A stretch of DNA of 64,000 bases from Saururus chinensis. Taxonomy: Eukaryota; Streptophyta; Magnoliopsida; Piperales; Saururaceae. The stretch lies in the NCBI GenBank assembly GCA_035235625.1, contig CP141149.1, forward strand, positions 29,505,753 through 29,569,752. The letters run 5' to 3'. The first letter of the stretch is position 1, and every line of letters begins with the position of its first letter. The position numbers were made by a program, and so were the translations under genes. The notes beneath the pieces were generated by a model that was not told the DNA's origin, did no database searches, and worked only from the letters and a program-made list of their open reading frames with translations. Shown in pieces: positions 1 through 64,000 of this stretch.

Positions 1-1076
1 CCTTACGTATATAAATAAAAAAGTTAGAAAAATTAATTATTAGTTGCATAGTGTAATTAGGTCATTATAGAAATAAATACTAGGTAAAATTTTATGCGCG
101 TAACACTAACCTTATAGTTTTCTTTGATGGGTTCGGTTGTGGAGCTCAATTTATTATGGTTGTATGTTGTTGGTAAGTTAATGTACAATCCTTTCCCGTT
201 TTCGGCCTTTTGTCATAAAAATAAATTAGTTGAGCCGCAGCCAGCTCATCGTATCCCACGTCACTGAGCTGCATGGTTTATCTTTGTGTGCAGCTCTTTT
301 AATGGGGGAGCCCACCGTTGAGAGTCATTCCAAAACTGGGTTGTTAGACCAGAATTCAACACCCATTAAAGTAAAATGCCTCCTTTTTGGCAGCACTTTC
401 CAAACAGAGGGCATAATTGTGAGGCCAAATGGAAATCCATTGCCAATTTCAATCCCTAATGAGGGAAATTTTGCCTGATTGAATCGTCAACGATAAAAAC
501 AGGGAAGATTTCAAAATGCTCACCTCTAATAAAGGACCCATTGTATATGAACACATCTATTTTTTTTTAAAGTATAATAAATTATTTTTAATTAGGCACA
601 AAGTATAAATTAGTCTTATCAAGGCGTGAAATGTTCACATTCATAACATTGTGAAGAAATTACCCAATGTAGGTAGGTGGCCGATTTTCATTTGCCTGCT
701 GCAGAAGTAACATAAAGGACCTCCATTTATTAACCGTGGACCGAGTGCAATCAGACCGTACCAAAGGTGAAACCACAGGTCAAAACCAATCTTTACATGT
801 CAAAATGTATCCAATGAAATAAATCCCCTTTGACCTCTGTAGCAATAAAATCCCCTTTAAACACAAGATGTGATCCCGTGGTAAAAAGGTTTCGTTTTAC
901 CGGCGTATATACGCTACGCCCTTGTTTTATCCAATTTACCTTTTTGTCCTCCGGAACGGATCTTAATTTTGCCTGGACGCGGATTTATTAAAATAAAGCA
1001 ACTCTGGCATACCGGCCTCGTCTCTTTCTCTCGTTTCCTCGTTGTTGTTTTGGTGGTCAGAGACTCGGAGATCAGC
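1..1076. other. Upstream region of the TMEM214-like gene
   Basis: No gene is supported here. The left part is AT-rich and has no coding pattern. The last 150 bases or so become GC-richer and run into the start codon at 1077, so they probably hold the promoter and 5' UTR of the TMEM214-like gene. No convincing TATA box was identified. A short open stretch around 230-478 has no recognisable protein similarity and was not called. Confidence 0.5.
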
Positions 1077-4000
1077 ATGGGCGAAATTGAAGATTCCGTC
1101 GTCGATTCCCACCTCGGCGAACAGTACGCGGAGCCCTCTCACGGCTGGCAGAAGGTCGTCTCTAAGCGCCACCGCAAGTCGGCGAAGCCAGTCTCGCCGG
1201 ATCACGAGCGGATCGGACTGCCCGGGGCTTCCTCCGACAAGTCCAACGTCTTCCGATCGGTGGAGCAGCATGCGGAGGAGCGCCATCGCCGCGTGGTGGA
1301 GGCACGTAGGGCGGCCGCTGAGGAAGCCGCCTTTGGTAAGATTGTGCTGCCTCTGCGCTCGGACGATGAGAGCGACGGGGAGGAAAACGTCCCTGCCGCT
1401 AATGTCGAGGGTGATGCGGAGGTTAAGAAGCCGAAACAGAAGAAGCCGAAGAAGCCTAAAATCACCGTCGCTGATGCCGCGGCTAAGATCGACGCTGCCG
1501 ATCTCGTTGCCTATCTTGCGGATGTCACCATCGTATGTGGAAATTGAATTTAGTTTTTTTATTTTGGTTTTTGTAATTGGATATATTTGTTCAATCTGAT
1601 GCATGCATGTCTTTTGAAAGATTCTAACTTTACGATTTATGATATCTATTAACTTTAATCCATTTTTTTATGCATAGGATTCATACGAGGGCCAGCAAAA
1701 CATACAGTTGATGAGGTTTGCGGATTATTTTGCTCGGGCTTTCTCTGGGGTTGGTGCTGCGCAGTTTCCGTGGGCAAAAATGTTCAAGGAGTTTCCTGTG
1801 GCGAAGATCATTGATGTAAGTCTCTGGTTATAGAATTTGATTGAAAAAGATCATATTTTCGCGAATGCTTTGCCAAATTTTGATTTGTATGTCTTGATAA
1901 TATAACAGTTTAAGTTAAATGCTTACCGGAGCGTGGGGTGAGCAATTTTGCAAGTAGTATATATGGCTGAAGTGTTTGTTAATTTTTCTTATATTTTGCT
2001 GATATATAGTGCAAGTGAGCTTTCTGATCCGTTCACTGGTAATTAGATTGTGATCTGTTACGACAATTGCATACGATAAGTTCTAATTTAATTTGAGTTT
2101 ATGCCTGTCTCTAGTGGATTTAAAAAGTGTTCTGATACATACAATATGTTGGGGCCCTGAAAGCTGTGTCATCCATATGAAATAATTGAATGTTTAAGAA
2201 AGTTGCATTTTGAATGACATCCAAGTGCACATATGGTGTTATTGTTAAGCTTCAGACTTGTGTCTGGGCTCAACTTATGTCATACTTTTTTTTGAAACAT
2301 ATTATATTAGCTTGACATTTGTATGTATAAGATTATGGCCTGAGCTCGGATATGTGATGGTAAAACATTGAGCTAATACTATTTTGAGCAATCCTAATTT
2401 GATGTTGTTAAAACTCAGCTAGCTTAGTACAACTTTAAATTTTAGTTGAGCTGGGTTGAGGATCACCTCCTCGCTTTAAGGTACAAAATTAACCGAGTGC
2501 TTGTGGTTCTACAGATACCTTTATGCTATGTTTCTGAAGATGTTTATAAGACTTCTGTGGATTGGATAAGTCAACGATCTGTTGATGCTCTTGGTTCATT
2601 TGTTTTATGGGCATTGGGAAGCATTCTAATGGATCCGGCACATCATTCAGGAACAAATAAAGGCTCTAAGAAGCCTTCTCAACAGAGTTCATCCAAGGCT
2701 CAGGTAACTTATTCTTCAAATATTATGTGAATTAAACTGGTCATCTTGATGTCTGCTTTGTGTTGGAGAATTGCAGCTTCAATCTTTATTTTTGCAACCA
2801 CTATCTTGTGACCTTGATCCTAGAGAGCTGAGCCTGACTATGACATTATACAAGGCATACTTATTTCCAAATGATGCTTGTATTGATTGCATGAAGATTA
2901 TACATACCCAGTTGTGTCCCTGTTTTCTAATATATTTGTTTATATTATTCTCTTAACTATTTTGATCTTATTATTTTGTACATTGCAACAAAATGCCCTC
3001 TATTGTTTGAGTTAGATTTATGAAGTTGCAATTTATGTATTTTGCATGATTAGAATACTGGTCTTAGTTGTCAATAGTTTTCAATTGATTTTACAGCTGA
3101 GCTTGTTATTTTATCCACTTGATTGCATACTTTTGACATGTCTTCTGGTACAGGCCGCATTTGGTTGTTCAGTGCCTGAGATGTTTTTTTTTTTTGAGGC
3201 AAAAAGCGGGTGAAAATGATGCCTGATTACTGGATACCTGGAATGACTTGGATTGTCTTGTTTTTTTGCACCTTATCATAATTATCTCATTGAGACATGT
3301 GGTGTTTTGTGAATACTTCGTAGGTAAATTTTTTGTGCATTCATAAGTCAATATAAATAGGAACTCTAGTTCAAAGTGGAGATTCTCAATGAGATTTGGA
3401 CCACTGGATTTTGTATGCTTTTCAAAGAAGTTTAATACATGTTATGTGACGACCACGCTTTGGAAGCCTGGTATTGAGCGGGATTTTCGTTTTAAATATA
3501 TGCGTACTACAATATTTTGGGAAAATGCATTTCATGATTGTGATGATATGCGGGCTACAAAAATACATAGAGATTTGTGTTCTGGTCAATTCAGTGTATA
3601 TGGTATAATCAGTCAAAAGCAGGATAACCTCAATGTTGGGAGTGTGTTTTAACTATTGGCTTCTTATTTAAATAGAATATGCAATGCTGTTTTTCTTTTC
3701 AATTAGTTTGCAGGGATTGTCTTTGTTATATCTTTCTAGTCTTAACAGACTATTATCAATGCCCTCTTTCAGTTTGTGTAGGATCATGTGTAAAATATAT
3801 GATGTTCCAAGAAACACCTCTTAGACTCGCAATAATAGTAAAATGATTTAAAATAAATATATTAGGAAGTAATCTTTTACCATCTATGCATCTAATCATC
3901 TCTTTAACCTTTTATTAGCTGTTTTTATTATTCGAAGTAATAATCATATTATCATCTCATGGTAAATTGAATTTCATTGACTCTGATCTTACAAACACAG

Positions 4001-5978
4001 AACATGAAGCTGTCACAAACTAAATTTGCTAAGTTGACCATAGTCTTGTCTGTCTTAAATGGGAAAATAATTCCTTTACTTGTGTTATATTCATACGTTG
4101 TTTCACGTTTTAGCAGAATGAAATGACAAATCCAAAATGCATTATCAAATACATGGGGCACCCCTGATTTGGGAGTTAGGGGTCTAGCTAGGGTCCTTTG
4201 GATCATGTTTTGGATCACCCTTTAATGAGATGATCATTGATTGTATTTTATTTATCAACCACTTTGAAATAATATGCAGCAGCTTCATATTTTCTCAAGT
4301 TAATTTATTTAACTTAGTATTTGACATTGCAGGTGGACATATTTGTTGTTTTAGCTATGATATTAAGGAGGAAACCTGATGTGCTGATTAATCAGTTGTC
4401 AACCTTGAGGGACAATTCTAATAATAAATTGCAAGATAATCTTCCAGTTATCATATGGATGATTACTCAGGTAAAAAGTGGGATAAGATCTATGAGTTAT
4501 AATAATCTTTTGAAGTCAACTGAAAGGATATGTTTATCTTTTGAAACATTAACAATTTCTACACACAGGCTTCTCTCGGAGACTTAGTTGTGGGTGTGTA
4601 TGCCTGGATGCATACTCTCTTGCCAGTGATCTGTGGAAAATCAAATTGCAATCCACAATCAAGGGACTTGATTTTGCAGCTAGTGGAAAGGTTTGTCTTG
4701 ATGATGATATGATTGTGTATTATGAACTGTAATAAATCAGAGATATGACCTGTTATTATGTTATCACAGACTTTTGTCTGCACCAAAGTCTCGGCCTATT
4801 TTACTGAATGGTGCTGTTAGAAAAGGGGAGAGGCTGGTCCCACCCTTGGCTCTTGAGCTTTTGATGCGAGCTACTTTTCCTTCACCATCTGCCAGAATCA
4901 AGGTTCTTATTCAAAAGTATTGTTTTCGTTGGGATTACATGTAAATTTGTCCATTATACCTACGATTTGCAACATTGGTGTAGGCAACAGAAAGGTTCGA
5001 GGCAGTGTACCCCATTTTAAAAGAGGTGGCTCTTGCTGCTTCTCCAGGAAGCAAAGCATTGAAACAAGTTTCACAGCAGCTTTTTGTTATAGCTTTGAAA
5101 GCAATGAGCGAGGGTAATAAGTTTTCCTTTTGTTTTGCAGCTCTGTAATTGTATATTGGGAGCGATTATTTTTTTATTTTTATTTTTTATTTATTTGCAG
5201 ACAACACTGTGCTTTCCAAAGAAGCAGCTGACATATTTATCTGGTGTCTGACGCAAAATGTTGATTGCTACAAGTATTGGGTGAGTAAAATATGTAAATC
5301 TATCTAATTTAACTTCCAATGTAAGTCTCAATTACTAATAGATGGTCACTTAGTAAAGGAATTCTTGTTTTCTGATGAATGGTTGTAGGTGGATCATTAT
5401 TTGGAGAATATTGAAGCAAGTGTGATAGGCTTACGTACTCTCTCTGATGAGTGGAGTCAATATGCAGCTAAACTGGCTCCTCATGACATGTTGAGACAAA
5501 CACTGAAATATATCGTGCAGGAGGTAACCTACTAAGGTTTTTGCATTACACTAATAGTTGGTTATTACGTACATTGTGGATGATGCATCCACCTATGATG
5601 ATAAAAAAAAATTTATAAAAAAAGAAGGATTTTGCACCAATCCTGGTAGCATTAGAGTCTGGAAGTCTAGTGTTGGATAAATGTTTAAATTGCTACAAGT
5701 TATTGTTTAGTTGTGTTAATTTTTACTTGGCTATGTTGCAGAATGAGCAAGCGCTGGCTGGAGATATAGATGCTAACAGGCGTGCCTATATCAAAGAGGT
5801 CGACAAGTATTGCAAATCAACTCTAAAAAGAATCACGCGAGGTTTCAGCTGTGTGAAGAGCGGGCTGTTTGTTTTAACAGTGGCTGTTGCTGCTGGTGCT
5901 TTTATGGTGTCTCCTAAAATGGAGTCTTTGGACTTGAACAAGCTTTACTTGATGTTTTCATCCGCCCGACCTGTTTAA
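1077..5978 (+). CDS. TMEM214-like (DUF2359) membrane protein, 10 exons, 585 aa
   Basis: The exons are 1077-1532, 1678-1815, 2515-2703, 4333-4470, 4569-4690, 4770-4902, 4984-5113, 5201-5280, 5389-5523 and 5742-5978. Every junction is GT-AG and the frame is kept throughout. The start at 1077 opens the conserved plant N-terminus: residues 22-34 read HGWQKVVSKRHRK, followed by an acidic patch near 95-103 and a Lys/Pro-rich patch at 117-128. The middle (about 150-500) is the helical DUF2359 body, including LRRKPDVL and PVIIWMITQ. One strong hydrophobic segment lies at about 548-564 near the C-terminus. The length is close to that of the Arabidopsis DUF2359 proteins such as At1g70770. Animal TMEM214 is an ER membrane protein; the plant role is not well defined, so ER membrane location is inferred from the family. 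Intron 3 is about 1.6 kb and shows no separate gene. Confidence 0.9.
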
Positions 5979-7493
5979 AGTGAATGGTGTTAACAAGACG
6001 TTCAAGTAAACAAATAGCTGTGCAACTGAAGGGAATATTCTTGTGCAAGGCAACCCTTGCAAAGAGTAAGAAGAAAAGTGACATTTAGCTGTATGCCCAG
6101 CTTAGAATTTGGTAGAATGGAGAAATTATTTGAAGTTTGTTATAACAGTCAGTTTTGAGTTATGCGTGCACCAGTCTCATCTTCAAGTGTCCACATTAAC
6201 GTTGCTGAGGGTTTTCCTCCAATTATTTTCCGTTGCTCAGCTTATTTCTGTTTTTTTCTTCCAGCTTTATCAGTTGTCACTTTTGGTGATAAATTTAGTC
6301 TAGAAAGATAATTACTTTGTTGCTAACTTTTTATAATAAAACAGAAAAATTATTTATAGGCTTTTACGTGATTCTTGTACATGGTATTGTATGTTGATGA
6401 AGTTAGAGATAGATTTGGCGCAGGTTTAAAAACCTGAAAGTAGGGCCTTGTTTACTCGGTTTGCCATGTCCGTCAGTTACCTTTCGATCGGACAGAATTA
6501 GGCCAAAATAGAATTCCCCTCGTCCCTTGCCTTGCTTTTTTTCCACTTCCTCTTCGCCCGTCCCCTTCAGATTTTAGACTCCCCTTCAGAATATCCTGTG
6601 TTACCCTCCCTCTTATAACCGCGCCTCGGCTTTTCTTGACTCCCTCCCTCCCGTGTGGTCACCCCGAGGTGGAGCCACTGGGTGGCCCAAGTGTGGCACC
6701 AGCTCTCTTTAAAATCTTAGCTTGAACAGTCTTTCTAAAATTCTTAGATTAGATTGTATACTGTTTGCTGAACGTAAGCATCATCATGGGTGACCTGTGT
6801 AAACAAAATATTGGATTACCGATAATGATGCTTACATATTTCTCAGTAAATTTAGAAACATAAAAATAAAATTTTGATGAGACCAGTAGATGGACGAGAT
6901 ATCATCATATCAATGCAAAAAAATATGAGCCATCTGGATTGAACCAGCCGCGATGACATCTCAAAAATCTTACTTTCAGTTCAAAATTACAAGTTTTGTC
7001 TGTAATTTCAATTTCTTTTGCTAATTGTTTGTTAGAACACGAGTCAATTCAAAGGTTAGAACCCACTTCGACCCAACCAGTCCAGTGGATATGCTGAACT
7101 TGATTTGCCAACGAAATCTGTAAAAACTCCATACATTACAAGTCACACTACGTTTTATCTTACAACCCAACCAAGCCAGTGGTACTATACAGCCAAGCCA
7201 ATGATAACACGCTGAATGTACGGAAATGCAGTGATCATGACACTAACATCTACACAACAATTTCTCAGACATGAAAATTACAATTGATTTAAAAATATAA
7301 CCACTCACATCGCAAAATTCTGAACTTACACGAATTGTTTATACAAATCCAATTATTAAGTCATTTTTGCAAACTTGTATATATGTATACATACACAAGC
7401 AGACAACCTCCCTCAAAAAAAGATTCAACTGTCTACAGGGCAATCAAAAAGAATTGCCATTTGTTGTTTGCATCAAATACACCGTCAGTATAT
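5979..7493. other. Region between two convergent genes (3' UTRs and spacer)
   Basis: This is the space between the stop of the TMEM214-like gene and the stop of the ANTH gene on the other strand. The first 370 bases or so look like 3' UTR. A pyrimidine-rich GC-richer stretch lies at about 6470-6700 and starts like a transposon end, but no matching inverted end was found. The rest is AT-rich and holds no supported gene. Confidence 0.5.
6335..6340 (+). terminator. Possible polyadenylation signal (AATAAA)
   Basis: A canonical AATAAA lies about 360 bases after the stop codon of the TMEM214-like gene, in AT-rich sequence after a T-rich stretch. It is a reasonable end for that transcript, but plant poly(A) signals are loose and this is inference. 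Confidence 0.4.
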
Positions 7494-10400
7494 CTACAAC
7501 AAACCCGCACTTCCAAATGGATTACTTTGATGATGAGGAGCAGGATTCGAGGGAAAAGAACCGAAACCAGTAGGATCACCGAATGGGTTTGATGGTCCCA
7601 TTGTCACATTGGTCGGCTGAGCAAAGGGATTTGATGCCATCATCATTGTCATGTGCTGTTGTTGTTGCTGGGACATTGCTGCCATTTGAACCGGTAGAGG
7701 AGCAGCTATGCTGTTGGATGCGGCAAACGGGTCGTGCATCTCAAATGGGTTCAGCAGTCCTCCTCCATAAGTCGGCTGTCTTTGCTGTCTATATGCTGCT
7801 TCATCATACAAACTGTTCAGAGTAAGAGTGTCCAGCCCACCGGCCTGTAAAACAAATTTTGAATTAAAAGAATAATTTTACATATACACTTGTCACTCTA
7901 TCACCTACCAAAAGAAAATACACTTCATAGATAATAAAAACAAAATTCCTTGAAAATATTTTGGCAAGAAGATTACAACTATATTTTTTAAAATAAAAAA
8001 ATGACTCCTATCATGAGAAAACATGCTATTGACGGAAAACCCCACACATTTCTCAACTTCTAACAAAGATAAAGAGCCAGAATCTTGATAAATTGAAATT
8101 CATTAAAAATTACAATTACAAAAGGACTTCCTTATAACTGAAAAGCAGCAGTCAGGACAACACACTGCAAGCATAACATAGTAATCATCAAAACAAATAA
8201 GGATACAAATTTATTATACATTTCTTACACATTGGTTTGGGTCTCAATACAAAACTAGAGAAAATTGCTCCTGACAGGAAAACTTGATCATAGCCTACCT
8301 AAGATTAACAGGTAAAAACTTACCAACTGTCGCTCATTAATAGAAGTATTACTGTTGCTTGGATTAACAACAAGGGCAAGTTCCCATCCAGAAGGATCAA
8401 AATCTTTTGCTTGAACTGCACCAGAATCGTTGGATACAGCTGTCCATGGTGCAAAACCAACATAAAGTTTAATCAATATCTATATTAAAAACTGTAGACA
8501 CATATACCAAAGATCGTTAAATAAGATGGAGCTAAACCAACTTACTGGATGGAACTATAGCAAGTGCTAATGCATTACTTTCCTCTATTGCAGATGCATC
8601 AGGATTCATAGTATTTAATCCCTGACAAACATATTACCAAAAAGAAGTTCAGAACAAGTGAATCAATGCATATTTTCTACATAACACATGCACTCACCAA
8701 TAGATCGTTGTTCTCGGTGCCAGAAGGAGGTGGAGGAGAAGAAGAAGGACGAATCTCAAAGTCAAGAGGCCCCGCTATAAGGTCTTCTTCAGAAGGCTTA
8801 ATCTCTTCCGGTGTTACAGGAGCTTCTTCGGGCTTGTATGTCAAAAGTAGTCTTTCTGGCATTTCCTGATTCATATTGATAGTGGCATGTTTAACCTTTT
8901 TGCGGGAAGTTCATTAAAACTTATACAATAGAGTAACAAGATTTATCTTTTTACTTCCCTAGAAGTCTTCTTCTTCCTAACAATATCAAACATCAATGGA
9001 CAGAGAAACTCTTAACATAAATAGATAAGTAAATAAAAGACTGAAAGATAAAAAAACTCATAATTATACAGCAGCAGAAAAATAGCACCACCTTACCCCA
9101 ATTGTCACAGGTCGTTTTCCAATAGCAGAGATAATATAAAAAAGATAATGTAAAAGAAAGCAATCATATCATTTTCTCTTTTTAAAAAAATAGTAACCCA
9201 TTTCGTTTTTAAAAAAATGGTAAGGTTGTTTCGTATGAAAATAAGGATGTCCAGCACAAACCCATTTTCCAAGCATTCACAGGTATCTAGTCTTCTCAAA
9301 TCAATGAGCACACCTCCCAGAGTACTGCTATCTTTACCTCCAAATAATTATTAATATGACCTCTATTAATTTAGAAAAACCACTTGATATGTTTGATTCT
9401 GTACAGAATGTTATTATGTGTGTACACGCATTTGAGTACTTGTAACTCAAAAGATTAGGTTAGAATGACAGAATGTAATTAGCAAAATAGTCCAAAGACT
9501 CATTTTTTTCCTGTCCTTGATCTAGCTCAGCTTTTAATCTAATACATATAAGGGTACAGATTAATTAATCACTGCATATCACGCGATAAAAATAAATTTA
9601 GAAAATTGTTAACTGCAAATTAGAAATAAGCATGATTTACTAACCAGTGGTTCCCTGGGAACAGAAACCATTCGTGGTGCCTCTCTAATGTATTCTTCCA
9701 TTGTTGCAAGGAATGATTGTGGTGGCTGGCAAATAAGATGCAAACATATGGTCATAATTTAATGGACACCTTCTATTAGAGTAGACTAATGTTAATTTCA
9801 ACTCTGTTGGCATCATTACCTCTCTTAAAACCGGAAATTGAAAATTCCTCGCAAGTTCCAAGCCTCTGCAAATTTCATAAAAATCAGAAAGACTCCCAGC
9901 CTGCAAGTCAAAGCTGTAGCTTGTAAAATGATCCGCCAACAAAGTAAGTACTTAACAATACTTCAGAAAGAAAAAGTACCTGCTGGCCAGCACGTTTATA
10001 AATTTCAAGGGCTTTAATAGCTTCATGCCTGGGCATCTCAAAAAACTGAGAGAAAAGGAAATAGGCATTAGAACTTGAAAAGTCAGAAAAAAAAACTTCC
10101 TAAAATGATCTCATTGTGCTCCCTCAAGCAATTAAACTAATGTCACAACAAGCAAGTTGCTGCAGTACCTTATCAACAAGATTGATGATCCCATCGTTAA
10201 TAGCACAGTAAATTTTAAAGCTTTCCTTTAATACCTGCAGAATCAAATAAAATTATCTGATATGTCAGCTAAATGCTAAAAGTTGGTTAAAATATCCCGT
10301 TTTAATCTAGAAATTACAAGTCTCTATGCTCAAAATGCCTGCTTAAACTAACAAAACATACCAATGCCAGAGCATACTGTATTACATAATTTCCAACAGC

Positions 10401-12629
10401 AGCTCCTTCGGGCTGCAAGTCAGGAAAGAAAACATCAACAAAATTAAAATATTTATAGTTGACATATTATATAGGACAAATCTAGCCAGCGCTGAAGCTC
10501 AGATCATGACTGGGGCCATGATTTGATTGCCAGGGTGCTAGCCAGCACTAAAGCTGCAGAGCCGGCTAGACAACCTCTATTATATATTGTACTTCCAAAT
10601 GTCCATAAATCATACACGGCATCCAATAAGGCGATATAACATCTGCTGTAAGGCCGGTAGTTGCTCCAACAATTCTTCACTTTCCAAATCTCTCGTCCTA
10701 CTGTATCCCTGGGAATATAGACAAAAATAATAGTTAGGCATTCAATAATATATTATATTGATGCCAACAGTTCCAAAACATGATTACCTTTTCATTCCCT
10801 GGGGCAGGCTTTGTCAGGCGTTCAGCCTCAATATCATACTTTAATACCCTAAAGCACTCTAATCTTTCCTCCAAAAATAATGCATAGGTACGAACCCATG
10901 CTGAGCAATCCCAAGCTGAGAAAACAAGAAACAGAACAGGTTTGATCAATAAGGATTGATGGATTTATAACAGGAAAACAACAATAAGAACAAAAGAAGG
11001 TTATGAATAAAAGAGACCAATGGGGCTTGAATCATCTTTGAAATTAGATAGTTGAAGAATCCGGCCTCTCTGTGAAAAATTAAGAAGTTCTTCTCGAAAA
11101 GTGGGATCACCCTCCCTCAATGTCCTGTGGATAACTATCAGTGTTTTCAGTGCCACCTGTAAATTAAAGCTCCCATTAGTAATTGTATCAAATTGCAAGG
11201 ATGAAAAATTTTAGGACTTTATTCTGACCAAAACACTTCTCAGATGCAAGCCAAAATGCGATAGAGTGCTATAGAAGGTAACTCAGAATATTTAGCAACA
11301 CAAACAACAAACATCAAAATGCCATAATCATTTGTGTTCTGAAGACAATTGTCAATAAATATGCAGATACAGTCAGCAGAATGTACAACATAAGTACAGT
11401 TTTTGAAAGCAAAAATAACTTCAACAATTATAGGATTAAAAATATATGCTATTAATAAAATGTTGCGAAGTAAATTTTACAGTTCCAAAAAGACAAATAT
11501 TTTACAATTTTTTCTCACAACTTATTACATTTGTACCACGTCCTATCACTCAACTGTATAAGAATGATACAGACTTATAATTTCAAAAAATTGCACATGA
11601 ACTTTCCGTACCGAGATAGTGACAGCGTGAAACTATTGTGAGAATTTTCTGCAGGTTTTAGATTTAATTTGTTAACCACAAAGACAAACGTAAAAATATG
11701 ATTAGATAATACAGAAAAAGTAGCACTCAGACAGCCCACTCTTGCAAGTTGCAACCATTAACAGCTACTGAAACCATGCCGAAAATAGAAAAAAACAATG
11801 CAAAGCAGGGCAAGGTTAAAAAAGGTCAAGATAATAGGAGTAAATTCATCAAATGGTACTTGCAACCTTCAAAAGTACTTCATTGACCATACACAGAAAA
11901 ACACTTTCAGAGAGAGAGAGAGAGATTTGTACACAAACTTTAGACTGATAGATCGATGAAACATACAACTAATAAAAGTAACAAACAAGGTAATGGTAAC
12001 ACCTTCCTAAGATCTAACCGGAACAGGGACAACTGGAAAGCAAAAGAAATAAGAACTTACAGTCCAATTGTGAGTCTTGGCCAATCGCCGAGCGAGGGCG
12101 TGGATGCAGTAGGCAACATCCGCCCGTGGTCGCATCACAGAGGTCGCCGCCAATACCTCTGAGAGAAAAATGACAGGAAAAAATTGCAGCTCACAGAGAG
12201 ATAGAAGAAACAAAAAAGAGACGAAGGAAAAAGCCACTCAATCTGTTTTAGACTCAAAGATGTAAAGGACAGAGATGACATACTCCGGACGTGCCGTTCC
12301 TTGGGCGGGCGCTCGACATGATTCGTAGCCTTCACGATCGCAACGTCCACATCCTTAAATCAAACAAACAAAGGGGGGCAAAAACATCGCAAGGGAGCAA
12401 ATTTAGATTCTGAAAACAATAACGAAAATCCAGTCCAAGGGGGACGGAGGAGTCAAATTTGTTCAGAGGTCGGCGAGCACCTACTACTGGTCAGGCAGGT
12501 CAAAAGGGAGGAAGAAGAAGGAGGAGGAGAAGTGCGAACCTTGAAATCGCTGTTAACCTTGGCGATGCCGACTTTGGTGGTGTCCTTGAGAGCGCCGTAG
12601 GCCTTCCTCCATGACTGAAGCGTGCCCAT
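7494..12629 (-). CDS. Clathrin assembly protein, ANTH/AP180 (PICALM) type, 15 exons, 557 aa
   Basis: Minus-strand exons in order: 12629-12540, 12353-12284, 12158-12061, 11156-11018, 10915-10788, 10708-10616, 10412-10362, 10234-10169, 10045-9980, 9900-9820, 9725-9645, 8865-8698, 8621-8546, 8439-8324 and 7844-7494. All are GT-AG and in frame. The N-terminus ([27 protein letters not shown]) and the following [21 protein letters not shown] are the phosphoinositide-binding ANTH face. Residues about 57-290 hold the rest of the ANTH/CALM helices ([54 protein letters not shown]). The C-terminal tail is disordered, with proline-rich stretches, a five-Gln run and four NPF motifs (473, 513, 527, 549) plus one DPF (479), the motifs used to bind EH-domain and adaptor proteins. 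The protein closely resembles At2g01600/At1g14910 in layout and size. Expected role: recruiting clathrin and cargo at the plasma membrane or TGN. The start of exon 12 is the least certain boundary. Confidence 0.93.
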
Positions 12630-13117
12630 CTCCTTCCTCTCCCGCCGCCTCCGCAGTCGATCCCGGCCGGCCACCCTCACCACCACACCCACCAACTGCC
12701 AACCACTCCCTCTTCTCAGGAAAATCAAAATTCCGACTCGGTCGGCGCTCTATCACCTCCCCGCCTGTTTCGCCCCTTTTCTCTCCTCGCAGCCTTTGGA
12801 CACCGGCGCAAGTAACCCCAGTCAAAATTGGCACCAAAGGCAGCAGGCAGCAACCAGCAGCCGATCGGTGCCTCTCACTGGCCCCGCTCCTTTCTGTCGT
12901 CCAAATATGATGAGTTGATGCGCTTTCGGTCGCGTATTTCGCAGGCTGCAGCCAGCCAGCACACCCCCCCTTCTTTTTAGCCTCTCTCTCACTCTCGCCA
13001 TATTATCCTAATAATTTTTTTTATTCTTTTATTTAGTTTTTAAATTTTTAAAAATTAAAATTTTTAATTAATGAAATTCGAGATCTGTTCGGAAATTTTG
13101 TTTTTCAATTTGAGCAG
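12630..13117 (-). promoter_or_regulatory. Probable 5' UTR and promoter of the ANTH gene
   Basis: The 300 bases or so upstream of the ANTH start codon are GC-rich (roughly 12630-12960) and turn abruptly AT-rich by 13000. This is typical of a plant 5' UTR and core promoter. Read on the minus strand, no clear TATA box was seen. Open frames here on both strands reflect base composition and were not called. Confidence 0.4.
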
Positions 13118-13364
13118 CCGCACCAATTTTGGTGTAGAGTTTCGTTTGGTTGTCTATCCTTTTGGAAAGTTCGGCAGATCTATAGATTCAAGATAGAACA
13201 AATGCTACTTGAAGATTAATTCAATTCTTCCGAAATTAATATTTTTTATTTTTTATATAATTTTTTAATTAAAAAATAAAAATATTGATAAAAGAAGTGG
13301 AGGAGGGTGTGAAATGAGTTGGACAGCCGGTGAAACGCACGTAATCTGAACAAAATTGGTGCGG
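13118..13364. mobile_element. MITE-like element with 14-bp terminal inverted repeats
   Basis: The segment opens with CCGCACCAATTTTG (13118-13131) and closes with its exact reverse complement (13351-13364). The interior is AT-rich and non-coding, about 220 bases long. The size and perfect inverted ends suit a short non-autonomous DNA transposon. No clear target duplication was found at the edges, so the superfamily is open. Confidence 0.55.
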
Positions 13365-15828
13365 TGGGTATTATACTATCTAATCACCACGAGGCTCTAG
13401 TTGTTAAACCGACGCTTTTAATTTAAGTGAAATTACATCAAGTAGTTGGTCCCAGTGATGGCTATGCCAAAGCTTTGCGATGCCAACTGTTTATAGAACC
13501 ACAAAAAAAAAAGCAAATTGTTTATAGAGTAGATTAGCAAGCCGACACGAGGCATTGGCAGATTCGACATGGGTCGCTCTGCGTCTACTCACGTCGGTCC
13601 GTGACCAGCCAACATGGACATGGTACGTATACCCTTTATATGTACTATGTTTGGAGCTCGTGTGGGCTGAAAATCGGTTATGCTTAGATGTTCTCCACCA
13701 TTAATGCCCACTCTCACATAGCAGCAGGATATGAATGTAGGTAATTTCTCAATGAACGTGGTTACATGTATGCTAAAGCCACTACCAAGATGTGGCTAAG
13801 AGGCATGTTATCTTAGGTAGTCGGCTGAGAGGTATGTTAGCTTTCATAGTCCGGTGTTAAGGAGGAAGAAAAGGAAGAGAATAAAGATGAGGCAATGGTC
13901 GCGCTACTGTTGAAAATGGAGAAAATTGATTTTTTTCGGTTTAGGATAATAAGTGAGAGAAATAGTGGGGGTTTTGAAGGTTAGGAAAGCATGTAAAATA
14001 GCTATAAAAATACTTTATTTATTAGGAAATTAAAGAGTTTTATGGGACTATATAGTCAATTTTTTTTTAATTATACTTTTTTTGTCTTATATAAATAGTT
14101 ATATATAAAAAAATAGTATTTTTTATTGAATAGAGAAACCCACATCTAAGGAAATTAAGCTAGGGTACTCTTTTTTAAGTACTTAAATACTTAATTTTAA
14201 CAAAATGGAGCTATTAATATGGAATATTTTTTTTCTTGAAGGGGGTAATATTTTTTTTACCAGCTCCATGCCACGTGCATGTGACTATAATGTTGGACCT
14301 TGATATGAACTGCCTTGTGAGTGCCTTGGATGAGCCATAGAGGTGCACTAGGTCGCCAATCCCACAAACACTACAACATACTTATAATAAGACCCATGTC
14401 ATATTGATACACACTTGGATGTGATACGAAATGACATATGCACATTATGAGGCTCAAATTGAATAGTATACACGTAGTGGGGCCCATAAATTTATAAGGG
14501 TCAACCCTATTGCGAGCATGGGTATGTGTAGGGGCTCAAGCCTTCATGGGCTCAATGTGATTGAGCCCCTACTTGTTTAGATTAAATGGCCCATAAAACC
14601 CAAAGCCCATCTAAAGGGGTATCTCAAGTGATGATTAGGAAGCCATAATCACCTTAGAGCCCTCACTCTCTACAACTTGTCCACCTCTCCCCTCTTGTTG
14701 GAAGCTAGCCCTTCTCACAAGAGAGGGCTTTGTTTCCCCCTCTTCAATCCTTAACCTCTCCTCCCTTATACCTCGTGCAAGACCTTGGGAAGTGTGCCAT
14801 GGCTCCTAGAGAAGCAATTGAGTATCATATTGAGGGCGTGAAAGATGGGTTGTTGAGCACTCCATCTCCATGGCTTGAGGGTCCTCTACATAGAAATCAA
14901 CAAGGTCTCTTCTCTTGATATTTAATTGTATGGTTAATGCGCAATTAGGGCATGAGACAAGGAGGAAAGGCGATGTCCCATGGCACAAGGCCCCAAAGGT
15001 TAGTGTGTACTCTTCTAATTAATATTTTATTTGTTATTAATTATTATTGAATTGATTTAATTATTTATACATGTGTGGATCTTTATATACATGTTGGAAG
15101 TAAATTAAATGAAAATGCAGCAACTTTGTCAAATTGTGTCACCACCACTCGATCTCACATGACGCTTTCGTTGTGCCACCACTCTAACAAGGTAGATAAA
15201 TGCATACATGAATGTATGTTGGCATTTATGTACCAAGTTAATTAAAAGGCTTATGTAGCATGTCATAGGCTATTACCATGGAAGTTGTTCATGACTTGAC
15301 ACATCCATCTTAAAACTTAAAAAATGCTTATAATGTTTTTGCATATATGTTGATTACATCCATCGTAGCTAATTGCCTATGTTTTGAGAAGACAGCCCCA
15401 ATTTGTATTGCAACTTGACTTGAATTAATTAGAAAGAGTAAATTAAGTAAACTCCTATACAAATACTATTTTCATAACATTAACTCATAAAAGCTTATAT
15501 AGGTCTTATGGATAAATATGTGTGAGATATCGACCTTTTAATTTGTTTTATATGAGAGACGCAAACAAGGGATTATTATGAGTGTGATTTTCTTGAGAGA
15601 GAAAAATCGGGTTTTGGCATCTCTTTTTCTTTTTAGAGTTTTCAAAGGGTTTTCTTAAAAAGAAAGAAATATAATATTTGTTACCATTTTTTTCTCACTT
15701 TTTTTTCTCACTTAATGGGATATATTGCTCCTCCTAGGCAAATCTCGTTTTTTCTATTTCTTCATTACTTTTATATTATCGTACGTGCTTATTGTTAGGG
15801 TGAATTGGGGTTGTGCCAGTAGTTGTGT
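13365..15828. other. AT-rich intergenic region, mostly unassigned
   Basis: No intact gene is seen. The part at about 14490-15020 has a different texture (pyrimidine-rich, with gene-like G/C runs) and may be a decayed retroelement leader, but no ends or protein match were found. The rest is AT-rich with homopolymer runs. Confidence 0.4.
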
Positions 15829-16099
15829 TCACGTGTAACGTCCCGGATTTTATTACGATTTTTTGCTATTTTTATCTGATCATTTTCAGCGATATATTGT
15901 GACGCTTCGGCGTATTTGACTTTGGTATTCGTACCCGTAGAGCCGAGTCTCAGGTCAGTCGTGGGCTACAGGCCTCGACGTGCGCTTCTAGCGCAAAAAA
16001 TCATTGAAGATTGGAACTGCAGAGGATAAGTAAGTGAAAAGAAAAAAAAAATAGAGGAAACGGGCTCGGGCTCGGGCTCGACCGAGCCCAATCCAGAAA

Positions 16100-18280
16100 T
16101 TTCTGGAGTGAACAGTGTTTTTCCTCCGCCCCTTCTCCGGCGTCTCTCTCCCAGCCGCCGCCGGCCGCCGGTGGGCCGAAGGGCCGCCACCACCGGCTCC
16201 GCCCCAGCCGTACGACGGTAGGGGGGCCGCCGTCCCGGCCCCACAGCCGCTCCGCCGTCCACCCCGTCTCGCCCCTGTTCCGCCGGCCGACTCTGCTCTC
16301 TCTCTATTTGTGCTGTTCCGCCGCCGCCACTAGCCGGAAAGGCCTGGCTGGCCGGCTATGGTCCCGCCTTGGGCTGGCGACGACGAGAGGCCACCCCTCC
16401 CGACCCCAGTGGTCCTCTTCCGCCGCCCCGGCCTCCGCTCCGCCTCTCCCCTGTTTTTCCCGTTTCAGCCACAGTTTCTCTGTTTGGTGCTGTGGCGGCG
16501 CCGGCGATGGCCGAGGGGCTCCGTCCCGCCTCCGTCCGGCCAGCCACAGGCCGGCGACAGCAGGGCCGCCGCCCAAGCCAGCCCGTCAGCCCGGCCAGCT
16601 TCTTCCTCCTCCCCCGGTTAGCTCCCTTTTCTCACTGTGATCTGATTTGAGCCGCCGTCGTGGGCCGCCAAGGCCCAACCGGCTGGCCACGGCTCCGCCC
16701 TGGGCCGGCGACGGCGGGAGGCCATCCCTCCCGGCCCGGTGGGCCTCCGTTCCGTCGCCCCATCCTCAGATCGACCTCTACCCTGTTTTCACCGCGCACA
16801 CTGTTTTGCTCAACAGTAGCTGCCGGTGATGGCCGGCAGTGGCCAGCCGACCACCGTGGGTTCCGCCCCGGCCTGGCGACGGCCAGGGACGGCCCCCAAC
16901 CGGTCAGCTCCACCTCCACCTCCGCCCCTGTGCATTTTTCCTCCGACCAGATGCCTTCACCTCCACTGTTCCGCCGACGTTTGGTTTCGGTGGAACAAAG
17001 GCCGGCAGCCATGGACGATGGACCTCCATTGGGCTCTGCCTTGGCCAAACGACTGCCAAGCCGCCTCGTCGGCACCACCCCGGCCCGATTTGATCTGCCT
17101 CGCATCTCCCTTGTTTCTGTCTATGACAGACTTTGGGGGCTGCGCCGGCAAGAGCCAGCCTTCGGCTCGCCTCTTGCCGACCAGCCTTGGGATGACGATG
17201 GTAGGACCGCCCCTAGCTAGGTCTACCGCCCCCACAGCCGCTCCGCCTGGGCTGGTTTCCCCCGGTCGGTCCCTCTTCCCTATTTTGGTTTGAAGGGAAT
17301 TGTGGCCGCGCTGGTGGTGAGCTTATGGTCGGCCAACCTCGGCCTAGCGGCATTGGTGTAGCCACCTCCACCCAGCTCTGCCCGGTTACTAGGGCCCTGG
17401 CGTCACGGGCCAAAGCTACCAGTAAACCCCTGTTCGTCGTTGTGCCCCTAGGGTTTTCCACCCGTTATGGGCCATCGGGCATCGTTGGATGTCGAACACC
17501 CTTGGACCACCTTAGTGTGGCAGGTTTCAGCCTGGGGATGGCTGGCCGCCCTAGTGCGGCACCGCCCGTCTTCTTTCGGCATGGGCCAGGTTCCCCTCTG
17601 CCGATTGTGTCTGACCGCTCTATAGAGCGCCACATGTTGCCCTTTGACCGTCTTACCCTCGCCGGACGCCGATTGGCCTCTAGTCGGCCTGCCTCGGTAC
17701 GGCAACGGCAAAGGCCGTATTGTTGGTCACCGCCCTTGGGCATGACCCTACCGCCCTTTCGAGTCTTGGGCCGACACCGTCTAGCCCTCCCCTCTTCCCT
17801 TTGGCCGCGTGTGCAAGTAGCCGCGCGTGCGGGTTAGGGTTTAGGTGTCATTTTGACACCGCCTGACCGTCGGATGGCTCTGCCATCGTCTGTATTTGAC
17901 CATAGGAGTCCACCTCTCCTACGTCCTTGAGTGTCGCCCTCTGCCCTTATGTGGGCCCTTGTGAACGTGAAATCGACGCCGTTGGGTGCTGTCCACGGCC
18001 GATTTCGACGTCTTGTGATCGGTTTGGTATTGTTCAACCACCGGTCGAATTTTAGTGAGTACACCCTGCCTTTCGGTCGCACCTGCCACTCGTTGGCACA
18101 ATCTTTCTCTCGGCCACCCCTAGTGTGCCGCCGTGGATCACGGATTTTGCCGCGTTGATTTTGACATCCCATTTGGCCTTGTGTGCGCTTCCTAAACCTC
18201 GGGACAGCAGCTCTCTCAGCTGGGCAATGGTTTTGACCACCGACTCCGCCACCGTCGTGTGCTCACCATCAAACGTCATG
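16100..18280 (+). repeat. GC-rich degenerate module array inside LTR A1
   Basis: This block is far richer in G and C than its surroundings. It is built from loosely repeated modules of roughly 100-170 bases, each with a GCCGGCGA(C/T)GGC-type core, a CTCCCGGCCC-like stretch and a pyrimidine run ending in CCTGTTTT. The same block occurs in A2 at about 51470-53280. The many overlapping open frames on both strands follow from base composition; none resembles a known protein and no gene is called. Confidence 0.65.
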
Positions 18281-19622
18281 ATTACGAGGTAGGGGAGCTT
18301 TGAACTCGTAAATTTATGATAACATGCTTTGAATGAGTAGCAGCATGCTAGGCTTGCATGATTCTATGTTTTGGATATTAAATCATGACATGTATGCATG
18401 ATGTAAGATAGTGAATTATGCCACATTGAGGTACATGTATGTATGTATGTGAGTTGTAAGCATGGTTATGTATGTGTATGATGTATGGTGTATGCGCTAG
18501 TGATGGCTAGCGAATGTGTTAGTGTGCCACATATGTGTGTGTTGGACACGCTAGTGATGGCTAGCGATGTCGAGTAAGTTACGTATGTGGACTGTGTGGG
18601 CAGAGGTATGGGCGATGGACGGTAAGATTGGTAAGGGTTTGGTATGAAGTTGGATGTGGATTTGGACGTGTAAGCGCATGACGGAAGACAGAGAAAGTAA
18701 GTTTGAGGAGCGAGGATTTGAGATGGGTCAGATCGGTTTGGAGCGTACGTTAGGGATTCGGTAAGTAAGAAGACTGAGGCTTGGAGCCTTATGAGGGTTT
18801 ATTAGACAGTAAGAGCATGCATAATTGTACAAGCATAACGTACAAATTATGAAGTGAAAAGTAAGAATAATAAGTGAGGTATTAAGTAAGAGGATGATAA
18901 CGGGGATCAGCTGTGAGGAGCTCAGTTTGAAGATGTAAGTAAGATGTCTGACCGTAAGGTGGATGTCAGAGATTGTATGAGTATGTAAGGATTTGTGTAC
19001 GGTGAGTTATGTGTGACCTAGACGGGTAAGTGAAGTATGTTGCCCCGACGAATTAGGGTTTCGATCGGGCTCAGCTTCAGTTTGATCAGTCGAGGAGGAC
19101 TGTGAGTTGGTTTGGCATAATTGTACCGCATAATATACTTAATTCAAACTTGAATTATGAGAACGTTAATAATAGCGTTGTGAGTTTGAGACCGGAGGGT
19201 TCGACGGATTAAGTTCCGTGCTTGAGCTAGCCGATAATGAATCGGCTGAGCACTTCTTGTGTCTTGCCATGGTGGTTATCCTGCGGGATTTTTGTCTGTG
19301 TGCTATATAGAGCACCGGGCATCTGATGCTCTGTTGAGAGCGATGTATGTTTGATTTGGTCTATGTGCTGTATAAGCCCAGACGTTTGATGCTCTGTTGA
19401 GAGCGTTGTATGTTTCCGCCCAAGAGTGGCACTATACGTTTCTGCCCAAGTGGCACTGTATGTTTTCTGCCCAAGAGTGACAATGACACTATAAGACCCA
19501 TTATGGTGGGCAATTCTCTGGCACTATAAGACCCATTATGGTGGGCAAGTCTATGGCACTATAAGACCCCTTATGTGTGGGCAATTGTATGACCCCTTGT
19601 GTGGGTGTATGTTTGCGCGCTC

Positions 19623-19654
19623 AGGTAAGTAGTATCATGGATCTACTCTTACCT
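19623..19654 (+). other. Predicted RNA/DNA hairpin in LTR A1
   Basis: AGGTAAGTAG (19623-19632) pairs with CTAC and TTACCT (19643-19646, 19649-19654) across a 10-base loop reading TATCATGGAT, with a 2-base bulge on the 3' side. The same stem exists in A2 (54919-54950), and a sequence-diverged counterpart lies in LTR D (60790-60819). It sits just upstream of a shared GCCCCATGAGCA block. Function unknown; it could be a structured part of the transcribed LTR. Confidence 0.5.
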
Positions 19655-20708
19655 ATTTGATCCAGTGCCCCATGAGCATTGGTGTACCTTACCTTCGGAA
19701 AAGTCCATGGCGTCTAGTCACTCCCCGGAGGTTAAGGTGATGCCCCAGTGGCATTCTTTTCCTTTTCGACGTTGGAGCTTATTAGCTGTAATGAGCTTCA
19801 GTGGTCGATAGTATGTATACGACTGTATGACTGAGTTTGTGCGTTTCTGAGTAAGCGTGTGATGATGAGTATGTGCACGACTGTAAGATTGAGGATGAGT
19901 ACTACTGTAAGAGTGTGAGTTTGAGCACGACTGTAAGTATTTGAATATGAGTTCGACAGTAAGTGTAAGACTGTACGAGTAAGGGTAAGATTGTACGAGT
20001 AAGGTCGTACAAGTTGAGTAAGTTGTATGAGTTAGCGTTTGTTGGGATGAGTATGTTTGTAAGACCCTGATTAAGGGTGTTTGTATGAGTTTGGTTTCAT
20101 GGTATGTTATGCATGATTAGTTGGATATGAGCATAATTGTTATACGTTGTTTGCCTCATGTTGAGTTGCATGACGCATATTTTATGAACTTATTGAGTTC
20201 ACCGTTTGGGATTTCCCCTACTGGGTATTTTCCTACTGAGTATAAAAATACTCACCCTACTTCTTTTAGCCCCGTTGTTCGAGAGGCTTTTGCAGGTTGT
20301 GTTGGTGAGCTCCTGGAGTTGGATGCTCGTCTCTGCTGTGGATTGTTTCCCCCTCGACTCAAGTATATTTGGTGCCACGATCTGATGTATTTGATGAGAG
20401 TTAAGTGTATGTATTCTGGACTTTTAATTTGGATCAGAGTAGACTGTTTATGGGACTTGTACTCGGGGACACCTGGGAGTTATTTGTATTTAAAAATCCA
20501 TGATCATGGTGATTTAATCGTACGTATGTTTTCGAGTAGCGCCTAAGGATATTTGATTTGACGGTACGATGTTTAACCGTATCATGTTTAAAATTATAAA
20601 CTGTTTATACGGGTTTTGATTTTATCATTTGACTCCGATTTATCGTATAAAAAAAATTTCTATGAGTTTTAAGAAAAAAGGATGAAAAATCTCGGGCGTT
20701 ACATCACG

Positions 20709-22500
20709 CACATTAGAACAGTCATTGGTTGAGGTAAGAGAGTATAGTAAGACACCTAAAACACTAACAATTTTGAGTGTACAAATTGCAATCTCGTTAT
20801 TATTTTTTGCGTGCATGATATAGAATGTAAAAAGTTAATACGCACAGGGGCATACACGTGTTCATATGCACCTGCAATAACATGTTGTGGTTTGAGATCC
20901 GACATTGTACATTTATCTCGAGATTAGACGGTGCACATTTATCACGTGACAAACATGCATTTATAAAACCGGCCACTATAAAAAGATTGAGAAACAATAA
21001 TGACCTCGTTGTTGCTAGTAATAGTCATTGCTAATTACTGGGGACTCAATTTTACTATAGCGAAAGTGGAGTAAAAATATCATTTTTCTAATTGATATGC
21101 AGAATATATTCCCTGTAGAAGAAAGCCTACATTCAAAATCTTATAGCCAAAACTAGATAAAGAAAACTCGTTACAAAACATGTCTAGCATGACCAATTTT
21201 CATGACCAATTAAAACTTGGTAACTAATAATAGGAAGCTACCACATTACAAAGGAAGTAGTGAGCAAGAAACTTGGGAACCAAATCCAAGTGTTCCCAAG
21301 GTTTTTTTCTATGCATGTCCAGGAGTCATACATTTTGGTCATAGTAAGTGGTCATGAAAAAATGCCTTCAAACCCATTGCAGTTGTTTATGCTCTATCTC
21401 TTCCTTGCAATAAATGGTAAATGAGCAACATGTTCCCATATGATTGGTCAATTACATTAGAGGAAATTGTTATTGCAGCTAACAAAGGTGCTAAAGCAAG
21501 CTCGTAAGCTTGACTCAACTCGCCTTCAACTCGGCTTAAGTTCAAGATCAAACTTGAAATTAATCAAGTCAAGCTCAATTATAGCTATATTAGTTTGACT
21601 AGGCTTGAAGCTTGAAAAAACTTGGCATTCATAGTATTTTTATATAAATTTCATATCTTCCACATATCAACTTTCATAATATATATTAATTTGCACTTTT
21701 TTCATGTATGATAAAAGTAAAATATATCACGTGAGAATTTGGATCATTTTTTGGCTTCTATAAATTCAAACTAATTAAAACATACATACATATAATAATT
21801 TTCCATCCTCTATTTTTTTAATCCATGCCTTGAATATGAGAAAAGTATAAATTGAGTTGATCTATAATGAGTTATAATTAATATTTATATTTTTTATTAA
21901 TATAATATATTATATAATAATATTAATACTGATTACAAAATCACTCACTAACTAAAACAAATCAACTTTAGCTCAACTCGAACTAGAAGTTAAAGTTTTA
22001 AGCTCAAAGCCAACTCTACCTAAAGCTCTGACTTTGACTCGATTGGTTGGCAACCCATACTAACCAACCAATATAAGTAGTCAATTTAATTTGAAATAAC
22101 TCAAACTTGAAAAGTGATTAACATGGCATAAGATGTACCAGCTCGTTTAACCAATTAACCGTTCCCTGTCTATAAACATACAGAGGCATGATCAAACATG
22201 AGATAAGACATGCCAGTGGTTTGACAAGCCAAGAATGAAGCCTTATGCTAAAAATAAAAGTTATTTCAAAGAGTTAATAACCATTTAATAATTTTTTTGC
22301 AGACGCCTTTCTGAAATTGTTAACCGAAGAAAGTAGAAATGAATTTCTGTTTTTGATGTTATAGAACTTCACATATTCATCCATATACTGTGTAGTTATT
22401 TATTTAATTTAATTTAAAGACAATAGAACTGCTGAATCTGCATGAACCGATTAAATAGGTGTCCAAAACTGGTGGGTTATTTTAAGAAAGTTAATTATAA
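20709..22500. other. Intergenic region without a supported gene
   Basis: AT-rich sequence. At about 21490-22060 it contains runs of CTCAA/CTTGA-type short words (AAGCTCGACTCAACTCG-like), a low-complexity repeat common in plant intergenic DNA. No element ends, RNA gene or protein similarity were recognised. Confidence 0.45.
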
Positions 22501-22523
22501 TAGTGTCTAAAACTAGTAATTGC

Positions 22524-23472
22524 ATGAAACTTACGTCCAAAGTTACACGCGCACTTCAATTATCAGCATGCCCTTACGATGAAATTTGCATTGGCATCGC
22601 ATCCGACCTGCCAGACTCCAAATTAACTAGCGCCCCGCCATGCAAAAGTTGGTTCAAACTCGAAGTTAGGCAGAAGCATGGATAATTTCATGCAGGGCTA
22701 CCACCCCCATTACAAGTGCAACTTCATCCCGTTGCAGTCGTCTGGGGCGGCGATGGAGACTTCTCGTTTGTCACTCAAATTCCTGCCGGAAAAGCCCGTC
22801 CACATCGTAGCATCAACCCCTAGTGGGCTGCTGTGCTGCGTTGGCCGGCAGTATGGCCGTCAACGTTACTTCGTGTGCAAGCCGACGACGAAGGAATGGG
22901 TCGAGCTGCCCAAACCGAAACTTCGTTTCTTCACCCTGGACATTGGGATGGTGGTCCTCGCTACAAGGCCTCTCCACTACAAGCTTGTGAGACTCTCGCG
23001 GGAGGACAATGTTGTTACTTATACTAAGTGTGAAATTTTTGATTCGAGGGAATGGAAGTGGAGGACACTGGGAGATATTCGTCTGGAACACGACTGCCTG
23101 GTGTTGCCCCTTCGTCAGGGCGTGGTGGTGAATGGAGTTTATCATTGCCTCAGCGTTGACTCGGATCGAAGCCGGATTCTTGCCTTTGATATCTCTACAG
23201 AGAGATGGAGGTTAATGGAGTTGCCTGACCAGGGTCTCCAGGTGCAGCAGAAGCGGCTGGTGAGCCTAAGAGGGAAACTGGCTTTGGTTTCGAAGGGTGA
23301 TGGCGAGTGCGAGGATGTGTGGACGCTGTTGAGCCATTCCAGTCAAAAATGGGACAGAGAGGAGACAACGAGAACGAGCCTGATGGGTAAATTAAAGGAT
23401 TGTGATCGGTCTGCAGGTTGGCTCCATTTTTTCCAATCAGATGTTGTTCCATTGGATATAAATCAGAAATAG
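22524..23472 (+). pseudogene. F-box/F-box-associated (FBA) protein gene, split by a frame change
   Basis: Bases 22678-23472 encode 264 residues with the beta-propeller-like FBA pattern: SGLLCCVGRQ, FVCKPTTKEWVELPKP, YKLVRL, CEIFDSREWKWRTLG, GVVVNGVYHCLS, ILAFDISTERWRLMELP. Just upstream and in another frame, 22524-22685 reads like the back half of an F-box (YDEICIGIASDLPDSKL...PCKSWFKLEVRQKH). The two frames overlap at 22678-22685, exactly where the F-box and linker should join. Intact relatives are SCF ubiquitin-ligase substrate receptors. Either the gene is a recent pseudogene, or only the FBA half is expressed, or there is a base-calling slip. No intron is needed. Confidence 0.6.
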
Positions 23473-26400
23473 CTAGCTAGGTTTTGAATCCAGGAATATT
23501 ATGTAATTTGCCAATGCCAACATTCATTAGAAGAGTGTTTTGTATGCTTAGTTAAGAGTTTTCAATGTTTAAAATCCCGTTATTATACAATTTATTCCCC
23601 TTTTTTCTTAGAACGATGCTATTCAGACTCTCATTTTTTTCCGGCGTCCCCCAAAAAATGTAGAAGTGTTTTTTTTAACTTTATTCCTCCATGTTTCCCC
23701 TCTCATTTTGCTCATCTTTCCCCTTAACATTCTTGTTGGGGATTTCATATTAGTGATAACACAATTACTTATATTAGTGTAGACTTTATAACATAACCGC
23801 ATATTAACATTTTAGGAATAACGTGTTGTTAATAACACACTATTGTGTTTAGCGTTTTTAGATAACATGCTAATTTGATTTGTATGGTATTTATCACACA
23901 CTAGTTTGGTTAGCATATTTTCAATAATATGATAAATTATCATATCGTGTATCTTCAATTACACGGTGTGAGTATTTCATATAATCAATGACATAATTAG
24001 TTTAATAAGTGTGTTATTGACTACATGACAAACATGATATTGGATCAACGTGATTATTTTGCTAACACAAGTGTGGGTTTTTTAGCACACAGCTATATAG
24101 GTGTCAAGTTGTCCTCTATATAGCCGAAAGTGCAAGAAGTGGCAAGGTTTACCCAATTACTTATGGATGTGGAGAAAACTGCTAAATGGGACCCGACCGA
24201 CAAAAAGTCCAGAAAGAAATTGTTAGTTCATCACATAATATGGAAGTGGTATGAGGAGATGCTTGGGAGGCTAAAGGTCAATTATGAAGTTGCATCACAT
24301 ATAACTTTAATTTTGTTAAAGACGTCATTGAGAGCATTATCATGCCACTAGATGTCATAACCGGGATTATTGACGTTGTCTTGGAGAAGGCTACTATAAA
24401 CGGACACCAGGTTCGGAGCACCAAAAGTGTGGAAATTGTGTTATAGAGAATTAAAAACTCGATTGAGGTAGCCACAGGATTGATCGAATAAATGCATCCT
24501 CCACACGAAGAAATCCATCAACCGAAAACCCATTGAGAAGCACCAACTCCACTAACACACGAAGTCCCTCAACCGGAGAAACATTATGAAGCACCTCCTC
24601 TGCCAACAACTAAAGTATTGAAGTCGGTGAGAGCGAAGACTTGAGCTTCAAAATCAAGTGAAGTTGTTCGTCATTATATTCCTGAAGAGCAAAGAAAATC
24701 CTTTTCCCAATCTGGAGATGAAAATTTTATTTTTTGTAAATAGTTCCCTCATTTTTTATTACCAAGTTATTATGTCATGTTATGAATACGACCTATAGTG
24801 GCAATGTGTGTTATTGATAACATGACATATATTCCTTTTATATTATCATAACAATGCTGAGGTGGAACATTGTGTTATTAATAACACAACATATTGTATT
24901 ATAGTCTTATCTTTAGAACAACTTTTGGAGTAGTCGTGTTATAAATAACGTTTTGTCTAATTTTCGTATATATACTAATACAACTTGTTACATGAATTTT
25001 GTTGAGAAAAAGGAACCCAAAGCTAACTCCCCAAAGAAAAATAAAAGGGATCCCAAGGTTGAATGACTATTATCACCAGATTTTCTCAAGAAAATTTATG
25101 AGAAAGTGGTGCAAGCCTGGGAGGAGCCACCGAAGCAACAGAAGTTGAAGATTAAGAAATGAAAAACTTTTGATGTTGACTCCATCGCATCCCTTCTGTC
25201 ACCCATACCTATGAGGATGAGGTACACGGTGGCAAATCCACCGGCGAAGGTAGCTAAGGGGGAGGTAGCTATGGTGGAGGCAACCAAGGAGGAGCCAACC
25301 CCGATTTGTCCAAAGCTACATAGTAACTACATGGCGATGAAGTTCAGTAAGGCAAAGGGGCATAAGGAGGTAAGGCCATGGGATGAAGTGTTGTTGGCGG
25401 CCGTCCCTACCACGTATGTTGTCCTAGCCCCAGATGATGAGAATGCTGCAAAGTCTCCTACCCCGACTGCTAAGCAATCAATTATCCATTCAAGCTCGGC
25501 CACCATATCAAATACTCCTAGTCCAGTTATTAGAAACATTACAGACATCGAGGAACATGCAAATAAGCATGAGTAAAAGCAAAAGGAAAAGGAGGTCACA
25601 GTGGAGCCAGAGAACTACCTTAACCTGTAAAATCTCTAATATTAACTCGGTTTAACTTTCTTTTTTAAGTATGTGAATTGTGTGGTTTTGATTATTTGCT
25701 GGTTTGATTTGATTTTTGGGGTTAAAGGATAGTAATTATGGCTTTAATAAGGTTTAATTTTATTTTTATACATATTAGTGTGAAACTTGATTTGTCTGTT
25801 TTTATGAATTTTATGAGATTTTATAAAAAAAATTTCTTAAGTAAGGGTGTGGACCTATTGTGGGCCCCACATCCATATGTTGGATGGTGTGTGACCCACT
25901 TGATCATCTAAACTTAAATTATTTCATTTTAGTGGGTTTCGTACTAGAAAAAAATATTGTTCAGGATTCAAATGTAGGATGTAAACATAATATCCTACGC
26001 GCTTTAACCGTTGAGTTACGAAAATGTTATGTATATAATTTTACTTAATATTATATTTAATCTAACATATAATAAAATGGGTCAACCTGGGTTAACCCCC
26101 AGTTGATCTGAGTCAACCTGGCCTGACAACCAATCCGGGTCGGCCTCTAGGCTGATTTTTAAAATACTGTAGATAATATGAGTTATTAAATCAAAATCTA
26201 ATAACCTATGATGCCAAGCTCATGCTGAGCTCATACTAACAAGGCTCAATTAAATTTTGAATTGAATAGTATTTCAATTTGCCTGTGTATGCCATTAGTC
26301 ATAACGCGTGACTTAGTCCATTTACACTACCAAAAAAATAGGAAAAATGAAAGCAACTTATTCACAAAATATATACATAAATTATTATGTTCTCTTATGT

Positions 26401-27348
26401 ACAGGGATATTGTGCCCAACAGCAATATGTCTTAGCCATGCACCGGTAGTTTTTTATACACCTAAAAATTATTACACTTGTCCAACACAAAATGTTGAGC
26501 ACGATTTTCTCATACACGTCGTGTACCTAATAATTAATTTATTCAATAATGTTTCCCCGAAGGGCTTCAAGACATGAAGCTCCTAACATGGTATTTAAGA
26601 TGAACACAATCTAACATAGCATATAGATGCTATACTCAGTCCCATATAGCATGGTCCACCGACATGCATGAGCCCAAATTTATATTAACTTTTTATATTT
26701 TAATTTTGTGACCTTGAATGGTGCCTTGCATGCCATTCCTTTAAAGGTCTTAGAGCATATTAGTGAAAATGGAATTTTCGATAGAGGAATGTTTTTCTAA
26801 CCCCCTTGAGATTTTGTCTGATTTATCAATCCCTCCATCCTAATGAGTGTGTCGATTTAAAAAAATCTATGTCCCATAAAGAGCGTCTGACTTGCATTAA
26901 AACTAATGTCTTTTATCATCTTTTTACTTGTGGGCTCCATTCTTTCATAATTTAACTTCTATTACAATCCATCCGCCACTCTTTTCAGGGCAGGAGTATT
27001 CAATACCAATAGAAGAAATCCGAAAATTTCATCTGAATTCATCCTCAAGAGTGTCAACGGGCAAAACGGCGACAGACGGTTGTAAACCAGCCTGTTGATT
27101 TATCTCATCGCGTGTAAGCGATATTAACGTGGACAATCCTAAAGAATAGTGTTATATAAGATTATAGGTCAAAAACCTACTTCATCATCCAAACAACAAT
27201 ATTGAGGAGTGCAGTCCACAACAATAAGCCATACTCATCAACGGTTAGATGATAAAGTAGGTTATTGTCTATCAAACTTAACATCACTAGACATTAAAGC
27301 ATTTTTCAATCATACTACACGTGTAAATCCGCCTCCGTTTTCCACATA
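23473..27348. other. Intergenic, repeat-rich region
   Basis: No intact gene is supported. Bases 23740-24110 and 24770-24990 are dense in the palindromic word GTGTTAT(T/A)AATAACAC and its variants. Bases 24130-25630 carry protein-like fragments listed separately. At about 26060-26160 there is a GGGTCAACCTGGGTTAACC-type stretch, a dispersed repeat seen widely in plants. The remainder is AT-rich. Confidence 0.45.
24130..25630 (+). other. Decayed protein-like fragments of unknown origin
   Basis: Two short open stretches (24130-24351 and 25211-25576) keep a coding-like look. The first reads MDVEKTAKWDPTDKKSRKKL...WKWYEEMLGRL; the second is Ala/Thr/Pro-rich and low in complexity. They are separated by non-coding sequence and flanked on both sides by the same palindromic AT-rich repeat. 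That layout suggests one old mobile element with a broken internal gene, but no transposase domain was recognised. Confidence 0.3.
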
Positions 27349-29149
27349 TGTAACGACCGCCAATACTATCGGAGTGCACCTAAGCTCAAGCTGTGACAAA
27401 ATAATAACAAATATTTTGCAATAACATATATTTTGCAAGAGATAAAGAATTAAGTCTGAAACATAAACAACCTTCTTACTAAACTTTTATTGAATCAAAT
27501 AACATGAGTTTCACCCAAGGGGTGTTCATCTGCAGCTACAAAATAGCTACTAATGCTCAAAGAAATTAAAATAATCCTGATTCCCTCTGTTATCTCTATG
27601 TCCATTATCTCTATCCTTTCTTGACTTTTTTACGCATCCAAATCTGTAAACAAACCTGCGTGTAAAAATACGCCGGGTGAAACGAACATTCCACCCATAA
27701 GCCAAAGCTCTGTGATCATACCTCAACAGAACATGTCTTGTAATGTAGCATTCACCGATTATACAACGACAATGATTCATATTCAAACTCAGCATGACAT
27801 ATCTATATAAAATCAACATATATACATGACCATTTTAATTCAACATTCATATAATCATTCATCGTATCATAAGTTTGCATAATCACCATATACCTCGTAA
27901 AACATAATACACACACAACCTATTCCCTATATCACATAGAGAATTTAGCTATGTGATCTGTGGGTTGCATCAGTGTGAAAACGCAGTGGGTGGTCATACG
28001 CGTGCACTCGTAATGACCCGCAAAAACTAGAAGGGAACTGTCAAAGGCTGGGGTCCACCCTCATCTCTACATGGCACCTGGGTAAAATTATTATATTATT
28101 TCTAAAGTTAAGGTCCTATACCCTGACCTTAACTCCCCTTGTTCAACCTTTCACTCTTAGGTTGATTCTTAATTCATGTTCTACCATTTATGCAAGATGT
28201 TCCTTTCACGTACCCATAAGAAGAGAAAACATATTTTGTGCAATTCAACTAAAAACAACTACTCTTATGATTCACCCATAATGTCTATTTAACTCATCAA
28301 CTTGTCATAACATAAACATGTACTATGTAACTATAATTGGTATTTGACCCAATTCATCACAACCTGCATAGAGTAGCAATTATATATACACATATCTATA
28401 TCAACCATCAACATTTAGCATCTCTCTTGAGTATGACCTGTAACGTTTTATAATTAAATCACAACTTTGTAATAGTCACACAATTTCTCATCATACATCC
28501 TCCAACCTCATCTTGTATATGTCACGCCCCGGCGATGCCCGACCCGAGCCGAACCCGGTCCAAGGGCCGGTCAAGCACGCGGGGGCGACGAAGTGAAGAT
28601 TGAGAAACGATCTAGCGGAAGACTTAACCCTAACCACGGGCGATTAACAGAAATACGGAGTACGTACAATCCTTTGAGCAAGAGTAAATAAAAGGGAAGA
28701 AAGAGTGTTGTTTATCACAAAGTAAACAACTAATCTCAAACCCACATGCTTAGTTAAGTAAAGCCCACACCGGCTCAAAATAAGTCATAAGCATCACAAC
28801 TATAAAATGTGACATAAATCCAAAACAAAGAACCCTACACAAAGGTTCTAACATAAACATGAAACCAAAGAAGATAAGTCACACAACGATCTCCATGATC
28901 ATATCCAAGCCATCTCCGACCTTTCTTCAAAGAGGAGATCATGTTCGTCTGCGTGTCGCACCACGCAGCCCTAAATCAAAACACAAGAAACAGGGGTGAG
29001 TTTAACAAACTCAACAATGGTTTTTAATATCACTAGCAACATTGAAAATACAATAGCATAGAAATATAGTCATTTAGATCAAAGATTTACATGATGCATC
29101 ATTTTCTGATCACACATACATATCTCCTAACACTGCATCATGGTGCATA

Positions 29150-29760
29150 ATCAACCTGCATGGATGTATCTCTAACATACATATTCCCACATGCATTATA
29201 TCATAACAATTTGCATGGATGTACCTCTAACATACATATTCCCACATACATTATATCATAACGACCTGCATGGATGCATCTCTAACATACATATTCCCAC
29301 ATGCATTATATCATAACAATTTGCATGGATGTATCTCTAACATACATATTCCCACATACATTATATCATAACGACCTGCATGGATGCATCTCTAACATAC
29401 ATATTCCCACATACATTATATCATAACAATTTGCATGGATGTATCTCTAACATACATATTCTCACATGCATTATATCATAACGACCTGCATGGATGTATC
29501 TCTAACATACATATTCCCACATGCATCATATCATAATCAACCTGCATGGATGTATCTCTAACATACATATTCCCACATGCATTATATCATAACAATTTGC
29601 ATGGATGTATCTCTAACATACATATTCCCACATGCATTATATCATAATGACCTGCATGAATGTATCTCTAACATACATATTCCCACATGCATCATATCAT
29701 AATCAACCTGCATGGATGTATTTCTAACATACATATTCCCACGTGCATCATATCAAAGTC
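29150..29760. repeat. Minisatellite in LTR B1, about 11 units of 55-56 bp
   Basis: The unit contains GCATGGATGTATCTCTAACA followed by a CATATTCCCACATGCATTA-like stretch. It recurs about every 55-56 bases from about 29155 to 29755. Units alternate between an ACCTGCATGG and a TTTGCATGG start, hinting at growth by a two-unit (about 110 bp) step. The equivalent part of B2 (about 50640-50860) is not amplified. Confidence 0.85.
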
Positions 29761-29910
29761 AACCTCCATCAAGGAGTAATCACAAATTTGGTGTCACACA
29801 GACGGGAACATAGACAAGGCCACGAAGGTGTGTCATGATCCAAAATTCTACACAAGAATTCAAGAAAGTTCGGGGTTGTCAATCCCAAATAAAACTGCTC
29901 GCCCTGGACG

Positions 29911-30055
29911 ATCCTAGCCAAGGATGTCCCATTCTCACACAGAGAATCTAGAGCAGGGGTGTTCGCCCAGGGACATCTCCTGCGGAGGGAAGAGCCCGAG
30001 TTCTCACACAGAGAACCCTAGAACACGTGGTAGCAGGGTGCACACGGCATACCAC
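29911..30055. other. Cluster of short perfect hairpins in LTR B1
   Basis: Three 5- or 6-bp stems with 5-base loops follow one another: ATCCT/AGGAT (29911-29925), ATTCTC/GAGAAT (29931-29947) and GTTCTC/GAGAAC (30000-30016). A wider stem, GTGGTA/TACCAC, spans 30027-30055. The two ACACA-loop hairpins differ in one pair (A-T versus G-C) that changes on both sides. B2 keeps the first stem (about 51006-51020), and its version of the wide stem is ATGGTA/TACCAT (51122-51149), again a paired change. This suggests selection on structure or recent copying; function is unknown. Confidence 0.5.
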
Positions 30056-33000
30056 ACTGGATTCTCAGGGTCCAGATGACACTCATAATAACATTCTCAC
30101 AATCCGCAAGACAAGTACACAACTCTTCCCCACATAATCCCATTTAATTAGACTCAACCCGGGGAGTGCACTCGTTCCACACAGGAACTCAAATCAAAAT
30201 ATGTCCTTTAGACCAATCAACTTACGATTAATCCACGACCGATCAATCCGGCACACAATTTCACCACATTGCATCCAATCGGTCAAATTCGATTAACCTC
30301 GATGAAGCCTCAATTGGAAATCCATTTTTCATGATGCATGCAGCATGGTACATACGTGGGCAAGGCATACATGAATCCTAATCCATGATAAGTGCTCTCA
30401 TCAGCCCCTAATGCATCATTCATAATCACAATATTAAACTTCAACATCATCATTTAATCCCCATATGTGTGTGTGTAACTAGTAGAAGTACTTCACTCAA
30501 TGCATTTCAACATGCTTGAAATTAACTTACTACTACACTACACATGTGAATTTCCATCTAAACATGAATTCCAGCGGAAATCATAGAAAAAGAATCGTTG
30601 AAATTGTATCCCAATTCAAATCTCAACCACAAAGGCTAAACACATATAAAATCACCCATTTCATCATTGAGTCGTAGCATTCACCAACATCCACACACCA
30701 ACTAACCACACTCTATCATGACAAATCAGTCCAATAATAGGTTGTATTCTTACTGAAAATATGCTCAACCATAGGAAATCAACCATTCACAATTTCAAGA
30801 TGACAATTCCACATCATGCCATAAAACATAAACCATTCTATAAATCTCTAAGCATATATCTCAACTTCACAACCTCAATAGCATGCATTTTCAGTAGCAT
30901 AATATGGCTCAAAATACTCCACATTCATATAAAATTGGCAAGCTAAAGTGGAATCATCGAAATAAATATCATGCATTAGAATACCAATCTGCTGTGTAGC
31001 CGTTTGAACACCCTTCAGGCCGTTCGATCGGTTAAACGCAAAAATTTGAAATTCACAATTTGGCCGTTCGAACGCCTAGCAGGCCGTTCGATCGGCTGAA
31101 CTAGAAAATTGTCGTTCCGACAGTGTTGCCGTTCGAACACCCAAAAGGGCCGTTCGAACGCCAACAAGGCAGAACAGTCCATCTTCTTCCTTTCACAAAT
31201 CCAAACCGAAACACCATTGATAACACTTCAAATCCATATCTAACACCCTAATCATCATCAAAAGTCCTTCATGACTTCCAGAAAGTTAAACCATATCATA
31301 ATAATGCAAAACCCTAAGAAATCGGGATTAAATAATTCCATTTTCTAATCTTACCATTAACACACCAAATCAAGCAACTCCATTCGAAATAAGCCAAAAA
31401 TCAAGAATTTTACCATGGATAAACTAAGATTTCGAAGACCCATTACCTCAGCACTTGATTAAGCTCGGATTGGATAGTCACCCTTCTTGAAATCCTTGAA
31501 AACATAATGGGTTTGAATTAAACTCTAATAGAAATCGATTTACCCAAGAAATCCCTAATTAAATCTTAGATCTAGGGCTTGTTGGTAGTAAAAATCGAAT
31601 TTTGAATGTTAGGGTTTGTAGTAAAACATAAATCAGTAATTTTTGATATCCAAAAACGAATTGAAACAAGGGGAAAATGGTAGATTTGGAAGAGATTAGG
31701 AAGAAAGTAGGGTTTAGTGCTTAATTTGAGTAAGCTTACCTTAATCGGCTTCTAATTCGGGCCTAATTGGGGATTAGGCCAAACCTCCCTCCTTAGCTTA
31801 TTCCCAAAAATGGAAATTTCTCAGGTCTGCCCTTTTATAGTAAGGGTTGGGGTATGCATGGGTAAGTTATGGGGTGTAAATAGGAAAAGTAGGCTAAAAA
31901 TGGGTATTTTATAAATTTAAGCACTAATTAAGCCTAATAAAATTCTAAAATTTTTTGTATAACCTTAGGTAGATGTCTAGGTTCATTTGACCTAAAAACT
32001 GAAATTTTGATGGTAGGGCCCACAGGGGTCCTACCAAAACCCTAATTTTCGGAAAAATAGTGAAAATTCAGAAAAATCCCAAAAATTCACATTTATTTTA
32101 AAATCACTAATCTTAAAGTTGATTTTGATTAAAAACTATCATAAACACTATTTATTCACGAAATTGCCGAATAAATCAGAAAAGGCATAAGTCGCACGAT
32201 AATCAATAATTAAAGAAAACTAAAAACCAGTTTAGAGATGAGGGTCCTTACAGTATAAATCATTCTATCAACATAATAGAACATTCATCATTTCAGCCTA
32301 GATATGTACAAAAACTGATTTTGAGCACATACAAACCATTTAAAGTAGAACCTATATTGGCGTTTTAGGGTAAAGCTTACTTCCAACAATTTATTGCAAA
32401 ATATCCATCAACTCATTCATCAACTTACTTTAAATCACATCTTTGTTCAGTGTTAGGGCAAGACTTATTTTACCAAAAATACATGCCCAACGTTGGAGTA
32501 AAATTACCTATTCAATCTTAGCCCATGCATATAACTACCGTTGCACAGAATACATCTCTAATTCATATTACAGCTCAGATATGGCACAATTATATAGATG
32601 AATCAAAACATCTAACCAACCATAGAATAGTGTATACATTAACAACTTTTTTATATCACATACATTAGACAATATATTCCATACATTAGACAATGCCTTA
32701 TAATCAACTCAGCTTGTATCTCAAACATTAACAATACTTGTATTTACTGCAGAATACATCACATATATAGAAACAATGCAAACATACATTACCCATATAG
32801 TTAAGAATACTTTACAATAAACCTAGCATGAAGAATTTATCTCACACATGCATATATCATCATAATAAATCAGATGATTCATGCTAGAAAATAAGCAATG
32901 TTATAGGTGAGGGTTCTCACCTTAGCCTACTCCAAAGCCTACGCCCAAAAACTACTCTTCTCCTCTAAAACCTAGCATAAAAATCCAATTCAATGCTCTA

Positions 33001-33617
33001 ATTAATGGTTGCGAATTATAAACTATAATTGGATAAAATTGAGGAAAAAAATACATGATTTTGGGCATTTTCTCTTGCAAAAAATCTGTTGTGAATAGTG
33101 ATTTTGGGATTGGAGGAGGAATGGGTTATCCAAATCAGTGAAGAAGACACAAAATTCTGCCCAAAAGCTTACCTTTCTTGCTTTTCCTTTGCAGCCTAGC
33201 CCTCTCGCCACTAAAACTTCACCCCCAACACCTTCGCTAGCCACCGACAACCTTCTCAACCCGCTGCCTGCTGAAAAGTGAGGAAGAGGGAGGTTGGGGT
33301 GAGTTCTAAGCAAGGAGGGGAAGAGAGAGATGAGTTGTGAGAGAGGGAGAGGATGCTGGGAGGGAGGGAGACGTGCTAAGAGGGATAGAAAAGTGGGTTG
33401 AGAGAGAGAGACGCAGGGAGAGAAGAGATCTGCTGGGAGAGGGAAGTGGGTTGCTGGAAGAAAAGAGGATTTCTCTCTCCCGGCGTAAGTAAGTTAGGGC
33501 TGGGGTGAGAATAATTTTCATCTCCCCCGTGCCTCCCAAATCAAAATGGTTTTGGGTCTGATTTTGACCCAGACCCAAACCCGATCTAGCTTTAAAATAA
33601 AAACCTTGGTACTTACA

Positions 33618-39319
<5,702 letters not shown>

Positions 39320-40503
39320 TTTTGTGTAATGTGTAAGTCAATTTTTTGATCGCGGCCATGTACACACTTCAGAAGGATTTGGCATCATGAAGCCGGGACA
39401 TTATTTTATTGATGTGTTCTTACCACCGTGTTCTTTTAACCACTTTTCTGGAACTAGGACAGTGGCTGAAAACATAAGATATTTTAGATGATGAAATAGT
39501 GTAGGGTGGGGCTTTGATTAGTTGTGGGTCTTTCCATCTGAGTTTTTTCAGCTTCTTCTAATTATTCTGGTGATATAATTTGCTGCCGTTGAGATCCTTA
39601 TTGGTTGCTTTATGTGATGCCCGATGGAGTAGAAGTTTTATTGCAGGGATTCAGTGTTCTTCAATTAAAGTGCAGAAACTTTTGAAACTATTGTTTATTC
39701 GAATGACAGTCAAGTATTCTTGGGCTATAACGACTTTGAAAACTTAGATTTACGCCGACTCTTAGGTTGACTGAGTGAAAATTTGCATATATGCGAAGGC
39801 CAAGGGGCGTATCACCTGGACAGATCAAGCGGTTGAGCTTGCTTTAATTATTCCTCAAGCTCATATTTTTTATCATTATCTACAAGTATGTCTTGTGAGA
39901 TAATATTATGAAATTCAGGTGTGTGCTCACCTGGACAGATCAATCGGCTGGGCTTGCTTTAATTATTCCTCAAGCTCATATTTATTATCTATATCTACAA
40001 GTATGTCTTGTGATATAGTATTATGAAATTCGGGTGTGTGCTCAGTGCTCACCTGCACGGATCAAGCGGCTGAGCTTGCTTTAATTATTCATCAAGCTCA
40101 TATTTCTTATCTATATCTACAAGGTATGTCTTGTGTTATAATATTATGAAGAGGTTTTTCCATAGCCGAAGCCAATATTCTCGAGTCCCTGGTTTTGAAC
40201 ATTAAATGTCACTTAACTTGGATTTACATGATTTTTAAGAAAAATAAAACTAAAATATCTTTAAGTTAGGGTTTAGGGTTTTATATTATATAAATAGTGC
40301 AAAATGTCATATTTACCCAAAAACGACCAACTATGGAGTGCGAGTTTTGAATTTCAACTAATGATTTTTAAAGTCCAATCAGTGAGAAGTAAATAAACAC
40401 TGAGAGGCCTGATTTTTTACCCTATATTTTCAAATTTTGACCTGTCAAAATAAGTTCTAGCCATGAAGTGAGGTTCGATCTGAGGTTCTACCCATGCGCT
40501 CCC
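39320..40503. other. 3' flank of the SRPK gene
   Basis: About the first 350 bases after the stop look like 3' UTR. A three-copy tandem repeat lies at 39813-40160 (listed separately). The remainder, up to the left duplication of element C, is AT-rich with no gene. Confidence 0.45.
39813..40160. repeat. Three tandem copies of a 115-122-bp unit
   Basis: CACCTGGACAGATCAAGCGG-like openings occur at 39813, 39928 and 40050. Each is followed by GCTTGCTTTAATTATTC, CAAGCTCATATTT and ACA-AGTATGTCTTGTG words in the same order. The copies are highly alike but carry substitutions, and the third spacer has a short extra duplication (GTGCTCAGTGCTC). Non-coding. Confidence 0.85.
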
Positions 40504-40509
40504 GGTAAA

Positions 40510-42266
40510 TGTAACGCCCCAACCAGGATTACTCGACCCAGACTGGGGGTTAGTTTGGAAGACAGAATCGGAGTGTATTAAATAAAGTAGAAAAATTAAA
40601 ATCGACTGACTAGGAGCTGTAGACTCTGAGTGCGAGAGTCATAATGTTCATCCATGCACTGCGGAGTTTTAATATTCCGTTGTGCGTAAATAAGAACAAA
40701 CGTAATTTTATAACTAATTTGGATCGGGCCAACGTTATTTAATCGTTGGTTGCCTACGTATATATTGAATATCATCTCTGGCGTTATTCCAATACGATCA
40801 GATCCGAGAGTAGTTTTGCCTAACGGCTACTACATTCATCAGACATCAGAAAGTCATATACGATAAAATATGTATACTTTATATCTGAATAATTAATTAA
40901 AAATTAGATAAAAATCTTATAAATAATCAGAGTCAAACGGAAGTCAGTAAAACAGTGAAATACACATCTCACGTAGTTGAGCAAAATCACACATTCCAAT
41001 CTATCATAGAGCAGAGCAGAACACATAACAAAGCATATTGGATTATATCAGATCCCATCTGATAATATCAGATTTCATCCAACCATACTGATCACATCAG
41101 ATCAGATCGGAGTATATCATATCGCAATAGAGCATTTTAGTGCAATTCGGATCACCATAGAATATATCAAAGTCGATCGAAGAGAAACATATAAGCATAT
41201 ATCATACCATAACAAAATATATATCTTAATTAGTACGTTACTAATTAAGATACGCATGCATATAACTTTTTTAAATTAGAAGATCAGAAAAGTGTACTCC
41301 CCTGTAGTTTCAGAAGTGATGACATTCAAAGTTGCTCGTTTCCTTAGAGCATCTTTCCTTTTAGGTCCGAAGATGGTGGGCAGAACCTCCTCTAACTCCG
41401 TAATACTTTCTCTTTCCGTGCTTGTTTTGCGCCCATAGGCAGCAGATAGAACTTTTCCTTGCCCTGGTATGTTTCCCTTATATAGCATTGCTAACTCGAA
41501 GAATAGACACTTCCATTGCGTAGAACACTCTCGAATTAGTTAAGAACGCTTTTTGAACGGAAGGAAACGGACGTAGAATGATTCTAGAAACTCCTCCGGA
41601 AGAATGAACTGAAATAACTATTTATAATGGATGGCATGCGAGCGAACAGGAGAACGTGGAATACGTGCGCACGTGCTTGCACCACGTGGCGCATTTTAAT
41701 TGGGCTGAAATGAGGGTCAGTGCTTGTGATGCGCGTGTCACACGTGTGCGTGGACGCGCGGCGTAGCGCAATCAACCGCGTGATCGCGCAGGACCCGCAT
41801 CACGCGAACGGCTGCAATTGTGCAACGCGGTCGCGGCTCGGCTTCGGCTCTGACACGGCTCAGCTCGGCTCGGCTAGCTATTTTGTCCTTTCTTGAATAT
41901 TTTATTATTATTTCATTCAAATACAATTCCAACTTCAAAACATAATAACTTTTTATCCCGAAGTTGGAATTGTACGATATTAGTACCGATGAACTTGTAT
42001 CGATGAGCCCTTCAAAATTAGACCCCCACATGGGTAGGTTATCTCATACTTTTAAAGTGGGTTCCGCTCATATGACAAGCTTCCTGAGGTCGTAACTTTC
42101 GTTCCTGACCTCTGTTTTGAGTGTTCTTGGATGCGTTGTGCTCATTACTTCGAACTCTAACCAAATATGAGAATTTCAACTCTTAAAACCCTTAAAAATT
42201 TAACTGAAATTATATAATTACCCCTAACCCTATGAGGTTAAGCGTAATCGGAACACGGGGTGTAAT
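40510..42266 (-). mobile_element. LTR-like unit C, related to D and E (1.76 kb)
   Basis: The plus-strand left edge is TGTAACGCCCC and the right edge is CACGGGGTGTAAT, with GGTAAA on both sides (40504-40509 and 42267-42272). It is oriented minus: read that way, bases around 42055-41940 match LTR D at 59973-60055 (GGGCTCATCGATACAAGT and CATCGGTACTA...CGTACAATTCCAA). A second block with GCGTTCTTAACTAA matches D at about 60451-60464. No gag-pol is seen, so it is a solo LTR or short non-autonomous retroelement. A 6-bp duplication is unusual for this class; the last base may be misplaced. Confidence 0.65.
41619..41626 (-). promoter_or_regulatory. TATA box of LTR C (TATAAATA)
   Basis: On the minus strand TATAAATA lies downstream of a GC-rich, palindrome-rich stretch (about 41640-41870), the same order as in LTR D. 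This is the expected place for an LTR promoter. Assigned by position and sequence only. Confidence 0.45.
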
Positions 42267-42272
42267 GGTAAA

Positions 42273-42656
42273 GAAGTAACTTTGCAGCGAAGTTTAGTAG
42301 CCCATCGAGGGGTTAATCTAGCAAACATCAGCGGCATCAACTAGTAGGCGACTTTAGTGGTAATGGACTCATCTTTAAGTTGTAGTTTTATTTCATAGGT
42401 TCAAAGACACGATTTTTTGTATATCGTGTAATAGAGCACATAATAGTATTTAGTTGCACACATACATAGAACATAGTCGTGTTCCCAATAATACGATACA
42501 AAATATATTGTGTTATCGATAATACAATGTACGATATACGACATTAATAAGTCATGTTATCGTGTGTGGGGAATACATATCGGGTTATCAATAATATGAT
42601 ATATGACATTAAAAAATTGTGTTTTCAAATATATATATATATATATATGAGTCCCA
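42273..42656. other. AT-rich spacer with palindromic words
   Basis: After the right duplication of element C comes an AT-rich stretch. From about 42420 it holds repeated ATTGTGTTATCGATAATACA-like words related to those at 23740-24110 and 24770-24990, then a (TA)n run at about 42630-42648. No gene. Confidence 0.4.
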
Positions 42657-42844
42657 TTTATATGAACCCGGGCTCATGTACGCCTACGTGAGCCTGGGCT
42701 CTATGGGCCGTCAGATTTACATCCAGCGGCCTATGATACTCATGGGTTTAAATGCCCATGAGTATTATGGGCCGCCGATGTAAATCCAACAGCCCATAGA
42801 GCCCGGGCTCACGTAGGCGTATATGAGCCGGGGCTCATATAAAC
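42657..42844. mobile_element. Foldback (hairpin) MITE-like element, about 188 bp
   Basis: The left arm (about 42657-42749) and right arm (about 42752-42844) are reverse complements over nearly their full 93 bases, at roughly 85 percent by eye. They meet at a small AT-rich centre (GGTTTAAATGCCC). Arm words such as TACGCCTACGTGAGCC, GGGCTCTATGGGC and GATTTACATC appear in both arms in inverted order. It is typical of a foldback MITE and could give a long hairpin RNA. Target duplication not clear. Confidence 0.75.
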
Positions 42845-42889
42845 TTTTTTTCTACACATACACACACACACATATATGGTAAAATTAAC

Positions 42890-43815
42890 CTCAGGATGAC
42901 CGCAAGCCATTTGTGTGTAGGTACTTTAATTTGTAACCATCGGATGACGATCCCACGTATGCATTTTTCAAAACCCCCAGGTAAAGGCAGATTCGCCGAC
43001 CCTTTCCCTCCATTACTCTCAATGCTCTCTCATGGCGGAATCTCAAGCAGCTATTAGTCCATCACCGGTGGCCTCCCAAGAGGAGAGAGATCCCAGCCTG
43101 TGACCCTCTCACTGCAACAGCTTGAGGTAGCAGATCAACAAGATTCAATGGCCACCCTAGGGAGGGAGATCTTGTCTCGCTGCGGCTTCTTGAGGTAGCA
43201 GATCACCCGGAGGGGCTAATCGACCCCTTCCCCTCCATTGCCAGCAAACAAGTTCCCCAACGAAGGGCAGCCTATAGTGGCCAACCTAAAATCGATCCCT
43301 TCACTGACCCTCTATCGCCAATTCTTCTCTGTGAACAAGCTTCTAGCGTGACCATCTGAAGCCACTTTCTCCGGGCTTGAATAGCACCGTTGTGCCCCAA
43401 CTCACAGCCTTCCCTTTGCCCCCAGTGGTGTTACTTGCTGCCTTGACCCACCGTAGCCCTCACTTCGCTAGCTTCCCCGACCCTCTATGGCTATTTCGTT
43501 GTCGTGAACAAGCCTCCAATGCTGCTGCCCGTTGCCAAAAACCCCCATTCATTAGTCATCCCTCTACCCCGACGACTTCATCGACCCTCAATAGTTCTCT
43601 CTCTACAATGACATTGTGTGATTAGTAATTGTTTTGAGGGAATTTTACATTTTTAGTTAGGATTTTTTTTGTCTATTAGACTTTTAGCTAGGTCCATATG
43701 ATTTATCTTTACACTTAGAAAGGAATCGACATCGTTGACAAGATAGGGACCTCATCTTCAGCGGCTAGATCATCATTCAAAATTACCATGCTCGCCCTTC
43801 TCCACTTTTCCTGGT
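42890..43815 (+). repeat. Dispersed repeat F, copy 1
   Basis: Bases 43503-43810 match, in inverted orientation, the two pieces flanking LTR D (59545-59759 and 61375-61470). Shared words include CTTAGAAAGGAAT, ATTTTTAGTTAGG, CTTTTAGCTAGGT and GAACAAGCCTCCAA. The part at about 42960-43500 is pyrimidine-rich and gene-like, with a CTTGAGGTAGCAGATCA word twice (about 43122 and 43189), but its match to copy 2 is weak. The likeness stops near 43815, where other DNA begins. Its nature is unknown; in copy 2 it has splice-like joints. Confidence 0.6.
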
Positions 43816-46800
43816 TTGTTGCATTGCCCTTGTTGAGGGATTTCTGTTGGTTCCCTATGCACAAGACAAGAGAAGAGATAGGATAATCCCTTCTTTGCAA
43901 GAGATAGAGAAGAAACTTTTTTTTGGGTAGGATGACCCTCTCTTGGCCAATTGTTACCACTCTTTAGAATTTGGGATAGAGTAGTATTAATTAACCAATT
44001 TTTCAAACCCTTCAATTAAATGGCAAAAAGTAAAGATAAATTAGAAGTAGAGAAAGGAGGAGAATATTGAGGTTATCAAATGATGATTACAAGTATTAAA
44101 AACAAAGAACACAACGAAAATGAAGAAGATCACATATAAAAACTCATTATTTCTATGTCTTCTTGTCTTTAAGTTTGAGAATCCTCTTTCCTTTGCTTTG
44201 TGCAACTTTTCCTACTTCAAACTCCTTGCAAACTCCTTGGGATTCAATCCTTGGAATTGAGAGGATGCTTTGAGAAAAAAACATTTGAAGGACTTGGTGG
44301 ATGAGCTTTCTTCTTGGAGTCTTCTTCTCTTCATGGTGGAATATTTTCCTTTGCGATGGAGAGCTTTAAAGTTTGTGAAGGTTTCTTAGACTTGACTGTC
44401 AAAAGCCCCTCTCTATGAAAAGAAGGGTGTATTTATAGTATTATGGTTATGACATGGGATAACATAGTGGGAGATGGTGGTGAGTTAGTGGGGTAGTTTA
44501 TGGGAAGTGGGGAGTGAGTTAGTGGAGTAATTGGTGGGAAGTGAGTTAGTGGGGTAGTGGGGAAGACCACTTGGCATGTAGTAGTGGTTTGACTTGGCTT
44601 TTTCCCTACTCTTTTATTTCATTCATCATTTTTTTAACGTGAGTATCTAGCTAAAGAAGTTTTGACTTCGTCTTCTCAAAAAATTAATTTTATTAGTTAA
44701 GTGGAGATTCTTTAAAAGTGTAGGGGTCCACTATACATGGGGACTTAACTAATTTTCCTTTCTTAGTTTCTCTAGTGCACCATGTATTTTTTGTTATTAT
44801 TTTCTTTTGTTTTTTCTCAATTACGTAACTAGCCTTTAAGAAGTGGGTTTAAAAATCATCTTTTAGACTTTAGGATTTATTTTAAAGTCTATTATTTGTA
44901 TGAGACTTGTATGAGGTCTCATATTTTCGTTTGGCTAATTTGATATGGGACCCATATGGGTTTCATTTAGTCTTTTGATTTTTGATTTGATAACTAATTT
45001 GATGTAGGACCCATGTGGGTCTCACTCAGCCTTTTGTGTTTTAAATTTAATAACTAATTTGATGTCGGACTCATGTGGGTCTCACTTAGCTTTTTGCAAC
45101 TTTGATTTGATGGCTAATTTGATGTGGAACCCATTGGGGTCTCACTTAACCTTTTGTGATTTTAATTTAACAGCTAATTTGGCGTGGGACTCATATGGAT
45201 ATCACTTAGCCTTTTGTAATTTTGATTTGATGGCTAATTTGATGTGGGACCCATGTGGGGTCTCACTTAGTATTTTGTTATTTTGATTTGATGTAAAACC
45301 TGTAGAGATTTATTTAATTAAAAAAAAATTGTTATAAGTTTTGTCTTATTTCTACATGTGTAGAATATGACAATTTCTTCTTTCTCTTTTTTCTCTTTTT
45401 TTTTTGGACTTAGTTAGGAAAGACTTTGTATACTTTAGAGATAGTCAAGCTTCAAAATTTTGGACTTAGTCTCTTTTGACTCTCTTTTTTTAAAAAAAAT
45501 GTCAATAACCCTTTCTTTAATTCTACTATTTTCTCATTTCATTTTCCTGATGAGTTTCAAAATTGCTACATATTTCTGATTACTTAGGTTCATATGAGGC
45601 TTTCATGTTGTACCTATGCATTTTTCCTTTCATGAGATCTCTTAAGTTTGAATCTAATAGTTTGCTAACATTTATGTCCTTTATCTTTTTGTGTTTTTTT
45701 TACATATCCTACTTTGGCCAAAATTAGTGTTTGTTTAGTTTTATTAGTATTTGTTTTTTCATCATGTTGACATGAGAAGTTATTTGTGTTTCCTAGAGGT
45801 AGATATTTTTTGGGTAATAGGGTTTTCTTTTCATGTCATTTTAAACTTAATTACACTCTATAGTTGTATATATAGTGTAGTAGTCATGCCCCCCCTAAAA
45901 GAAAGTATTTTGCCCCTCCCCTCCCCACCTCAACTTTCCTTTCTCTGTATTCTTTTATTTATATTTGCCTTCCTCACGATGTTCAAGCTTTGCCCCTGTA
46001 CTTTAGCCAAATTTAGTGTTTATATAGTTATATTAATATATGCATGTTCATCTTGTTGCCTTTAGAAGTTAATATTTGTCTAACGTGGCTGTTGGCTTGG
46101 TACTTTAGGGATGACCATGAAGGGGGTTTACCTTAGTCTATGTACCGGCTTGTTGTCACTCAAGCTGTGTTTGCTTGGATAAATGTGCACTATATTTATA
46201 GATATATTTGTTTCTGTGTTAACATGTAACGACCTTGATCATTGTCCTAGATTGTCCCTTGTCTCTTATTTCTCTCAACTGCCCTCCCTTTTTTGTTGCA
46301 ACATTTGTAACCTCCTTATTCAATTTTCTGTTGGAAGACTTGTTGCTCTGTATTTCTTTTTCTTTTATAGAGTTGTGATTGGATTATTTCTATTCTAGTC
46401 CCAATATTCCATACGTATCTAGAGAAATTTCTTAGATATAAGTTTGAAATGCTTGAGAAGTCTTATCATTTTCTTACTCCAAACAACATCGTAAAACCAA
46501 CTGATTATTGGGTTTGGCGGGCCTCTATTTTTTTATAATTTATTGTACATATTTTGACTTTAATAATGATTTAGATGATGTGATATTGGCTCTTCTTGCA
46601 ACACTTTTTACTCCCCTAAAGAAGGATGGAAGAGTGGAAGCAATATATATGGAAACTGAGTCAGGTAAACTCATTGTAGTTAATTCACATGTTTGTCTTC
46701 CAAGTTCCAAGGACATTTGACAAGTTCTGTAGAATCATGTGTAAGCAATTAGCAATAACAATGTCCATTTCCTTTTTTTATGAGTGTCACAACTACTTGC

Positions 46801-46890
46801 TAGAGGGGCTCAATTATGCTTCATTCTTTCTTCTACTGGTGACATGTAAGCTCGGGCTCATGCAAAATTTTACCATATATATATATATAA
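43816..46890. other. Unassigned block inserted next to repeat F, possibly an LTR-type remnant on the minus strand
   Basis: Read on the minus strand, this block has a TATA-like word (44439-44429) followed by a leader-like stretch to about 43960, then a short gene-like stretch. It also holds six tandem 60-bp units (44941-45291). From 45300 to 46880 it is T-rich without a coding pattern. It ends with ATTTTACCATATATAT, an inverted match to ATATATGGTAAAATT near 42874, which may mark the edges of one larger element. No protein domain was recognised. Confidence 0.3.
44941..45291. repeat. Six tandem units of 60 bp
   Basis: Units start at 44941, 45001, 45061, 45121, 45181 and 45241. Each carries GATGTGGGACCCATGTGGGT, TCTCACTTAGCCTTTTG and TTTGATTTGATGGCTAATTT with scattered changes. 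The period is 60 bases with little or no length change, a multiple of three, so one frame stays open across several units. No protein of this kind is recognised and a coding role is not claimed. Confidence 0.9.
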
Positions 46891-47036
46891 ACACTTTAGG
46901 CAAAAGAAAAAGTTTTCTTTCTTGGTTTCAATGATCTATAAGCTTTTTTTTTTGCCAAAAAGTTATTTAATGAAATGCTTTCTGATTACCAATAAGATGC
47001 TACTAACCAATGAAACGGTTGAGAGAATGACTTGCT

Positions 47037-47096
47037 GCTTATGTTGATGATATTAGGATTAATACTGCTTATGTTGATGATATTAGGATTAATACT
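47037..47096. repeat. Perfect 30-bp tandem duplication
   Basis: A 30-base unit containing ATGTTGATGATATTAGGATT occurs twice without a difference, at 47037-47066 and 47067-47096. The lack of divergence points to a recent slippage or repair event. Confidence 0.95.
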
Positions 47097-47271
47097 AGTG
47101 CATTTTATTTTTCAATGGAGAATACATTAATCTTAAATAATGTAATTGTTACTCATTTAGTTTCATCATGGGAAAATTATATTACTTCCTGATTTTCTAT
47201 CTTCTAGATTATGTTGGCTTATTTATTAAATTTAGTATCACTGGCAATTGAGTTATACCCTGTGAATTGCA

Positions 47272-48545
47272 GTGGATCGGGTTAATTCCTGCAAATGGGT
47301 GATTTTGGTTGATGAATCCCTAGGGTTACATATTCTGTTTATCAACTTCATTTTGACATCGCCTTTCCTTGGTTCCAGCAAGAGGCTAATGCTCTGGGCA
47401 TTTCTTGGTGGTCTCATAGGTTTAGGGCCAATGGTGCTTCTTCCATGCACGGATTATATTTTTTGGTTCGATGATAAATGGGCACTTGTAGTTTTTTATT
47501 GTAATGTTGTCATTTCTGTTTTAAGCTTCACCTTTGCAAATTTATGTATGAGTATGATGTTTGTTTGTTATATTAATAAATGCACAAAATTTCTTCAGGT
47601 TGATTGATTTTGAGGTGATGACATTGATCATTATTTCCTAGTATACTTCCATTATTTTTTGATTGTGCAATGATTGGACTTCACATATATGATGCTCATT
47701 GTGTCTACTATTTGAACTTTTGATTTGATTTTAACCCATTTTCTCCAAGTTTTCTTCCCAATCAATCTTCAAACTCAAATTTCTGGGCTTCTTCTCCCAC
47801 TGTATGCTATTCGCTCTTCATACACAATTTATCTTACTCCGAGAGTTTGATAAATCAAGTGGCTTCAATTGCTATTTACTTTGGATGGTAGTCAGAATTT
47901 ATTTTACGGCTATAACCTGAAATTTTGATAAGAATTTTCTTTCCAATCATCAAACTTATGTTAGGATTTCTAATTGACAATTTATGCATACATGTGGCAT
48001 TTTTAGTAATAAATATGTCAATTGTTAATGGAAGTATTATTTATGGTAGGAGTTGGTAATAGTTAAATGGTAGGGGTCCGACATGTGCTCTTTAAAATGG
48101 TTGACTCATTTTAAATTGCTAATTTTTTTAGTTTTACAAAATAATGGAAGAAAATGGCTTTAACTGATCTTTTTGTTGGGTATAGTGTCAGATATATGGA
48201 GTCTTGGTTGCACTGTGTTGGAGTTGCTAACCGGTTAGATCCCATATTTTAATTTTGAACAGGTTAGTAGTTGATATGCTTTTAATGCTCTTTAATTTTG
48301 GATTTAGTAGGACTATCATGCACTTAATCCTCTAACTTGTTTTTTGTTTTGTATGCTATCGTAGACCCAAGCATTATTTAGAATTGGCAACGGTGAACCT
48401 CCGCTTATTCTAGATTCTCTGTCACCATAAGCAAGGGAATTTATGCATATATTCTAGTGTTGAGCCAGATAAATGGCCATCTACTATAGACTTACTAGAC
48501 CATCCCTTTGCTAGGGAAGCAACTACGTGTTCTATGTTATGTTTC
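47272..48545 (+). pseudogene. Decayed MEKK1-type MAPKKK kinase copy
   Basis: The clearest parts are two exon remnants. At 48186-48262 the sequence reads SDIWSLGCTVLELLTG, a stop, then IPYFNFEQ. At 48365-48545 it reads TQALFRIGNGEPPLILDSLSP, a stop, AREFMHIF, then, after another stop and a frame change, VEPDKWPSTIDLLDHPFARE. These follow the end of the kinase domain of MEKK1/MAPKKK1-type proteins in order. The 102-base intron between them is retained, with GT and AG edges, so this is a DNA duplicate, not a processed copy. Bases 47272-47340, after a CAG acceptor, read VDRVNSCKWVILVDES, a plausible worn HRDIKCANILVD loop. The N-terminal half is not seen. Confidence 0.65.
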
Positions 48546-50052
48546 CCAGAATAACATGAGATACTCCTGATTTGGCAATCAAATGTATGAAGTTAGGCAA
48601 TGAATCGGTTTTCTTCAGTCCTAATTTATTATTCATAATTATGTGTCTATGCTCAATTAAATGAAACTCAATCTCTAAACACATTAGTTTTCTATGTCAT
48701 ATTTTTGTAGTTTCTTTTCAAGGTGTACTTTGTTGGCTTGGATAGGAATTGCCTTTCTAATCAAAGGTGCTTACGGGAGATGTAGTTTCTAGAATTTAAG
48801 GAATACAGCCAAAACATTTTGATATTTATTCTATATCTAAATGGCCACTTGATGTGTGTAACTTGCACTTTTCTTGACAGTGACTAAAAGTTTACAACAC
48901 GAAGCGTAATTGTAGAGTAATGAGTCGTAGCATAGGATGTTTCCCATTTCAAAGATAACTTTGAAAAACATCTAGAAATAGGGGTTCGCCAAAATACTTG
49001 ATCAAGCTTATGATGGAAAAGTTTTTACTATCTTTGATTGCTAATGACGAATTTGTCAAAATAGATGTGTAGTTTATTATTATACCTCAAATGTGTGTAG
49101 GTATATTTAAGCAAATTGACCTGCACAGGTACAAGCTTTTTAAAGCATGTGGCAAAATGACCTTGCATACCCCTCATTCAAAACCAAGGAAAGAGTTTTT
49201 TCCCTCTATCGTGTGACTCAACCAAGCTCAATGAAAAGAGTCTACCAAGCTCTATGAAAAGATTATATATTTGTGAACATTTCAATTACCAAAAAGTTTT
49301 TGTTGCAAACCCATCAAAACTAAGGAATGTGTGTAACAAAAAACACTGATGTAGATGGGACCATCTTGGAGAACTTGAAAAGTAGCTAGCTACTATCATT
49401 CATAACTTGATACCCACACCTAGGCCATGCCCTACTCCCCACTCACCACCTTCAATATTTTCCCTGATTTGACCTTGTGTAGCTTCTTCTTTTAGTTCGG
49501 ACAAGCATTCAAGTCAAAATTTGATCAAAACACAATAAAATACAACTAAATGTAACCATATAAAATTTCTTGACTAGGAAAGATCCTTGGTACTTCCATC
49601 TCTAGGGAGTGAATTGGATTCATTAAACATATATAGACTTGAATTTAACTGTTGAAAGAAAATATATAAAAATCAATATGTAGCCACAGGAGGTGTGCTT
49701 ACAACATCTCAAAATATCCCAACAACCTTCACAACACATTTCGACAGTTTAATTTAGTCAAGGTGTGAACCCCTTGAAAAAAATTGAAGGTGTACAAATT
49801 ATAGACAAGAACTTCCTTCTGGACTCTCCATGTGACAAACCGAATCTCAATAATTATAGATGCAAAAAAAATTCAATGGTGAAAAAAATTATGTTTACAC
49901 CAAGTAAGTTACAAAATCCGTAAAATAGTCACGTTTAGTACTGATTTCAACTTGTTGCACCACAAAGTTCCTGTCATCCCCATACTTTACACCAGCACCC
50001 AAAAGAAGTAGAGTACTTTGCATTAGTCCATAATGCAACTTTATGGTTGACA
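48546..50052. other. Intergenic region left of LTR B2
   Basis: AT-rich sequence with no intact gene. At about 49760-50050, read on the minus strand, a short open stretch (GVKYGDDRNFVVQQVEIS) looks protein-like, but it could not be assigned. The sequence resumes at 58735 after B2. Confidence 0.35.
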
Positions 50053-53000
50053 ATTTCTATCACGCCCTAGTGCTGCCCGACCCGAGCCGAACCCGGTCCA
50101 AGGGCCGGTCAAGCGCGCGGGGGCGACGAGGGGAAGTTGAGAAACGGTTTAGCGGAAGACTTAACCCTAAATACGGGTGATCTAACAGAATTACGGAGTA
50201 CGCACATTCCTTTGAGCAAGAGTAAATAAGTAGAATAGAAAGAGAGTCGTTTAACTCAAAATAAATGACTAGTCTCAAACCCACATGCTTAGTCAACCAT
50301 AGCCCACTCTGGCTCAAAAATAGGTCTTAGACAACACAACTGTATAAAGCAACATAAATCCCACAGAGAACCATACACAAAGGTTCTAAACAAAATAGCA
50401 TAAACAAGGGAAACAATCCACAAAAGAAAGGTCTCCACGATCACATCCATGTCATCTCCGATCTTTCCTCAAAGAGGAGATCCTGTCCATCTGCGTGTTG
50501 CGCCAAGCAAAACACAATAAAGAGGGGTGAGTTTAAAAAAACTCAGCAATGGTTTTCTACTATACTATCAGCATCGGCAACACGATGACATAACAATATA
50601 ATCATTTAAATCAAAGATTGACAAGATGTAACATTTTCTGATCATACATACACATCACCTAAACCTGCATCATAATGTAAAATCCACATAGTGCCATTCA
50701 CATCATATCAAACTGCATGAAATGTATCTCAAACACACCATTTCTGATCATGCATTCATATCACATAAACTACATTCACCCTACACGACAAACGTGTCAA
50801 CCACATGATACACAATCATGCATAGCATTCATAATAGACATGCATCAATACAAATGGTGAATGCCTCCATCAAGGAGTAAACACAAGCATTGCCACACAG
50901 GAAAGAACACGGTCAAGGCCACGAAGGCGTGTTATGGTCCAAAATTCTACACAAGAATTTAAGAAGGTTGGGGTTGTCAATCCTAATTGCTGCTTGCCCC
51001 AGACGATCCTAGCCAAGGATGTCACATTCTCACGAAGAGAACCTAGAGCAGGGGTGTTCGTTTTGGGACATCTCCTGTGATGGGGAAGAGCCCGGTTGCC
51101 ACGTAGGAAACCCACGAACACATGGTAGCTGGTGCAAAGAGCATACCATACTGGATTCTCAGTGTAAGGTCCTTGATTTTTCTACGATTTTCTGGGATTT
51201 TCCTGCTATTTTTTTGGCCATTTTCGGCAGGAAAATGTGACATTTCAACGTATGTATATTTGTATATTTTCCCCCTATTTATACCCGTAGAGTCGGGTGT
51301 GGGGCTTAGTCGCGGGCCGCGGGCCTCGCCGTGCGCTTACGGTGCGAGTTTTGGACTAATAACGCATAAACAGGACGTACGCGTGCATTGGGGACGTAAG
51401 TGGGAAAAAAAAGTGCACACAATAAAACATCGGGCTCGGCCCGATCCGGATTTTGTATGAACAGTACCACCGCCCCCCCTTTCCGTCGGTCCCTCGTGCC
51501 CGGCCGCCGCCGGACGCCAGTGGGCCAGAGGGCCGCCGCACCGGCTCCGCCCCGGCCGTGCGACAGCAGGGGAGCCGCCGTCCCGGCCCCATGGCCGCTC
51601 CGCCGTCCGCCCCTATTTTTCCCGGTTAGCCGCCCCTCACTGTCTTTTTTTGATTCCGCCGCCGCCGTGAGCCGGCGAGGACCGGCCGGCCGCCCACGGC
51701 TCCGCCATGGGCCGGCGATGGCGGGAGGACACTCCCCCCGGCCCTGGACGGCCTCTGCTCCGCCGTCCAGCTCCGTTTTCCCCACTGCCCCTGTTTGTCG
51801 CCCCCTTTGTATCATGCCGTTCTGCCGCCACGGGCCAGCACGGCCCGACCGGCCGGCCACGGCTCCTCCTTGGGCCGGCGACGGCGAGGAGCCACTCCTC
51901 CCGGCCCGGTGGGCCACTGCACCGCCGCCCCATCCTATTTCCCCCTCTCTGTACTGTTCCGCCGACGCACTATTTTGGGCAAACAGTGGCCGCCGGCGGT
52001 GATTTGTGGCCGATTCGGCCTTCCTCCAGCCTCGCCTTGCTCCGGCGAAGGCAGTAGACCACCCTACCCAGCCCGGTTCCATCCCCTCTGCCGTCCTATG
52101 CTCCGCCCAGTCCGATTTGCGCGGTACTGTGGGTGGATTTTCCAGTGGGCTGGCACCGCCATCGTTGGTGGGTGAGGGTGACTTGACCACCGTGGGCTCC
52201 GCCCCGGTCTTGGGACAGCCCCACCCAGACCGGTTCAGCCTTCGCCCCCTCCGTATCTCCCTTGCTCAGTCCGGGCGTCCCCTATTTTTGGTCTATGTCC
52301 ATTTTGGACGTTGTGATTGACGTTATCAGTCGGACGCTGGATTTGATTTAGCGGACCTTAGTTCGGCTCCGCCCCGACCCGGTGATGCCAATGGGCCACC
52401 CCTCTGGGTCTTGTTCAGCCTTGCGGTCCGTAGCCGCAGCTAGTTCCGCCTTACCGGCATATGTGATGTTGACCCTTATTGCCATTTTACGCCGTCGGTA
52501 CCGGACGGCCTCTGGCAAGAGTTTGTATGACTTACCCTGACAGAAGGTGGACAAGTTCACCTGCATAGGCCTTGGCCAGTGACGGCCTCATGGCCTTTGC
52601 TCGACTGTGATCCTCCCCTTGCTCTCTATCGTGCGAGATGCACAGCCGCCCGCACCATGGGTATTGGTTGTGGGTGGCGATCGGCGGTGTCGCCGCTTAG
52701 ATTGGCCACCGCTAGGGCCTTAGCCCTGTTGGCTTTTGTGGGCCTTGGGTCATCTCCGTTTAGCCCTCTCCCCCGCCCTTTGGGCCGTGTGCGCATGTAG
52801 CCACGCGTGTACTTCTGGGTTTAGGCGCCGCATTCGTGCCGCCTGACCATCGGTTGGCTTTGCCACCGAGTGGAGTTGACCACTAGAGCTGTCCTCCACC
52901 TCTCCTTTATTCTCGAGCATTGCCCCACGCTCTCTACCCGTATGTGGGCTTTTATTGACCGAAATCGTCGCCGTTGGGTGCCGTCCACGGCCGATTTCGA

Positions 53001-53490
53001 CGTCGTGTGGCCGGCTGAGCACGTTTTAGCCACCGGCCGATCTTTAGAGTGTACACCCTCGACCTATGGTTGCACCGCCACATATGTTGGCTTGACTTTT
53101 CTCCCGGCCGCCCTAGGGTGCCGCCGTGGATCGCGGGTTTTGCCGCATTGATATCTGACACCGTGTTTGGCCGTGATAGTTCCAACGCTTCCTAAAACCC
53201 TCGGGATAGCAGCTCTCTCAGCCAGGCAGTGGTTTTGACCGCCAACTCCACCGCCGACGCTGCCACCGTCGGGTGCTCGCCATCAAACGTCATGATTACG
53301 AGGTAGGGGAGCTTTGAACTCGTAATTCATGAAGCATGCTTTGAATGAGTAGCAGCATGCTAGGATTGTATGATTTCATGCTTGGATGTTAAGTAACGAT
53401 CCGATTGCATGATGTGCGTGTAAGCATGATTGTATGGTATGATTGATATGCATGAGATGTATGCACGTTTTATGGATATGGATTATGTAT

Positions 53491-53705
53491 GTGCTAGCGA
53501 TGGCTAGCAAATATGTCAGTATGCTATGTATGGATTATGCATGTGCTAGTGATGGCTAGCGTGCATGTTTGAAGTATGTATGAATGTGTGTGCATGTGCT
53601 AGAGATGACTAGCGTGTACGTTTGATGTATGCATGTGCTAGTGATGGCTAGCGTGCATGTTTGACATGTGTATGCATGTGCTAGTGATGGCTAGCATGCA
53701 TGTTT
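53491..53705 (+). repeat. Five GCTAG...CTAGC units in LTR A2
   Basis: The word GTGCTAGTGATGGCTAGC or a close variant occurs five times with irregular spacing of about 40-55 bases; A1 has only two (near 18495 and 18547). Each unit is itself a small inverted repeat (GCTAG, six-base loop, CTAGC), and the stem is kept even where the loop changes (AGATGA instead of TGATGG). Confidence 0.8.
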
Positions 53706-54454
53706 GTAAGTTACGTATGTATGACTGTGTGTATGTTATACGTATGTGTGAGACATACGTATGTATGATGACTATTGCTTATGATATGGTTATGTGTAAG
53801 TGTATGTGGGCAGAAGTATGTGCGATGGACAGTAAGAGGTGGCAGAGGCTTTGTCTGAATTTGGATACGGTTGTGTAAGTGTATGACAGAGGACATAAGA
53901 TAAGAGTATGACGGGCAAGGATTAGAATGGATCAGTTTGGGGTGGATTGTATGTTGGGCGATTGTCAGACAGTAAGAGTGTTCATAATTGTACAAGCATA
54001 ACGTACAGATTATGAAGTAAAAAGTAAGTATAATAAGTGAGATATAAGTAAGAGGGTGACAACTGGGTTGGCTCTGAGGAGCATTATTTGAGGATGTCAG
54101 TGTAAGAGGATTTGGCCAGAAGATGGATGGCGAAGTGTAAGACTGTAAGGGTTTGGCATACGATGAGTTTTGTCCATGATGTGGACGGGTAAGTGAAGTC
54201 TGCTGCCCTGACGAACTTGGGTTTCGGATCTGGCTCAGCTTCAGTTCGATCAGTCGAGGACTGTGAGTTTGTGTGGCATAATTGTACCACATAATATACT
54301 TAATTCAAACTTGAATTATAAGCACAACTAATGATAGCGTTGTGAGTTTGAGACCTGAGGGTTCGACGGATTAAGTTCCGTGTTTGAGCTGGCTGCTAGT
54401 GAGTCGGCCGAGCTTTTATCATGTCTTGCCATGGTGTTTATCCTGTGAGATGTT

Positions 54455-54712
54455 GTCTGTGTGCTGTATAGAGCACCGGACGTCTGATGCTCTGCTGAGA
54501 GCGACGTTGTTTCTGATTTGGTCTGTGTGCTGTATAAGCCTAGACGTTTGATGCTTTGTTGAGAGCGATGTACGTTTCTGACTTTGTCTGCGTGCTGTAT
54601 GAAGCCCAGACGTCTGATGCTCTGCTGAGAGCGACGTATGTTTCTGATTTGGTCTATGTGCTGTGTAAGCCCAGACGTTTGATGCTCTGTTGAGAGCGTT
54701 GTATGATTCTGC
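54455..54712 (+). repeat. Four tandem units of about 62 bp in LTR A2
   Basis: Each unit has TCTGTGTGCTGTAT, AGACGTTTGATGCTCTG and TGAGAGCGATGT words. A1 has two such units (about 19295-19415). It is followed in both LTRs by three units of GGCACTATAAGACCCATTAT. Copy number differs between sister LTRs, while the order of blocks is unchanged. Confidence 0.8.
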
Positions 54713-54918
54713 CCAAGAGTGGCACTGTATGTTTCTGCCCAAGTGGCACTGTATGTTTTCTGCCCAAGAGTGGCATTGGCACTATAAGACCCATTATGGT
54801 GGGCAATTCTCTAGCACTATAAGACCCATTATGGTGGGCGATTCTATGGCACTATAAGACCTATTATGGTGGGCAACTGTATGACCCCTTATGTGTGGGT
54901 GTTTATGTTTGCGCGCTC

Positions 54919-54950
54919 AGGTAAGTAGTATCATAGATCTACTCTTACCT
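54919..54950 (+). other. Predicted hairpin in LTR A2
   Basis: This is the counterpart of the A1 hairpin at 19623-19654: the stem AGGTAAGTAG with CTAC and TTACCT is unchanged, and the loop differs by one base (TATCATAGAT). It again stands just before the GCCCCATGAGCA block. Confidence 0.5.
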
Positions 54951-57900
54951 ATTTGATCCAGTGCCCCATGAGCATTGGTGTGCCTTACCTTCGGAAAAGT
55001 CCATGGCGTCTAGTCACTCCCCGGAGGTTAAGGTGTTGCCCCAGTGGCATTCTTTTCTTTTTCGACGTTGGAGCCTATTAGTCGTAATGAGCTTCAGTGG
55101 TCGTTGATATGTGTACGATTATGTGTATGAGTGTGAGTACGACTGTATGTGTATGAGCAGGATTGTAAGAGTATGTATGAGCAGGACTGTAAGAGTATGT
55201 ATGAGCAGGACTGTAAGAGTGTGTATGAGCACGACTGTAAGAGTATGTGGAGGAGCACGACTGTAAGAGTATGGGTACGATTGTGAGAATATGTTTCTGA
55301 GTAAGACAGTAAGTATGATTTTGTGCAGACTGTACAAGTGAGGTCGTACGAGTCTGATTGTACGAGTAAGGTCGTACATGTATGTGTAAGCTGTGTGAGT
55401 GAGCATACAATTGTACGAATAAGGTCGTACAAGTATGTGTATGTTGTATGAGTATGCGTACGGTGGTACGAGTAAGTTGTATGACCCTGGATAAGGGTGT
55501 TTGTGTAAGTTGATTTGATATTTTGATTTTGGCACGATGGTGCCTTTGGTATGTCTGTGGCACGATGGTGCCTTTGATATGATCGTATGTGTATGTGCAC
55601 GATATGATTATATTATGTTGACTGCTTCATGTTTGAGTTGCATGACGCATGCATTTACGAACTTATGGAGTTCATCGTTTGGGATTTCCCCTACTGGGTA
55701 TTTTCCTACTGAGTATGAAAATACTCATTACCCTACTTTTTAGCCCCGTTGTACGGGAGGTTTTGCAGGTTGTGCAGAGAACTCATGGTGATGGACGCTC
55801 GTTTCAGCGGTGGATTGATTCCCGTTGACTCAGGTATCTGCTTGACTCTCTACGAGTTTATTTGTGCCACGATCTCCTGTATTGGGTGAGACGAGACATC
55901 ATGATGTTTATTCTAGACTTTCATTTGGATGAGTCTGTGGACTGTTTTTGGACTTGTACTCAGGGATGCCTGGGAGGGATTTGTATTTAAAAGTCTATGA
56001 TCATAGCAATTTATTCGTACATGTGTTTTCGAGTAGCGCCTGAGGATATTTGATTTGACAGTACGATGTTTAACCGTATGATGTTTTAAATTATAAACTG
56101 TTTATACAGGTTTTGATTTTTGTCGTTTTGACTCCGATTTATGGAAAAAAAATCTATGAGTTTTAAGAAAAAGGGATGAAAAATCTCGGGCGTTACACTC
56201 AAGGTCCAGATGACAATAATAATCTCAATCGCAAGACAAGTACGCAACTCGTCCCTTATATAATTCCACTTAACTAGACTCAACCCGGGGCGTGCACATG
56301 TTCCACACAAGAACTCAAATCGAAAACATGTCCTTTCGGACCAACCAAGTTTCGATTAATTCACTAAGCGATTAATCTAGCAAGCAATCTCAACCATCCT
56401 ATACAATTGATCAATTCCGATTAACCAACGGTAAAACCTCGTTCATGAAGTCCGATCCATGATGCATGATGTCATGATATTAAGCCAAACATAAACCATG
56501 AATTCCATTTACAAGACTGAACCCAACTCAGAGTGTGCACGTAAAAATACCTCTATGTCGACTCTAGTCCTCACGTCCCATACCATGAGTATTCGTGACG
56601 CCATAGAAGCAAATTTAACTAAGCACTAGTGCAACGAACCTTAGAGCTATCCATCGACAAAATGCGTCCCATACCACAAGTGTCTAATGGTTTCTCCTTG
56701 GCTGTTCTACACAGGACTAAATCGAAAACATGTACTTTCAGACCAACCAAGTTTCGATTAATTCAACGAGCAATTAATCTGGCACGCAATTTCACCACAT
56801 TACATCCAATCGATCAAATTTGACTAATCTCTATAAAGCCTCAATTGGAAATCTATTTTCATGATACATGCAACATGGTACATACGTGGGCAAGGCATAC
56901 CTGAATCCTAATTCATGATAAGTGCTCTCATCAGCCCCTCATGCATCATTCATAATCATAATATCAATCCTCATCATCATCATTAAACCCCACATGTGTG
57001 TGTACCTAGTAGAAGCACTTCACTCAATGCATATCAACATGTTTGAAATTAACTCACTACCACACTACACATGTGAATTAACATCTAATCATGAATTCCA
57101 GCGGAAATCATAGGAGAAGAATCATTGAAAATCATAACTCAAATCAAAGCTTAACTACAAGCTAACCACATATAAGATCATTCACTTCATACTTGAGTCA
57201 AGACATAACACTAACATTCACACATCAATTAACCACATCTTAACATGACATATTAGCCCATTAGTATGTTATAGCTCTACTAAAAATATACCTAACCATA
57301 GAAAATCAACCATTCATAACTTCAAGATGGTAATTCCAACATCATATAACCAACCACAAACCATTCCACATAACTTTAAATATATATACCACAACTTCTA
57401 ACATCAATATAATATTCTTCAAGTAGCTTATTATAGATCAAAACACTCCACATAAACATAAAAATGATATTTTGAAGTAGATATGTCGAAGTAAGCAACA
57501 TACATAAAATTGTCAAATCCTGTAGTGTAGCCGTTTTAACGCCCTACAGGGCCGTTCGATCGACTAAACAGGAAAAATGTCAAAACTGTAGTGTTGCCGT
57601 TCGAACGCCCTCAGGGTCGTTCTAACGCCAACAAAGCAGTTTTGGTCATCTTCTTCATTTCAATTTTTCAAACCAAAACTCCATTGATAAAACTCAAAAT
57701 CACCATCTAACAACCTAAATGCCATTAAAAGTCCACCATAACTTCCAGAATGCTAATCCACATCATGACAAGATAAAACCTTATGAAATCGGGATTAAAG
57801 ATTACTATTTACTAATCATGTCATTAAAGCACTAAATCAAGTAATTCCATTCAAAACAAACCACAAAATCAAGAGTTTTACTATAGGAAGACTGAAAATT

Positions 57901-58734
57901 TGAAAGTTCATTACCTTATCCCTTGATTAGGCTTAGGTTTGATGGTCACCCTTCTTGAAAACCTTACAAAGACATAGAGTTTGAATTAAACTCCATTAAA
58001 ACCGATTTAACATAGAAAACCCTAATCAAAAACTTAGATCTAGGGATTGTTGAACATAAAAATCGGATTTTTAGAGCTAGGGTTTGAAGTAAAGATGCAA
58101 ATTAGTAGTTTTGATATTTAAAAATAAATCAAAACAAAGGGGAAATGGTAGATCTAGAAGTGATTAAGGGAAAGGCTAGGATTTAGGGCTTAATTAGAAG
58201 GGACTTACCTTAAACACTTTCTAATCCGGGCCTAATTGGGGATTAGACCTAACCTCTCATTCTCAGCCTATTCCTAAAATGGGAAATGGCTTAGGTCTGG
58301 CCTTTTATAGTAGGTTTTGGGGTGTGCATGGGTAAATTGTGGGGTATGAATAGATAAATAGGTTAAAAATGGGTAATTTAGCTATTTGAGCACTAATAAA
58401 ACCTGAAAAAATTATGAAAATTTTTATAAGAGCTTTTGTTGATGTCTGGGTTAATTTGGTCTAAAAACCCAAATTTCAATAGTGGGGCCCACAGGTGGTC
58501 CCGCCAAACCCTAATTTTTGGAAAAATAGTAAAAATTAAAAAAAATCCCAAAAATTCACATTTGATTCAAAATCACTTAAAATCAGTATATGTAAAGTTG
58601 ATTTTGATTAAAACTATAAGAAACACCATCTATCTTTGAAACCACTGAATAAATCAGAAAACGTGTTAACCTCACGATAACTGATAATTAAAGTGAAACG
58701 AAAACCGGTTTAAGATTAGAGATCTTACAATTTC

Positions 58735-59544
58735 ATCTCTAAAACTTTTTAACTTGAAGTCAATAGCTGACTTGGTCTCCCAACGATTCCCACACTTAAA
58801 GATCCTAAACATATCCTATGCAACACATACATACAAGATCTTCATAAATAACAATAAAATCTAAGATATATTTTTGTAAATAAAAAACCTAAAGGCAAGA
58901 CTTAACATGGAATAAATAAATAAATAAATGTAGTTTTATATTTATCATCAACAAAAACCATAAATCTAATTAATTATAGGATGGTCCAATCAAATAATAT
59001 ATTCAACATCAAACAGTGGGTACCAAAGTCAAGTCTCAAACATTAGTAACCACATATTCACAATCACATAGAGAACTGAAACAATAAATCCTCAATACCT
59101 TAAGAGCATCATACTTCATAAGGGGGATTTCTACATAGAGAATTCATAAAAACTAAATGACATAACTACCAATTACATGGAATGAAAAAAAAACCACAAA
59201 CTTAAGTTTATTCTATTCAGTTTGTTATAAAGGGGGGTTTCTAACATTAAGTTGGTTTGCATGTCCAAAGTGGAAGTGTCCATAGCCTATGATAGTAATC
59301 ACCATCCCTTTGGCTATGAGTGAAGCAACATGTTCCCTTTTCTGACTCAATTTCCAATCTGCAATAAGGTAGGAAAAGATTTCATCATTGGAAGGAGAAG
59401 TATTCACTTTGCTACCTGTGAGTTAAGGATTTTGCAGGTGGCAAGTGGCAAGAAATGTTTTAAAAGTAGAAAACAAATTACAAAGCTACAGAAGATATAG
59501 GCAAGATGGGTCTTACCTTTATGCTAACAAAAAAGTGGGGAAGG
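58735..59544. other. Intergenic region between LTR B2 and repeat F copy 2
   Basis: AT-rich. At 59225-59425 on the minus strand a stretch reads SKVNTSPSNDEIFSYLIADWKLSQKREHVASLIAKGM. It follows a CAG acceptor-like site and lies next to repeat F, so it may be part of that repeat. It was not assigned to a family. Confidence 0.35.
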
Positions 59545-60163
59545 TCGAGCATGGTGATTTCGTATGACAATCTAGCAAATGAAGACGAGGTCCTTACCCT
59601 CTCAACAATGTCAATTCCTTTCTAAGTGAAAGATAAATCATATGAACCTAGCTAAAAGTGTGATTGACAAAAAAAAGCCTAACTAAAAATGTAAACTTTC
59701 TTGAAAAAATTACCAACCACACAACGTCATTGCAGAGAGGGCACTATTGAGGGTCAATGTGTGACAACCCAGATTTGAGGTAAGTTATGCTTTTGGAATT
59801 TTTATATATTATTAGAGCATTATTTTGAATGTGGAACCTTAATGAATGTTGTAGAACTCTAGAAACCGAACTTAAAGGTTTTTGAAACACTTGATTCGGA
59901 GGTAGTGGCCGTATGTAGCGATCGTGGAAGCGCTCATCTTAAGCGGGCATACGATGAAACTACGGTAAAACCTATCCTTGAGTGGTCTTGTTTCAAAGGG
60001 CTCGTCGATATGAGTCCATCGGTACCAAGAACGTACAATTCCAATATATAGGTAAAAAGAAAAAAAAAATATAATATTTTAATGTAGGCTGATGCAAGCA
60101 TTGTGTCAGCCTCACGTTGACTGCGTGACGCGCGATGTGGCACTGCGCTATTTGTGGAGTGCG

Positions 60164-60280
60164 GCGGGCCCGCGGGTCCACGCCGCGCGGGGATCCGCAT
60201 AGCGAGCAGATCTGTGTGGCCCGTAGCGCGGGCCACGCATGCGGACCGTGCGGTCCGCGCGACACGCGGAACCGCGTGTC
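60164..60280. other. Run of four perfect inverted repeats upstream of the LTR D promoter
   Basis: In 117 bases there are GCGGGCCCGC (60164-60173), GTGGCCCG/CGGGCCAC with a five-base loop (60216-60236), GCGGACCG/CGGTCCGC with a two-base spacer (60241-60258) and GACACGCGG/CCGCGTGTC with a two-base spacer (60261-60280). All stems are perfect, although CpG-rich sequence normally decays fast in plant repeats. They stand about 65-180 bases before the TATA box. LTR C has a similar GC- and palindrome-rich stretch in the same place. They may be protein-binding sites or a structural element. Confidence 0.6.
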
Positions 60281-60343
60281 ATGCGCCGTAGCACTGCGCG
60301 AACCCGCGCAACACGCATCGCGTGTCAGTTCCGCCCCAATCCC

Positions 60344-60350
60344 TATATAT
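60344..60350 (+). promoter_or_regulatory. TATA box of LTR D (TATATAT)
   Basis: CCCTATATATACCCC stands right after the GC-rich palindromic region and before an A/T-C-rich leader, the standard U3/R layout. The counterpart in LTR C is TATAAATA at 41626-41619. No test of activity is possible from sequence. Confidence 0.5.
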
Positions 60351-60789
60351 ACCCCATTTTTTCTACTTCACTATTCACTTCTACCTCTAGTAAAAACTTC
60401 TGAATCTCCATTCTGAACTGTTTTAAGTTCGATTCAACCCGTTTCAAAGGCGTTCTTAACTAAAGCGATAGTGCCGGATGCTGTGATGGGACCGAATTTT
60501 CTATATCAGCTCTCTACGACTGCGAACTTTTTACTCCGACCGTAAGGTAGGGGATCTTAAACTCTAGCTTATGCTATGCTTATATGCTCTAGTTTTTATG
60601 CGCGGTTTTATTTCGTTATGCTCATATGCTTGAGTTTTCTGAGAAATGTCATACGCATGATATGTTTTACATACCCTGAATTTTTGTGAGGGTATTTACG
60701 TTTTCCGAATAATTTTGGGGTTAAACCTTGAATTATAATATTTCTGGATACCTACCGAGGAAATGATCGGTATCTGGCGCGCGCATATA

Positions 60790-60819
60790 GGTATGGAGTA
60801 TCATGGGAAAACTCCTGCC
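60790..60819 (+). other. Predicted hairpin in LTR D
   Basis: GGTA-T-GGAGT (60790-60799) pairs with ACTCC-TGCC (60811-60819) around an 11-base loop ATCATGGGAAA, with one G-T pair and one bulged base. Loop and position match the hairpins of LTR A, while most of the stem bases differ. Confidence 0.45.
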
Positions 60820-61480
60820 TTCTAAGCTTCCTGTTGCCCCATGAGCACCGGAGGAACGCTGTTCGGTATCACGGCTCTGGATTTATCGTCATTAGACGAA
60901 TCGGTGGTTTCTGAAATTATTTCTAAAAAAATAAAATTATTATAATCTTTTGCTTAGCATGAAATTAGATTTTAATTCCACCTACTGATTATAAAAATAC
61001 TCACCCACCCACAGACTCTACAGGTAGTAAAATCAACACGGAGGGGTCAACCGAAGGATTATCTATTTAGTCTCTCTTAAATATTTTCTACCTCTGTAAT
61101 AATATATTTTTGGCATGTATGTTGAAATTCTATAATATGACTGCTCTACATGCAGTATATTCTGGACAAGGTCCTACTTTCCTGTTATGCTATATGTAAT
61201 ATTTTAATTGTGTATCAACTCCAAAATTTTTACGCCAACTTATTTTATGTCGATATTTTTTTGTAATCCGTACGATGGACCGTCACGTTCGGTTTCACGT
61301 GCGATGTAACACATGCCGAGTGAGATAATAATTATGCAAAATATGACGTATATTATTTTCTGACGATCGCCACACAATGAAACCATTGGGGGGTAGAGGG
61401 AAGACCGATGAATAGGGGTTTGTGACAATGGGCAGTAGCCTTGGAGGCTTGTTCAACAACTATGTATCCTCCAAGGGCTT

Positions 61481-62276
61481 TGAGCTCTTCAATGATATCT
61501 AGAGCTCTAGGCTTTGTCATTGCTGATCATATGGATCTTGCACTCTTTTGCCATCTCTATCACCGCCCTTGTGACCCCGCTCTCCCTGCAATTCTGTACC
61601 AGCGTTTTGCCTTGTCATCAACCAAACAAAAATTTGACCAGTCTAAACACCAGAAGAAACATTTCTGCTAAATCTGAAGCGATCGGGAGAAGCAATCTTC
61701 CAAAATTTTGCTACAAATGTGACGAGGTAATATTACCTAGTGATAGGGAGAGTGAGTCAAGGAGAGAAGCTACCTCTTTCCTCAATGGGGCTGAATTGGT
61801 GGCGGCAAAGTAGAGCCTACCTGTACTGGTAGTGGCGTTGACTCTCCATAAAGACCACATTTTTTATCCCTTTTCCCCTCTCCCCTTTGCAGGAGTTGAG
61901 GAAGACAAAAACGTTGGAACCAAAGGCTCCTCCATTGATGGCAGAGGAGGGAGGGGAAGAAAAGGCGCACTTGGTGTGGAGAAGCCGCTGATATTGAGAG
62001 ATTTGGTGGAGTAGAGGGAGGTGGGCGAAGGGACTACCAGGGGTTCTCCATGGCCAATGAGGGAAGAACTAGCGGCGGTGGAGGGACTCAAAAGGTAGAT
62101 GGGTAGCATAGTTGAGAGAAATGACGACTCATTTTTGGATGCGTGGAAGAGAGGATTGTTAGATTATAACTCGACGGTTGTTATAAAACTCACCCGCAGA
62201 AGCTCAGCCAACGGGTACCCGCAGGATAAGTGAACCCATATATATATATATATATATATATATCTTTTATAGACAA
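61481..62276. other. Region between repeat F copy 2 and a hypothetical ORF
   Basis: GC-richer than average, with gene-like texture on both strands but no recognisable protein. It may be the 5' part of repeat F copy 2, as the minus strand around 62110-61860 is rich in CTCC/CTTCC like 42980-43200. A (TA)n run lies at about 62238-62263. Confidence 0.4.
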
Positions 62277-62771
62277 ATGCTACAAGAATACGGTCAAATG
62301 GCGGAATCAGTCAAGGCCTCAAAAGAAAAGAAGAAGCGAATATACGGGAGGAGTGTGAGGCTGAGAACAAACAGTTTCTCTAGTGGACTTCGACTATCAA
62401 ACGACCTTGTTGAATCAAGGCCGGGATGCAAGGTAATTTTGGAGGAGACTGGGTTCTACCCAGTATACGATTGTGAGCAAATAATAACATACAACCCACT
62501 CCTAAATGTTCTAATAGTGAGAGGTGGGATGACTCACAAGAGGTGTTCAACATTCAAGAAAATATTACCCCTCATGGAGCAAGACATTGTACTTATCACG
62601 GATTTGAGGACAAAAGGAAACTCGTTGAAGTTGGACAATGGCAATGGGAAGGCTGCCCAATGTAAGACACTATTCTTTAAAAGGTTCTTCAGAGAGAAGT
62701 GGCCAAAAAAGAATCTCATTGAAGAATTTTCGAAGGAAGTGACAGAAAATTGGCATATTGTCTCCTACTAA
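62277..62771 (+). CDS. Hypothetical protein, 164 aa, no family recognised
   Basis: A single open frame runs from an ATG at 62277 to a stop at 62771, directly after a (TA)n run and before LTR E. The N-terminus is basic (KASKEKKKRIYGRSVRLR). The middle has a hydrophobic core (DCEQIITYNPLLNVLIVRGGM), and the C-terminus is again basic and aromatic (CKTLFFKRFFREKWPKKNLIEEF). No signal peptide or membrane segment stands out. Composition is unlike random AT-rich sequence, and its length is notable for the region, yet it has no visible partner gene. It may be a fragment of a longer gene or of a mobile element. Confidence 0.35.
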   Translation: MLQEYGQMAESVKASKEKKKRIYGRSVRLRTNSFSSGLRLSNDLVESRPGCKVILEETGFYPVYDCEQIITYNPLLNVLIVRGGMTHKRCSTFKKILPLMEQDIVLITDLRTKGNSLKLDNGNGKAAQCKTLFFKRFFREKWPKKNLIEEFSKEVTENWHIVSY

Positions 62772-62864
62772 GACTTAGAATGCTTTCCCATCTTGCACAT
62801 GGGAACCCTCAAATTATTTACACAGAATAACAAATTTGTCTCCCCATCTCTCTAAGATGCCTTC

Positions 62865-64000
62865 TGTAATGGCCCAAAATTTTAATGTTTTAAAATTCAA
62901 GCGTTTGTGCCCATAACGAGTTTTAAGGCCTAGTAATAGTTTTTTAAAAAAATTATCTATTTTGAGCTTTATTCGCTTGGAGGACCCCTAGGATATTTGA
63001 TAGGGCTCGGACAGACGAACGTATTGAGCCTAAGAACGTGTCAAAATAATACCGGGATAGTAGGCTATGACCTCGAGAAACGTGTTATGGGTGGGACCCA
63101 CATTGCTTTTGCGAGAAAACATACCCTTATGTAGTCTTGTTTCAAAGGGTTTGTTGATACAAGCCCAATGGTACTAAGAACACGCGATTTCGAGCGCCTG
63201 GTAAAAAGTTATGTCAAATTAAAGTTTTACTTTTCATTTATATTAAAAACAAAAATTAAAAAAAAATATTTGCATAGAGTTGGCACAATGGCTGATGTGT
63301 CAGACACAACCACTTAAAGCAGCAGGGTAAAGTGCCACATTGCGGTTGTTCAACTACTACAATGCGGCATTTAATTTTTGTCGCGTCAAGGCTAGCCTGC
63401 AGGAACCGGAATACCGGATGTGCGACATGTGTCACAAATCCGGAGGCCTTTTCAGCCTACAAAAGGAGAGGGATGGGGGAGGTTCAACTTGCCCCATCCC
63501 TTCCTTTTTTCCTTTCCTTTGTGTAACACGCATTTTTAAGGCTTAAACATACATTTCTTCACCGTTTCTCATCCATTTCTACCCATTTAAAAACCTATCC
63601 TACCTACTTTGAGAGTGCCCGACGTCATGAGAGGATCCATTTTTCGAGTTAGCAATTCTAAAAGGTAAGAACAACCCAGGGCAAGAGGAGACCCTATCCG
63701 CCACTCTCGGGCCGGAAGCAATGACTGTCTCAGCATTAAGGGAGGTTCTACCTGCCTCACTCGAGCAGGATGAGGAGATTATCCTAGATCTAGGGGAGTT
63801 TTTGCTTGCCTCACTGAAGTTGAAAAATGAAATCTTCTCTCAGCACGAGGGGAGGTTTTGTCCGCTACTCCTAAGCCCATGAACGAGACAAGGATTCGAC
63901 TGCCGGCCGTTACCTCGATCAATTTCAAGAACAAAGGGTAGGTGGTTTTAAGCTCTAATTCCGTGCTACGACTGGGCATTCTATTTCATAATTTATTCGT
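62865..64000 (+). mobile_element. LTR-like unit E, related to C and D, cut by the window end
   Basis: The left edge is TGTAATGGCCCAAAATTTT. Bases 63133-63205 match LTR D (GTCTTGTTTCAAAGGG, GGTACTAAGAACACG), and AGAGTGCCCGACGTCATG with TTCGAGTTAGCAAT near 63611-63656 match LTR C. The right edge lies beyond the window, so neither full length nor target duplication can be judged. Bases 63680-63960 contain loose repeats of a GGGAGGTTCTACCTGCCTCA-like unit. Confidence 0.6.

What the first reader, a model, noticed from the sequence alone, without database searches (positions are those of the whole stretch)
19623..19654. Hairpin kept between two different LTR families (A and D) by changed stem bases
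In A the loop ATCATGG sits on a stem AGGTAA-GTAG/CTAC-TTACCT; in D the same loop core sits on GGTA-GGAGT/ACTCC-TGCC. Both are followed within about 15-20 bases by GCCCCATGAGCA. The loop and downstream block are conserved, while the stem differs on both sides with pairing kept. That is the pattern expected of a functional RNA structure in the transcribed LTR.
Basis: inference. Interest (0 to 1): 0.7.

Follow-up and report, generated by a model that had tools for sequence, protein, structure and literature searches.

The report
Kissing hairpins in plant retrotransposon LTRs
Thousands of mobile-element copies in this plant-like genome carry the same small fold, in which two neighbouring hairpins have matching loops; it has kept its shape while its letters changed, so it is probably a working part of the element's RNA, perhaps for pairing or packaging that RNA.

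Summary
The hairpin (19623-19654) and its counterpart in LTR D (60789-60820) are real. In the held genome (516 Mb) TGCCCCATGAGCA occurs 5379 times, 3970 times with ATCATGG 20-50 nt upstream. I sorted 115 fetched copies by hand into 12 LTR families. Swapping HP1 stem arms between families weakens pairing (-10.1 to -6.8 kcal/mol; 0 of 1000 permutations as good). RNAalifold picks exactly these seven pairs. Families E and F7b carry TCGTGGG/CCCACGA, a two-sided change that keeps pairing. GCGCGC, a further hairpin and a GATACC/GGTATC pairing, less well supported, may complete a ~130-nt domain. Best reading: a kissing-loop RNA domain in the LTRs of Ty3/gypsy chromovirus-like elements, working like the Ty1 kissing loops thought to start RNA dimerization and packaging. 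HP1 and the loop contact are well supported; the function is inferred. An unguided tree-aware covariation scan had no pair at E<0.05; strand tests were inconclusive.

The parts
15834..20703 (+). Solo LTR of family A (copy A1), TGTAAC...GTTACA, target duplication TCACG
51163..56197 (+). Solo LTR of family A (copy A2), target duplication CTCAG/CTCAA; an unoccupied homologue of the insertion site lies near 30064
59760..61374 (+). Solo LTR of family D, target duplication CAATG
19592..19606 (+). Upstream hairpin HP0 of copy A1 (ACCC/GGGT), weak, seen by eye
   Evidence: HP0 is not significant by energy
19615..19620 (+). GCGCGC palindrome, copy A1
19623..19654 (+). Hairpin HP1 of copy A1: AGGTAAG-T-AGT [ATCATGGATCT] ACT-CTTACCT
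19635..19640 (+). HP1 loop bases TCATGG, complementary to CCATGA at 19670-19675
19662..19682 (+). Hairpin HP2 of copy A1: CCAGTGC [CCCATGA] GCATTGG
   Evidence: in the swap test the HP2 flanks of family A are not better than swapped
54911..54916 (+). GCGCGC palindrome, copy A2
54919..54950 (+). HP1 of copy A2; loop ATCATAG, one kissing pair lost
54962..54974 (+). HP2 core TGC[CCCATGA]GCA, copy A2
60747..60752 (+). GATACC, complementary to GGTATC at 60865-60870
60777..60782 (+). GCGCGC palindrome, LTR D
60789..60820 (+). HP1 of LTR D: AGGTA-T-GGAGT [ATCATGGGAAA] ACTCC-TGCCT
60801..60807 (+). HP1 loop bases TCATGGG, complementary to CCCATGA at 60838-60844
60835..60847 (+). HP2 core TGC[CCCATGA]GCA, LTR D
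60858..60875 (+). HP3 of LTR D: GCTG [TTCGGTATCA] CGGC, loop holds GGTATC
62865..64000 (+). Probable start of a third related LTR (family E); its copy of the domain lies beyond the window (L147:1008-1150) and is decayed in the block

Best explanation
A conserved RNA domain of about 130 nt lies in the LTRs of Ty3/gypsy chromovirus-like elements of this genome. Shown by sequence comparison: hairpin HP1 shows an 11-nt loop with TCATGGG; the downstream block holds CCCATGA between TGC and GCA, which can close a 7-nt loop (HP2); the two loops are complementary over 6-7 bases in the 12 families seen; and HP1 arms match within families better than between them. Less firmly shown: more HP2 pairs in some families, a further hairpin HP3 whose loop GGTATC matches an upstream GATACC (ten families tested), and a GCGCGC palindrome about 18-23 nt upstream of the loop. 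Inferred: the domain forms in the 5' leader of the full-length RNA. The HP1-HP2 kissing contact, within one RNA or between two, starts dimerization and marks the RNA for packaging by Gag, as proposed for the complementary 7-nt motifs of two hairpins in yeast Ty1; GCGCGC may add a self-complementary contact between two RNAs. That last step is a functional guess by analogy.
For: Number: 5379 exact 13-mers, reversed pattern 0 (the reversed pattern holds two CpG and is a lenient control; base composition alone predicts about 5, my arithmetic); 3970 with the loop upstream, against 40 stretches reported in the 257 billion bases of prokaryote contigs. HP1 arms: native -10.14 against swapped -6.84 kcal/mol, 0 of 1000 permutations; 9 of 9 counted pairs with two-sided changes. 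Loop-block: RNAalifold on a MAFFT alignment returns just these 7 pairs; 98.8% of cells paired. Pair A4-T8: the two-sided pattern finds 121 copies, of which 94 of the 100 listed are G-C, in E-like and F7b copies, separate clades on the tree; one-sided copies are 87 G.T and 54 A.C. Pair G6-C6: 45 of 58 two-sided copies are A-T, 22 of them F4-like by hand sorting. Outer pairing 1 of 2000 permutations, HP3 17 of 2000, HP2 flanks 17 of 1000. GCGCGC, allowing C to T and G to A decay, in 92 of 115 copies against 8.8% of shuffles. A family D element (L086): gag, protease, RT, RNase H, integrase and a sub-threshold chromodomain; a TATA-like CTATATATACC about 430 nt before HP1. Ty1 precedent: PMC5454406, abstract and section 3.4.
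Against: No functional data. The unguided covariation scan found no pair at E<0.05. Gains over swapped arms are uneven: HP1 none in F5a and F5b and little in F7; HP2 flanks clear only in D, F6, F7 and F7b, and worse than swapped in A, E1, E2, F3, F5a and F5b; outer pairing worse than swapped in E1, E2, F3 and F5b; HP3 worse in F5b. At copy level the G6-C6 association (odds ratio 4.35) is only a little above a non-partner control, G6 with C5 (3.01), so most copy-level variation is decay. Doubles at G7-C5 are 17 scattered copies with no family-level state. Strand tests disagree: A4-T8 87 G.U against 54 A.C, G6-C6 135 against 304; all helices 59 against 49. Invariance of the block is partly by construction, since nearly all copies were found through it, and the five copies with two-sided loop-block changes were picked by two-sided patterns. 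HP0 is not significant by energy. Outer and HP3 tests leave out families A and F4. Transcription start and poly(A) site are unknown.
Confidence: 0.45

Rival explanations
1. The same fold serves export of unspliced RNA from the nucleus, as the MusD transport element does in mice through a pseudoknot and kissing loop, or as the structured leader of a plant pararetrovirus does.
For: Same kind of architecture; a review names the MusD element with pseudoknot and kissing loop and the CaMV leader that recruits export factors (PMC12786077, passages).
Against: Nothing here links the domain to export; no shared sequence was tested.
Confidence: 0.2
2. The domain controls translation of a long leader, for example as an internal entry or shunt structure, or as a start codon shown in a loop (ATCATGG has a good start context, recalled).
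For: AUG stands in loop and block of most copies fetched. In element L086 the first long frame opens about 1.1 kb after the 5' LTR.
Against: Many E and F7b copies have ATCGTGG and CACGAG, so the AUG is lost while pairing is kept. The short frames that begin at the loop differ in length and peptide between families (read by eye).
Confidence: 0.15
3. A DNA-level element: a protein binds TCATGGG...CCCATGA as an inverted repeat in the LTR.
For: The two motifs form an inverted repeat; the strand tests do not prove RNA.
Against: HP1 arms with different letters keep pairing, and spacing between the motifs varies between families, which a DNA-binding site would not explain easily.
Confidence: 0.1
4. 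A 5' splice site lies in the 5' arm (CAG|GTAAGT in family A) and the hairpin hides or shows it.
For: Perfect donor consensus (recalled) in family A at 19622-19630; family D has a weaker AG|GTATG.
Against: Other families have no such donor there: F3 GGAGTTGGGG, F4 GGGTAGAG, E GAAGTTGG.
Confidence: 0.05
5. Conservation by common descent only, with no function.
For: The window copies are solo LTRs; copy-level changes look largely neutral; the blind scan is not significant.
Against: Loop and block stay while the stems around them change on both sides.
Confidence: 0.05

Closest known systems
Ty1 TIPIRT domain kissing loops (SL1a/SL3a, Saccharomyces cerevisiae; PMC5454406)
   Same: Two hairpins of the element's own RNA with complementary 7-nt apical motifs; a second long-range pairing nearby.
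   Different: Ty1 is a copia-type element (recalled); other sequences, the two motifs lie about 270 nt apart (19/25 and 293/299), and function there was tested by mutation.
Ty3 dimerization site PAL6 (PMC11381356, passages) and retroviral dimer initiation hairpins (HIV-1 recalled)
   Same: Leader hairpin loops that pair; here a GC-rich palindrome GCGCGC lies next to the hairpins.
   Different: Those loops are self-complementary; here the two loops are different and complementary, and GCGCGC is not shown to be in a loop.
MusD transport element (PMC12786077, passages)
   Same: Pseudoknot and kissing loop in the RNA of an LTR element.
   Different: No sequence relation tested; role in export not tested here.
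Del/Tekay chromoviruses of plants (PMC4029996, passages and section 14)
   Same: The family D element has a chromovirus-like domain set; family A ends with GGG at -8 to -10 and G at -6, the type A U5 end of that paper.
   Different: The words hairpin, secondary structure and packaging do not occur in that paper's main text; D has GAT (window copy) or GGT (L086) at -10 to -8.

Membership tests
Ty1-type kissing-loop dimerization domain (works like) | Two hairpins with complementary motifs of about 7 nt in their loops | tested here: met
   TCATGGG/CCCATGA, 98.8% of cells paired in 24 copies of 12 families; A-T to G-C in E and F7b. HP2 stem beyond TGC/GCA clear only in some families
Ty1-type kissing-loop dimerization domain (works like) | Lies in the 5' terminal region of the genomic RNA | tested here: inconclusive
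   About 430 nt downstream of a TATA-like box in element L086; no transcript data
Ty1-type kissing-loop dimerization domain (works like) | Pairing is needed for dimerization and packaging | not testable with these tools
   needs RNA experiments
Retroviral dimer initiation site | Self-complementary hairpin loop | tested here: not met
   The HP1 and HP2 loops are complementary to each other, not palindromic over 6 bases; GCGCGC is palindromic but not shown in a loop
Ty3/gypsy element (family D) | Order protease, RT, RNase H, integrase | tested here: met
   L086 frames: RVP_2, RVT_1, RT_RNaseH, Integrase_H2C2, rve in that order; rve, 28.1 bits, is under its Pfam cut-off of 32.6
Chromovirus (family D) | Chromodomain after the integrase | tested here: inconclusive
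   Chromo at residues 734-779 of the second frame, E 0.00068, 19.9 bits against a cut-off of 25.1
Del/Tekay lineage | Position in a tree of RT-RNase H | not tested
   no reference elements were at hand
Any Rfam family, including hammerhead ribozymes of retrozymes | Match at gathering score | tested here: not met
   0 matches in the window

The most novel reading that the evidence does not exclude
Chromovirus-like LTR retrotransposons of this plant-like genome share one compact leader RNA with two tertiary contacts (HP1 loop to HP2 loop, HP3 loop to the 5' strand) plus a GCGCGC palindrome. It acts as a switch between a translated and a dimeric, packaged form of the RNA, and would be a cis-acting packaging signal for plant Ty3/gypsy elements that can be found by sequence alone.
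Probability: 0.3. Interest if true: 0.75.

Novelty: new variant of a known kind. Interest (0 to 1): 0.62.

Why it matters
LTR retrotransposons make up much of many plant genomes. In the passages I saw of a 2025 review, the structured RNA signals named belong to mouse elements and a plant pararetrovirus, and packaging in plants is discussed for a barley copia element with two RNA pools; no packaging signal of a plant Ty3/gypsy element appears there (PMC12786077). A covarying domain present in thousands of copies gives a defined piece of RNA of about 130-150 nt that can be tested by probing, dimerization and Gag-binding assays, and a motif pair (ATCRTGG ... TGCCCCAYGAGCA) that can be looked for in other plants. 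It also offers a handle for finding and orienting long solo LTRs.

Tried and rejected
Single-sequence folding energy as proof: rejected, z -0.94 and +0.64. Rfam: no family in the window. The same two-part pattern outside the genome: 1 viral contig and 40 prokaryotic stretches, taken as chance in far larger collections, not followed up. Autonomous copy of family A: the stretch L087 between two A motifs held copia-type fragments (Pol_BBD, gag_pre-integrs, rve), so it gives nothing on A's own genes. Tree-aware unguided covariation scan: no pair at E<0.05. Strand test by G.U against A.C: inconclusive. Tree-based counts for loop-block pairs are biased because copies were fetched by patterns that fix or doubly change those positions; the same holds in part, so the whole-genome counts carry more weight. 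Copy-level G6-C6 association: mostly decay, since the non-partner control has odds ratio 3.01 against 4.35. Pair G7-C5: no family-level change. Conserved start codon: rejected, lost in many E and F7b copies. Conserved splice donor: perfect only in family A. Literature: in eight search listings (two returned no paper) no listed title or abstract start describes this domain; I opened the outline with abstract and section 16 (headed 3.4) of PMC5454406, passages and section 14 of PMC4029996, and passages of PMC3601003, PMC11381356 and PMC12786077. That it is not in print is claimed only within those searches.

Full report
What was given. A hairpin at 19623-19654 in an LTR called A, with a counterpart in an LTR called D, loop and a downstream 12-mer kept while the stem differs on both sides.

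The observation. The two motifs together occur 3 times in the window and never in 100 shuffles. The LTRs are A1 15834-20703, A2 51163-56197 and D 59760-61374, each with a 5-bp target duplication, 4 of 5 letters matching for A2. A2 is inserted in a sequence whose unoccupied homologue lies near 30064. A and D gave no match to each other in the self-comparison at the cut-offs used. The window lies in a held genome of 516,460,831 bases in 11 contigs.

How common. TGCCCCATGAGCA: 2672 + 2707 = 5379 exact matches, 0 for the pattern read backwards. The backwards pattern holds two CpG, so it is a lenient control; base composition alone predicts about 5 (my arithmetic). With ATCATGG 20-50 nt upstream: 1975 + 1995 = 3970; with a following base other than A, 431, by eye mostly families other than A in the 100 listed. 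In the 257 billion bases of prokaryote contigs the same two-part pattern was reported in 40 stretches.

Families. I fetched copies from the listed places, mainly contigs C1 and C2, plus 20 chosen for two-sided changes. From these, 115 distinct copies with 88 bases before and 42 after the block were kept; copies whose flanks ran off the fetched stretch, or that lacked a loop or block the script could recognise, were dropped and not counted. I sorted them by hand into 12 families: A 44, F4 18, D 11, F3 10, E2 7, F7b 6, E1 4, F5b 4, F7 4, F5a 3, F6 3, F8 1.

HP1. Families differ in stem: A AGGTAAGTAGT/ACTCTTACCT, D AGGTATGGAGT/ACTCCTGCCT, F4 GGGTAGAGAGT/ACTCTCTACTC, F6 GGAGC/GCTCC, F7b GTAGAGC/GCTCTG, E ATGAAG..GGAT/ATCC..CTTCAT, around an 11-nt loop ATCATGGGAAA or close to it. 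Pairing 5' arms with 3' arms of other families (up to 8 native and 4 swapped copies a family) costs 3.3 kcal/mol on average; no permutation of 1000 equals the native set; in 6 of 12 families the native 3' arm is the best partner; F5a and F5b are no better than swapped and F7 hardly so.

The loop and the block pair. TCATGGG in the HP1 loop is the reverse complement of CCCATGA in the block. RNAalifold, run on a MAFFT alignment of 24 copies from the 12 families, returns these seven pairs and nothing else, with four copies A-U to G-C and one G-C to A-U. Those five copies had been picked by two-sided patterns, so one search shows that the pairing is the best common helix, not how often it changes. 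CCCATGA can be the loop of HP2, closed by TGC/GCA and in some families by more pairs, such as CCCTCG/CGAGGG in F7b. The swap test for the HP2 flanks gives 17 of 1000, with a clear gain only in D, F6, F7 and F7b and a loss in A, E1, E2, F3, F5a and F5b. I read the contact as two kissing hairpins; an ordinary H-type pseudoknot without HP2 is the alternative.

Compensation genome-wide (gap 21-48 unless said). Pair A4-T8: A-T 3970 (gap 20-50); both changed 121, of which 94 of 100 listed are G-C; G.T 87; A.C 54. In that listing the G-C copies are E-like, apart from 6 of F7b type. On a tree of 72 copies E and F7b are separate clades, though nodes near F7b have low support (0.22, 0.61). By eye, F7b-type copies number 6 G-C (100 of 121 listed), 21 G.T (all 87 listed) and 1 A.C (all 54 listed), the order expected if the wobble is tolerated; these copies are not independent. 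Pair G6-C6: A.C 304, G.T 135, two-sided 58 with 45 A-T. The partner odds ratio is 4.35 against 3.01 for the non-partner control G6 with C5 (15 two-sided, 65 one-sided). By hand sorting, 26 of the 45 are non-A copies, 22 of them F4-like, against 1 of 15 in the control. So one F4 subfamily looks compensated, while the A copies show only decay. Pair G7-C5: 17 two-sided copies scattered over families.

Further parts. GATACC upstream matches GGTATC in the loop of HP3 (GATGCCC with GGGTGTC or GGGTATC in F7 and F7b, GATACT with AGTATC in several F3): 1 of 2000 permutations over ten families without A and F4, better than swapped in D, F5a, F6, F7, F7b and F8, worse in E1, E2, F3 and F5b; HP3 stem GCCG/CGGC or GTCG/CGAC: 17 of 2000, worse than swapped only in F5b. 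That script found no upstream element in 2 of 53 copies and plainly misread 2 F3 copies, which I left in. GCGCGC: exact in 48 of 115 upstream stretches, allowing decay in 92 of 115 against 8.8% of shuffles; few in E1 (1 of 4) and F3 (4 of 10); best matches mostly 18-23 nt before the loop. HP0, a hairpin upstream of it, is visible in most families but not significant by energy. Counted together on the 24-copy alignment, 33 pairs: 84.1% of cells pair (41-48% when slid), 66 cells with two-sided changes against 32 in shuffles, covariation 0.278 against 0.201, 0 of 500 shuffles for these three; but pairs with two-sided changes, 18 against 15.5, and further pair types, 38 against 41.6, do not exceed shuffles.

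Results against. The unguided scan of all column pairs on 72 copies with a tree-based null found none at E<0.05; four had E<1, only one of them mostly complementary and that one outside the model; two HP1 pairs had E 3.7 and 4.6, one loop-block pair E 13. G.U cells are 59 and A.C cells 49, so strand is not settled. Nearly all copies were found by the block, so its invariance is partly by construction; copies A1, A2 and D of the window and E (L147) were not. In L147 the loop TCATGGG is intact but the block has decayed to TGCCTCACGAGGA.

The element. Stretch L086 holds a family D element with two LTRs (98.8% and 96.4% alike over the two aligned pieces), gag, protease, RT, RNase H and integrase domains, an SH3-like domain and a chromodomain under its cut-off, a TATA-like box about 430 nt before HP1 and a TGTTATCGGAGC stretch after the 5' LTR that resembles a methionine-tRNA primer site (resemblance recalled). 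Family A ends with GGGCGTTACA, which fits the type A U5 end described for Del elements (section 14 of PMC4029996); D ends differently. No A element with its own genes was found.

Mechanism. Shown: a paired architecture, above all HP1 and the loop-block contact, kept through changed letters. Inferred: it forms in the leader RNA. Guessed by analogy: it starts dimerization and packaging. In Ty1 two hairpins with complementary 7-nt motifs are needed for retrotransposition, and restoring the match partly restores it (PMC5454406, abstract and section 3.4). For Ty3 a GC-rich palindrome in a 5' hairpin is proposed as the dimerization site (PMC11381356, passages). The strongest rival is nuclear export, for which a mouse element uses a pseudoknot and a kissing loop (PMC12786077, passages).

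Verdict. Observation confirmed, interpretation supported and extended: a new variant of a known kind, the kissing-loop leader structures of retroelements, in plant-like chromovirus-like LTRs. Function open.

Noticed in passing
29146-29755: Eleven head-to-tail copies of a 55-bp unit (period 166 as a triple), inside a sequence that has a second, 77-81% similar copy split by LTR A2 at 50060-51162 and 56198-58729.
   Followed up: no
44934-45292: Six copies of a 60-bp unit.
   Followed up: no
16123-16766 and 51470-51936: GC-rich stretch near the 5' end of both A LTRs, perhaps like the CpG islands described for Del LTRs.
   Followed up: no
40510-41700, minus strand: End of another LTR-like sequence (...GGGGCGTTACA) that shares an 89-nt stretch (72%) with family E upstream, but shows no loop and block motifs.
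   Followed up: partly
19622-19630: CAGGTAAGT, a perfect splice donor (recalled consensus) in the 5' arm of family A.
   Followed up: partly
19290-19591 and 54453-54899: Short tandem units (63-66, 24-26 and 35 bp), the 35-bp ones with repeated CTATAAG boxes, just upstream of the domain in LTR A.
   Followed up: no
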